This document shows positions 1-64,000 of a DNA stretch of 64,000 nt, one piece after another. The stretch comes from Owenia fusiformis (taxonomy: Eukaryota; Annelida; Polychaeta; Sabellida; Oweniidae): positions 8,982,349 through 9,046,348 of the forward strand of contig CAIIXF020000010.1 in assembly GCA_903813345.2 (NCBI GenBank). The letters run 5' to 3'. Each line of letters opens with the position of its first letter. The stretch's first letter is position 1. Made by a program: the position numbers and the translations under genes. The notes below the pieces were generated by a model, which was not told the DNA's origin, did not search any database, and worked only from the letters and a program-made list of their open reading frames with translations.

Positions 1-38
1 TAAAAATTCATGATGATGGCTGATTTGTTATTTTACAG

Positions 39-191
39 AAAATGATTTTAATAATAATTACAATGTTTGTTCAGGGGATATTGTGAACATACTAATTCTT
101 GGTGCGGAGCGGCCAATTAATGATTTACCTAAGGGATTTTGTCTTACAACTTCCAAAAAGTCTTCCTTACTCACAGCAGATAATAAAATCA
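39..191 (+). CDS. Possible upstream exon of the same gene
   Basis: A TTTTACAG acceptor precedes position 39, and the frame starting with two split-codon bases stays open to a TGA at 233-235. The peptide includes ILILGAERPINDLPKG. A phase-1 donor is only weakly matched (GTGATG after 191), so the 3' boundary is uncertain. The next exon begins at 349. Confidence 0.4.
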
Positions 192-3100
192 GTGATGCCA
201 TGAGGCATATTCCTTCAGACACAATAGTGATATGATGAAATATGTTTTGCTTGGTGGGACTCCCTACTCTTGGGAGTTGCTAAAGTTGCTAATGAAGTAT
301 GTGGATGTACATTGGTATATTAACCTTGTATCTAACTTGTATTTTTAGATGAAGGTGCATTTCAAACCAAGAACAAGCTGTCGCGAACACCAGAGGGCGC
401 TACTACTTGGCACCAAACACTCCTGCAAGACCAGTCTCATGACAAGCTGGATTCTGTCAGTAAAACACTGTTTTCAGATGAAGATGGTAAGGAAATACTA
501 TTGAGCTTAAACAGAATCTTGATATTAAGCAGATTTAGTCTTGAAGTGTTGTTTTATATCTATCCACCCTATATCCATTGTTGTGTGTTGTATCTTCAAT
601 TATATCTTTCATATTCGAAATTAAAAAAGGATTATATTGAAATTATTTCAACTTCTTATGATTTCTTGTATTTGAATGAATCTAAAGCTAAAACTTCATG
701 CTTTCATTTGTTTTGATCACCTAGATTAATTGATAAATCATCTCACTATAATTCTTCTTTCAGTTGAAGCAGGGATTGTAACATTAGAAGTCACTCAAAA
801 AGATGTGCAACCAGGAGCAACTTTTCCCCTTTCTCCCAAGCAGACGTCAATTTCAGGTAAGAACAATACTTACATTACTTTGCAATTTACACTGTATTGC
901 ATTGTGCCCATATACCCCCATAAATATGAGGGTAATTTTTCAAATCACCCCCACAACTACTTGTGTATTAAAATCTTGGGGTTGAGAAAACGTTGTCAGT
1001 AGTTGACACAAAGCTGAATTTTATCTAAATAACCATTAATCCAGCTTGAAAGAAAAATCAACCCTAGATTTATGGGAGTATGCCCATGCTACCATGCTGA
1101 GGGTGGGTGGGATGCATCAAAATTATTACCAATTTAACTTTACTTGTTTATTGAATGTTCCATTTTATACCCAAGAAACCGCAATAATGAGAGAATTAAA
1201 ATAATATAAATAATGCAGCTTTTACATTAGTTAATTGTAGTCATTATTTTTTACATCCAATATAGGTCATCCTCAATCCCAATCAAGAGAGCCATGTCTG
1301 TTAGATGCTGACACCATATACAATTCTCCACAGCGTAGACAGAATAAGCAACCTCTGGAGTCTGATTTGCGGGAGACCCTACCTATCACTTCGATATCTG
1401 CTCATCCAGAGAATGAATCCAAGGAAGGGGCTTTAAGAGACTTAAACACAGATTTAAGGCACTCTGGTGCAGGTTTAAGACACACAGCCAATGTCTTAGA
1501 ACATAGGAACAATAATAGCCCTCCTAAGGACAGTGGTTATCTATATGGGAAAACAGGCATCCCAGTAGGATTCAAGGATGAAAATACTAACAATAACACA
1601 GTATCAAATTCACAACATGGGCCGGAGCCTCATGATGATGATTCATTTGAAATGATCAAAAACTTTGCAGAAAGTTTGGATCGAAGTATTACAGAATATA
1701 GGGAGGAGCTGAGGAAATCTCTGCAAAGTTCTCCAGAAAAGGCTGTGAATTCTGCAGCTAATGTACATCATTTACAACCTGGAACATCTCGTTCCCCCGA
1801 TGAGAAATTTTCACTTGATTTTAGTATCCTCAATGGTGGTTCCCCTGCTACAGATTTGAATATACTTGGTAGCCATCTTGAATCTGAACATACAGAAAAC
1901 ATCAATGTCAATGAAAGTCTCCAGAAGACATATGGAGATCTATTCCTAAATGGCACTACTCCAAAATCACTAGGAACTAGTTCCACAATGTCTGGTCTGT
2001 CTCCACAGTTAGGGAATGGTGTCACACCACAGTTACCTTTTAGAAGAACTGCAAATACCAGCAACAATAACATTTCCTCTGAGAGACCAATAACATTAGG
2101 ACATGAAGCATATTCCCCAGTGACATTGAACAATTCAGCACTTAACAATAGTGACTTATTAACTAGTGTTGAAATGCCCCAAGGATTCTTAGATGACTGT
2201 GATACCATATCCCCTGAACAGAATAGAAATACTGACTTTCTCAACTTAAGTCCAAAAGATAGAAATGATCTGAATCAAAATCAGTTTTCTCATTTATCAA
2301 CATTTACAGAGGTGTCCCCTCATGTTTCTCGGTCTTTATCTGTTACATCTCATACTCCAACCACTAGCCCACTATCAAGAGATGATACATTTGGTCAAAC
2401 TGGCACAGTGAAAAATTTCATTCGTGAACAATGGAGATCCCCGAAACCCTCTCCAAATAGCAAAACAAACCCTGCTTTTAGAACAGAGAAGTTAGATTCC
2501 ATAACAAGCGCAGCTATGAAGGAGTCAGTGTCGAGTAATGATGTCATAGCAAGGTATAAGCGATTACGGGAAAAGACGAATCAAATTAACAATTCTATAG
2601 AGACTGAACATGTCGTAGATGAAGGGAATACTGGAGAAGCAACACGTCTTGCTGAAAGACTTAACAATTTAAAAGTATCCCAAGAACAGAAAAATGGCTT
2701 GGGCTCTCCATTGAATGACTCTATTCATATACAGTTTGAAAGCCCGCAGCAGTCTAATGGATTAGATGAAAAATATCTGCTTAAGAGTCCAAGAAGGGAA
2801 ACTCAACAGCTTGAAAAACGATTTTCTCTCAATTTAGACGATTATGAAGTATCTCCTCCACTTGTGAAGAGCTCCAATAACAGCCCCCGTGATACATTCA
2901 ATGAGACACCCAAAACAAGTTTCCCATCTTATAATCTGGATGACATTCACTTTAGTCCACTTGGCATGGATACATCGTTGTTAGGTGGATCCCCAATAGT
3001 GCAACAATCCCAATTAGTGAAGCAATCCCCCATAGTGCAGCCATCTCCCAGGGCAAAGTTCACCCCTAGAAAGGTGAATGAGAGAGGGGTCAACTATGTA

Positions 3101-5341
3101 GCATCACCCAGGTTAGGAGCATCACCCAGGATAGCTATCTCTCCCAGAGTTGAACAACTTAGATCAGAAATATCACCAAGATCAGCAAGTGAGTACAAAT
3201 TGAAGCCGGTCACCCTAGGTCAAATGTGACTGAGGCATAACTTGGTCATGATATCTTGTGTCTTTCTTATGGATTATTTTTGAGAATGGAAAGAGCATAT
3301 TGATTGACTGCTTAATTCTAAATGTTTATATTTACCAGTTTACCATCTCTGTTTCTAAAGTTTCTAACATTTGATCATTCATCAGTGCTTTCATTATTTG
3401 TGACAACAGGCAAAAATGAATGATAACAACAGGCAAAACCCTAATAAGAAAGAGTTCAATTTCGGTAAAAAAAACACAAATGAAAAACTGCCTGCTGCTA
3501 ATGAAACCCTTGATGATACATTTATAGTAATATTTATGTTTGCAGTGAACCAACAGTATTCCCCAAGCAACACACAGCCATCAAGGGTTAACAGGCCCAC
3601 CCAGCCAGACTGGCAGAAGTTTGATGATATTCTAGGTAAATTGATCATAAATATTACATCATCCTCATAGCTTCATATATTTAATTAACAACTCACTTGT
3701 TAGCTGTTATGTCACCACCACCAATTTTGGCGTTTTATATAGTCTCCAACTTTTTATGTCACCAACACCAGTGGTGTCATTTTGTTATAGTCTCAACTTT
3801 TTATGTCACCAACACCAGTGGTGTCATTTTGTTATAGTCTCCAACGTTTTATGTCACCACCACAAGTAGTGATATATTGTTGTAGTCTTCAGTTTTAATG
3901 TGGATTGTGTGCGGCAGTTGGTGTTCAGAGTTCAGCGGTTGGTGTTTGGCATCTGTAACAAGTTGCAGGTGGTGACATTTTGCATGTTAATGCCTTGTTA
4001 ATGTGGGTTCTGTACTTCAGTGTATAGCATCAATTTTCCCAGGTTGTGACACTTTGTCATGTAAATGCCTGAGCTTTTGAATACAAAAAGCCACATGAAG
4101 GTAACAGGAAAGCTATTTTTATTATTATAATTTGTGATTTTTTCCAGGGGAAGATGACTCTATACTTCTACCTTCATCTCCAGGCGCTACAATAGGTCAA
4201 CTTGTAGATATATGAATAGGAAACACTCAGCCTTGGGACTACGATAAGTCAACTCTTAGATGATATATGAATAATTAATGCGTAATCTGAAGGTGCTACA
4301 GTTGTAGATCTATGAATTGATGTTGCTTCATCACTGTGGGTGGGGTCTACTATACTTTTAGATATAAAAATAGATGGAGTTTCACGTCAAGGTGCCACAA
4401 TATTGTGGCTGCCACGATGAATTTAAGTACCAATACAATTTTGTATCACAAGACTGCTTGATGCCTTGTTAAATATTCCATTGGAAATGTCTATCTAAAG
4501 TCTATGCATTAGGAATGAGCATTTTTGCTATAATTTGCAATAAAAAATTTTATCCACAAAACAGCCATATGTTGTTAGAGGCATGGACAATATCTATATA
4601 GTTATTGTAATTATTGTAAATATCTATTTATTTAGTTATTGTAATCAATGACAGCATCTGTTAACTGATTGTATTTAAGAATATTTGCGTAGTTTGTAAG
4701 TGCATGAAATGTACAAACAATCAGCAAATCATGTACATTTCCATTTTCGAAGTACATGTATGTATTTGTTCTCTCTTAATCTTATCACAATGACAGGGAA
4801 ACTTAAATATTATTATAATTATATTTGGTAATGCTTGTATAAATGCTTACATCTTGTTTATAGAATTTATAAGTTCGATTTACAAAGCACAACAAATCAC
4901 CATTTTTGAATCATTCATATTCAAGGCTGAGGAGTATGGGATTATGTCATCTCTATTGTTTTTGTTATCTTCTTCATGTGTCACACCTGACCACATGTTT
5001 GTTGATAGATGTGTTACATTATAAAATATGAGCTCCATAGAAAAAGAAAAAAATGATTTGTAAGATATGAATTCACTTCATTTAAAATCTGAAGACTGGG
5101 GTTCTTTCAATTTATTTATTATGGCACACTTATATGACAGCTGATAGTTTACCGTTTGTCTTTAATGGCAGAGATGTATTTGGCATCCTCCAATCACAGG
5201 GCTTCAAGATCCAGAATATCTTCTTTCTTTAAGAAACATGGGAAAAAGGAGGAACTGTGTTTGGAGGAAGTATTTGGTGATAAGCAGAATAACAATAGGA
5301 ATGAATTCTTCCTAATGGCTGAGCTAACGGCTGCTCTATGA
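39..5341 (+). CDS. 3' portion of an unrecognised gene: long disordered Ser/Pro/Asn-rich protein (multi-exon model)
   Basis: Exons inferred at GT/AG sites: 39-191 (weak), 349-486, 764-856, 1266-3188, 3546-3635, 4148-4195 and 5172-5341. All junctions are phase 1: each exon starts with two bases completing a codon and ends with one base of the next, which supports the chain. The protein is hydrophilic, without membrane segments or a fold I recognise, rich in Asn, Ser and Pro. It carries many SP/TP dipeptides and several SPR motifs near residue 600 of the large exon, as in substrates of proline-directed kinases. The C-terminal exon is basic (SRISSFFKKHGKK) and then acidic. The 5' end lies outside the window. 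I do not recognise the gene; a cytoskeletal or centrosomal scaffold is only a guess. Gene model confidence is moderate to high, function unknown. Confidence 0.7.
349..486 (+). CDS. Exon of unrecognised Ser/Pro-rich gene
   Basis: Acceptor ATTTTTAG ends at 348 and donor GTAAGG starts at 487. The reading frame begins after two bases and encodes a polar peptide including KLSRTPEGATTWHQTLLQD. It is 138 nt long and phase 1 at both ends, so it could be skipped without breaking the frame. Confidence 0.75.
764..856 (+). CDS. Exon of unrecognised Ser/Pro-rich gene
   Basis: The acceptor TTCTTCTTTCAG ends at 763 and a strong donor GTAAGA follows position 856. The frame includes AGIVTLEVTQKDVQPGATF. It is 93 nt and phase 1 at both ends, continuous in frame with the exons on either side. 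Confidence 0.75.
907..1086. repeat. Small foldback element (MITE-like), copy 1
   Basis: Ends are near-palindromic: TACCCCCATAAAT on the left and ATTTATGGGAGTATG on the right. A related copy lies at 15326-15554, sharing the internal stretch around TTTTTCAAATCACCCCCAC. It sits in the intron between the exons ending at 856 and starting at 1266. Confidence 0.6.
1266..3188 (+). CDS. Large exon (641 codons) of unrecognised Ser/Pro-rich gene
   Basis: An acceptor AATATAG precedes 1266. The frame stays open to a TGA at 3227-3229, but a GTGAGT donor follows 3188 and restores phase 1 to the next exon; reading through would give a shorter alternative end. The exon encodes a polar, low-complexity protein with poly-Asn patches, numerous SP and TP sites and repeated SPR motifs between about 3030 and 3190. 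A more helical charged stretch (SNDVIARYKRLREKTNQ) lies near 2540-2590. No transmembrane segment or known catalytic motif is visible. Uninterrupted coding over 1.9 kb is the strongest evidence that the gene is real. Confidence 0.85.
3546..3635 (+). CDS. Exon of unrecognised Ser/Pro-rich gene
   Basis: The acceptor TTTATGTTTGCAG ends at 3545 and donor GTAAAT follows 3635. The peptide includes NQQYSPSNTQPSRVNRPTQP followed by DWQKFDDIL. It is 90 nt and phase 1 at both ends. Confidence 0.7.
3705..4075 (+). repeat. Dispersed repeat with an internal ~60-bp triplication
   Basis: Three tandem units of about 58-68 bp share TTTATGTCACCA(A/C)CACCA and TTGTTATAGTCTCCAAC (3712-3890). They are followed by a single-copy tail with GGTGACATTTTGCATGTTAA. 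The same tail and unit recur at 9118-9260 and, inverted, at 53395-53525. It lies in the intron between exons 3546-3635 and 4148. Confidence 0.65.
4148..4195 (+). CDS. Short penultimate exon with an alternative stop
   Basis: The acceptor TTTTTTCCAG ends at 4147. The frame reads GEDDSILLPSSPGATI. It can splice at a weak donor (GTCAAC after 4195) into the exon at 5172, or read on to a TGA at 4213-4215 to give a short alternative C-terminus. A polyadenylation signal at 4539 could serve the second form. Confidence 0.6.
   Translation, partial: GKMTLYFYLHLQALQ
4178..4375 (+). repeat. Degenerate ~50-bp tandem copies derived from an exon end
   Basis: The last bases of the exon at 4148 (GCGCTACAATAGGTCAACTT and the following GATATATGAATA) are echoed three times downstream near 4232-4270, 4290-4318 and 4345-4375. 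Divergence increases with distance. It reads as an old local tandem duplication. Confidence 0.45.
4539..4544 (+). promoter_or_regulatory. Candidate polyadenylation signal (AATAAA)
   Basis: An AATAAA hexamer lies about 320 bp after the alternative stop at 4213-4215. It could end a shorter transcript of the gene. Position and motif are the only evidence. Confidence 0.3.
5172..5341 (+). CDS. Probable terminal coding exon
   Basis: The acceptor TTTGTCTTTAATGGCAG ends at 5171. The exon begins with two split-codon bases, matching the phase-1 pattern of the whole gene, and ends at TGA 5339-5341. It encodes a basic segment (SRISSFFKKHGKKEELCLEE) followed by a polar tail. It is uncertain whether it belongs to this gene by splicing from 4195 or from 3635; both give an open frame. 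Confidence 0.6.
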
Positions 5342-5552
5342 TAATTAGCCTATACCTGAGAAACAACTTAATTTGGAAGTGTCATAATGCATGCATACTT
5401 GATAGATGTATATATCCAATCCAAATTAATGCAGACACAGGACAACACAACAGAATATGAAGTCTTGTTTTAGTATAGTTGTAATTGTAAATACATATTT
5501 TTGTATGATATTTTGTAAATACATGAAGATGAATTTGATTTGTAGCTAATGA

Positions 5553-5558
5553 AATAAA
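5553..5558 (+). promoter_or_regulatory. Candidate polyadenylation signal (AATAAA)
   Basis: AATAAA about 210 bp after the stop at 5341, in an AT-rich 3' end. It is the best candidate for the end of the plus-strand gene, just before the LINE begins at about 5770. Confidence 0.5.
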
Positions 5559-5769
5559 ATATAATATCAGTGTGAAAATGTAAACTTGTTTTTATTAGCA
5601 TTTTATCCATATGTTAGCATGTAATTAGGAGAGGCAGGTGCTATTGGTCCCTGAATTGATAATGCCATATATTTGAACTTCCTATTTTTAACCCATCCTG
5701 GTAGAATAACATTATCTTAATGAGCCCGACATTGTTAGAAGTCCAGTAATGAAAGAAACATGTTGCTGT

Positions 5770-8700
5770 TATACTATTAGTTAGTTATAGTTATAGTTTT
5801 CACTGCTTAGGTCGTCTTGACCTTTGGCCGTTCTTTAGATAAAATGAGCATAATTGTTTAGCATTGACCCCAATTAATTGACTTGTGTCTACTTCAAGGC
5901 TCTATAGTTGTATTTGGCTGGGTGGTCGCTCCATAGTCTGTCAAGCTTACTCTTAAAGTGATTCAGGTCATCAGCTTCCACTACTTCTTGGGGGAGGGAA
6001 TTCCAAGAGTTTACTACCCTTTGGGTAAAGAATCCTTGTCTTAAAATCAATCTGTTTTGTTTTTTCAAGATTCTCTTATTGTTGCCTCTGGTCCTTCCTA
6101 TGTTGTGTGATAGAGGTAGAATATTGCTAATTGGAATGTCATATGTTTCATTGAGGATTTTCCAAGTTTCAAGCATATCCCCTCTTAAGCGCCTGAACAC
6201 AAGTGATGGTAACTTTAGGTCCATAAGTCTTTGGGAGTACTCTTTATCTTGGAATCCTGGTATGCATCTCGTAGCTCTCCTCTGGACTGCTTCAATAGCT
6301 TCAATATCCTGTATTAAGTATGGTGACCATACAGTGTTTGCATATTCCAAGTGTGGCCTGACCATAGCCTTATATAACATCATCATATTTGAAGGATCCA
6401 AAAACTGGAAAGTTCTTCGGATAAGACCAAGAATTTGGTTGGCCTTTTTTACCACCATCAGTATGTGTGTTTTGTTCTTTAAGTCATTCGCCACCATCAT
6501 TCCCAAGTCTTTTTCACATTCTGATTCCTGGAGAACTGTATTACCCATAGTGTAACTGTAGTCTGGAGAAGATTTACCAATTCTTAGGACCTTGCATTTT
6601 TCACTGTTAAATTGAAGTTGCCAATCATTTGTCCAATTCATTAGGGATTGGATGTCTTCCTGTAGCTCGTCACAGTCATCCGTGGTGTTCACTTCCCGGT
6701 ACAGTTTTGTATCGTCTGCAAACATTATCAGAGGGCTGTTAACAGTCTGGGGTATGTCATTTACAAATACGAGAAACATTACCGGTCCTAAAACGGTTCC
6801 CTGCGGGATTCCAGAAGTGACATCTTTCCATGACGATGCTTCTCCATTGATTATTACTCGTTGTTTCCTTAATTGTGAATTTCCACTCTCAGCATTGTCT
6901 GTTGAGGCTCGATTCGCGGGGTCGAATTGGTCATTTCCTGTATTTGCTCCGAGGAAGGATTTCAACCACTGGAGGGCATTACCCATAATTCCAAGATTTT
7001 CAATTTTCTTTATAAGACGCTCGTGGGGGACTTTGTCAAATGCTTTCTTAAAGTCTAGGTAAATTGCGTCTATATTGCTACCACTATCGAGAACTTCAGT
7101 CCATTTTCAAGAGTCGTCAAGAGATTGGTTACACATGATCGACACGGTAGGAAGCCATGCTGGCATTGCGTCAAAAGGTTGTTTTCTGATAAGTGTGACA
7201 GGATCCTTTCTCTAATAATGGATTCGAGTATCTTACATACTATGGACGTTAAACTTACTGGCCTGTAGTTGGTAGATAGGTTTTTCTTCCCTTTTTTAAA
7301 TATCGGTGAAATATTAGCTTGTTTCCAATCTTGAGGCAGCGTTCCAGAGTTTGTTGACATCTTGAATAGGAGGTATAGAGGTCTGCATATGGTACACCTG
7401 AGTTCCTTTAATATGCGGGGTTTTATCTTGTCTGGTCCGGGTGACTTGTTTGTTCTTAGAAGCTCCAGCTTTTTCATTACTTCATCTTCTGTGAAAGTCC
7501 AGGCCTCGATGTAACTTGTTATTCTGATATAGTGACCTGTTGGTATGTTATCCTTGTTCTCCTTGGTAAAGACACTAGAGAAGAATCTATTCAGCTCTTC
7601 TGCTTTATCTAAGTCACTAGTTGTTGTTGTGCCATCCTCTCTGTTGAGCTGGGGTATTCCACTCCTTGTTTTCATTTTGCTGTTGCTGTACCCCCAAAAT
7701 TTCCTTGGTTGGGATTTTGCTGATTTTGCAATATTCCTTTCAAATTCCTTGATAGCTCTAGTTACCTCATTTTTAGCCTGGTTTCTCTCCTTAACGTATT
7801 GCTGGTATTCCTCTCCCTTCTTCGTTCTTTGGTACCTCTTCCATGCACCATGTTTTCGTTTGATTTGTGCTAAACATCTCTTATCCATCCATGCTTTTGC
7901 TGTTTTTCTAGCCTTGACTTGTGGGACATTTTTACTATAACTTTCGTCCATTCTTCTTTTGAACATGTCCCAGCATTCATCAATATCCTTGTCTTTAAAT
8001 TCACTGTCCCAGTCGATGCTCAGTTCTTCCTTCATCTTTTCATAATTGGCCTGGTTCAGTAGGGGGATTAATCGTTCTTGTACTGTAAACTCAGCCTGGT
8101 AATGAAGGACAAAACTTATTACTTGATGATCACTTTTCCCTATTCCTGCCTGTATCTCCAGATCTGAAACCATGTCCATTTCATTTGACAGTACTAGATC
8201 AAGGATATTATCACCCCGCGTTGGCTCACTTACATGCTGGTAGAGGAAGGTATCATCTACAAGTTCAGTGAATACATCAGCAATTCTTCTGTCAGGGCAT
8301 CCTGGAGTTGTACAATTTAGTTCCCAGTTTATTCCTGGAAGATTGAAGTCCCCCATAATAAGTAAATGCGTTGGTTTTTTGTCACAATTGTTTTTTATCT
8401 GGTCAAATAGGGCTTCTGAGTTTGTTTCCTCGCTTGTTGGGCTTCTATATATACAGCCAATTATTGCATTGTCCTTTCCACAACTCATATTCAGCCATAC
8501 TGATTCCTTGACGTTATGGTCTGTTTCAAGTTGATGACATTTTAAGTTCTCCTTGACATAAACTATCACACCTCTAGTATTTTCTTGCAGGTTGTTAGTG
8601 AAGGGGGTATACCCTTGGAGAGAAATTTGTGCTTCAGATAATTCATAGTCTTTTCTTTTAACATTAACTTCAACAACTCCGATTACATCTGGCTTCATAT

Positions 8701-8800
8701 TATGGACTAACAATTCGAGTTCATCTTTTTTATTCGGAAGACTGTCAATGTTTGTATATATCACTTTCAGTTTATTTACACTATTTACAATATTCCATAT
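5770..8800 (-). mobile_element. CR1/Jockey-type non-LTR retrotransposon, 5'-truncated
   Basis: The minus strand reads an apurinic-like endonuclease domain followed by a reverse transcriptase. The 3' end (5770-5800) is a short (CTATAA)-like microsatellite rather than poly-A, as is usual for CR1-like elements. The 5' part before the endonuclease is missing or decayed: the frame hits a stop just upstream of about 8805. No target-site duplication was identified. It lies between the plus-strand gene and the sulfotransferase gene. Confidence 0.9.
5889..8797 (-). pseudogene. LINE endonuclease/reverse transcriptase ORF with a single frameshift
   Basis: The 5' segment (8797-7073) shows the endonuclease with IYTNIDSLPNKKDELE near the start, MGDFNLPGINW and GKSDHQVISF, then the RT fingers (KSPGPDKIKP, NYRPVSLTS, QHGFLPCRS). 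The 3' segment (about 7092-5889) continues in another frame with AIYLDFKKAFDKVPHE, SGIPQGTVLGP and the catalytic FADDTKLY, then the thumb region (MVRPHLEYANTVWSP). The two parts join at about 7092, where one base appears to be missing, so the copy cannot make the whole protein as it stands. The rest is well preserved, suggesting recent insertion. Length is typical for the EN-RT ORF of this clade. Confidence 0.88.
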
Positions 8801-9117
8801 GAATTTTTTTTATTTTACAATATGTTATGGTCCTCTTATACTCTATAAATATGACTTGTACACGTCCCCTCATCCTTCAAGATCGGTCCTTCACTGCTTT
8901 CATAGCAGATCATGTAATGCAATGAATTACTCTTGGGCCAAGCATGACTTCTTGGTGAAGAGCTGTATCTCTCACTAACTCGCAAGATCGCACTAGGCTA
9001 TTTGGCTTCAAATGTAACCTGCTTTAACTCTCACCAGAAAAAAACTGACCTAGATCCTGTTTGTGCCTATCATACATAAGGTGACATAAAAACTATTCTT
9101 TAACTAAAGATATAATT
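8801..9117. other. Spacer with no recognised feature
   Basis: About 300 bp between the LINE and a dispersed repeat. I see no open frame, structural RNA or repeat in it. Confidence 0.4.
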
Positions 9118-9260
9118 TTATGTCACCACCTTTGGTGGGGACATAAGTCTATTGTTATAGTCTCCAACACTTTTATGGGCTGTGGTTGGTGTCGGTGGTC
9201 GGTGACTGCAACAAATAGCAGGTGACGACATTTTGTATGTTAATACCGTGTATGTTAGTA
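9118..9260 (+). repeat. Dispersed repeat, copy 2
   Basis: It shares TTATGTCACCACC, GTTATAGTCTCCAACAC and a tail with GACATTTTGTATGTTAAT with 3705-4075. This copy has only one unit. Confidence 0.6.
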
Positions 9261-9286
9261 CCTTTGAATACTAAAATAACTGCCAA

Positions 9287-9292
9287 TTTATT
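9287..9292 (-). promoter_or_regulatory. Candidate polyadenylation signal of the sulfotransferase gene
   Basis: AATAAA on the minus strand lies only 17 bp after the stop codon at 9310-9312. If used, the 3' UTR would be very short. Confidence 0.3.
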
Positions 9293-9309
9293 GAGACATT
9301 TTGAGCAAA

Positions 9310-9871
9310 TTATGTGATATTTTCTATTCTTTCGAAATACAGCTTCTTCGCATATTTGTACAACTCAATATCAAGGTGATTTAGTTGTTTGATTCTCTCA
9401 AATTGTGCAGGTGATATTTTATTTGTTGCCATTTGAGCATTACTAGTTTCTTTCTGAGAAAAATAATCTGTAAAATTCACTGCGAACTTAAATTCAAAAA
9501 GACGTTGATTCTGTTCCTGAAACTCTGTTAATCCAAAATATGCCATATCCTTCAAGTTATTTTTTGCACTTTCAAGCATTATTCTTTCTCTTTCTGGTTT
9601 TGATATTGTGCTAGTATTATAGCAGTCAACCAATGATAGATTGGCTAGCATTCTAGTCTGTCTGTTTATAGCAAGGTTGTGTGGACAATTTATGAAATCA
9701 TCAAGAGGTACATGTCTCCAGCTTGTATTAAAACACATTGGTAATTGTTTAGCTGTGACTTTGCGATGATTACACTTGGGTTGTTTCTCCCAAGTAGCAC
9801 CGCGTTGGACATGCTTCCATTCACTCATATATCTCTGAATAGGCTCTCTTAGCATCGTCATGTATAAATAA
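9310..9871 (-). CDS. HS6ST: HS6ST exon 3 (terminal)
   Basis: The acceptor TTTTTCCTTTCAG lies just before 9871 on the minus strand and the stop codon is at 9310-9312. Starting with one base of a split Ser codon, it encodes YLYMTMLREPIQRYMSEW, the Cys-containing NCPHNLAINRQTRMLANLS segment and LESAKNNLKDMAYFGLTEFQ. All are hallmarks of the family's C-terminal half. Confidence 0.95.
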
Positions 9872-12800
9872 CTGAAAGGAAAAATATAGTACACTTCAGT
9901 AGAATCTCTTGGTACAAAGGTATCAGGAGATTGCTTATTACCCTAAAATGTGAAACACTGAACACCATCGTAAATAAAGTGACAGTTGTATGATCTTATC
10001 CGTTTCACTGGCGGATCTGGGGGGGGGGGGTCAGGGGCCCGGGCCTCCCCCCTTGGGTGGGCCCAGAAAAAAAAACTGGGCCCGAAAAAAGCCTCAAGGC
10101 CCCAAAAAGTGGGCCTTTTTGGTCATAAATGGGCCTTGTAAGGCCTTACTTTTTAATTTTAGGCCAAATTTTGAAGAAAATGGGCCTCAAAATTTGAGCC
10201 CACTTTTTGGTTTTAGGGGCCCAAAATTTTTTCCTCATACCAGAAGTTTTGCCCCCCCCCCCTTGTTGGTTCCCAGATCCGCCCCCGCGTTTAACTACCA
10301 AGACGGGAGTATAAATGGTTTTATCCGTTTAGCTAAATAAGTATGTTCAATAAGTACTGATAAAAATGCTGAAACTTTTTAATTTTTCATATTTCTGACT
10401 ACTTTTTCTACTGCACATTGTTGTGTATTGTACCAATATACTGTGGGAGTTACAGGAATGTACGCCAACAGGAAGGTGGTACTGGGTTAAGCCTAAGGTG
10501 GTTCGTGGTGGTTCAGGTCTGCACAAAAAATCAAAATGACCTACTTAAAATGTGAACATTTTCATACATAATATTATTTTAGAACAATTTTGACAGCTTG
10601 TAAATATAATACTGAGACGAAGATACATGTACTTTGGCATGATTGATTCAAGGGTTGGTCGCACTCAACATGTTATAATAATTTAGAAATGACATTGATA
10701 TTTGACAAGTTGGTGTGCAAACAGTTGACTGAGGAGCAATATTAAGTTATTAATAGAGAGATTTCGCACATAAGTGAAAGTACAACTTATACGTATACGT
10801 ATAGTTTAAAGGGTCATGTCGAACTATTATATTTACTAAAATCAATTTTAAATTGTACTTAAAGGGACCCAACACCATGGTCACATGATCAGTCGTGTGG
10901 AGGTAAGCTCCCAGTTGAAATAAAATCACTGTCCTCCTTTGGTTTCTGTGAAAAGTAGCTAATACCCTCATGTATTGGTCAGTTTGTGTGTCACACGACT
11001 AATCCCCACCATATGCTTCATTCAACATATTTTATGCTATTGAGCTGCATATATAAACAGTACTTTGCAACTAAGGTCATACAGTATACTTACCCCTTGC
11101 AAATTGTAATTTATTGAATTCACAGTAAACCCATCAATTTTTAAGAAAACAAAGAATATTGTTCTCATGGATCTATTATTTATGTTAGACTAACTATGAA
11201 AATATAAATATGAAATAATATGTTAGCTTGAAGTCATATATAAGATGAAAATATATGTTCATGCATTTGCATTTTTCCAAAGGGAATATTCCCATGTAAG
11301 TAAATACAGGTGCAATATATAATTTATATGTATATCTATGTCATCTGTCTATACATGCGCGTATAGCCTAGTGTTACATGTGAACAAGATGGTTCTGGAA
11401 AGAAATGAGCGTGGCAGATTTGCTAAAATGCCACATACACCACAAAAGCAAGACCAATTTGAAAGTAAGTTCATTATTCTCAAGGGTACACTTCAAGTGA
11501 AAGCTACATTGCTACAGGGTGGCCTATCATTCTGAGACAAATGTATTATCCAACGATTGTGATTTTCGAAGCTAAAATATGATATCTTGAGCAGATGGAA
11601 ATACATTCCCATGAGATATGTATATAGTCAAAAGTGATAACTATTTATTGAGTGTAATGAAATGTATCCTTCGCTAACTGCTTTTGTTTGAGATAATTAT
11701 CATGAAATGTTTTTAAATCAATTTTTATGTGTGTCATTGATCCTAATCCACCCTGTAGTCTGGTGTTTGTAGAGCATTGCGACTCGTACAACTTATTCTC
11801 ACAAATATCAAACCTCATTTACTAATTAATTTTTTGTGTGAATATGAAGAGTCCAAGTATTGCTTTTTTATGTTTATTGTATAGCTATATTTAGCCTTGA
11901 TATCCATGATTTTTTAAAACAAAATCTCACCGTTAGATTTCGGGCTATTCATGTTTACTCATTTGTCTAATTGGAAAACAATGCAAATCTCATTTTTTCA
12001 AAGGAAAAAAATTGAAATTCTAAGACGGTGAAAAATCATTAAAAAATACACAGATTCAGAATCCGGCAAGCATTTTCCCTTATTCCTCTCCGTTAAGAAG
12101 TTTTGCAAGGTGTTGGATTCCTTTAATGGAACATAACTATTCCCGTTATAGAAAAGCTCCATCAACTAGAGACTGTGAATGCACTGTCATCTGCACGTGT
12201 AGATTATGCACATTATAATTAAATGCTTGCTTCTGTGTCCTTGTTGTTGTAGAGTATTATAAACACGATCCTTTAAAGTGAATCATGATTCTTTAAAGTG
12301 AGTCATTACATAAACAAGTTGATTATTTCAATGTTTTCATGATCAGTATAAGTTCAGTGAACTTACAAAATGGTATATTTACGTAGATGATAACGTATAC
12401 AGTTGGATCTCCGTATAAAGATTTGCCTACATGTGTGTGGAACAATTGACCGCAAGCATTTTTTGAAATTAATTGGCTGAGTGGGAACAGTATCCAATCA
12501 AATACTTTAACCATCAATTTGAAACACCAATCAAACCAGTAGGTTCTAGCAATTCCTGAAAACGACCCATTCAGTAGCTCAACATATGACATACAGGGTG
12601 TTTCATAACGAGCATCTCCAAAAGTCAATTTGAGAAGAGATGGTTCTATAACATGTACTATATATGAGCCTATTTTATTCTAGACAAACACATTTGGATC
12701 AACTAAACATGCTACAATTCAAGAAAGTACAAATGGCATCCCTTTGACCTGTATTTATTACAGTCCGAGAAGATCTTTCCTAACGAAAAGCCCACATTAT

Positions 12801-15800
12801 GAAACACCTTGTACGTTTACCTATAAGTATAAGTATACGTTATAAGTTGTACTTTCACTAGGTGCGAGAACTCTCTAATAATTTGGTCATTTTGAAACTT
12901 TTTTCGTGCAGACCTGAACCATCACGTTCAGCACCTTTCGTTCAACCCAGCACCACCTTCCTGTTTGAGCATATTCCTGTAACCTTTACAGTACATCAGT
13001 TTAATACTCAACAACGCCACTGTCACACCAGAATAGCCTGACGACGGGAAAGTCAGATACCGTCTTAAATGGCGAACATAACCGTCGCTTCAACTCTTCA
13101 AACACTTGGTCCTCGTTTCATGGGACTTTATCGTCGCTAATTATGTGCATGTATTAAGCTTTTGTAATGATGTATCATATGGAATCCCAACTTCGATCAA
13201 TTGGGTCTTGAATTGCCACAATATAGCGTCTTCATTATCGTCAATGACAACGGAATCTGAATTTGGGATAATTTACCATATGCCGTTGTCTTTGTGTTTG
13301 ATAAATCATTGGAAAGATTAGCCATATACATATACGATGATGTTTATTTGACTATCTGTCTGTTACAAGGTTGATTAAGTATATCATCATAATATTATTA
13401 TATTTCACAGCATTTATTTCATTTAGTAAAGGACGATTCCCGGTTTGGAGAACAGTCGCCTGGGCTAATATTTTTTTTCAGGAAAAATATAGAAATATTA
13501 CCCAAATTAAACTATGAATATTCAAAAGAGGGCATTTAAATCTACAAGATGTAAAAATAACAAATTGGTCTGAAGCAGGGATAACGCTCAATTAGACCGA
13601 TTCAATAAAATACAAGTCTCGATTTGGGGAAAGAAGTTCATCAGTGTACTGCGCTGATATTTTTTTGCGAAAAATCAAGAAATATTACCCAAATTAAATT
13701 ATGACTATTCAAAAGAAGACATTCAAATCTATATTATGTAAAAAAAATCAAATTTGTCCGAAGCAGGGATAATGCTCATTTAGATTGATGAACTTCGTTC
13801 TCCAAACCGGCGAGAATCGTCCTTTGAACATATAATGGTTTGGTTTACTTAATAATAGTTACCTTCTATTCCTATGTAGTTTATCACGTTTGTCAAAATA
13901 TACATCAATGCATTCCGTTAGTTCGGTCCAATCAGCATGAACCCCACATACCCAGCCTGTAGAGAATCGGCCACTGTATAACCACACATTTCCTTTATTG
14001 TTCAGGCATCTACAAGACTTCGCTTTCAGTTTACATTTGCACTTTGGCGTCACATTTAGTGTTCTCACCAGTCGCCAGTCAAATGTTGATCCTCCTGTTT
14101 TTTGGATGTGTAAAAATACGATGACTTTGTTTTCATTCGGATCAAAATGCAGTCTCCTGTAAGAAAATGCAGGTTATAATGAAAACACGCGCTACGCGCT
14201 AACGCGCCACGCGCCAATGCGCTAATAGAAAATGATCCTTCCCCCACGATGTGTGCGCATGTTTTAAGCACATGTTTATGATTGGTCTATACCCTTGGCC
14301 CAGGGACATGTATAATTAGGGTTATGACTCCCTGGGAACTTGTCAAAACATTGACACTTCAAAGACTGTATAAATCACCGCTAACCTGTCAATCAGACTT
14401 CGATGTGAACTTTGCGGCCGCAGGAAATAAACAAAGCCTCTCGAAAATTACACTTTTCAAGTTACGATTTCTCTAAAAATATAAGACCAATTAAGATGTT
14501 CTTCACACCGTTAAAAAACAGAATTCAACTTCAATTTAGGAAATAATTCCAAAACTAAATGAACGTGTAGTTTTCTCTGTATTTGACCTGAAAGAACATG
14601 AGTAACTTAGAATAAATAAATATTTACGGCCAATTACCGGACAATGATAAAACACGCTGGTCGGGTTTACATTACTTTTTAAATCGTCTCTTATTTAAAA
14701 CTTTAATTCCAAATGAAATACAATCCTGTTTTCAACAATATTCCTGGTAAAATAGGTAATACAATTCACTGGGACTGACGTAATTCAAAACTTTTTAAAT
14801 CTAAAATCAAATTGAGAAAAACGAAAGCAAACATGAAAGGGGGGTTCATAGGGGTCTTGGAAATCCATATACACTATTTTTCACAAGCCCCTCAGTCTTA
14901 TACCATTTACAGCATTTTTCACCCCTTTTACATGTATAACATACAGTGTATGCAATATTTTTCACATCTCCCTATATAGACGGTGAACCAACACGATCCT
15001 CAGAGACCCAGAGGGTGCATGAATGCACCTACTCCCTATAGTACTATATTTTACAAAAAGGTCGGGTAAATAATATATCTGTACGATAATTTTGAAATTA
15101 CCGTTGAGAAAAGTTTGGATAATATTCAGAAGGAATTAACATAATGCAAGAATCCACGTAGTACCAAATGTATAATCATACGGCAAATAGGCAGTACACA
15201 GCCCCGAAGCCAGGGGGGTTCGGAGGGTGACTTTGGAATTTTTGAAAAAGTGACCCCCCCCCTGGGAAATCCTGGTTACTGTCCTGGCATATGGCATATA
15301 GAGACTACTATATAGAGATCTGAATTACCCCCATAAACGTGGGACTGATTTTTCAAATCACCCCCACAACCAGGCCCGTAGCCAGAGGGGGAGCTGGCCA
15401 GAGATTCTTTCAAAATCATGCAGTTTTTCACCATTCTGAGATTTTTTTCATGATTATTAGCCAAAATTGTGAAAAAGCTTCCCCTGGAAAAAAGCTGGCT
15501 ACGGGCAAGCCCCCACAACTACTTGTGTATTGAAATCCCAAATTTATGGGGATAAGCTGGATCTGCAGTATTCGTTCAAACTGCCTTTAAATTTCATAAT
15601 AGGCTTCTTTAATTCTTTTAAAACATATGTTTATTTAACTTATACGATGCCATATACGATAAATGTTGCCCCCTCTTATGCGGCCATACACAATATGGTT
15701 TTCACCCTCCTCTTATACGATAACCCTATACACCCCCCCATGAAAGCGAAAGAGAGTAACCGGGCACGAAAAGAAAAATGGAAAAATATAATTGCGACGC

Positions 15801-18800
15801 CTGAATTATTCCACCGTTTGGTAAGTCATGTGAGATATAACTTCAAATACAAAGAGTAAAGATATATAAAACATCCATGACTTGATATTAAGAGGTAACA
15901 TGCGACAAATAAACATTACATTAAGTCATTAGTCAAGTAGTCGGGCCCCCGGGTCAGATTTCGAAACGGGATTTTTCTCGCCGATGGATGGACCCAAATA
16001 ATGCAATGAAATAGGGAGCATATTCGCATATCTGCGACCATTCATCTTGTAAGGTGCTACTTTCTATCTTCCTTTTAAATCAGATAAAACACACTGACAA
16101 TCGATAATCTTTGCACAGTTAACGATCAAACATTGGGCTTCTTCATACTTCTGCTTTCTGATGAGCCACCTAATCTCTTCACTCACTCGATTTTTATACA
16201 TGTTCCCGGGCCTGTGGGAACGATCATTCTGAACAGTGCGTTAGTGCGCTAGCGCGTTAGCGCGTAGCGCGTGTTTTCATTATAACCGAAAATGCACGTC
16301 CTAATTATGATTAGTTGGCGTCGTATACATATTTTTACTAACATGACTTATTACCAACGAGGCGTGGAACAAAATAGATGCTAGTAACCTATACAAATAG
16401 ATGCTTTGAACAAAATGGAAGATTAAACGTTTGTAATACACTTTAGTGTCTGGTGAAGTTCAGTAATATCATTATGACTTTTATTTACATCAATCAATTG
16501 CTTGTATATTATTGGTAACTAAAGGAATACATTTATGTATAACATTTTTTTACATCAACATCATGATGAAGTAAGTAAGATGAAACCATATATTATTAGG
16601 TGAACTTTGACTTAGTTCCTCTTCTCCAATCTGGCCATTATGGCTACCATAGCAAAAGTGCAATTCTACAAAACAACCACTGCCTGCCAGACTCAATATC
16701 CGTTCCTTAATAGTACATAATTGGTAATTAAATATTTTCAATTTCCATTTTATATTAGTAGTATAATATATAGTATAGGCTAAGTGAAGTCTGTCAACTG
16801 GGATAATGATTTTATTTCCCCCTTTATCTTAAACCTTTAGTAAGATAGCATGCGCGAATTCAACTGACGGCTGACGAGTTAACCAATTTTTATGGCCAAC
16901 TCATTTAAATATAAAATCGAATAGTGACACATCGTTTTCATATTTAGATGCGTTGGTCATAAGAGTAAGTTCAGTTGAATTCGCGAATGCTACCTCAGAG
17001 TGCCTTTTTGTGTCATTGCTACAGCATGAAATAATGAACCTTTTGATGAGCTGTAAATGTTACTCTCCATGTTCAATGTAGAGAGCATGGCAAACTAATG
17101 AATGAACTTTTTGATGAGCTGGCTCACTGTAAATAATACTCTCTATGTTCAATGCAGAGAGGTAAACTGATGAATGAACTATTCGATGAGTTTGCCCACT
17201 GTAAATGTTACTCTCCATATTCAATGCAGAGAGGTAAACTGATGAATGAACTATTTGATGAGCTTGCACACTGTAATAATACTCTCTATGTTCAATGCAG
17301 AGAGGTAAACTGATGAATGAACTATTCGATGAGTTTGCCCACTGTAAATGTTACTCTCCATATTCAATGCAGAGAGGTAAACTGATGAATGAACTATTTG
17401 ATGAGCTTGCACACTGTAAATAATACTCTCTATGTTCAATGCAGAGAGGTAAACTGATGAATGAACTATTTGATGAGCTTGCGCACTGTAAATGTTACTC
17501 TCCATATTCAATGCAGAGAGGTAAACTGATGAATGAACTATTTGATGAGCTTGCACACTGTAAATAATACTCTCTATGTTCAATGCAGAGAGGTAAACTG
17601 ATGAATGAACTATTTGATGAGCTTGCGCACTGTAAATGTTACTCTCCATATTCAATGCAGAGAGGTAAACTGATGAATGAACTATTCGATGAGTTTGCCC
17701 ACTGTAAATGTTACTCTCCATATTCAATGCAGAGAGGTAAACTGATGAATGAACTATTTGATGAGCTTGCACACTGTAAATAATACTCTCTATGTTCAAT
17801 GCAGAGAGGTAAACTGATGAATGAACTATTTGATGAGCTTGCGCACTGTAAATGTTACTCTCCATATTCAATGCAGAGAGGTAAACTGATGAATGAACTA
17901 TTTGATGAGCTTGCACACTGTAAATAATACTCTCTATGTTCAATGCAGAGAGGTAAACTGATGAATGAACTATTTGATGAGCTTGCACACTGTAAATAAT
18001 ACTCTCTATGTTCAATGCAGAGAGGTAAACTGATGAATGAACTATTTGATGAGCTTGCGCACTGTAAATGTTACTCTCCATATTCATTGCAGAGAGGTAA
18101 ACTGATGAATGAACTATTTGATGAGCTTGCACACTGTAATAATACTCTCTATGTTCAATGCAGAGAGGTAAACTGATGAATGAACTATTCGATGAGTTTG
18201 CCCACTGTAAATGTTACTCTCCATATTCAATGCAGAGAGGTAAACTGATGAATGAACTATTTGATGAGCTTGCACACTGTAAATAATACTCTCTATGTTC
18301 AATGCAGAGAGGTAAACTGATGAATGAACTATTTGATGAGCTTGCGCACTGTAAATGTTACTCTCCATATTCAATGCAGAGAGGTAAACTGATGAATGAA
18401 CTATTTGATGAGCTTGCACACTGTAAATAATACTCTCTATGTTCAATGCAGAGAGGTAAACTGATGAATGAACTATTTGATGAGCTTGCGCACTGTAAAT
18501 GTTACTCTCCATATTCAATGCAGAGAGGTAAACTGATGAATGAACTATTTGATGAGCTGGCTCACTGTAAATAATACTCTCTATGTTCAATGCAGAGAGG
18601 TAAACTGATGAATGAACTATTCGATGAGTTTGCCCACTGTAAATGTTACTCTCCATATTCAATGCAGAGAGGTAAACTGATGAATGAACTATTTGATGAG
18701 CTTGCACACTGTAAATAATACTCTCTATGTTCAATGCAGAGAGGTAAACTGATGAATGAACTATTCGATGAGTTTGCCCACTGTAAATGTTACTCTCCAT

Positions 18801-21721
18801 ATTCAATGCAGAGAGGTAAACTGATGAATGAACTATTTGATGAGCTTGCACACTGTAAATAATACTCTCTATGTTCAATGCAGAGAGGTAAACTGATGAA
18901 TGAACTATTTGATGAGCTTGCGCACTGTAAATGTTACTCTCCATATTCAATGCAGAGAGGTAAACTGATGAATGAACTATTTGATGAGCTTGCACACTGT
19001 AAATAATACTCTCTATGTTCAATGCAGAGAGGTAAACTGATGAATGAACTATTTGATGAGCTTGCGCACTGTAAATGTTACTCTCCATATTCAATGCAGA
19101 GAGGTAAACTGATGAATGAACTATTCGATGAGTTTGCCCACTGTAAATGTTACTCTCCATATTCAATGCAGAGAGGTAAACTGATGAATGAACTATTTGA
19201 TGAGCTTGCACACTGTAAATAATACTCTCTATGTTCAATGCAGAGAGGTAAACTGATGAATGAACTATTTGATGAGCTTGCGCACTGTAAATGTTACTCT
19301 CCATATTCAATGCAGAGAGGTAAACTGATGAATGAACTATTTGATGAGCTTGCACACTGTAAATAATACTCTCTATGTTCAATGCAGAGAGGTAAACTGA
19401 TGAATGAACTATTTGATGAGCTTGCACACTGTAAATAATACTCTCTATGTTCAATGCAGAGAGGTAAACTGATGAATGAACTATTTGATGAGCTTGCGCA
19501 CTGTAAATGTTACTCTCCATATTCATTGCAGAGAGGTAAACTGATGAATGAACTATTTGATGAGCTTGCACACTGTAATAATACTCTCTATGTTCAATGC
19601 AGAGAGGTAAACTGATGAATGAACTATTTGATGAGCTTGCGCACTGTAAATGTTACTCTCCATATTCAATGCAGAGAGGTAAACTGATGAATGAACTATT
19701 TGATGAGCTGGCACACTGTAAATGTTACTCTCTATGTTCAATGCAGAGAGGTAAACTGATGAATGAACTATTTGATGAGCTTGCACACTGTAAATGTTTC
19801 TCTCCATATTCAATGCAGAGAGGTAAACTGATGAATGAACTATTTGATGAGCTGGCACACTGTAAATGTTACTCTCCATTTTCAATGTAGAGAGCATGGC
19901 AAACTAATGAATGAACTTTTTGATGAGCTGGCTCACTGTAAATCTTACTCTCCATATTCAATGCAGAGAGGTAAACTGATGAATGAACTATTTGATGAGC
20001 TGGCACACTGTAAATGTTACTCTCTATGTTCAATGCAGAGAGGTAAACTGATGAATGAACTATTTGATGAGCTTGCACACTGTAAATGTTACTCTCCATA
20101 TTCAATGCAGAGAGGTAAACTGATGAATGAACTATTTGATGAGCTGGCTGACTGAAATGTTACTCTCCGTGTTTAATGTAGAGAGCATGGCAAACTAATG
20201 AATGAACTTTTTGATGAGCTGGCACACTGTAAATGTTACTCTCCATGTTCAATGTACAGAGCATGGCAAACTAATGAATGAACTTTTTGATGAGGTGGCA
20301 CACTGTGAATGTTACTCTCCATGTTCAATGTACAGAGCATGGCAAACTAATGAATGAACTTTTTGATGAGCTGGCACACTGTAAATGTTACTCTCCATGT
20401 TCAATGTAGAGAGCATGGCAAACTAATGAATGAACTATTTGATGAGCTGCCTTACTGTAAATGTTACTCTCCATGTTCAATGTAGAGAGCATGGCAAACT
20501 AATGAATGAACTCTTTGATGAGCTGGCTCACTATAAATGTTACTCTCCATGTTCAGTGTAGAGAGCATGGTAATATAATGACAGTAGTGAATCATGAGTC
20601 TGTGATTTTCTATCCTTCGTAACACCTCGGCCATATTTGATCTACGGCAACCGCACGACAACTGTAGCTTCCCAAAATCGAGAGGAATATGCAGCATAAA
20701 ATATAGGGATAATAATGATGCATATATAATATATAGTATATATATTATATGTCGAATGTGATGCATTCTGATACTCATAGCATCTTTCTGTTTCTGAGAA
20801 GAAATGACATGTCATAGTTTATCATGATGAGTAGCAGATGTAGATTTTGGATATCGATTTTGTGAAGCTACGTCGACCGCCGTACGACCGCCGTAGAGCA
20901 ATTGTGACAAAGGCTTAAATCATAAGTTTTTTAAGTCTATTTATTAATCGATTTTGATTAGTCTAATCATTGATCTTTTCCTTGGAATGACAACCCATCT
21001 TGAACATTTTTATTTCATTTCTAAAATGAGTTTCAGTACTTCCAAGGCAGCCCTAAAGAGTGACAGACGACAATTGTAGATATAATTCTTGAATTCAAAT
21101 CGCATCCTTGGTATATATGGGTAATAACTAGGTGAATATTTCAAATGAAAATTTAACCAAAAATCAAATTGGCTAATTCGTCAATTCAATTAGGTTACAG
21201 TAATGAAATGTGATAAAAAAGTAAATTCAAATGCATAAAATCTGATTTTTGGGATTGGAATTTGGATTTCAAGAAAATAGTCTGTCACTGACTGATTTGA
21301 ACAAAAAAGAAAATAATAAAGAATAGTGAACACAACATCATATGTTTTTAATCTTGATGTAATACTCATCAGTTCATTAAACGTGTTGTTTTGAATATTG
21401 TATTGTTTTGTATTGAACTCTCCCACTCTTATTCGTTTTCTTTTGATTAACAGGATAAAAACATGTTATTAATACTAAAACGTGCACTATTACATACTTT
21501 ATGTAGTTTCCTCTCTTTAGTGGTGAGCCACGTACTGTAATATTCCTAATACACGGTGTAATAGTGTCAGTAATTTTTCTTTTTCCTGTTTGTCGTGTCT
21601 TCCATTCATGATGCAAAAAGTCATAATTTGAAACAAAAATCAAGGCTACCAAGAGTATGACAATGGCCATATTTATCTTAAAACATCTGATGTTTGGTTT
21701 ACAAAAAAATCTGCATGCCAT
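9310..21721 (-). CDS. HS6ST: Heparan-sulfate 6-O-sulfotransferase (complete three-exon model, 359 aa)
   Basis: Heparan-sulfate 6-O-sulfotransferases move sulfate from PAPS to the 6-O position of glucosamine in heparan sulfate, in the Golgi lumen, and so tune growth-factor binding. Exons on the minus strand are 21498-21721, 13863-14156 and 9310-9871, total 1080 nt. Exon 1 gives a type II signal anchor (MAIVILLVALIFV). Exon 2 carries the PAPS 5'-phosphosulfate loop HIQKTGGSTF (about residues 91-100) and RFSTGWVCGVHADWTEL. Exon 3 has the 3'-phosphate motif LREPIQRYMSEW (180-191), HVQRGATW and FGLTEFQ. Both junctions are phase 2 and read through conserved family sequence. The protein is shorter than the vertebrate HS6STs I recall (about 400-500 aa), mostly in stem and tail. 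Introns of 7.3 and 4.0 kb hold many repeats. Which vertebrate paralogue is closest cannot be told. Confidence 0.93.
10009..10287. mobile_element. Foldback MITE with GGCGGATC-type ends and 8-bp target duplication
   Basis: The terminal inverted repeats are TGGCGGATCTGGGGGG and CCCAGATCCGCCCCCG. Flanks CGTTTCAC (10001-10008) and CGTTTAAC (10288-10295) make an 8-bp duplication with one mismatch, as in hAT-type insertions. The interior repeats GGGCC-rich words (GGGCCTTTTTGG, AAAATGGGCC), an internal near-palindrome. The Gly/Pro-rich open frame through it is not a gene. It lies in HS6ST intron 2. Confidence 0.75.
11388..11464 (+). other. Possible orphan first exon
   Basis: An ATG frame reads MVLERNERGRFAKMPHTPQK and on to Glu, then a strong GTAAGT donor at 11465. 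It looks like a short coding first exon, inside the 2.55-kb inverted-end element and antisense to HS6ST. I find no following exon, so it may be chance or a relic of the element's own gene. Confidence 0.2.
12592..12813. mobile_element. Mariner-like MITE (TACAGGGTGTTTCATAA ends)
   Basis: TACAGGGTGTTTCATAACGA at the left is mirrored by TTATGAAACACCTTGTA at the right, with TA at both borders. About 220 bp, no coding content. It is nested in the larger element at 10439-12993. Confidence 0.7.
13019..13290. repeat. Dispersed MITE-like repeat, copy 1 (3' end lost)
   Basis: It shares about 230 bp with 22785-23022: GAATAGCCTGAC, AAAGTCAGATACCGT, TTTCATGGGA and CACAATATAGCGTCTTC. The second copy ends in the inverted GTCAGGCTATTCC, which is degenerate here. 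Confidence 0.7.
13431..13822. mobile_element. Foldback element with internal ~185-bp direct duplication
   Basis: The ends GGACGATTCCCGGTTTGGAG and CTCCAAACCGGCGAGAATCG followed by TCC are inverted. Inside, two direct half-units (about 13440-13625 and 13626-13800) share ATATTACCCAAATTAAA and GAAGCAGGGATAA. Its right end is 41 bp from the HS6ST exon at 13863. Confidence 0.75.
13863..14156 (-). CDS. HS6ST: HS6ST exon 2 (PAPS-binding)
   Basis: The acceptor TTTTCTTACAG lies just before 14156 and donor GTAACT after 13863. The 294 nt encode HFDPNENKVIVFLHIQKTGG, then the Cys-rich KCKCKLKAKSCRC and SGRFSTGWVCGVHADWTEL. The PAPS loop Lys-Thr-Gly-Gly is intact. Phase 2 at both ends matches exons 1 and 3. 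Confidence 0.95.
14170..14235. repeat. GC-rich inverted repeat, left member
   Basis: ATAATGAAAACACGCGCTAC followed by alternating GCGC-type words recurs inverted at 16230-16285. Homology continues on the inner side (CCCAGGGACATGTATAA here, matched inverted at 16200-16215). The start lies only 14 bp upstream of HS6ST exon 2, inside the region expected for its branch point. Confidence 0.6.
14236..15325. other. HS6ST intron 1 sequence without a recognised gene
   Basis: No coding frame or structural RNA seen. CCAGGGGGGTTC and GACCCCCCCCCTGGG near 15210-15270 form a weak inverted pair, probably another decayed foldback element. Confidence 0.35.
15326..15554. mobile_element. Small foldback element, copy 2, interrupted by a hAT-like MITE
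   Basis: Ends TACCCCCATAAA and TTTATGGGGATA match the copy at 907-1086. Its homology to that copy is split at CCCCCACAAC, which appears on both sides of the inserted element at 15371-15509. Confidence 0.7.
15371..15509. mobile_element. Nested hAT-like MITE (CAGGCCCGTAGCCAG ends)
   Basis: It begins CAGGCCCGTAGCCAG and ends CTGGCTACGGGC plus AAG, ends I recall from hAT-type elements of marine invertebrates. CCCCCACAAC flanks it on both sides (15361-15370 and 15510-15519) while the homologous site at about 945 has it once, so the insertion and its duplication are visible directly. Confidence 0.85.
16230..16285. repeat. GC-rich inverted repeat, right member
   Basis: Alternating GCGTTAGTGCGCTAGCGCG words ending in GTGTTTTCATTATAACC, the inverted partner of 14170-14235. 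Together they bracket about 2.1 kb of intron. They may be two copies of one small element or the ends of one larger element. Confidence 0.6.
16286..16843. other. HS6ST intron 1 sequence without a recognised feature
   Basis: AT-rich. No convincing open frame, repeat or RNA gene was noticed. Confidence 0.35.
16844..16995. mobile_element. Foldback MITE
   Basis: GCATGCGCGAATTCAACTGA on the left is mirrored by TCAGTTGAATTCGCGAATGC on the right, with about 100 bp between. It ends some 50 bp before the satellite array. Confidence 0.7.
17045..20565. repeat. 72-bp satellite array, about 49 units, with higher-order structure
   Basis: Each 72-bp unit contains AATGCAGAGAGGTAAACTGA and GAACTATTTGATGAGC. 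Two main variants alternate, one with AAATGTTACTCTCCATATTC and one with AAATAATACTCTCTATGTTC. A 71-bp variant (GTAATAAT) marks positions 17273, 18136 and 19575, spaced 863 and 1439 bp (12 and 20 units less one base). The stretch before each mark repeats almost exactly, so blocks have been copied as higher-order units. Units at both edges are more diverged (for example GAGCATGGCAAACTAATGAA after 19890), as expected when an array is homogenised from within. Because 72 is a multiple of three, long frames run open on both strands (24-residue repeats); I do not regard them as genes. It lies in HS6ST intron 1. Confidence 0.95.
20627..20912. mobile_element. MITE family with CTACGGC...GTAGCTTC ends, copy 1
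   Basis: The left end has GATCTACGGCAACCGCACGA and GTAGCTTCCCAAAATCGA; the right end has ATCGATTTTGTGAAGCTACG and CGTACGACCGCCGTAGAGC. A related shorter copy lies at 33195-33355 in the receptor gene. It is in HS6ST intron 1. Confidence 0.7.
20913..21497. other. HS6ST intron 1, 5' part
   Basis: AT-rich intronic sequence between the MITE and exon 1. No repeat or RNA gene recognised. Confidence 0.35.
21498..21721 (-). CDS. HS6ST: HS6ST exon 1 (signal anchor)
   Basis: The ATG at 21719-21721 opens a short basic cytoplasmic tail, a hydrophobic anchor (INMAIVILLVALIFVSNY) and a polar stem. A GTATGT donor follows 21498. The phase-2 end fits exon 2 exactly, giving KRLHFDPNENKVIVFLHIQK across the junction, like the Leu-Arg-Phe-Asp run before the PAPS loop in known HS6STs. 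Another Met in the anchor (INMAI) is less likely to be the start. Membership rests on type II topology, phase and position, so it is a little less certain than exons 2 and 3. Confidence 0.8.
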
Positions 21722-22437
21722 AATTGATAATTTGTATGATGTACTAAATAGCTTTTACGGCGATGCCTTTATTGTTAGCGGTAGAGCTGTAATAGCCGAT
21801 GATAATTCGAAGTCTGACATTTTCTAATTTTGAGCTCACACATATAATTGTGTAATTGTATAATTGAGTACAGTGAATGCATATTTACTAGTCACACTTG
21901 CTTCAATTCATAGCGAAATCGACAGATAGAAACTGACCGAATTCCCGATATCCTACCCCGTATTACTGTAGGCTATAAGCACAGTGACCTACAGAGGGCG
22001 CTATCACAAACAAGTACTGCACGAACCGATAAATTCCCGGGTATTGTAACGCCCTTGGTTAGTTCTATATCAAGTGTGTTTCATCTTTTTATGACAGAAT
22101 CTAATGTTTGGGTTGAGGGTACTTGAAGTCAGACGGACAGAAATACTTAAAATTGAACTTTCATTCTCAAAAAAGTGTAACATTTTTGCTATTATAATTC
22201 AGACTGTCAGCCAAGATAAAAACTGCCTTCCTGTTAATTAAAAAAAACAAGACATTTTTGTCAGTAAACAACACAGATAATGTGATTTTTTGTTTGTTCA
22301 TATTGTTGTAATAAGAATATACCGTGAGTCAAACATCACTTCCAACACGCGCCGAACTAGCCATGAAACATCATTTCCATTTCCGTGGGTAATGTCACAA
22401 TTTTTACTAAAATTATCAGTTATATCCCGTAGTAAAG
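21722..22437. promoter_or_regulatory. Divergent upstream region of HS6ST (part)
   Basis: About 1.6 kb (21722-23347) separates the start codons of HS6ST and the glycosyltransferase, which point away from each other. Promoters of both should lie here. I see no clear TATA box or initiator that decides a start. The second half is occupied by two foldback elements. Confidence 0.35.
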
Positions 22438-22688
22438 GCCCCCTCACATATGAACGAATCCCCCAAACGCAATCTTGCAAATTATCAGTTCTGGCGATTG
22501 GAAACGTAAACATGCGAGCTGAAGCGCATCTTTGGCATGTTTCCGAAGCTTTCCGAAGGAATTCTTCCACAGACACACACCCCAGCGATGTACAACGTAC
22601 AAATGCTAATGGAAGCGAATTTTACTCAAGCCCCATTCGCAAAACTACGTTTAGTGGATTCGTTCATATGTGAGGGGGGGGGGGGGGG
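22438..22688. mobile_element. Foldback MITE between two divergent genes
   Basis: The left end GGCCCCCTCACATATGAACG is mirrored by CGTTCATATGTGAGGGGGG on the right. Inner sequence continues the palindrome (CCCAAACGCAATCTTG against CAAAACTACGTTTAG). No coding content. Confidence 0.75.
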
Positions 22689-22784
22689 TTAATGCCAACA
22701 AACCGAGTGCCACGGAAAGTATCACTTGGAGAGGGTGTCTATGTTCAACTTGCAGATTCAGCTATGAATTCCGGGCTATTTCAC

Positions 22785-23022
22785 ACCGGAATAGCCTGAC
22801 AGCGGTAAAGTCAGATACCGTTGTCACAAATGGCAGACCGTCGCTTCAACTGTTTAATCGCGTGGTCCTCATTTCATGGGATTTTATCGTCGCTATTTCC
22901 GTGCATGTATTAAGCTCTTGTGATGATATTTCATATGTAATCACAATTTCGATCAAATTGGGTCGTGAATCGCCACAATAAATCGTCACAATATAGCGTC
23001 TTCGATATCGTCAGGCTATTCC
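22785..23022. mobile_element. MITE-like dispersed repeat, copy 2 (complete)
   Basis: Ends are GGAATAGCCTGAC and GTCAGGCTATTCC, a perfect inverted pair. It is homologous to 13019-13290. It lies about 330 bp upstream of the glycosyltransferase start. Confidence 0.75.
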
Positions 23023-23347
23023 TTGTGATTTTTGAATCGCAACACTTGACGATCAAAGAATATCGATACTCTATGTGTACAAAGTAGACTAAAGATTTAA
23101 TAATCACAGTGACCATGGTAGTCACCAATTAATAAAACCATTTACCGTTACGGTTAAAAAGCAGTAAGAGTTGGCAAACGATTATTTATTTTGATCATAT
23201 AGAGCAGCTATAGCATGTAAATGTACAAGGTAGATTCATGCACCCGTGACTAATCAGTGAATAGAGTATTGTGCAAAGGGTTTTTACAGTTAGAGATCTC
23301 ATATATGGACTGTACATATATTGCTAATTTTCATACTCGACAGAAAG

Positions 23348-24391
23348 ATGAAATGCTTATACGGAAATAATAGATTAAAATATTTGGTGGCATGTACAAC
23401 GGGAGCTTTCGTATTAGCTATGTTTTTATGGAGCGGGCACATCAAAACATACGTAGATGTATCCACATATCATTCGGGGGTCGATAAACAGATTCATGAA
23501 CGAACAAAATGTGATTGCGATGATGGAGTAAATAAAAGTAAGACATTCAAGAATGTTGAAGTTAAAGCAACCCCAAATGATTTTAAAGTGCCTAACATCG
23601 TACATTACTGCTGGTATTCTAATATGTCCAAGGAATGGACCTTCACACAATATCTAAGCGTTCTCAGTGTTCATAGGTTCATTAAACCATCTATGATATT
23701 ATTCCAAACAAATTATCCACCTCATGGTTACTACTGGAATCGAACGGTATCAATACCAGGGCTCACCATTGTAAAACGAACGCCAACGAAAAAACTTTTC
23801 TGGAAGAGACTTAATTTCCCTTATGAGACAACTGCCTGTAATTTAGATCGTCTGCTTTTTCTCAACACAACAGGAGGAATGGTACTCGATACAGACGTAA
23901 TTGCAGTTCGATCGTTTGACCCACTACGGAAATATAGTGCCACTATGGGTTCTCAAAACAGGAGATATTTCTATGACCTCTGCGGAGGAATAATAATCGC
24001 AGAACCCGGTTCTACTTTCATTAAATTATGGATTAATAGTTTTATTGATGATTATCGCCCGGACATATGGGCGTTCAACAGTGGGCGACAACCGGCATAC
24101 ATCGGGGTTTTCCGCTTCCCCGAGAGTCTTCATATAGAAAGGACTTCCCTAAATCTTCCAGGTTGGGAGCACACCGAACAAATATTCGCCCAGAAATATG
24201 ATTGGACAAATAACTATGCTATTCATCTGTTTCTTCGAAAGTGGAAACAACACAAGGACTATAAACCTATACCAACAGAAATGGGGGTAGGGACTGCAAA
24301 TACCACTTTTGGTGAAATTGCTCGATTAGTTCTGTACGGTTCAACAGATCTTTTTAAAGATGGCGCAAAGCGCCCGGATGTTGTACTTTAA
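23348..24391 (+). CDS. Golgi glycosyltransferase with DXD motif (alpha-1,4-galactosyltransferase / GT32-like, 347 aa)
   Basis: A type II membrane protein: short basic tail, hydrophobic anchor at about residues 11-29, a Cys- and Lys-containing stem, then a catalytic domain. The domain opens with VPNIVHYCWYS (about 81-91) and contains GGMVLDTDVIAVRSFDPL, where DTD (181-183) is the DXD that binds metal and nucleotide sugar in this family. It resembles sugar-binding DXD transferases related to alpha-1,4-galactosyltransferase and alpha-1,4-GlcNAc transferase. Donor and acceptor cannot be predicted. The start is ATG 23348; the frame continues upstream only without another ATG. Single exon, stop at 24389-24391. 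It is divergent from HS6ST, another Golgi glycan enzyme. Confidence 0.85.
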   Translation: MKCLYGNNRLKYLVACTTGAFVLAMFLWSGHIKTYVDVSTYHSGVDKQIHERTKCDCDDGVNKSKTFKNVEVKATPNDFKVPNIVHYCWYSNMSKEWTFTQYLSVLSVHRFIKPSMILFQTNYPPHGYYWNRTVSIPGLTIVKRTPTKKLFWKRLNFPYETTACNLDRLLFLNTTGGMVLDTDVIAVRSFDPLRKYSATMGSQNRRYFYDLCGGIIIAEPGSTFIKLWINSFIDDYRPDIWAFNSGRQPAYIGVFRFPESLHIERTSLNLPGWEHTEQIFAQKYDWTNNYAIHLFLRKWKQHKDYKPIPTEMGVGTANTTFGEIARLVLYGSTDLFKDGAKRPDVVL

Positions 24392-24758
24392 AAGATGTAA
24401 CATGTGTTTATTTAAAAAAATTTGACCCGAAACATTTTGTAGGGCTTCAATTAATGGATTATTTTGGGCATTTTTGGGCATTTCTGCGTTTTTCTGACTT
24501 GAAATGTGGGCCCCTTTCTAGCTTCTTGATCTGTCAGTGAATGTTTGTCAATGGAACTAAAAATCTAACTGTAAGTCGATATCTGTAGAACAAAATTCAA
24601 CAACATTTTGTATTGTTTAAGAATATTTTATTTTGAATATCATGAATGACAATATCATTATACGAGTAATATAAAGATTTTAATATAAGTTATATTGGGA
24701 TCGAAAGCTGTACATAGTCTTATGTTTTATTGCGTGACAGTTGAAAGCGCGTGGTAAG
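24392..24758. other. 3' flank of the glycosyltransferase
   Basis: AT-rich, with TATTTTGGGCATTTTTGGGC at 24460 as a tiny local duplication. No gene seen. Confidence 0.35.
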
Positions 24759-24762
24759 GTAA

Positions 24763-24903
24763 TGCCGTGGTCACATATGCTCCGATTTTCAGCACCGGCG
24801 CCCGGCCGATTGAGTATTGTGTTCAAAATTGAATACAATATTGAACAAAACACTCAATCGGCCGGGCGCCGTAGTAAAAATCAGAGCAAATGTGACCACG
24901 GCA
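24763..24903. mobile_element. Harbinger-like hairpin MITE with TAA target duplication
   Basis: TGCCGTGGTCACATATGCTC and GAGCAAATGTGACCACGGCA are inverted ends, with further pairing inward (CGCCCGGCCGATTGAGT against ACTCAATCGGCCGGGCG). The trinucleotide TAA flanks both sides (24760-24762 and 24904-24906), as in PIF/Harbinger insertions. Almost the whole 141 bp can fold as one hairpin. Confidence 0.85.
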
Positions 24904-24926
24904 TAAGGTAAGGTAAGGTAAGGTAA
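24904..24926 (+). repeat. (AAGGT)n microsatellite
   Basis: Four copies of AAGGT directly after the hairpin element, with another copy before it at about 24755. The element landed beside, or seeded, the pentanucleotide run. Confidence 0.8.
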
Positions 24927-24941
24927 AACTCGAGGGTGATT

Positions 24942-25656
24942 AAAAAGACCACGTGCAGTATGACAAGTGATTTTAGACAGTCATATCTTTCACCATGAGC
25001 ACCTTCTGGCCCTAAATAAAATGGCTTTTATTAAAACAATATGTTTTTTTCAAGTGAAGTCCCCATGATAGTAAAATATTAATCCAACTCTCTGAAAAAT
25101 TATGGATTAGGGCCCCACCTTGGCACTTTTTGAAAAATGTTAGGCTTATTTTCTAAAAAGAGGATCTTGTTTTTCTCAATTTAAATATATCGAAAGTCTC
25201 CTCTACACTATATAAACAATTTCTGAAAAGGGGATGGGTATTGAATTGAGTTAAAGTTAAAAACCACATATCCCATGTTATTTTCCCATAGGGAAAACTC
25301 GTGCTATCCATTGTTTTCAGCATAATCTTGGTCATCAAAAATTGATATCTTCAAAACTAGACTTTCAATACCATATGCATTCTATTTTTGAACATGTCTT
25401 AGACCCCTTGTTGAATAATGTTTTCATGCAATAAAAATCAGAAAAAGAAGATCCTCTTTTGAGTAAATAGGTTCAATATTCTGAAAAAATTGACATATTC
25501 ATAATTTTTCGAATTGTTTGATTTATATTTTTATCATCGTGGGTACTTCACTTGAAAGAAAACATTGTTTTAACCACTGTACTTATGCCCAGAAAGTACT
25601 CATGGTGAAAGATATGACCCTCTAAAATCACTTGCCATACTGCACGTGGTCCTTCA
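24942..25656. mobile_element. 0.7-kb inverted-repeat element
   Basis: The left arm has GACCACGTGCAGTATGACAA, GTGATTTTAGA and CTTTCACCATGAG. The right arm has the reverse complement of each (TTGCCATACTGCACGTGGTC and so on). Pairing continues inward: TTCAAGTGAAGTCCCC against GTACTTCACTTGAAAG. Most of the element forms two long arms; no coding frame. Confidence 0.75.
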
Positions 25657-27179
25657 TTGCTTCAGAAAGATCTGGTTTAGTTTCTAGATATTTTTATACG
25701 TAATGTCTGTAACAATACCCTTGATAGTGAACTTGACAGTGAAGTATAGTTAAAACTACACACACTGCGAATATAATATACGGTATAAAGCGCAGGTCAA
25801 TTTACCTGAGATACGGTATAACGCAAATTCAAGTTCCTTGTGTTGTACCTTCTCATTAACCTATGTATACTACATTCTGAGTTTTTGTAGGTTAAACTAT
25901 GAGATTTTCTGTCAAGTTCACTGTCTATGATATTGTTATATTATTTGCTCCATATTGCACCCCGCCCTTTGCAAGTATTTTCAAACGTTGTAATTATTGA
26001 GAACTTTTTTTATTTAGCATTAATCTTCATATATATCGATTTCTATTACTATATTTTATTTTATTTAAAATTTTAAAGTACGCCTGTGTAATCGAGGTCC
26101 ACAACTTAGTGGAGGTGTGGACCTCAATAATGCCTGTGTACTTGGCGAACGTCACTGCGTATACGGTATATTTCATAACAGGCTCAATAACTTGACAACG
26201 GTTAATATCAATAAACATTTTGAGGTGTACCACCCACCCATGTAACTAACAACACCACTTGTTATTCGGCATTGTGTTAATTGCAATGTGTCTCATATGA
26301 TAACTCATATGATAACATTTATTAGGAAGTAGTCACTAAATATGGCATATTATGGCTGCATGATAACCGTCTTGCCCTATCTCTGTGAAGCGTAGCAGTT
26401 AAAACATTCTAAAGAGCTGAATCATGGGCTTTCAAAAGAATGAGAACTTCAAAATGACCAATGCCATGCTCCCCTTTTTGATAATATTTCAAAGAATTTG
26501 AGATAAATGTATATGGTTTTAGTATTATCTTGAAGAAAAATCAATTTTGAATATGATTTAAGCACAAAACATATTTAATCTCATTAAAACTAAACAAAAG
26601 GAGCCATAAGAAAAAGAGGTATCAAAAAATGATCTCTTCAGATGTTGCATTGTGGGTAATTATTCAAGAAGACATTCCAATAAAAATATAATTTAAGGGA
26701 AAATGTTTACTTTCATTATTGCCATAATTATGATGAATTCCATTTTATATTAAATTATCAAGTTTTTATTTCTAAGTTATTACTTTAATCATATATGGAA
26801 AGTACAAAATAAGATCTTTCTTGGAATGTGTACAGGAAGCATTTTTTCTCCGATTTTGAAAACCCAAGGCAATACTTAATATGGGAAGTTGCATGAAAGC
26901 CCATCTGTTGAAAGTCCATCAATGGTTTAGTGCTCAGTAGTGAATAGTTCACGTGCGCAAAATATCATATAATCTGATTGGTTTTAACTTACAGTCACGC
27001 ATGCGCGCATGTGCCATGTATTTTTCTAGTCAATGAAACGAAAATGATATACCAACAAAAATTGCGGACCAAATGCAGAATAAACCATTTTGAATCAAAT
27101 CAAGATTTTTGCCTAAAATAGCAAAGCTTCGTTAGTGCAAATCTCTCCGTGAGATAAGAGTCTTAGGCGTCTATATTGT
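25657..27179. other. 1.5-kb intergenic region without recognised features
   Basis: AT-rich. A short inverted pair GAGGTCCAC/GTGGACCTC lies at 26094-26126. No open frame resembling a protein family and no structural RNA was recognised. Confidence 0.35.
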
Positions 27180-27715
27180 ATTGTATCCTTTATTACCACA
27201 AGTGTATATTGTGAGTACATTTACAATTTTTGTTTTGCATTAACAATAAAATCACATTTGCATAAGCATGTTACGCTTTGCATACATTAGAAATACAGCT
27301 TTGGCTTTTAAAATCATTGCTTCATCATTGTCTGATTTGAAAGTTTGAAATATAATGTCATCATTACCAATTCTAAATAAATTGAGAAGTGCAACTCTTT
27401 CCGCATCTATGGAATTGCAGAAACGCTCACTCATAAGTATATTGAATTGTTCTTCGTGATTTTCTGGAAATGATGTCAATTTAGATGACACTTTATGAAA
27501 CATATCACGCGTTAACAAATCATATCTACTACAGTCCATTATAACATGCTGTTCATCCTCCACAAGTGCGACCTCTTCACTGCAAATCACACAAAGTCTA
27601 TCTTGGATAGCCAGGCGTTCGTATCTGCCAGTTTCAATTCGGATTGGGGAGACGCCACAGCTTTAGGATGCAAATGCTCTTCTGTCTAATAATGATAGAC
27701 TGGACTAGTTCTTTT
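27180..27715 (-). mobile_element. 3' end of a non-LTR retrotransposon (truncated)
   Basis: The minus strand reads CGVSPIRIETGRYERLAIQD and RLCVICSEEVALVEDEQHVI, then MDCSRYD. This CX2C...HX4C-type zinc motif is typical of the C-terminus of LINE-encoded proteins. The frame runs from about 27670 to a stop at 27252; upstream codons are decayed. It lies just downstream of the GPCR gene. Confidence 0.7.
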
Positions 27716-27915
27716 TCAGGAGGCTACTTCGCTTAGGTTTTAATTTAACTACTCTCTTCCCGAAGACTGGGCGATGTAGTATCGCGCCCTAAACTAGCTG
27801 TGGAACGTTATCTCCATTTCCCATCCATTAAAAGAAATGTCATCATTTTTTATACTGAAATGATCAGTTATTTTCCGTATTAGTGTATATTATATATTTT
27901 ATGTTGTGCGCTATA
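27716..27915. other. 3' flank of the GPCR gene
   Basis: Short AT-rich segment between the GPCR stop codon and the LINE remnant. It should hold the GPCR 3' UTR; no clear AATAAA was identified. Confidence 0.3.
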
Positions 27916-30450
27916 TCACTGTCCCCGTAATCTAGGTCTCAGGCGCCTCATCACGGCTCTATTGGTGTACACGTAAAAATATGAGTTTAACATAACAGCC
28001 ACGAATTCCAGTAGGACTGCCATCGGGCACATTATTGACCAGGCTTTCATTGATAGTTTCTCTGACATTGCAAACATGATGGTATGGGGAAGGTATAACA
28101 CCAAGAACATGCCCATTAAAATACAACTTGTTTTTATAGATTTCATTGTGTCTTTCTTGCTAATTGTACACGAGGTGTTGGACATGGTCCGTTTACTACT
28201 TCTAGTGCTCCTACTGCTCCGAACGCTGCTGCCACTACGCCCGGAAAACAAACCCGATCCTGGACTCTGAAGGTAGAAATCGACATCAGACGAAGCACTA
28301 CCACACGAGCCACGATTTAAATGTGTTGGGCTAAAGGGGAGTTCTATAGATACCTTCGATAACCTCCTTTCTACAGAATCAGCATGATATTCAGATATGT
28401 TCCTAAGCTTGTTTGAAGGTAGTTTTATCATTGTATCAGAACTTGCTTGCGAAGGCCTTGTTATTTTTATGATGACTGGTCTTTTGGAAGAAGGGGTTTT
28501 AAAAGGGGCAATTTGATCTTTCTCTTCCCCAACCCGATCATCAGTTTGTGTGGAACACGACTCCATGACAACACAATGACTGGTATGACTCTCGTATGGG
28601 GGTTCATTTTCAGACGGAAAACTTTTGGATAATGTGGAATAATCCAATTTTCTAGGGTTAAGATTGACCAGAGAATGAGCTCTTCGAAACAATGTTGGAT
28701 TTTGAATATCAGTTGACAACTGTTCCCAAGTCCCAATAAACTCATCGTTTGATTGCTTAGCTGCGTGTGTGCCAACGCCAAATGATGTTTCCTCCATATC
28801 TGCTGATATGCTACTCACTTTACAATGTTTATTACTGCGCTTCCTATCCGACGCCACATGGCTATTGTGTAAATGAAGATCATCTAAGCAACCCGAGTCT
28901 TCTTTGCTTCTTGAGCTACCATATCTATCTGAGCACGAGGTTAAACACGATGACGCATTTGAGGCTCTACTATTTTCGCTTCTCATGCTAGTCTTCGAGG
29001 TTTGTTTGTTGAGTACCTTTGATCGTTTGTGCCCCCTCTTTCGCCTCGTGTTATATTTCTTTGTTTTCGAACCACATGTATAACAAACGTCTCCTGGTTG
29101 ATCAGCGCCTGTTGGATCGGTGACTTGACTTCCTTGTGCCGATTGTACTTGGTCTGTAAAATGGGTTGAACTGGTCGAAGTATGTGATGAGTTAATTTGA
29201 TCTGTCCCTATTGTAGTCTCGGAATATACAGGCGAAAGCCCCCGTTCTCCAGAATGCCACACATTCCCAGCGCTGCGCCTAGTGTGCCTGAGGGGTCGCA
29301 GTCTTATCTTTTGCATTATTTCATTTTCTTCTTGGCTTGTATACACCTCTAGAATTGGATCAATAGAAAACAAGCTTACAGAGGACAACTTGCGTAAAGC
29401 TGCTCCGATTTTTCCAAGTCCCTGCTTTGGGATGTCCGATGTTTCTTTGATTTTAGAATTTAAAGGTACAACCTTTGCTTTAGCCATTCGTCGCCTTTTT
29501 TTCTTCACTCTTGGAGTTTTTGGCCAGTATGTGTCATGGCTAGAGGCAGACGATCTTGAATAACAAGATGGTGCAACTTTGATATATGATATGGTCGCGC
29601 TCGGTTGCTCTTCGTCTGATGAGCGCAGTGAAACAACGGGTGTCTTCCGTACAGTTTCAGAGTCATCATCGCGAAGACGTGTCCCATTCGAGCTAAACGC
29701 TGGGCACGTCATGTCATCTGTTCCTAAACTGCTGATTCGTTCTCTTGGTACAATTTCAGGACGCTGTAAGGAGGACATGTAGAACATATTGGGATCTGGG
29801 CGACTACACACGGGTGTGCTTACAGTTCGATTCGCATCAACCCTTTTACCCTGACGTCTAATGTAGACGACGGCCAATATGTAGATTAGGGATAAAGCTA
29901 CAAGAGTGATGCTATACATAATCGTATGCTGTTCATCTACAGGCAAAACGAGGTCTCTTTGAACAGGGCCAGTCATGTTAACTCCAGCCCTAAGATCAAA
30001 TTGGTGTTCAATGTTCATTTTTGCTATCTTATAAATGTTCACAGTTAGCACACTTAAACTGGATACCACGATAAAGAATAATCCTGGGAGTGGGGAACTA
30101 GTTGGCATAAATGCAGCGTGGCAGCGTCTCAATCGCTCAACGCCTATGTAGATCATTGATGAAAACATCAACGCTTTTGATGAAGGCATCAGGAACATCC
30201 ATAACACTGTCAATACCTGGATATGGATCCCTAAACTCAGGAGCAAAATTGGGATAAATTCAAGGCAAATAATCGTCAATGATGTAATGGCGCTAGTGAT
30301 AAGTAGTATAAGATGAGGGAGGCATCTGTTCCTCAAAGCACTAGTACGAAGTATCCTATACGAAGCTTTGATGCTACCTCCTACCGAGATAGGAAAGAGA
30401 ATAATTCCAATTCCTAAAGAAACTCCTGCTAATACAGTCTCTACTGACAT
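27916..30450 (-). CDS. Rhodopsin-like GPCR with a very long third intracellular loop (844 aa, single exon)
   Basis: Seven hydrophobic segments at about residues 6-28, 45-72, 79-103, 120-142, 175-198, 775-795 and 804-828. The cytoplasmic end of TM3 reads ERL (105-107) where class A receptors have DRY, and TM7 ends NSYFY (about 822-826) in place of NPXXY. TM6 ends LYLPH rather than the usual CWXP. The Cys that normally sits at the top of TM3 is not visible. An NMT glycosylation site lies in the second extracellular loop. The third intracellular loop, about 575 residues, is Ser/Thr-rich and disordered, with basic patches and a CYTCGSKTKK stretch. The start at 30450 gives a very short N-terminus, pointing to a small-molecule or lipid ligand or an orphan. 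Ligand unknown. Confidence 0.85.
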   Translation of the reverse strand: MSVETVLAGVSLGIGIILFPISVGGSIKASYRILRTSALRNRCLPHLILLITSAITSLTIICLEFIPILLLSLGIHIQVLTVLWMFLMPSSKALMFSSMIYIGVERLRRCHAAFMPTSSPLPGLFFIVVSSLSVLTVNIYKIAKMNIEHQFDLRAGVNMTGPVQRDLVLPVDEQHTIMYSITLVALSLIYILAVVYIRRQGKRVDANRTVSTPVCSRPDPNMFYMSSLQRPEIVPRERISSLGTDDMTCPAFSSNGTRLRDDDSETVRKTPVVSLRSSDEEQPSATISYIKVAPSCYSRSSASSHDTYWPKTPRVKKKRRRMAKAKVVPLNSKIKETSDIPKQGLGKIGAALRKLSSVSLFSIDPILEVYTSQEENEIMQKIRLRPLRHTRRSAGNVWHSGERGLSPVYSETTIGTDQINSSHTSTSSTHFTDQVQSAQGSQVTDPTGADQPGDVCYTCGSKTKKYNTRRKRGHKRSKVLNKQTSKTSMRSENSRASNASSCLTSCSDRYGSSRSKEDSGCLDDLHLHNSHVASDRKRSNKHCKVSSISADMEETSFGVGTHAAKQSNDEFIGTWEQLSTDIQNPTLFRRAHSLVNLNPRKLDYSTLSKSFPSENEPPYESHTSHCVVMESCSTQTDDRVGEEKDQIAPFKTPSSKRPVIIKITRPSQASSDTMIKLPSNKLRNISEYHADSVERRLSKVSIELPFSPTHLNRGSCGSASSDVDFYLQSPGSGLFSGRSGSSVRSSRSTRSSKRTMSNTSCTISKKDTMKSIKTSCILMGMFLVLYLPHTIMFAMSEKLSMKAWSIMCPMAVLLEFVAVMLNSYFYVYTNRAVMRRLRPRLRGQ

Positions 30451-31139
30451 TTTTAAATTTCAGATCTCTTCAGTGCAGCACTTCTCCAATACTCCTTCGT
30501 GTATGGCTCGACATTCCACTTTGGTATCCAAATCTATTTTGCCAATATGCGCACATTTTCATTCACAATTTCAATTATCACTTCGTCTTTTCATAAATGC
30601 TGTTTTTGCATTCTCTCCACTTATGCAATCATATAGACTATAAATAGAGTCATTATTATTACGTTGGTAAACAATGTTGTCTTTCACCGTTGCTACGTGT
30701 TGTGTCCATCCAACTCACGTGTACCCCTCCCGGGATACTCCTACACAAGTAAACACATCTACATGTTAGGATTCAAGGGAAGGCTGTATGCGATGGGAGA
30801 GAATACTTGACAACTTCCAATTATCGAAAGTAGATTTTATTGAAAATTCGCATCATACACTCCCCTCCATAAGTTTGGCAACCTTAGCTCCCTCGTGATT
30901 GAACTATACGTGCCTCTTTATGTTTGAATTTTTATTTCCATAACCAGCGAGGAGAATATTTATAATATTGATGGAAATGTAACTTGACTTCATTTTCAAT
31001 GCAAGTTTAAGTTAATTTTATTGGCCCAACAAAATATGTCTTACCAAGTACAAACTAACATTTGTATGCATATATAATGCAGAGCTGAATGTACATTATC
31101 AATAATAGCAGGAAAAAAATATAATGTATAAGTGTAAGT
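30451..31139. other. Upstream region of the GPCR
   Basis: The GPCR 5' UTR and promoter should lie here. No TATA box or other decisive element was recognised and there is no coding frame. Confidence 0.35.
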
Positions 31140-31475
31140 TCCTTTTAAGTTCCTCTGGTAATACGCTGACTTTATTTATCTATAAAGACAGTCATTGTTA
31201 AATAATTTTTGAACTTTAAGGTCATCACTTAGGTTGTTGAAGTACGGTATATTGATATTAATCATAATAGATTTGAGCATTTCTGCTCTTTCTTTTGTAA
31301 AGGAAGCACAATTCAAAATAACATGTGATAAATCTTCCTCATCAGGCAAGGTTGTACAAAATGGACATTCAGAATAGCCACCAGATTTCTTGTTAAGGCT
31401 ACCCTTCAGTTTGGATGTATCACAACGAAGATTTGATATGTATGTCTTTAACTGGGTGTCACTAGAAGTGTCACT
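31140..31475 (-). mobile_element. 3' end of a second non-LTR retrotransposon
   Basis: The minus strand reads TQLKTYISNLRCDTSKLKGS, then SGGYSECPFCTTLPDEEDLS and HVILNCASFTKERAEML, the CX2C...HX4C C-terminal finger of LINE proteins. It differs from the remnant at 27180-27715. A tail with AATAAAATTAA follows at about 31015. Confidence 0.75.
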
Positions 31476-31525
31476 AGAAGATAAGATACTCAGTTATATT
31501 CATACACGTGTACAGGTTCCCCAAT

Positions 31526-31683
31526 ACACGGGGGTAAAGAAGACCCGATGATACAATGAGCTTGCTCGGCGGTATCATGACTGTGTAACGGGTCTTTATA
31601 TAAAGGTGAGCTCGGCGGTAGGTTCAAACAACTCAGATCCTCAAAGCATGTGCTCATGGTATCATCATGGCTTAACACCCGTG
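31526..31683. mobile_element. Compact ~158-bp element with CACGGGGGTAA ends, copy 1
   Basis: Begins CACGGGGGTAAAG and ends TTAACACCCGTG; CAATA flanks both sides. The first half can fold: AAGACCCG pairs with CGGGTCTT, ATGATAC inside it with GTATCAT, and GAGC with GCTC at the tip. GCTCGGCGGTA occurs in both halves. A second copy at 50251-51242 is split by an insertion. Confidence 0.75.
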
Positions 31684-32017
31684 CAATAGAAAGGAAAATT
31701 GTGTAAATAGGCGTGTAGTTCATTCTATAGCGACTCATCAAGCAATAACACTCTCTCCAAAGCAAATAATTTGAAATGGATTCTATTGCAGTCCATTGGC
31801 CATAATATTATATCTATACAGATCACGTTGAACATAATTATCCCTAAAATCATGACTTGTCACAGACGTTTACAATACTTGTTTACGGATCGTGTGGACT
31901 GCTTGCCAGTACACACTGTAATATATAGAAGATTAGGCAGTAAATGAATTGTGTTCGATTTATATAGCCTGATATTATAAATATATTCAGAATTCTTTAT
32001 CTTTATACTATTTCCTT

Positions 32018-32330
32018 ATTTTTCACCTCATCACCTCATAGTCTTTCTACTTTCATTTAGCCGTTGAATGATCACGTATGTATTCACTTCATACTATTCC
32101 ACTTCATTAACCGTTGTAGGAGTCTTATTTTTACCTCATCACCTCATGGTCTTTCTTCTTTCATTTAGCCATTGAATGATCACGTATGTATTCACTTCAT
32201 ACTATTTCCACTTCATTAACCATTGTAGGGGTCTCATTTTTCCCCTCATCACCTCATAGTCTATCTACTTTCATTTAGCCATTGAGTGATCACGTATGTA
32301 TTAACTTCATACTGTTTTCACTTCCAGAAT
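32018..32330. repeat. ~109-bp tandem repeat (3 copies) downstream of the receptor gene
   Basis: Three units with the shared words CACCTCATCACCTCAT, TTTCATTTAGCC and ATGATCACGTATGTATT; TTTCATTTAG starts at 32051, 32159 and 32269. TCTACTTTCATTTAGCCATT resembles the last coding bases of the receptor (TCTACTTCCATCTAGCCATT at 32454), so the array seems to include copies of its coding tail. Confidence 0.75.
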
Positions 32331-32454
32331 TGACAATTCTACTTCCATTTTTCGACTTCTTCTACTTCCATTTATCAAGCAAATAAGAGGACTCTATTTA
32401 CAATTTAGATATAGTCAAATTGGATAACTCGGAATATTCAATTATTATTGTTTT

Positions 32455-33098
32455 CTACTTCCATCTAGCCATTGGAAGGACCCCGAGCAACATAAATGCA
32501 GATACTGTCGTTCCAGAGACGAACACACAAAAAAGAATGCGGTCTAAAAGTCTTGCTACTTTCTGCCACTCTTGTTTAATCTCACGTGTTCGTTCATCTT
32601 TTTCATATTTCTCAAGAATTCTCGTAAGTATTTTAAGAAACTCTTTATCCTGTTCAAGCTGTCTTAGTGGCGGACTTAGCTTTTTATTTACTCTTGTACC
32701 TTCTTGTTTAGAAGATGACGTATTGTTTTCTGATTTTTCTTCTTTGGTGTGGTTGGTATCGTTTAAACAGTTTTTAAATGACACTGAACGTTCAAAATGG
32801 CCTGCACTGATAGCATTTGAAATACTTTTAGGGCTATGTGATACATACGCTTCGCCCGTTGATGTTATAGATATATTTTCAAGGATCACGTGGTTTTTGG
32901 TTGACCTTTGACCGTCAGTTTTGGGCTTTATTGTCTTTGTACACGAGCCACATATAAAAGACGAAAATTTAGAAGACAAAATTCTTTTCAGCCATCGAGG
33001 TACTACCTTCCCATTTTCTCGATGATGCAGATTCAGAACGACAACCGTTGCCATGACACTGAGAGCAGCCATTGACATAACTGTAGTGACATAAATAC
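32455..33098 (-). CDS. nAChR exon 6: TM3, intracellular loop, TM4
   Basis: The acceptor TCTCTTTTTCAG lies just before 33098. The exon opens with TM3 ([20 protein letters not shown]) and then [18 protein letters not shown], as in other nicotinic subunits. It continues through a Ser/Lys-rich loop to TM4 ([19 protein letters not shown]) and stops at 32455-32457. Confidence 0.95.
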
Positions 33099-36000
33099 CT
33101 GAAAAAGAGAATATTTTGAGGTGTACTTTGAAACGTACGTTCTACTACTTATTTATACTCGATCAACATATTTTTCATCAGGATGTGGTAATTAGGCCTC
33201 ATTTACATTTTTTCTACGGCGGCCGTAGCTTCACAAAATCGATATAGAAAGTCTACAGCGTACTGCTCGTCCTTTTATTTTATGCGGCGCATTTCTCTCG
33301 AATTTGGGAAGTTACGACCGCTGTACGGTTTGCGTAGAGTAAATATGATTGAGAATTGGTACCATGTTCTAAATGATTTTTTTATTAGGAAGGGATCGGA
33401 GAAAAAAATCTGAACCGCCATCTTTCTTGTGACTTATTCCAATTTAGACTTTAACAACAAAATGCACTATTACTCCTGCACAATTAGTACAATGATGTAG
33501 TGGAAATGGTGAACAGCAAGCAAATGTTGTGAAAATCTTAATTATAGTTTGCTTACATTTATATCATTATACTTTGCACTGAGTACCTTTACTTAAGGTC
33601 TAAACTGATATTACTTCAAATAACCTCATACATCCTTTTACATGACCAAAGATACTACTTACTAATCAATGGGATAAACTCAGACGTCTCGGGTAGCTTT
33701 TCGCTGATCGTCAGAGTAAACACAGAGAAAGCTAAGAGAATAGTGATCCCCAATGTAATCTTCTCACCCGACTCCGGAGGAAGCCAGAATTCCAACAGCG
33801 TCAGCCCTGACATTAACAGACAAGGCAGGACGACGTTGTACATGTAATACAAGGTCTTTCTCCGAATTACAATATGAAATGTTACATCCGGAAATGGTTC
33901 TGGACAGCATCCGTATTTGACAACATTCCTCTCAACTCTGATCTCGTTAAGCTGCCATTCTCCGTTCTCGACATAATTCTGAAGGTCTACCTGGTCCGAA
34001 CGGTTAACAATATCCACCTGGAAGCCGTTGTATGTCCATGAACCAAACTTAAGTTTGCAAACCTGCTCATCAAATGGAAAGTACGTGACATCGATTTTAC
34101 ACGTACTCCTGATTTTTGAGGGAATAGGCCAAAAGACAGAGCCATCATTCTTCACCATTGCAAGTGCTGGCATATAGTCATCCATCCTCTCAGCAGCACT
34201 ACAAGAATAAAATTATACATGTAGAGACAAGGATGGAATACCACTATGAGAATACATAGCAAAGCAAAATTGATAAAAGATAACTAGAATATTCACCTAA
34301 ATACTGGGTGTCCAAAAAGCGGGGACGAAGAAAAAGTTGATAATCTACCTATTATCTACAGTACTTTACAAAACATATTCAAAGTGGGCACCTCTCCGCT
34401 CTATTTTTAAATGAAAGGTACCAGTGTACTGCAGTTTTTGACTCAATGAGCAGCTTTTCATTAAACTTTCACGACAAAATTCACATTTGAGGAACTAAAT
34501 AATTCAGAAATTTCAAGACAGAATATACTAGTATGCAAGATTAACCAAGTTAATCAACTTTTCATCGGTCCTGTTTTTTGACAGCCTGTATGTAACTAAC
34601 AGGAGCTAAGGGAAAACCAGATTATTATAAAGCAAAGCAATAAATAAAAACAATCCGCCAATATGTAACCTCCTTCCCCTTGAGATGATAGTACCAATCC
34701 TTGCTTAGGAATACCAACATGGTCCATCGGCCTGGGTATGCTCTACGATAGTATTGGTTGTCAGGTTGGTTGTACTAGAACCATTTGAAGAATTTTTAAT
34801 ATTGTGAATGTTTAATAATGATGCACAAACAATAATTGATAATTAACGCCGTCGCCCACTTACTTATTATATAAGACGATATCAGGGAGCCAGATTTTGT
34901 GACATGGTACATTGATTGTCTGTAGACCACCATAATCATCTTTGTTCCACATCAATAACTCATCCCTCCAGCCCTATATTGTAAAAATAATATGACTTCA
35001 AGGATATGTATGTTGACTGTGACTAGAGACTGTGTATGCTCAAGGCTTAAAGTAACACATAACCAAAAGTCTTCGTACATCAACAAATGACGCATCCGCA
35101 ATACAACGGAACAAAATTTGGGTAAGGAAAAGGGTACATACTAATGCACTAACCGTCACTAGGGTTTTTGGATTCACATAGTTATACCAATACAGATTCA
35201 TTAATAACAGTTTGTAAGGTATCTTCTTATATTTATCAATGTTAATTGAACAACCATCGTATAAGTCAACCTAATCATACCATCGGGGTAATGACTTACT
35301 AATTTCAAAGTGATAGGTAGAAAGTAGTTCCGGAAATAAAGGTATATTCTTGATTCTTGAGGTAATTCGATAAAAATAAAAATGTACCTGATCCAACCAA
35401 GTGTGTGCAACAAGGACTTGATTCTTTTCTTCCTACAAACAGTAAATCAGCTATCGTTAATGGTTTAAGGCATGTAAAATAGTAATTGGAACGTCCAAAA
35501 CGAGGTTTCAAAGACAAGATAACACTTCATTTAATATAACAAGCCCATCATGTCATATCGCCCTAAAATCAGTTTCCCTGTGAATGTTTTTGTAGATGGT
35601 GAATCCAAATCATTTGAAATATCAGTTACGGTAATTCCCTTCAATGTTATTTCTAAAGAACGCTTTAAATGAAGTTTTATTTTGGAATGCTTTTATGTTT
35701 CAGTAAAAACACATTTTAGATTTCACCACTGCATATTGGCAGGATAATCCATATGGAAATATAATGTTAGGTTCTCTTATTTCATCTAGTTTTCCTTTAC
35801 TTAAGTTAAGTGATCCCCTACCTAACTGTACTATACACTTGGTTGATTGATGTGCCTACTTTCAGATTGCAAAAATCGATTTTAAAGAGCTTAATGTTTA
35901 GTTCTAAGAATGATTAATATCTTTGGGTAGGGGTATGTAGATTCTGTATTTGGACGATCTTGTTAAATCCCTCAAGAGAGTTGTTTTTCAATTATCAATA

Positions 36001-39000
36001 GCAGTCGTAATTACTCGGGGTGGAAGGTGTGAGAATTGTGCAAAAAATGACTTTGTGAGCTGGATGGAGTTTCTCTGTATTTTTCATTCTATTAGGGTTT
36101 CCTGTACAAGGGATTTCGCCTGCGAAGCATATAACTCTTGCGAACATATCTAAATATTGGTCCGAGGAAGACATACCTTGAATTTTTTAGAAAAAAATTG
36201 GCTAAAAATGGAAACTACAAAAAGTCAAAATGTTCAACTCAAACAAAACTCTAGCTATTTAATATTAACACTATGTATTATTTAATGTTTTTCAGATGTT
36301 TAAGGACCTTCATTAGTGTACTAGTGTCTAGAAATAAGATAATTAAGGACAAAATTTGGCATTTTTGATCATTTTCGCTTTCAGCAGTAACATATAGTTC
36401 TTTATATCTTGAGTTTAATGTTGACTGGTTGTTGCAATTTTGATTAAAGCTGTGCTTGTACATGTCTTCTTCCATTTAAGATACAAAAAATGTATATTGG
36501 ACCACCAATGGGCATATTAGAGCTTTCAGATCTCCCCTACCCCATTTATTATGAAAAATTACTGAAACATATGAAAATATAAAATAACTTGAATTTATAA
36601 ACTTTAACAATGTTGTAGCTATTCTATATCAATATTATGTATTATTTAATGTTTTTCAGATATTTCAGAACCTTTATTGGTATACTAGTGCCTAGAAATG
36701 AGACATTTAAGGACAAAACTTGGCATTTTTGAAAATCATTTTAGCTTTCAGCAGTAACATATAGTTCCTCATATATTGAGTTTTATGCTTACTGGTTGTT
36801 GCAATTGTAAAAAAATTTGTTTTTGTAGATGTCTTCTTCCATTTAAGGTATAGAAAATGTATAGTGGACCACCAATGGTCATATTAGAGCTTTCAGATCT
36901 CCCCTACCCCATTTATCATGAAAAATTAAAGAAAAATATGAAAATATAAAATAACTTGAAACTATAAACTTTAATAAAGTTGTAGCTATTCTATATCAAT
37001 ATTATGTGTTATTTAATGTTTTTAAGATATTTCAGAACCTTTATTGGTAAACTAGTGCCTAGAAATGAGACATTTAAGGACAAAACATGGCTTTTTTGAC
37101 CATTTTCGCTTTCAGCAATACCATATAGGTCCTTATATCTTGAGTTTAATGCTGACTGGTTGGTGCATTCTTAGTCAAATTTGTTCTTGTAGATGTCTTC
37201 TTTCATTTAAGATATAAAAAATGTATAGTGGATGACCAATGTTCATAGTAGAGCTTTCAGGTCTCCCCTACCCCATTTATTAGGAAAAATGACCAGAAAT
37301 ATTAATAAAAAGAAAAATAACTTCAAATTATGAACTTTTACAAAGTTGTACATATTCTATGTCAATACTATGTATTATTTAATCTTTTTCTGATGTTTCA
37401 GGACCATCATTAGTATTCTAATGCCTAGAAATGAGATATTTAAGGACAAAACTTGGCTTTTTTTTCATTTTCGCTTTCAGCAATAACGTATATAGTATAG
37501 GTCCATATATCTTGAGTTTTATGCTGACTGGTTGGTGCATTCTTGGTCAAATCTGTTCTTGTACATGTCTTCTTCCATTTAGGATATAGAAAATGTATAT
37601 TGGACAACCAATGTTGATATTATAGCTTTCATGTCTCCCCTGCCCTATTTATGTAAATGAAAAAGTAATTTCAAATCATCAACTTTAACAAAATTGTAGC
37701 TATTCTCTATCAATACTATGTATTATTTAATGTAACCTTCATTTGATTACATGTGTCTAAAATTTGGCATTTTTAGCATTCTGCATTTAGCAGTAGCATA
37801 TCATTTTCCACAATTATAATTCTTTGATGATAGATTCATATATGTTTTTTATTGAATCTGTCTTCTCTGATTTTTTATTTTTTTATTTTTTTTTTATTTA
37901 TTAAAATCATATAAACATATATACATATAAGTGATAATGACACCCTAGTGGGTGTATGTCTTATCACAAGCTAAAATATTTAAAAATGGCATATTGTTAG
38001 TTACATTTATTATTGATGTTACAAAGTGTCTCAAAGTATAAATTATGTAAGCCAAACTGGGAAACAAATAAAAATAAAAATGATGTACATTATAAAAGAT
38101 GTAATAAAACATTTTAATGATGTAGAATAGTTAAATGGAAAAAGGTGCATCTGTTAAAAATTTGTACAGGGTACTAATCATAGAGACTAATTACATGTCT
38201 TTTGAAGGCTCGCTTAAAAATAAAAATGGTTTTTGAATTTTTGATAACATCTGGAGTTGAATTCCAGATTATTCCCCCTTGAGTTTTAATACTTCGTTTG
38301 CCATAGTTGGTTAACTTAAAGAAAATGTATGTAAGACAATGAATGTTTTTATTAGAGGTCTAAGATCTGCCCTCCAACAAATGAGAAAACCAACACAAAT
38401 GTTATTATTGCATGTTAATATTCTTAAACTTTTCAAGTTTAAGATAGTTTAGCATATTTATTAGCACACTAAAATCAAAAATGACACATAAATGGGCAAA
38501 ATGACCAATGTTTCACTTTCAGCAATAGTTGTTTATATTTTTAGTTGAATGGTGATTAGTTGACATATTTTAGATCATATATATTCAACTTGTGTCTTGT
38601 TATCTTCAAAGCATGGAAAATGTGTTTTAAACACAAATATACATATTAGAGATAAAATTACTACACTACTATATTTTTAAAAGATTACTCAAAAATAGCA
38701 TAGTGCGAAATAATTTTGTAATTTCACAGTTTACTCTCATATGAATCAAAGGATATGTCTTTATATAGACATGATTGTTCACAACTCTCGAACTTAATCC
38801 AGCAACAGCCTGATTTTTCAAATCTCCCTGGTTCTATGTTAGAGCTGCATTTAAGTCATTTTAAAGGTAACTGGTCAACTGGTACCCAAGACAAGTCGTA
38901 CCCAAGCATATGTTTTGTTTTGAATCAAGTGTTGGACTGGGGATGTGTAAAGATATACATATTATAACTGTAACATACTGTTCAGAAGTTTGAAGAATTT

Positions 39001-42000
39001 TCAGAAGAAATTGGTATAATTTTGTAACATTTTGAGCTTTGAGTGTCAATTTATTTTGACTATTATTTTATATTGGATGTTCGAGTGAAGAGATATATGT
39101 TTATTCGACACATACATAATCATTTTTTAAATATTGTATGTTTATGAGTGTTTGGAACAAGTGTCAGATTTAATTCATCTTGGAAGATGGTATTATTATA
39201 AATGTATTGATTCATCAAATCTTGGGCCTAATTTCTTATTAAACAGATAATCTATTTGTCTAGGATTTCATATTATCAGAAGTCATATTCATGAAATTTA
39301 GCAATAAAATATTTTGAATAATATAATAATAGTATACAAGTAATAATATAGTATAATATTAATATCAAATATTATTTTGGTACTTATTCATACATGATAT
39401 ACTATTACACTTAGTATGCATGTGCATAATCCAATTTAGTTCCAATTGGAAAAAAATTAACAGATTAAACTTCCTTTAAACTTTCTCAAAATGCTCAAAT
39501 TAATTGTTTGATTCATTTGTAGAAAAGTCACTGTTGTAATTATATTTATTTATATATATGTTTGACAGAAAATGTTGTGAACAAGCACTCCAAGCACTTG
39601 TTTTATTAGTAAAAAAGTGATTCAAGTTAAATCAATATGCTTTACTTAATCCATTGAGAAAAAATGTCTTCTAAATTCAAAAAAATATTGAGGCTTATTT
39701 GAGTCACATTATAACATGAAAACATAATTATACAAACTCAATTTGTTTTCCTAATATGCACCCATAATACTGGAAATAACTTGGGTACCAGTTATCTTGG
39801 GTACGACTTGTCTTGGGTACCAGTTGTCTTGGGTACGACTTGTCTTGGGTACCAGTTGACTAGGAAGCATTTTAAAGGTCTAAGTTGCTCATGTCACCAC
39901 AAGCTATTCAGATATGTAAGATCTCTAAATAATTTTTATAGTTCTGAGAAACTCATCCTTAAATATTGTCCAACGATGTGCACTATGTTGTTTATTGCCA
40001 CATGGACAAGTAGCAAAACACCCTTGACTAGAAACTTTGTTTAGCAATTTTCGCTGCCTTTTGCCATTTTACATTTGCGAATTGCCAAGGACATATTATG
40101 TTTCTTGTGTTGCTACGAAGGTCTGTTTGTGAGTACTGGTACAAGACACCCATCTTTGATATATCTTCAAATAGGTAATGCACTTTGAGATTCATATAGT
40201 AATTTAGAATGCTACCTTGAAGGACATAAGAAACTTTAAGAGCTCTTTTTAACTCTCATCCTTCTTTGCAAGCAACATTCTGTATCATCAGACTGAATAC
40301 AAATTCTCTCAACATTGAACTCCTTTGTCTTGTCTGCAGCACTGTAGTAGACATGGGCCATAAGGAGAGTGTCAACTTCTTCATGATCAGTATTTGATAG
40401 ATAAGTTGCAATTATCAGTTTTGCAAAGTTCAATAGCAGCTCTGCCATAAGTGAAATTCATCCCATTTTAGAGATACAGTAACATTGCTTCACAAACCAA
40501 AGACAGCTTACCATTTTGTAATCCTTTCCAAAATCATCTTGTTGGCTGTTCTTCATTTCACAATGTTTACATTTACCAAAATATCCCCAAGCCCAATATC
40601 CATCATGAACTTCCTAATTACACCACCCTTAGGTGTAATATGGAAATCACCAAGCCTTTGACAACATTGCATTTGATATGAGGGAATTCAACCAATATGG
40701 CTTGATCACTGGTTATAATTATCACAGAACTATACCCCATTATTTTTAAATATATTCCAAGTATTGTACTATACATTGCATAGATTCATGAGCAGTTTGC
40801 AACATATCATAACCAGAAAAGCCCAATGGACAAAGATAGAGAATACCCGCCCCATTTGCAACTCAACTTTAAATGTCTAATTTTTAGACTTGTATACTCA
40901 TGAAGTTCCTGACTCATCTGAAAAATATCAAATAATACATAGTATTGATCTAGAATAGCGACAACTTTGTTAAAGTCTATACTTTGAAATTGTTTGGTTT
41001 TTATATTTCTGGCTTTTTTTTCAAAATAAATGGGGTAGGGGAGACATGTAAGCTCTAATATAATGACAGGCTTTCCAATATTTTTAAATACCTTAAATCA
41101 AAGTAGGCAGGCAAAAGAACAGATTTGATCAAGAATCCATCAACCAATCAGCATAAAACTCAAGATATAAGGAACTATATGTTATTGCTAACAGTGGAAA
41201 TGATGAAAAATGCCAAATTTTGTTCTTAAATGTCTAATTTCTCTACACTAGAATACTAATGAAGGTCCTGAAACATTAATTATAGCAATCAATAACACAT
41301 AAAGAATAGTTACATCTTTGTTAAAGTTTATACTGGTAGTTTGAAGTTATTTTTTATATTTTCCAGTCATCTTCCCTAATAAATGGGGTAGGGGAGAACT
41401 GAAAGCTCTAATATGAACATTGTTTGTCTACTATACATTTTCAGTACCTTAAATGGAATAAGACATGTACAAGAACAGATTTAATCCAAAATGTATCAAC
41501 CAGTCAGCATAAAACTCAAGATATGAGGATCTATATATTACTGCTGAAAGCAGCATTGATTAAAAAATGCCAAGTTTTGCCCTTAAATGTCTCATTTCTA
41601 GCCACTTGAATACCAATAAAAGTTCTGAAAAATCTTTAAAATATTAAATAACACATAATATTGATAATAGAATAGCTACAACTTTATGAAAGTCTATAAC
41701 TTCAAGTAATTTTATTTTTTCATATTTCTCGTTTATTTTCCATAATTGATGGGGTAGGGGAGATCTGAAAGCTCTAATATGAACATTGTTTGTCTACTAT
41801 ACATTTTCTATACCTTAAATGGAAGAAAACATGCACAAGAACAGATTTGATTGAAAATGCAACAATAAGACAGCATAAAACTCAAGATATGAGGAACTAT
41901 ATATTACTGCTGAAAGCGAAAATGATAAAAAAAATGCCAAGTTTTGTCCTTAAATGTCTCATTTCTAGCCACTTGTATACCGCTATAGGTTCTGAAATAT

Positions 42001-45000
42001 CTTAAAAACATTAAATAACACATAATATTGACATAGAATAGCTACAACTTTGTTAAAGTTTATAATTTCAAGTTATTTAGTTTTTCATATTTTTCGGTAA
42101 TTTTCCATAATAAATGGGGTAGGGGAGATCTGAAAGCTCTCATACGAACATTGGTTGTCCACTATACATTTTCTATACCTTAAATGGAAGAACATATGTA
42201 CAAGCACAGATTTAATCAAAAATGCAACAACCAGTCAGCATTAAACTCGAGATATAAGGAACTATATGTTAATGCTGAAAGCGAAAATGATTAAAAATGC
42301 CAAATTTTGTCCTTAAATGTCACATTTCTAGACACAAGTATACTAATGAAGGTCTTGAAACATCTGAGAAACCTTACATAACACAAAATATTGATATAGA
42401 ATAGCTACAACTTTGTTTGAGTTGAACATTTTGACTTCTTGTAGTTTCCATTTTTAGCCATTTTTTCTAAAAAATTCAAGGTATGTCTTCTTCGGACCAG
42501 TATTTAGATATGTTCGCAAGAGTTATATGCTTCGCAGGCGAAATCTTTAATGCAGGACACCCTAATAGAATAAAAAATACACAGAAATTCCATCCAGCTC
42601 ATAAAGTCATTTTTTCCTTAACGGAGCCTCTTAGAAAATTTTCCACCCCGAGTAAATAGTTTATGTAAACTAAACAATGAAAAGGGACATATTTTCCCTC
42701 GACGTGATAACTTAATCAATAGACAGCTTCTTTTAAGATAAGTGTCAAGGATCAGTACAAAAAGTTCTTGTCATACTTGAGTTAATGGGGTTTATTAATG
42801 AAATCATGTCGAAATTACATTTAACCTTCCGAACCACTCAGCGCATGTACTAGTGAATGATATCAGGAAGTTTGTCCCTATTTTGTATTCCTGTTAGCAC
42901 CTTCAGCCTGATCCAATAAATCGCTGTCTTTACCGTCTCATTACACAGTGATATAAAACCTGTTCCAACGAACCGAGCTGTTGACATGCCACCTTGTGCA
43001 ACTAATGGACTATTCTGTACAGATTTGTTACAAAACATGAACCAAATGTGAAACACACAATTTCGAGTGAATACTTCAGAGACCTATACCTACAAAAATG
43101 TAGGTCGCAGAATGTTCTAATTCTTTTATAATAGATTTATACATATTTGGAATATCAATCAACGCTCAGCTAATAATCTAGGTATATTTTTGCACCCTTT
43201 GTGTGCAAATCTAAAAGATGGCATGAATTCTTTGTACCTGAAAATAACACTCCAATTTGGGAAGCCATTAAGATTTTTGAACAATGGGAAACTTCCTTCA
43301 ACGCTCATGTAATAAGTCTGTTTAGTGCTTGTTTATAAAGAAGGCCTAGGTTAATACTGACTTGATAGACCTCCCTCAGATGTATAGTGAGTTAATAAGA
43401 GATATTAATTCTGTGTACACAAGACATGGAAAATATGAATCTTCTTCAATTAACATATTTTTCAGTAATGGAATCTGTATGTTCAACCTCAGGGTGATTG
43501 ATAAGGAACAAGAAAAATGCTCTCATTTTGTTATAAATTATTCAATGCTCTTTCCATTGTTACAAAGAAGCCATCACACGGGTTCTGGCAAGTCTAGACC
43601 TCATAATACCATGAGCATTAAGCTCCGATCCGACGACGGGTACACTGACATAAATAGCTCCTTGCATTAGCCATAATATTTCAAAGTAAATGCTGGTACG
43701 TATTAAAGCGGGTAAGTTTGGGAGATTTTAATGGAACACTTCATTAAATACATGTCGTATCCCATAGCTGCATTTCTCATTATTATGTGTAAGCATTGTC
43801 TAGAAAAGACAATGCTTATAATCAGAAAAATTGCTTTCAAATGTGAAACATGTATTTTCTCTTTTAGTCATTTAATTATTTGATTTCTAATCGCATTGTT
43901 CTATCCGAAAAACAAATCACCTGCCTCTGCAAATACATCCTCCTAAGCAGGTATCCAGAATTCGTACCCCTAAAGAAAGAATATTCTGGATTTTGAAGCC
44001 CTGTGATCGGAGCATGCTGCAAATAATACTTTTATTTTCTTATTGAAACAAAATGTTGAAGTCCCAAACATCCATATTTTTCATTCTTCGTCAAATTGTA
44101 CATTTTTAAACACTTCTCTGATGGTTTCTCTAGTGTTCTAGAAACACTTTGGAAAAAACATTTGCAATACCTCGAACAAATCGTTCTTCATTTGATATCA
44201 TTCACTGACTGGATATAGTTTATGATGGGCAGAGTACTACTTCGTAAGAGGGCATATCTTCTGAATATAGTCACTTTTATTGGAATTTAAAACGCAAAGG
44301 CGAGTTTAGATAATGATAAATATCCACTAAATTAACTCGTTAGATTGCACTTCTGTGGGTGATAAACTAGAATTGTATGTGTTTACAGTAAAATGAGCAG
44401 TAGAATATACTGGCATTTGATAATTAATACCAGTTAATTGGCTTTTTCAATGCAATGACCGCAAGTGATGTATTGAAAACCAAAGGGGATTGGATCCCAG
44501 AGTGCAATTCTGATATTCTGCCATATATGGGCATCATTGCCTCAGAATTCAAACTGTCGCCATTTCTCACTTCAAAATCGAGTGTTATGGTCTTATTAAT
44601 TAACCAAAAAATTCAAACACACAAGAAGTGATCAAGATATTAGTTAAAATCTTTTAATTGCTGAATGTGAATTTATAGCCAGATAAATGTCAGACAATAA
44701 TGACGCTAGCTTTGTTGTATTGTGGCCAATCCTCTTTGGAAAACGAGAAATAACACTTTGCCACTTAACTCATGGAACATTTCGATGTTAAAATATAGAA
44801 TTGTATTTCAACTGTATATAAAACTAAGTATATACAAATGTTCATGGCAGTTAGGCCTACACTTCAGTCCCGCTTACATACCCTATGTATAGACTGTGCT
44901 ATATGGAAACAACAGGTTCGGATTCATGTACGCGCGGTGTACAGTTGAACTGTCATTTTTGAATTTGAATTCGTGATATTGCACAAACTTAGGTATGTTG

Positions 45001-48000
45001 GGTACTCAGTTATATTCATAAATGTGAAGAAGATACCTACTAAAACGGAAATTGTTCCAATAGGTTTTTGCTTTATTCTGTAGGGACGTAATATTGTCGC
45101 TTTTATACACCATTCACAGCCATTCCGTATTGGTAATCGAGATTACCTATCGATGAAAATCGGTTTTGTATTTTGAAAGTCATAAACCTGATAAAAATAG
45201 GAAATATTTATTGGATATGTGCTACCCCTAAACAATCGGTTCGGATAAGTCAGGCTGGTAGCACATCTTCATACTTTTATTGTTTAATTTCATAAATATA
45301 ACATAGATTTTTGCACCATGGCGTGACGGCCTTTTGAATAACGCATCACATTTTGTCACGCTTGACAATCACACTGTAAGCCAATCACAGTTAATAGGGT
45401 TGTCAAAGGAATTGTTGCCCATTAGAATAATTTGATCATTTCCTCTTTTTCATATAGCGATCCCATAAGTAATATTGGGGAATTCTAATTTAATTATCAC
45501 CATCTCAGGAACGCACGTCAAAATTCATGAAGTATAAGTTCTAAAGTAAATAGATAATTAGAAAATAACTTCACTTATACTTAGAATTCTCGATTCCAGG
45601 CTTTTGATTTGATTGAGTTTTTGATATTTGAAAGGAAGGTCAATTGGGTTTTCTTATCAAAATAAGACATTTACTGGACAACTCAACTCCTAGACAACTC
45701 ACCCCAGATAACTCAATCCCTGGATGACTCAACCTGGACAACTCACCCCCTGGAGATCATCTCCTAGCCAAATCAATCCCTGGACAAAATCACACACATT
45801 GCAAAATTAATTTATTACACAAAGATGCGATGCATTGGTAGTCTTGAGACTCTAAATGTATTTCTAAATTCCTAACTTCAGTGTTGTTGTTATCTAACTT
45901 TAGTGTTATGTGGTATGAATGAATTGTCCGGGGGTTGAATTGTGAAGGGGTTGAGTTGTCTAGTGGTTAATGTAAAGACACAAAGATGTTCAACGAACAT
46001 AATATTCATCGTCCTATTTCTGTCATTGGATTCGAAGCTGTTGCAGAATGTTCAGTTAGGCACTTTACAACAAGGCAATGGGGCACGATTTAATGAACAA
46101 AATGCTCGGAGACGAGGGTAGCAAATCACAAATTGACAGCTTGAAATTCTTTCTTGCCAAAGAAAATCACCAATCTCAAAAACATGAAAATATGGCACGA
46201 ATGGCAAAATTTGACATAAAGATATGTAGGTTCAGCTCAACAAATATACTTAGTACTCCATTTGATTCAAATTGAAAGATTTGAAAAGGAAATCGTTACT
46301 TTTACAGATCAACGGGTTATTATTATCATCAGAAATTCGTAATTGTGACAATATACCAACAATTTGAATCAAAATGTTGTCGAACTTTGATGAATTTGCG
46401 GAACTTATTGGTAAAACAAAAAATCATAGCTTTAGATTTGGAATTTTAATGACTTATTAAAGACAACCCACTAAATTGCCTTTGATGATTAGGTCTTGGT
46501 GGCATCTTTATACAGTCATACTATATACATAATTATCGTAAGAAAGATCACTTCATCAGAATGTTCAGAGTAATTGTATTAAAATTGGCCTTAACAGTTC
46601 GTTGTTATCTTTCTTTCCAAGGTTTAAATAGAGAGGTCCATCTACTCCCTTTGGGTTAGGGATGCACCTTTAATCTAGCCTTAAACGGTCAAAATCCAGC
46701 AACCCAATCTATATAGCATTAAATATTTGACCATAACAGCTACATTTGGGCTATTTACATGGTGAGCCAAAAAGGTAACCCAAATAAATCTTAACAACCC
46801 AGTCATCCAGTATAGGGTTTTACCATATTTTGCACAATTGAACCTTGTTTAATGTTATTTCATTCTACCAAGATAATATGTATATTAACAATACAACCCT
46901 AGAAGCATCAGGGAGTTAAAACAAGAGATAAGAAGGAAAATGAGAGCAATTCCACTAGATATTTGGTGGCCTGTAATCAGCAAACGTCACTCAATGCGTT
47001 AAAGTTTGTCTCCAAAGACAAGTCAAGCCTCAAAAGACAATTCTGAGCATGTTTTGTAAAATTGACATAAAATCGTTAACCATTTGAAATAGATCAATGG
47101 GACTCTGTTGAATGAAAGAACATTTCACAAGGTTCAATTGTGCCAAATATGATTTTAACCCCATATGGTATGACAGGGTTATTAAGATGTGTCTGGGTTA
47201 CCTTTTTTGGCTCATCCTGTACATCTTTTAAAACAGCATCCCTATTAGTGTTACGCTGCGCGCCGAGTCTAGTTGTAAACAAAAGGCGAAGCTCTCTTTT
47301 AAATTAAGAAACGAAGTCGAACTAATTAATTTGAAAGAGAGCTCGAGAGAGCTCCCGGATAGAGCTCCACCTTAAGTTTACAACTAGACTCGGCGCGCAG
47401 CAAAGGGTACCATCCCATAGTGTATATTTTTCTTCCATTGAGAGGAAAGTGCACTATAGTATACTTACCAGATCAAAGATCTGTGACATTGTAAGGCCAA
47501 TATTGACTTCTACAGCATTGCTAGAATTTTTTATTGGTCGAGCTGACTTATCGTGGTATCTGAAGCATCAATCAGACAATCTAAATATTTGTTCAAGTGG
47601 ATAGCAATTTACTGGACACGTGGGAAGTTCCAAATTATATGTGTTGCAATTATCAAGTTGGTTGAATTACTCTCGAGGGGAGATTACGTTTACTTGGATG
47701 GACAAGATGAGAAATGGTCCATGACAGTTTTTTGATGGTTTAAGACAAATCAATAATAGAGCTGTGAATGAAAATCATTCGTTTGTAGGTTATTTAAAAG
47801 ACATTATTCTATGCATTTGGATCTTTATTGCTCAAACACATGCGTATATGTTTATATTACAATGCAGACTGTTTTTCCCTGTTGAGAATGTTGGTTTAGT
47901 TTACAAAAGTTTGATCAAGTTAATATGAAGGAAAGTTTACTCACTAAAAGCAAATTATATAAATCAAGAATTTAGGTCAGTATTTGATATTAATAATAAG

Positions 48001-48411
48001 GGGCATTCGAACTGCTAGATAAAATCGACAAACTAATCAATTTCAAGACCTGAATCTAGATCATCATGCATTACTGGGTAGTAATCCAGGCTCATACTGA
48101 ATTATACTTTTCTCTTAGTGGTAATGTATGCCTTCACAGTACACATCGTGAATGAGTTATAAAGAACATTAAAGTAACTTTAAAAGTAAAAATACACGAT
48201 CACAGCTCTTATACACTAACTGTTACCTGAGTAGATCACTAAAAAGTCTGTATTCGTCAGACATGTCACTATTGACACGTTGAGATGCGAGATCGTTGAA
48301 AAGATCGTCGTATCGTGGATGCCCGTGGAACAAAGTATGGTGATGTACTATTCTTTCCCTTTCTCTGTGGCAGGATGAAAATACTAGAAATACATAAGGC
48401 AAAATAAACAT
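32455..48411 (-). CDS. Nicotinic acetylcholine receptor alpha-type subunit (complete six-exon model, 536 aa)
   Basis: A subunit of a pentameric ligand-gated cation channel in the plasma membrane. Minus-strand exons: 48227-48411, 47469-47559, 35388-35432, 34864-34973, 33663-34198 and 32455-33098 (1611 nt). Exon 1 gives a signal peptide; exon 2 has [20 protein letters not shown]; exon 3 is the classic 45-nt exon [15 protein letters not shown]. The Cys-loop is [15 protein letters not shown] (177-191). Adjacent CC (241-242, [11 protein letters not shown]) marks an alpha subunit able to form the ligand site. TM1 is at about 262-283. GEKITLG before TM2 fits cation selectivity. TM3 is at 322-347, and TM4 near 508-532 follows a long intracellular loop with an amphipathic helix ([11 protein letters not shown]). 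The sequence resembles alpha-7/9/10-type subunits, but the exact class is undecided. Intron 2 (12 kb) holds a giant foldback. Confidence 0.93.
33195..33355. mobile_element. MITE family with CTACGGC...GTAGCTTC ends, copy 2
   Basis: TTCTACGGCGGCCGTAGCTT, then CACAAAATCGATA, opens it; AATTTGGGAAGTTACGACCG and GCGTAGAGTAAATATG close it as the inverted end. A short relative of 20627-20912. It sits in nAChR intron 5. Confidence 0.7.
33663..34198 (-). CDS. nAChR exon 5: Cys-loop, C-loop, TM1, TM2
   Basis: Acceptor TTATTCTTGTAG before 34198 and donor GTAAGT after 33663. It encodes [20 protein letters not shown], the 15-residue Cys-loop, the alpha-type CC pair, TM1 ([20 protein letters not shown]) and TM2 ([18 protein letters not shown]). 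The proline of the loop (FPF) is present. Confidence 0.96.
34302..34590. mobile_element. Mariner-like MITE in nAChR intron 4
   Basis: TACTGGGTGTCCAAAAAGCG on the left is mirrored by CCTGTTTTTTGACAGCCTGTA on the right; TA at both borders. About 290 bp, no coding content. Confidence 0.6.
34864..34973 (-). CDS. nAChR exon 4
   Basis: The acceptor AATATAG precedes 34973 and donor GTAAGT follows 34864. It encodes [16 protein letters not shown] and [12 protein letters not shown]. The W-X-P-D motif of the extracellular domain is intact. 110 nt, phase 0 start and phase 2 end. Confidence 0.96.
35388..35432 (-). CDS. nAChR exon 3 (45 nt)
   Basis: Exactly 45 nt, the size of this exon in many nicotinic receptor genes. 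It encodes [15 protein letters not shown]. Acceptor TTTACTGTTTGTAG, donor GTACAT, phase 0 at both ends. Confidence 0.95.
35433..36010. other. nAChR intron 2, 3' part
   Basis: AT-rich intronic sequence between exon 3 and the giant foldback. No recognised repeat or RNA gene. Confidence 0.35.
37868..38420 (-). mobile_element. LINE 3' end inserted in the centre of the foldback
   Basis: The minus strand encodes [20 protein letters not shown], then [20 protein letters not shown] and [11 protein letters not shown] before a stop at 38174-38176. That is the usual C-terminal end of Jockey/CR1-like reverse transcriptases. The 3' tail at 37868-37905 is A-rich with AATAAATAAAAA words. An in-frame stop further upstream shows decay. 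The insertion interrupts the tandem units of the left arm. Confidence 0.75.
38868..38907. repeat. GGTACC-containing short repeat, left member
   Basis: GGTACCCAAGACAAGTCGTA and neighbouring words are inverted relative to 39777-39862. Lies near the centre of the giant foldback. Confidence 0.6.
39777..39862. repeat. Tandem TCTTGGGTACCAGTTG / TCTTGGGTACGACTTG array
   Basis: Five units of about 17 bp alternate between CTTGGGTACCAGTT and CTTGGGTACGACTT. They are the inverted, expanded partner of 38868-38907. Confidence 0.8.
42656..47254. other. nAChR intron 2, 5' part
   Basis: 4.6 kb with no convincing exon. It contains a short hairpin at 43790-43819 (TAAGCATTGTCT against AGACAATGCTTA), another inverted pair at 45222-45264 (GTGCTACC/GGTAGCAC) and the small minisatellite at 45665-45790. 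No structural RNA recognised. Confidence 0.4.
45665..45790. repeat. Degenerate GACAACTCA minisatellite
   Basis: Loose repeats of about 14-18 bp built on CTGGACAACTCAACTCC and CCTGGATGACTCAACC. The complementary words GGGGTTGAATTGT and GGGGTTGAGTTGTC occur at 45930-45962. A related but different array lies at 60880-61075. Confidence 0.6.
47255..47401. mobile_element. Hairpin element 67 bp downstream of an nAChR splice donor
   Basis: GCTGCGCGCCGAGTCTAGTT plus GTAAAC at one end is exactly mirrored by GTTTAC plus AACTAGACTCGGCGCGCAGC at the other. The middle has a second small inverted pair (GAGAGCTC). Total about 147 bp. Confidence 0.8.
47469..47559 (-). CDS. nAChR exon 2
   Basis: The acceptor GATTGATGCTTCAG precedes 47559 and donor GTAAGT follows 47469. 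After one split-codon base it encodes [20 protein letters not shown] and [10 protein letters not shown], the conserved N-terminal segment of nicotinic subunits. Confidence 0.95.
48227..48411 (-). CDS. nAChR exon 1 (signal peptide)
   Basis: ATG at 48409-48411 opens a hydrophobic leader ([14 protein letters not shown]), then a His/Arg-rich stretch and [10 protein letters not shown], which resembles the first helix of the receptor. Donor GTAACA. Its phase-2 end fits exon 2 and the summed coding length is a whole number of codons. The leader is followed by an unusually long linker, so an internal start or another first exon is possible. Confidence 0.8.
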
Positions 48412-48536
48412 GTAAACGGTCGTCTGAGCTTGTGCAATTTAGTTTCTTACAGGGTGTCAAATGTTCTTCCCTCATTAGCAATAACATTTGCATAATACTG
48501 CATAACTTTTTTGTCTGCATGCTATCTGATTTGTTC

Positions 48537-49536
48537 TACAGGGCGTCCACAAAAAGTATACCCAACTTCAAAACCAAATTACTAGAACCCTGAGCAATTT
48601 TTTTTGAAGTACAAGGTAACAGCAAAAAGTCTTATTTGTCCTCCATCCAAAGGTACCTAGATCATTATGTAACTCACTCAGTGTCATGTACGACTGAGCA
48701 ATTATAACCATTCTGATAGGTTGTAAAATTAACGCTGCGCCAAGTTATCTTCCTGTGTGGCAATCGATATGTAATTGGCTTCAGTATTCATTTCTGTTAC
48801 ATTTTGTTGGACGACAGGACTTTTATAGTGAACTGGAGTGGGGGCTGAGTAACCCTTTTATGAAAAAAGGTTTGGCAAAAAGCTTAAACTTACTTTAAAA
48901 CAGGCCTGCAAACATGGTTCAACTGACACCTGAGCAGTAGAGCCAACAAAAAGTTCTAAAAGACAAGTACTATGTACTGTTTAAGAACCCATATTCTTAC
49001 TATTGGATATGGATTCTAGCAATACTGTCCCACATGAATCTACTTGTTGAAACTCAATCAACTTGGGTTCTTCTGAGAAAATGAGGATTTCAGCAAGGGT
49101 GTATTGACTTAAATGGGGGATACATTTGACTTCAAAGCTGCATATCATCATGTAGAAGTTTCATTGCTGTTCAAGAGGGTCTTGTGATCCAATTTCCTGA
49201 GAGGGAGGTAACAATAAAAGTTGAAAATTATTTATAATTAAAGGTTGAAGAACATGGCACAAGTTTGAATTTGAACATTAATAATGTTTTAAACATAAAA
49301 AACATTCATTGTGTCAATCCTACTTGAATGCTAACTTGGCACAGTGCTGATTTTACCACCTTTCATAAAAGTCATGATTGTTTAGTCGTCCATGACAGTT
49401 ACATAATGATCTGGGTACCATTTGATGGAGAATAAACAAGGCCTTATACTGCAATCCTTTGAATTTTTCAAAAAGTGCTCAGAAATCTGGTATCCTGGCT
49501 TTGAAGTTGGGTATACTTTTTTGTGGACGCCCTGTA
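48537..49536 (+). mobile_element. Decayed mariner-like transposon (1.0 kb)
   Basis: Terminal inverted repeats of about 70 bp: TACAGGGCGTCCACAAAAAG at the left and CTTTTTTGTGGACGCCCTGT plus A at the right, with TA at the borders. At 48914 an ATG reads MVQLTPEQ and then a stop. That is the usual opening of a transposase of this superfamily, now broken. It lies upstream of nAChR exon 1 and could sit in the promoter region. Confidence 0.75.
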
Positions 49537-50250
49537 TAGCACATTAAAACTAGGCTTCATGGAGTGACTCCACAAGAAATTTCAGATGACAAGCTCAACT
49601 AGATGTACTTTTATACACGAACGTTTATACTTTTGAAATTAAGGGCGAGCACATATTTATTTTACACCCTGTAGATATCAATTTTAAAATAATGTTCACT
49701 GTCAACTACGGCGTTAATTACGTTACATCCTGAATTGATTAGTTGTCAACGTGACACCAACGACTACATGGCAATTTTTCTCTTAACATATTAAGTTGGC
49801 TGTAAACTAATTGTTCAATCGTCTCGATTTAGTACGGAGGGAAAATGCAGTGCACGTGTACGCGAACGTGAAAAACGTGTAGTTGTAGTCCTCTGGAGAT
49901 TAGTTTCTCCATCGTAGCATTTACTTGTCCGAATGAGATAACCCTCGAGGTGATGATATAGTAGTTCTCGTAAAATTCTCTAGACAAGAATGGAATATTG
50001 GCAGGTACTATTCATACTAAAATAAGTTAAGTTGGCTATAAAATAGTTGGTTAATCCGTCAACCGGCATTTTGAATTCGCGATAAGTTTACTGTTTATAA
50101 AAGGTGCAAGTCGATTAGCCAGAATTATGTTTCACTGAAACTGCGTTAATGTAATTTTAAATTTATCAGTTCAAGTAAACGCATAGACATTTTGCCATAA
50201 GTCATTCATAGTAACTCAAATTGTTAAAATCCCCTTTTCGTATCGTATAA
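49537..50250. other. Intergenic region without recognised features
   Basis: AT-rich. No open frame, known repeat or RNA gene was recognised. Confidence 0.35.
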
Positions 50251-51242
50251 CACGGGGGTAAAGCAGACCCGATGATGCAATGAGCTTGCTCGGCGGTATC
50301 ATGACTGTGTAACGGGTCTTATATGGCATTATTTTTGCTTCTTTATTCATTAAATTCAAATATATTCGATATATGAAATATTTATATTCGCTAAATCATT
50401 TTTCCATTCGGTAAAAACGTTTATTTGTTTGTTACAGCAAATTAAGTTTTCAAAATAGCCAATCACTTAATACTATGTGCATTAAATTACATATTTCATT
50501 CGTTAAATGATATTTTTCGGCGTAAAGTGTTATGGTATTCCTTAAGAGTAACACATTATATGCACAATATTGAATTTCTATTTGAACCCTACCGAAATAA
50601 GTTTGCCTATATTTACCAAATGGTTTATTTTTCTATGACATAGTTAATGCATTTTACCGAAAGCTAATTTGCTATTTACCGAATGCAATAAAGTAATATT
50701 CGATAACTTGCGTTGTTGTTCGATATTTTGTCACGTGACTTCGAGATTTGCATAATGGCCGCGCAGCTATTCTACATAGTACAAATATATCACGTGACTG
50801 AAAGTCTCGTAAATTATCGAAAAATAACGAAATTTATCGAATGTGGCATTCGGTATTTACCGAATATAAATAATTTAAATACCGAATGTACAAATAATTA
50901 ATTGAATTATGCGTGCGTTAAGGAAAACAAATTGATTCGCTGCATCACACAAATACATGTATAAATATCAAATGTGAATGTCAATATAAAGAACAAGTGA
51001 AACTATTGAGCGAATATAAATTGTATAGATTATTACATTTGATGAAATAAAAAAACATTCGATAGATTGGGTAAAGGTTTGGTAAATTGTTTGTTTTATT
51101 TGGTATTTATGGAATATTAATGTACCGAATAAAGAAGCAGTTTAAACACCATAGTCTTAATGTATAATTGTGCTCGGCGGTAGGTTCAAACAACGCGGAT
51201 CAAAGCATGTGCTCATGGTATATTCGTGTTTTAACACCTGTG
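50251..51242. mobile_element. Compact CACGGGGGTAA element, copy 2, split by an insertion
   Basis: The left half (50251-50328) and right half (51170-51242) match 31526-31683 almost base for base. The folding stem is kept: ATGATGC here still pairs with GTATCAT through one G-U. ATAA flanks both ends. Between the halves lies an unrelated AT-rich element. Confidence 0.8.
50336..51139. mobile_element. AT-rich inserted element with TGCTTCTTTATTC ends
   Basis: The left end TGCTTCTTTATTCATTAAA and the right end ACCGAATAAAGAAGCA are inverted. The interior repeats TTTACCGAAT-like words about ten times in both orientations (for example near 50413, 50587, 50652, 50680, 50852, 50879 and 51123). No coding potential. 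Confidence 0.65.
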
Positions 51243-51573
51243 ATAACGTGATCTTTATGTTTTTATAGCCACCGTATTTGCGACCCGCATTCGTCGTCGA
51301 AGTCTGTATCAAATCATTATTACACATTTATGATTGCTATAAGGTAGTGACATTTTGACATGTTAATCAGGAGGTTAAGATACACGATTCTACGTGACGT
51401 GTAGGATTATGGTCGTCTGTGGATAATTCCTCCCATTTGTACGGTTTACTTGGCCGATTGAGTATAAGGGTATTATGACGTGCACGGACCTGGGGACAAT
51501 TCGGAAAATACGGGTTAATCTCAGCTTTGAGCGTTTATCTCTGCCTTATTTAAAAAGCTAACTATGTGTTTTA

Positions 51574-52183
51574 TACAGGGTGTCAAATAAGTCCCGTCCC
51601 CCCTCTACAGCCAAAACCAAGATATTTGGTACCAAGTGTGATATCATTGGAAAGGTCTTCCAAAGGTAAAGTTAGTTAGCATATATCTGACACACGTCAA
51701 TCAATCTCACAAATTTTTACATTGTATCAATTGAGGTGACCATATGCCTAGAAACATGGCAATTTGGCGTATTTGGCAGGATTTTAAGAATCGGGTATAA
51801 GGAAGGTCAAGGGACCAAAAGATGACTAAATATGTTTATGGCGATGAATTTAACCAATTTCTAGATAGGGTTGGATGTGTAGAAAATAGAGATGCAAAGA
51901 AAGTGGTGAAAACCTTTATGTAACAAGTGGAATGCGAAAAAGATTAACTTTTTGACGTATTTCTGAGGTCATATCCTTGTCATTTTGACGCAAAAAGCTA
52001 CTCAAAGGAGGGCACGTTAACTATAAAAGACATCATAAAAATATAGGTAAATTTCATCCAAAATACTTGAGAGTTGGTGAGTTAACATAACTTTGGACGA
52101 TCTTTCCAATGGTATATCACACTAGGTACCGTCTGTTAAGGTTTTAGCTGTAGCAGGGGGGGGGACTTATTTGACACCCTGTA
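51574..52183. mobile_element. Mariner-like MITE with TACAGGGTGTCAAATAAG ends
   Basis: TACAGGGTGTCAAATAAGTC is mirrored by GACTTATTTGACACCCTGTA. Pairing continues through CCCCCCTCTACAGC against GCTGTAGCAGGGGG and GGTACC near both ends. About 610 bp, TA borders, no open frame. Confidence 0.85.
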
Positions 52184-53394
52184 TATCATTCTGAAGTATT
52201 TTTTATTCACATTTCAGTGAAATTATTTTACCTTCAAAATTTTGATGGGATCCAACATTTTTTTAAAGTTAAATATATCCCGACATCGTCAAATACGCTG
52301 TAAGACGTAACACTTTACGCTTACAGGGCTCGTTGAAATTGGGATAACTTTTGAAATAATGATCAAAATCCTACTAAAATTTCACAATTTATTCAATGGA
52401 ACATGTTCATTTATGACGTCACAATTGCTTAACGGCTCCAGCTCAAATTATCTTATATGAACGCTTTTAAAATTTTCCAAATTTTGTAAGGTTTTGAAGG
52501 CGAATGGGACGAGCAATAAGTTTACCTTCATTTAACCTTCTTTTACCACAAATTCCATACATATCAATTTTTACCAACACCCCAAATGGATTTCTTGACC
52601 GTTTTTCATAATTCAAAACGTTTTGGAAACATTGTCCTCGAGATCTTGCTACCCTGTGAATGTTGTCATGATTAGGTAAGGATAAAGTATTTTATTTTTA
52701 GGTTGACTAATCTTTACAAAAATGTGACGCTTGTCGTTTTTGACGTTGTAAGGCTGTTTGCGCCCTATGCTGCTCATTGTTTTGTCTTGGTTTTTGACGC
52801 CATGATGTTACGCTAATTGTCCCCAGTTTCGTGCGACGTGTATATACGGAAATAATTGTAATTAGGTCCCTAGAAAAGTGATTTGAGAGCGGTACAGTAA
52901 CCCACGGGGTCGAAATATCACACGCTCACGTACAGGTTGTCTTAAAACGTGTAAATTAACCTCCATATTGGTTTGTCTAAACTTTACTGCTGTGATATAC
53001 AAACCGTTGCAAATATAATGCTGACTTATAGAGCACGTTGGGATAATTATTTTTTCTTAAGCTCTCTGAAAATAATATTAATAAAGATAATAATGACAGA
53101 ACACGTATCTATTTTCTTTTGCTGACTACATAATATGTCAGCATATTTCTCTATTAAGCCCCTATTAGGCCATGTTATATTATCAGCAGGATCGTTGATG
53201 AATATGAGCTTATTGTATACCAAGCATCTCAACGTATCTCGTTTCTCACAATGCTTTACTTTGACTTAAGTGACCCATTTAGCTGATCAATGAGAGTGGT
53301 TTCTCTCTAATTGCTAATTTGTCAACAGTAATGCAATTATTAAGGGTCATAAACCCATTATTGTACCTGAAGTCTAACATGCTTTAAGAATAAA
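52184..53394. other. Intergenic region without recognised features
   Basis: No coding frame, repeat or RNA gene recognised in 1.2 kb. Confidence 0.35.
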
Positions 53395-53525
53395 GACAAT
53401 GCATTAACATGCAAAATGTCCATTTATCACAGACGCCAAATGCCGAACACCAACCGCCGGCACAAAAAGGTTGGAGACTACAACAATATATCATCACTTG
53501 TGGTGGTGACAAAAATGATTATATT
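53395..53525 (-). repeat. Dispersed repeat, copy 3 (inverted)
   Basis: Its reverse complement matches 3705-4075 and 9118-9260: TTAACATGCAAAATGTC, GGTTGGAGACTACAACAATA and GTGGTGGTGAC on this strand. Confidence 0.65.
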
Positions 53526-55139
53526 AAGAAAAACAGAAAGTGAGAGCATCCTTTCCTTTCCATAGTTTCCTTATAACTTAAGACTATAAATATCTTAACG
53601 TATTATATGCCGATTAATGTCCAGTTTGCTAATTTTCGGAATTGACATTAATTGACGTTTTGTGAAAAAATCGAATTAAGCCAAGGACGTGATCACACGA
53701 TGCAATAATTGTATTGTCAAAGAAATACAACTTATACTTTGAAAATTACATTTTAAAGGAATAAAAGGCCGGGATTCTTTGATTTATTGCATTTTTTGCT
53801 TAATACGAAGTTTTAAAAAGCGAAGTCGAACGAATGCAGAGCGTACAAAATAGCCGCACCTTTTGATTAACCAAGTATGGGCAATACGTTTCATTAACAA
53901 TGTTGAGAATGGAAATATAGAATTTCCGTTTCATTAACTGGCGTAATAACAATGTGACATCAGCAATGTAGAGTACTCATTGTTCGCTTTGGAACATACT
54001 ATGTACTTTTTAGTTTTAGACTGCGGAAAGCTGTTGTCACTTCAAGAGAATCATTACTGACATACAAAGTGACATTAGATTACATTAAAAGTCATGGAAT
54101 TATTTTACGTAATGCAATTACATCCGTTAATTGCTTTCAAGCAGCGCGGCGTTTCACCTGTTCACTGTTGCGTATTAATCGAATTTTTGTGCTCGTCAAG
54201 TTGGCAAAATATGAGCGGACTATTCAAAATTCACACATGGATAGGCAAGGTGTGTCCGATTCCAGCCAATCCGAACACAGTATTTTTACATGGCAGCAGT
54301 GCATGAAATAATCAATAACGCATTTGTAGTGTATGGTTGTTAAGGTGTGGATTGCAATTGATGCTATGCCAATACTTGACCCTTGCAAATTGTTTCATTG
54401 AAAATATGTTCTTTTGGTGATTTTATATCTTTTAGGTGATTTTGTCGGAAATACTTTTCAATCTGTAAAAATAATTTAAGCCCAAGACATTGGGCTTACA
54501 TTATAGCTGCTTCATTCCACCCAGGCGTTGTTTCCTATACTTTTGGAATCAACACCTTCATCGTATGATTCAGCAAACAAAATTGTGAGTCTAGGTCTAA
54601 AAATCCGTAGATCACAATGCTAGGTCTCACTGAACTTTACTGTTCCTGGGTGTACATGAACATGATCATATTTCCAAATTCTCTTGTTAAAAACTTTTCT
54701 CTTGTACGAAAGTTTTTTCATATCTTTGGATAAGCTTTAAAATGATATATGACACATACTATGACGACACTGGTAAATGTCTTCCTATGGGGGCCCCATA
54801 CTTTCGGGACACTCTGTATATATAAAGCATCTTTAATAACCAAGTCCCATCAATCCTGTTTTAGATACATTTCCTGATTATAAACCACCGTGACACTTTA
54901 TGTAAACATTGTTAACATTATTAAATGTACAATATGTAGAAGTAATTTAGATGGTTTCAAATATTCCTTTCCTGTCAAATCGAAGACCATTTTGATCTAT
55001 TGAATACCCATGATCAAATCAATAGAAAAACTAGAAATTGGCAACTCCACGGAGTAGCGAATCCCAAGGAACAATATATAAATCATGAACCTGTACAGTC
55101 ACAATGTAATATTTACCATCTACTCTTCCCCTCAATAAA
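53526..55139. other. Intergenic region, one orphan transposon end
   Basis: GGGGCCCCATACTTTCGGGACACTCTGTA ends a mariner-like inverted end at about 54818, but its partner was not found. A perfect 22-bp palindrome-type hairpin (TAAGCCCAA/TTGGGCTTA) lies at 54477-54498. No gene recognised. Confidence 0.35.
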
Positions 55140-55770
55140 TACTTGAGATCATTGTTGTATCATCTAACCATACTTTAAAAGTAATGGCGAATTCCTGCTC
55201 TAGGCAGCCATTTTGAATTTTCTGAGGCAAAAATCAGAAAACAATACAATATTTGTGATCTACTCTAAAGTTCCTTCAATTTGAGTATAATATAGCCATA
55301 CTTCTAAGAGATCAGAAAATTATTGCAAAATCCCACACCAGGCGGCCATTTTGAATTTTACGAGGTCCGAATTCGAGAAACGATACAATATTTGTAATCT
55401 ACTCTAAATTGCCTTTTTGAGTATGATAAAGCTACACTTCAAAAACTTCTCAAAATTAACGCAAATTTTTGTTTTCCCAACCCCAATTCACGAAGGTAAG
55501 GGTGAAAAACACGGAAATTTCAAATAATAATATTTTTTTACTTTGGTTCAAAATGAAAAACATAAGAAAAATTCGCGCCATTTCCAAAGGGTCGGCCATC
55601 TTGAAAAAAACTTTTGCGTAAAACTATTCACCAATATACATCTTTTCAACAAATATGAAGAAAATTCGTCGACTAGTATACGAGTTATCTTCCGGACGGA
55701 CTGACTGACTGACTGACGGACGGACGGACAGAGGGCTTCACTATACCATACCTACCGTAGTTCCCTAACG
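55140..55770. repeat. ~125-bp degenerate tandem repeat with a GACG/GACT tetranucleotide run
   Basis: GGC(A/G)GCCATTTTGAATTTT recurs at 55206 and 55343, with a weaker match (GGTCGGCCATCTTGAAAA) at 55591. ACAATATTTGTGATCTACTCTAAA-type words recur with the same spacing. At 55699-55735 (GACT)n changes to (GACG)n. AACTACGGTAGG/AACGAACTACG-type words close the repeat. Confidence 0.6.
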
Positions 55771-57071
55771 AACTACGTATAATGATCTATCATTTCACAT
55801 ATAGAAACATCCCAGCAGGTTTCTGTATATGATAAAATGTATGTTAAAACAATTGAATTAAATTAAATATTTTACACTTTTTAAACATACCAAAGATATT
55901 TCTTGAAAACAAAAATGCAATGAAGACTCTTAAAAACTTTATCATCAAATGCAGGATTCAATCTCGTTGATAAAAATCGTATTAGTATTTTATAATAGTG
56001 TTCTTTAGAAATCATAATGAAAGTCCAAGATAATAGGCAATCTCACGAAGGATTAGCTACATCATCATTTCCCGGCCGGGCTGGTCAACATCAGGGGTTT
56101 ATTTCCATTTAAACTTTCTACAGACATTCATCATCATTAATAAGATTTGTTATAAAGTGTGTCTTCATATTAATAAGAAAAATAGATTGTGTTATTCAAA
56201 GGTCATTCCCTATGGACCTTTATTTTGAGTCAGAATAATTCACTTTAATATTCCTCTAGATAGAACTAACTAAATTCTTTTTATTAATCTGTCAAGATCT
56301 TATATACGATATGACATTCATGAACCAAGCTAATATGGTAAGCATGACGTCACGTAGAACAAGATGTTTAAATCGGGTTTACATGTTATATTTTCCAACA
56401 TATTTTTCATTGTATTGACAGTCTCAACCTGCATGACCAAATCATCTAAGTTTAAATGTGTATACGTATTATAAAATAAAAAAAACTTTGAGTGGAACCT
56501 CAGGAATATACCAGAAATGTGTTTTTTCTAAACAGGATGCTCCATAGAGCAAAACCAAGATGTTGCATGGCAACCTGGGATGACGAACGCAGAAATGCTT
56601 TTGAATATTTACTTTTTGCGGTATTTTGTAATCATTTTTGGCAGCTTTTCCAAAGTCACTTTCCCCAGGAGGAAAGTTTGTCAAAGTTTGTTGATATTTC
56701 AAAGTCAAAAATATTGATTGAATGAGGAAATATCTGTTTTGAATGTTATTCAACTGATGTTGTTACAGCATGCATTTGAAGGAAATTCATTCCTTTCGTC
56801 TTACTTTGATGTATCAAGATGTCTTAAGACACAATTCTCTTTGAAAATGAGTATTTATAGGTCCACGAACGTTCACTTGGTAAACATGACTTTTGAATTC
56901 GTATGTGAATAAATCATGAAGAAATAACAGATCACCACACCCGGGTTGCCGCCATTTTGTTTCAGAAAGGGATCCATTTATAATTCCCAGTCGATCACTT
57001 TCTTAATATAATAAGAAGGCAAGTCTACATAAAGCCATATGTACTTTGATAAGTTTTAAATGAATAATTAC
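55771..57071. other. Intergenic region without recognised features
   Basis: Several short open frames on both strands (about 56470-56910) have no recognisable composition or splice signals. I see no gene. Confidence 0.35.
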
Positions 57072-57132
57072 CATTTTGAGTTGCAAAAGTCAATACCAGA
57101 CCGATTTGTATCCAGGTGTTGTGTAAAGCCAT
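57072..57132 (-). other. Possible signal-peptide first exon
   Basis: On the minus strand an ATG opens MALHNTWIQIGLVLTFATQN, a leader-like peptide, followed by a GTAATT donor in phase 1. No second exon was found downstream, and the phase does not fit nAChR exon 2. It may be the start of an unseen gene, or chance. Confidence 0.25.
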
Positions 57133-58199
57133 TGATTTCCTTATTATTGACACTACGGTTCCATTCCTCAGCATCAAATCCGGGCGTAATCCTGATGGAA
57201 ATGACAGATTAGATGCTACTATGTCAGTAAATAAGAAATAAATCACCACATTAAATTTGAATTTAGTAGCCTTATTTCGTATGGGCTAGTTTTGATGCAG
57301 CTAGCGTCCTTTACTTTTGTAATTAGATTATCTTGATTTCAAGCAATTCCATATCACCCTCAATTTAACGGTTTTGAACAGCGTAGGCTAGAATCGGACC
57401 ACTTTTAATTATGTACGTGTTGTTTTCGTGAAAATGTAACACTTTCTCCAGTTTGTCTTCATTTTTGAATCTTGATTTTCTTTTGAAGAAAAAGACGTCT
57501 AACAAGACAGTGATAATTAAAATACGAAATCGATCTCTCTTTCTTGTTTTCCAAGTTCCCAGAGGAACTAGAACTAAGAATTAGAACTTGTACAGAGTAT
57601 GGTCATTTAAAATCGTGGATTGGCTAAAATGCTTCTTGCAACCTAATTAAACTAATTGATTTGGCTTGACCATTTGTTTAGTGATTCCATAGACGTCTTG
57701 ATCAATTTATTTAGGTTCTTCTTCAGTCATGGAAAAATGGAATACAATGGAAAATGAATTATAATCTCTCCGCCATAACTAAAATGTATCTTTGTAGTGT
57801 TATCCTTGTCTCATCTTTACAGACATTAATCCAGTTCCCGTAAAGTCCAAATAATTCTTATTTATCACGAAGTAATCCTCCCGATCTTTCAAGGTATTTC
57901 ATGCAACTGTATTCGCCGATAGAACAATGTGCTTTCAGAATAAAATTGCCAAGTAGTTTTAATTTGCTATTGATAGCATAGCAACATCGTAGAACATGGT
58001 TTCAAATGAACATCCGAGATAGGAGACACTGCATCCGAGAGAGGAGACACGGATGGAAACTTATCGCAACTAACATTATCTACAGCTTTTATTAAATGAT
58101 AGTACTTCCCCTAAGCGACAAAAGATACTGGCCTATTCGATAGTGGGCATTTGAATTATTGCCCTTTCGCATCCTGAACCTTGAAGACATTATAGTCAA
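57133..58199. other. Intergenic region without recognised features
   Basis: No coding frame, repeat or RNA gene recognised, apart from a tiny direct repeat of CATCCGAGA(T/G)AGGAGACAC at 58013-58050. Confidence 0.35.
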
Positions 58200-58520
58200 A
58201 ATCACTTTGAACGGCGTCAAAAATATTTTCGTACGCACTTGAAAAATGATTTTGACTGCGTCAAAAACGATTTTGTACACTGTGTTACGCGAAATATGGC
58301 ATATATTCATGGTTGTGCGCTATTTGTGATACGGGCAGGTGAGTATGGCATAGTCCGCAGTGAATATATGCGATACATTGATTTCAGTGAATACCCGATA
58401 CTCACTGCGGAATATGTCATACTCTCCTGCAGAATATGGCATACTCACCTGCGTAATATGCCATATGCTGCAGGTGAAATGCGATATAGAAAGCCTCGAT
58501 TTGATTGGCCATAAGAAACG
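58200..58520. repeat. Clustered GCAGGTGAGTATGGCATA-type repeats, copy 1
   Basis: First come two direct words GCGTCAAAAA(T/C)(A/G)TTTTCGTAC-like (58215-58280). Then at least six copies of a short motif in both orientations (GGTGAGTATGGCATA, TATGGCATACTCACCTGC, TATGCCATATGCTGCAGG). The block ends near GATTTGATTGGCC. A related inverted block lies at 61535-61765. Confidence 0.6.
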
Positions 58521-59327
58521 GTTCTATTTATAAAACTACGCTGGATTACCAATGAATATTGTTAGCGCTTCGAGTATTACTAATGAATCCTGTACGTTTA
58601 TTACGTGTTATTGCTGAATGGTACTCCTAAAAGCATCAGACACGTGTAAATCGTGATTGTCAATACAACAATATATAAATACTCGTGTTTTAGGTTTTTA
58701 TCTGATCTTTTGTGAACTGTTGATAATTAGGTTATAAAAGTCACTCATAAAGTTCACGAACGTATGTTCGTTTATTTAACATGTAACACATCCATAAAGC
58801 AACATCAAATAATACAGGTATCGCTGGTGTATGGTATGTAATTGTATTAGTTGATATAGTCAATGCACTGACCTGTTGATTCAGTAATAATGATGATAAT
58901 TCGGAGACACACAACTATTAGATCACGAATGGATGGCATTACAAAAACAAAAATATAGTCCAATTATTGTAATTACATCGAACTCCCGTGCAGTGATATA
59001 TCACTGCGGCGGGCAGGTGTCTCACCGTAAACATGGTAACATCGTAATAAACAACTGACGTGATTGATACTATTTTCATGGTATGATATTGATGAATTTT
59101 GAAAGAATGAGGGACTAAAATGCTAATTTTCCAAAATAACATTATCAACTATTGAAGTTTGTGCTTAAAGTGTCTCACATATTCGATCAAAACTTGCCAT
59201 GCAAACATGTTAGTCTACTTTACTGGCCCCCCTTGCTGTAACAAGGAACCCAAAACACATTAAAACGTAAACATAAACCAATTAGTCACTTCACTTTGAA
59301 AGTGGGGGTGTTAGCAAATGTGTATTA
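58521..59327. other. Intergenic region without recognised features
   Basis: AT-rich; no gene, repeat or RNA gene recognised. Confidence 0.35.
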
Positions 59328-59762
59328 GGCCATAAGAAGTAGATTCTTTGTTTTGCGTCCTGGCAAAATCCAAATCATGCAAGGGTACAAGGAAAACAAA
59401 CACAAACTCAAGAAAAAAACACAAACTTGTTTGCTGAGAAATGTATACATTTTATGGGCATAAAAAGGGATGACATACCAATTTGCAGTGATTACAAACA
59501 CATATCTATACATTTTATACAATATATTTAAACTTCAAGGGTAAAAAAATAAGAAAATACACAATGTATGCCAAAATAATTATAACACTGTCAATTTTGA
59601 CGCACATCAAATTATCCGCCATTTCGTCTGATTCTGATTGAACGAAATGTAATGGTACTTTCAGACCCTTGTGATTGCTATTTTGATGTGTTTGTTTTTT
59701 CTGATTTACTCAAAATCGTGCAAGCAAGGGGACGCAAAGCAAAGAATCTACTTCTTATGGCC
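59328..59762. mobile_element. Harbinger-like MITE with TTA target duplication
   Basis: GGCCATAAGAAGTAGATTCT and AGAATCTACTTCTTATGGCC are exact inverted ends; pairing continues through TTTGTTTTGCGTCC / GGACGCAAAGCAAA. TTA lies on both sides (59325-59327 and 59763-59765), as in PIF/Harbinger insertions. 435 bp, non-coding. Confidence 0.85.
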
Positions 59763-60879
59763 TTAGCAGAATACGCTGTGTGCATGGACTAACACAATAT
59801 CAGTGGTCATTTACTGTGTCAACTTAGTAACCCTTGCATATCGTGCTCAATCAAGTATTGAATAATTTTTTTATGATCTAAATGTTTGTAGTTTATAAAA
59901 AATGTGATATATTTTAGTTAGAAATACATTAATTAATATATTCATTCAAACAGCACTAGAATGCGGGAAGAAAGAGCAATGGTGACAAAATGCAGACAGA
60001 ATTTTCCGTAAGGGTTTCAAACATTTCTGAACACAATCATACATGTACTTCATGTGTACTGTTATTTTTAGTGCTGTATTCATAGATATAATTTCACGTA
60101 TTAAAATCATATTTTCCAGCAATGACTTCAAATTCGGAACCACACCCATATCACATTTTCTTCAATAACTCCAAACATGTGTAAACATTGACCATGTGCA
60201 TATAAATTCAGATTTCACGAGCTCTTTCCTATTCGAGTACCTCATACACCCCTGCATGGATTTGAGTTGGATTCGCCTTTTATACGTGAGCCGACACACT
60301 CGCAAACGCTGATTGGATAAAGATTGCGAGAATCTTTAACGTATTTATAATTTTTATAAATAACAAAATAATATTTGATTAATCTTAATAGGACTATTCA
60401 CGATGCTATACATATATTTCACCCCTTCATATTTGAGCTTGTTTAATCTCTCTGAAATAAAAAAATTATCTATACACTTTTCTGTTATACCGAAATTGTT
60501 GCAACAGTATTTTTGACAACAGGTAACTTATGCAACATGTGCATTGTGCCAACATCCATCCATTACTTTGTATTGAATGATTTTATATTTTGATAATAAT
60601 AATAAACAATATGATCCGGAAATGTTTATTTTTTTGAAGTAAGATTTTAAAACAAGACTGAACAAACAATGGGATTTATGTTTTTCTATTTTCCATTATC
60701 TTACTCATATGTCAGGTGTCATAAACAATCAGATTGGGATTTTATGATCCAGTTTAAATCTTCGTTTTGATCTATAGGTGACAGAAATGTCTTTTTCTTT
60801 GAAGTTTGATTTCAAATCAAACTGCACAAACAATTGGATTATATTGTATTTTAATCTACTTAAAACAAGTAAAATCATT
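59763..60879. other. Intergenic region without recognised features
   Basis: AT-rich 1.1 kb; no gene, repeat or RNA gene recognised. Confidence 0.35.
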
Positions 60880-61075
60880 TGGGTCGACTTGACTAAGGGT
60901 TGAGTTGACCAAGAGTTGAGATGACTTGGGGTCGAGTTGACTAAGGGTCGAGATGACTTGGGGTCGACTTGACTAAGGGTCGACTTGACTTGGGGTCGAC
61001 TTGACTAAGGGTTGAGTTGACTTGGTTTGAGTTGACTTGGGGTTGAGTTGACTTGGGGTTGAGTTGACCAGGAAG
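60880..61075 (+). repeat. ~17-bp minisatellite (GGGTCGACTTGACTAAG / GGGTTGAGTTGACTTGG)
   Basis: About eleven units of 16-18 bp. Variation is mostly GTCGACTTGACTAA against GTTGAGTTGACTTG. Strong strand asymmetry: the plus strand is G/T-rich with almost no C outside GTCGAC. Confidence 0.85.
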
Positions 61076-61534
61076 CTTCGTAATTACATTAGCATCACCA
61101 GTGGTTGGATTTTGGTAAGTACATGAATGAAAAAGTGTTTGTATGGACCAACTCTAAGACATGATTTGATGTGATTAAGGTGCATATTCTTTAAAAAAAA
61201 TTGACCTTTTTGACCTGCCTCCATCTGTCAAAATCAGAATGACATTTTTTGACATTTTCTATAGATGGCGTATTCAACAGGTGAGATCGTTTGATTTTCG
61301 TGGGGAGTTTTGATTCAAACTTTTTTGACTGACAGAGGACATCCTGGGGTATGATGGAATGATAGCAAAACATGTCCACAAATCTTAGTTTTCTCTGGAA
61401 GACAGATCGTTTGTATGGGAATACGCATGTTATAACAATTAGTTGGGTTAACCCTTCATAGACTTTAGCCCGTTCGTTGAATCGATGTAATTGGCAATTG
61501 CGTACTTCCGTATCGCCTTCTCATTGGTTAGTGT

Positions 61535-61765
61535 GTATAGCAAATGCCGCAGGTGAATCTGTCATACATCGTTGAATTGTAAAGCTAGTTTCGATTGGCT
61601 GCCAGGTAACATAGGTGACAGATACTGTCACATGCATTTCTTGAGGCCGCTCAAACCCGGGCTCAAAATCATCTTTGACGTCGTTCGAAATCGTTTTTGA
61701 AGCCGTACAAAATCGTTTTTGACGCCGTTGAAAATAGTTTTTGACGGCGTTCAAAGCAATTCTTA
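61535..61765. repeat. Clustered repeat related to 58200-58520, inverted
   Basis: Has GCCGCAGGTGAATCTGTCAT and GATTGGCTGCC at one end and four tandem words of the AAATCGTTTTTGACGCCGT type at the other (61665-61765). Both parts match the earlier block in reverse order. Confidence 0.6.
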
Positions 61766-62144
61766 ATGGTGTATAAAACTGTTTTGATGTTAAAAGTAGA
61801 TTTCAGACGTTAAAGTAGACGTTACGGCGATAAAATATGATGATGCATTGGTCAGTGGCAAGCCATATAGTTGGCACTACGAAATCGAATTCTAATTCCA
61901 ATTTATTGCACACATTGCTGCTTAGTTTCCGAAAGATCAGTTTAGTCGTCGATAACGATCAGAGGAATGACTTCATGATTCCAATCTATCAGTATGTCTG
62001 GTCTACGAATCTCTTCGACAGTGTGTCAAGGAGTTGACTGCAAGCAATCCCTATAAATATACCTTTAAATGTTGAAAATAAAGATAAACGGATTTTTTCA
62101 ACATCTTGATTTTCAAGGGTTTCAGTTACTCCAACTTCAAGATG

Positions 62145-62696
62145 TACAGAGTGGTCAAAAAAAGGAAACCCTTATACCATTTTCCTCATATATTTGTCAT
62201 TTTATGAAATAACTCTCTGATATTTTGCACATTTGTACATCATTCAATTTCCTACCAGCTTACTTTATTTCATGACCATCAGATTGATAGTCACAATGTT
62301 ACAGTACTTTACAGAACATGCCCTAGTGGCCACTATTGCGCTGTCGGGCCACCTGCACTCGTCGTCCAAAATGTCCCTACCTGTGGGGATATGGCAAGGA
62401 AAAAGTGTAAGAGAATGACCTCAGGACAATCAAAAACCTCAAAAGTGAGATCAACTGTATCATTCAGGCCATACCTGCTGATGAATGTATTCGGCCCATT
62501 GACAACTGTGAAGGTTTGCCTACAGCGCGATGATGGCCAAACTTGAAGCATGTTATTCGAAGTGCTGTAAAATTGTGACTATCAGGGCGGTAGAAAATTG
62601 AATGATTTACAAATGTGTGAAATATCAGGGAGTAATTCTTCAAAATGACAAAGATATTAGGAAAATGCAGGGATTCCATCTTTTGACCACCCTGTA
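62145..62696. mobile_element. Mariner-like decayed element (TACAGRGTGGTCAAAA ends)
   Basis: TACAGAGTGGTCAAAAAAAG at the left and CTTTTGACCACCCTGTA at the right are inverted, with CCTAATATCTTTGTCATTTT-like pairing further in. The interior reads NDLRTIKNLKSEINCIIQAI and later ARWPNLKHVIRSA in one plus frame, which may be the C-terminal end of a transposase; the match is weak. About 550 bp. Confidence 0.65.
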
Positions 62697-62898
62697 GTTG
62701 GAATCAGAGGACCATACGTTCACTTAACATTATTATTTGAAATCAAAATGTTTATTTCACAAATTTAATGATACAGTAAGTACATACCGGGGTACATACC
62801 AGGTTAGGCCAAGTTGTCGTTTATTCAATTGTGAATCCCTTACTAAAATAAAATACAACACTAACAATTTTAATATCTTATTAATCAAGTTGAATTAT

Positions 62899-63223
62899 TC
62901 AAAACTCCGGCCACCATTTTATTTGTTTACGTTTTGCTTCAAGAGATTTTACTCTGTCCTCCTGATAATCAATCATCATTTTCATCCTTCGATGATTCTT
63001 TGAGTTATTCTCAGATACCAATTTCTTCATTTCATCAGTCTGTTTCTGAAGTCGTTCTCGGGAACGTTCATACCGTTCCATAGTTTCATTCAGTTTGTCT
63101 TTCCAACTCTGTTGACAAGGTGAATAACCAAACGCTGCATTCCAAAGGTATGTATTGGTCCCAGCATCATGCCCTTTTGTATGGCTGTTCTCATTTTTGG
63201 TATATTTCGAGACGTAGAGATTT
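62899..63223 (-). CDS. Terminal exon of an unrecognised small coiled-coil protein
   Basis: The acceptor CTTTTCGTTTTCAG lies just before 63223 and the stop TGA at 62899-62901. After one split-codon base the exon encodes about 107 residues. A polar start (NLYVSKYTKNENSHTKGHD) is followed by TYLWNAAFGYSPCQQSWKD, then a long charged helix (ERYERSRERLQKQTDEMKK, MMIDYQEDRVKSLEAKRKQ) ending KWWPEF. The helix predicts a coiled coil. The WNAAFGY...WKD motif reminds me of small axonemal or sperm-tail proteins, but I cannot name a family. Upstream exons lie beyond 63224 on the minus strand and were not recognised. Confidence 0.65.
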
Positions 63224-64000
63224 CTGAAAACGAAAAGGCACAAAGAAACATTATATTTGACTATTTTAATATATGTGGAATGGATCACAAGTTCAACTGT
63301 ATCCAAACATTTTCAATCAGTGCTATAAACTGATAGATGGCCAAACCTGACAAATAAAACATCAGGCAAGTTAGTTGTTAACTCAGTCCTCTGAAGACAG
63401 AACATTTGCGTTGAGAAAACATTTATTCAGATGAAAAGATGGTGTTGAAGACCTACAAGCGCATTACGATTCATCCATCAAGATAGGGTTTTACCATGCT
63501 GATACCCCGTCTACTCATCACATCTTTCTAGTGCTTTCAGCTAATAGAAGGCCATGATTTCTCATGATGGGGCTTTACTGCTGTAGCAGCTATAGTAGAA
63601 AGAATTACTATTCCCTTGGACCAATGATGATTACGATTTATTAGATTCCCTATTTATCTACTGATTGAGTATCGTGAGATATCACAGCCTCCTATCAGTT
63701 GGCAGAGATGGTCTGAGTATCAAAATGCTAATTGAGAGGGTCTTGATTTATCATGAGACAAATCATGTTCCCAACAAGTGCATTCTCCACCGTACTCGGT
63801 GCGAATGGGGGAATAAATCATTTCCTATAGCTAGGAAGATGCCATTTTATTATCTCCTTTGTAAACTACATTTCATAGTTGCGTATTTTTATTTTCTTGG
63901 TGTCTTTTTTTATTTTGAACGATTATGGCCAAATTCCTGTTTGCAGCAATCCCCTCATTATTTCTAATTTTAATATTGGTTACTCAACCTTGTCACACTC
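63224..64000. other. Intron or upstream part of the coiled-coil gene
   Basis: No further exon was recognised to the end of the window. Short open frames here lack splice signals. Confidence 0.3.

Follow-up and report, generated by a model that had tools for sequence, protein, structure and literature searches.

What is the large inverted structure that occupies over half of a ~12-kb nicotinic-receptor intron in the annelid Owenia fusiformis, and how did it come to be there? It lies in a stretch of 64,000 nucleotides of contig CAIIXF020000010.1 (GCA_903813345.2), referred to below as the window. An initial annotation had described it as a foldback with tandem units in both arms inside a nicotinic acetylcholine receptor (nAChR) intron. 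With a ligand-domain consensus as the tblastn query, minus-strand nicotinic-receptor exons were detected at 47582-47469 (E 1.3e-5) and 34970-34851 (E 8.5e-14). The first of these (47469..47582) borders the host intron on its 5′ side; the exon on its 3′ side (35388..35432, minus strand) gave E 0.11 alone but is colinear. The best PDB match of the coding block 34212-33655 is nAChR alpha-7 and, judged by similarity, this match and the flanking exons bear out the proposed intron location. Elsewhere the window carries a tandem array of 72-bp units (17051-20565; 48.5 copies, 91% matches by TRF) with long repetitive minus-strand frames and, at 5889-8809 on the minus strand, two long frames of 405 and 579 aa split by a break, which resemble the reverse transcriptase and endonuclease of a non-LTR retrotransposon.

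Ends, arms and repeated units of the element

The element extends from 36012 to 42654 of the window (6,643 bp, assigned to neither strand), as delimited by its tips, the target-site duplication and comparison with other copies. Both ends consist of the 14-bp sequence TACTCGGGGTGGAA, which starts at 36012 on the left (36012..36025, plus strand) and, as an inverted copy, at 42654 on the right (42641..42654, minus strand), and they are flanked by AAT target-site duplications at 36009..36011 and 42655..42657. A 6.6-kb foldback had been drawn from 36011 to 42655; the foldback itself is confirmed by the inverted alignment of the arms, and its ends are corrected to those given here, as the extra outer T belongs, on the left, to the AAT duplication and, on the right, reflects an A that stands there by chance. 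The perfect terminal inverted repeat comprises the first 14 bp only. The next ~17-25 bp inside the tip are unlike between the two ends, and the long inverted repeat starts after them.

The arms, ~1.7 kb long, align as inverted repeats (36008-37731 against 42658-40927) with 86.8% identity over 1,688 aligned columns, as expected from the mirrored arrangement described before; the outermost ~1 kb reaches about 86-92%, whereas most of the inner part lies at 80-85%. The four head-to-tail units of ~366 bp per arm that had been annotated were recovered both by TRF (left array: period 367, 36252-37652, 3.8 copies, score 1880; right array: period 366, 40869-42417, 4.3 copies, score 1761) and by a unit HMM, which resolves each arm into four strong units and one partial outer unit. 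By this HMM the left array (36210..37771, plus strand) consists of the partial unit 36210-36367 followed by units at 36368, 36735, 37100 and 37465, and the right array (40868..42467, minus strand) of the partial unit 42467-42293 followed by units from 42291, 41926, 41559 and 41204. Degenerate inner units of the left array (38301..38716, plus strand), recognised at 38301-38389 (E 1e-6) and 38511-38716 (E 1.7e-10), adjoin an insertion that, of the copies compared, only the window copy carries. Outside the units lie the left cap (36012..36209, plus strand) and the right cap (42468..42654, minus strand), which are ~90% alike. Homology between caps and units was considered and rejected, the scores of 21 and 22 obtained for the caps against unit L1 only being reached by 124 and 105 of 300 shuffles. 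A C-rich block of the unit, TCTCCCCTACCC, is weakly conserved (p 0.016-0.042 by permutation, with windows of three sizes), and we do not claim it as a binding site. In RNA the two arms could pair, and such a duplex had been suggested as a possible ADAR target; in silico the pairing comes to -1,996 kcal/mol, but its longest perfect runs measure only 45, 39 and 35 nt.

A dispersed family of foldback copies

The genome containing the window (498 Mb, 525 contigs) holds 208 exact occurrences of the 14-bp tip (105 + 103), against none in the same 498 Mb for the pattern read backwards as a control. Among 100 listed tips, from contigs C1-C6, 86 form 43 convergent pairs with a median spacing of 5,926 bp (range 446-11,646) and 14 are single; no two neighbours closer than 15 kb are divergent or on the same strand. 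Searches with the left and right caps gave 239 and 240 candidates, of which 40 each were scored and matched at 97-100% and 98-100% identity, respectively. Twenty-six of the 40 left-cap matches are convergent with one of the 40 scored right-cap matches, 24 of them at a distance of 0.8-11.6 kb; the other two pairs span 30 and 53 kb. The widest (G000:C457:122519-175479) is either a single copy that has taken up a very large insertion or a pair of separate copies. A second copy elsewhere in the genome, on which the first reading had been made to depend, is thus available many times over. The tip pattern also occurs in 18 stretches of viral contigs, with one match each, which we read as chance; the phage collection gave no match.

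For closer comparison the 20 best left-cap matches after the window, of 39 scored, were read. Both tips are present in 15 copies including that of the window (one right tip carries a mismatch), and in 16 after the L039 copy had been extended. An identical 3-bp target duplication flanks 15 of these 16, and in 12 of the 15 it is composed of A and T only; two short copies, of 446 and 794 bp, retain the tips and the duplication. The tips, the duplications and the dispersed, near-identical copies together show transposition, and the earlier reading of the structure as a foldback-like transposon whose arms contain tandem units is supported. The right tip could not be recognised in five copies (L042, L049, L054, L057 and L058). 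In L052 (G000:C8:10892600-10902550) both tips are flanked by mismatched triplets (AAC/CAG), perhaps through recombination between copies. The L039 copy is interrupted by ~5.6 kb with open frames of 1170 and 560 aa, LINE-like by eye. A 913-aa frame near L042 was considered as a captured gene and rejected, as it lies beyond the end of the truncated copy, with no right tip within the 17.7 kb read; the frame (L042 with L063, G000:C11:18375262-18393000) looks, by eye, rich in leucine-rich repeats and like a host receptor-like gene.

The family is young and its copies are near-identical. In aligned blocks above 93% identity, copies match the window element at 93.9-99.2%, most of them at 96-98.7%, and L045 is a divergent relative (~92% in parts). 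Across 12 copies, the set leaving out L045 and two miniature copies, mean identity over the outer 700 bp is 99.2% between left arms and 98.6% between right arms, whereas left and right arms are 89.7% identical within a copy and 89.6% between copies (six compared). Arm-to-arm gene conversion in the outer 700 bp is ruled out by the equality of the last two values, and the arms therefore diverged before the family spread, with no ongoing homogenisation. The foldback itself is old: by the time the family expanded, its arms already differed by ~10% close to the tips and by more further in. Units group mainly with the units at the same position in other copies (one L045 unit clusters elsewhere), and in three-unit copies it is the third unit that is absent, their third clustering with the fourth of the others. 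The number of strong left units varies among the 13 long copies: there are four in 4 of these copies, three in another 8 and two in the remaining one. Four strong right units are present in 12 of the 13, L045 being rearranged.

Contents of the loop

The insertion at 37872..38310 (minus strand), absent from the other copies compared, has a T-rich end and contains an open frame, presumably a LINE 3′ fragment; L046 provides the empty site. A nested element, which has inverted ends of its own with GGTACCCAAG motifs, occupies 38869..39867, without assigned strand, between 12-bp direct repeats, CATTTTAAAGGT. Since 12 of the 15 copies with two tips that were examined contain both repeats, this nested element predates the spread of the family. 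A further feature, at 40239..40457 on the minus strand, is the only recognisable gene remnant in the element, a broken member of a nuclease-like protein family marked by the motifs EEADT, PDTD and TGCD. It was identified with a profile HMM built from 120 real proteins, for which it ranks top among 2,806 window segments (E 1.7e-6; the next segment has E 3.1) and scores 25.4 bits, against a maximum of 10.1 bits in shuffled windows.

Of the 17 copies in which the remnant is present, 15 have it broken at one common place, showing that the gene was already broken before the copies spread. As this sole gene remnant is broken at a shared place, the family is taken to be non-autonomous and was probably mobilised in trans. 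Among the genome matches to the remnant (150 scored of 246 candidates) no open frame longer than 200 aa was found, and no autonomous partner came to light.

The family model has a predicted fold nearest to FEN1, XRN and Exo1, a weak resemblance to the FEN/XPG/XRN nucleases. The protein family (P0001-P0120 in the model) is widespread in metagenomic and genomic contigs and has no Pfam model: in 50 members scanned there was no match to Pfam XPG, only scattered weak ones, the best being YgjP-like (0.0036, 4 members). One Pfam scan of the remnant gave nothing up to E 1, and another gave a C4_MG1 match at E 0.1, which is taken as chance. Queried with the remnant itself, the protein database yielded 0 of 215 and 0 of 9 candidates reaching E 1; the sequence profile of the remnant family had no match in the PDB.

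Affiliation of the family and what it implies

We regard the element as a young non-autonomous cut-and-paste DNA transposon with foldback architecture, and consider it reasonably probable that its home is the Academ superfamily (AcademX), in which it is placed as a candidate and not as a proven member. Academ is the best home because AcademX duplications are given as 3 or 4 bp and Academ lineages are distinguished by a helicase or a nuclease (PMC10045372); the 3-bp duplications found here (15 of 16) fall within that rule, and the nuclease-like remnant recalls a nuclease-marked lineage. The present family differs in its foldback arms with tandem units and in the transposase missing from its copies, no Academ transposase having been seen in those read. 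No description of Academ together with foldback appeared among the literature matches listed. The Academ nuclease is of XPG type, and no literature match joining Academ and XPG was found.

On this view, a transposase encoded at another site would bind the 14-bp tips together with subterminal sequence close by, cut the element out and reinsert it through a 3-bp staggered cut, for the most part at triplets rich in A+T; the repeated units may, by analogy with Galileo, act as accessory extra binding sites. The narrower proposal, that the foldback architecture arose in the AcademX lineage, which carries a nuclease of a family for which Pfam has no model, appears rather doubtful. As speculation, the long, internally repeated and hairpin-capable arms could be functionally coupled to a flap-type nuclease, and a FEN-like enzyme might then find its substrates in the folded ends of the excised element or in flaps or gaps at the target.

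A less probable account, still to be taken seriously, retains the non-autonomous transposon and credits its movement to another transposase generating 3-bp duplications (EnSpm/CACTA-like, Zator or undescribed), with the nuclease remnant as a captured or nested passenger. It would suit a loop that already contains another nested element and whose visible remnant is nuclease-like only, with no transposase. PIF/Harbinger elements share the 3-bp duplication but target the triplet TWA, which was found in only 3 of the 15 duplications here. The remnant and the 3-bp duplications, moreover, jointly fit one known lineage (PMC10045372), and we favour AcademX for the family.

A relationship to Foldback, Galileo or Tetris (Mutator or P superfamily), the first two of which had been named at first for comparison, is highly improbable. 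The architectural side of the comparison stands, as the family has long inverted arms, within which direct repeats of a few hundred bp recur, and dispersed mobile copies with target duplications, but both the gene remnant and the length of the duplications speak for another affiliation. Galileo and the P superfamily have a THAP transposase and 7-8-bp duplications, and Mutator and P elements make longer duplications than 3 bp; neither the 7-8 bp of Galileo/P nor the 8-10 bp of Tetris/Mutator was found here, where 15 of 16 are 3 bp. THAP was not found in Pfam scans of the pieces of the (short) remnant. According to PMC4079207, the Mutator superfamily takes in most foldback elements, Galileo being among the exceptions, and Tetris of Drosophila virilis has inverted repeats of up to 1,735 bp in which an outer flanking domain is followed by a variable number of tandem units and then by an inner domain; it lacks coding capacity and exists in several rearranged forms. 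The family described here shares this plan, the lack of coding capacity and the occurrence of rearranged forms; it differs in having ~366-bp units and 3-bp duplications, against ~220 bp and 8-10 bp in Tetris, whose flanking domain has 37 bp in common with the unit (PMC4079207), whereas our caps do not match unit L1 above shuffles. In Galileo, too, the inverted repeats are long and internally repeated, those of Galileo-G measuring 1.2 kb and containing four direct repeats, and transposase-binding sites in the Galileo repeats have been demonstrated experimentally (PMC3688188).

Harder still to credit is that selection keeps the inverted arms because they form a hairpin in the RNA of the receptor gene before splicing, with a role in ADAR or splicing control: the predicted arm pairing is strong and the position intronic, but the same element stands at many unrelated sites, so that the structure comes from the transposon, and the analysed data contain no sign of host use. 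A locally duplicated, immobile palindrome or an assembly artefact, conceivable with a single assembly and an earlier worry now largely answered, has a negligible chance, since many contigs carry the same structure, each time between different flanks and with duplications of its own, and arms 10-20% different are no assembly echo.

A family of foldbacks that combines 3-bp duplications with a nuclease-like remnant would represent a further independent origin of this architecture, which asks why long, internally repeated arms keep evolving. Natural variation in the number of strong left units, from two to four, makes the role of the units in mobility testable. Ectopic recombination may occur between the roughly one hundred homologous foldbacks in the genome and, in the host gene, the young insertion places a 1.7-kb imperfect inverted repeat in the receptor pre-mRNA.
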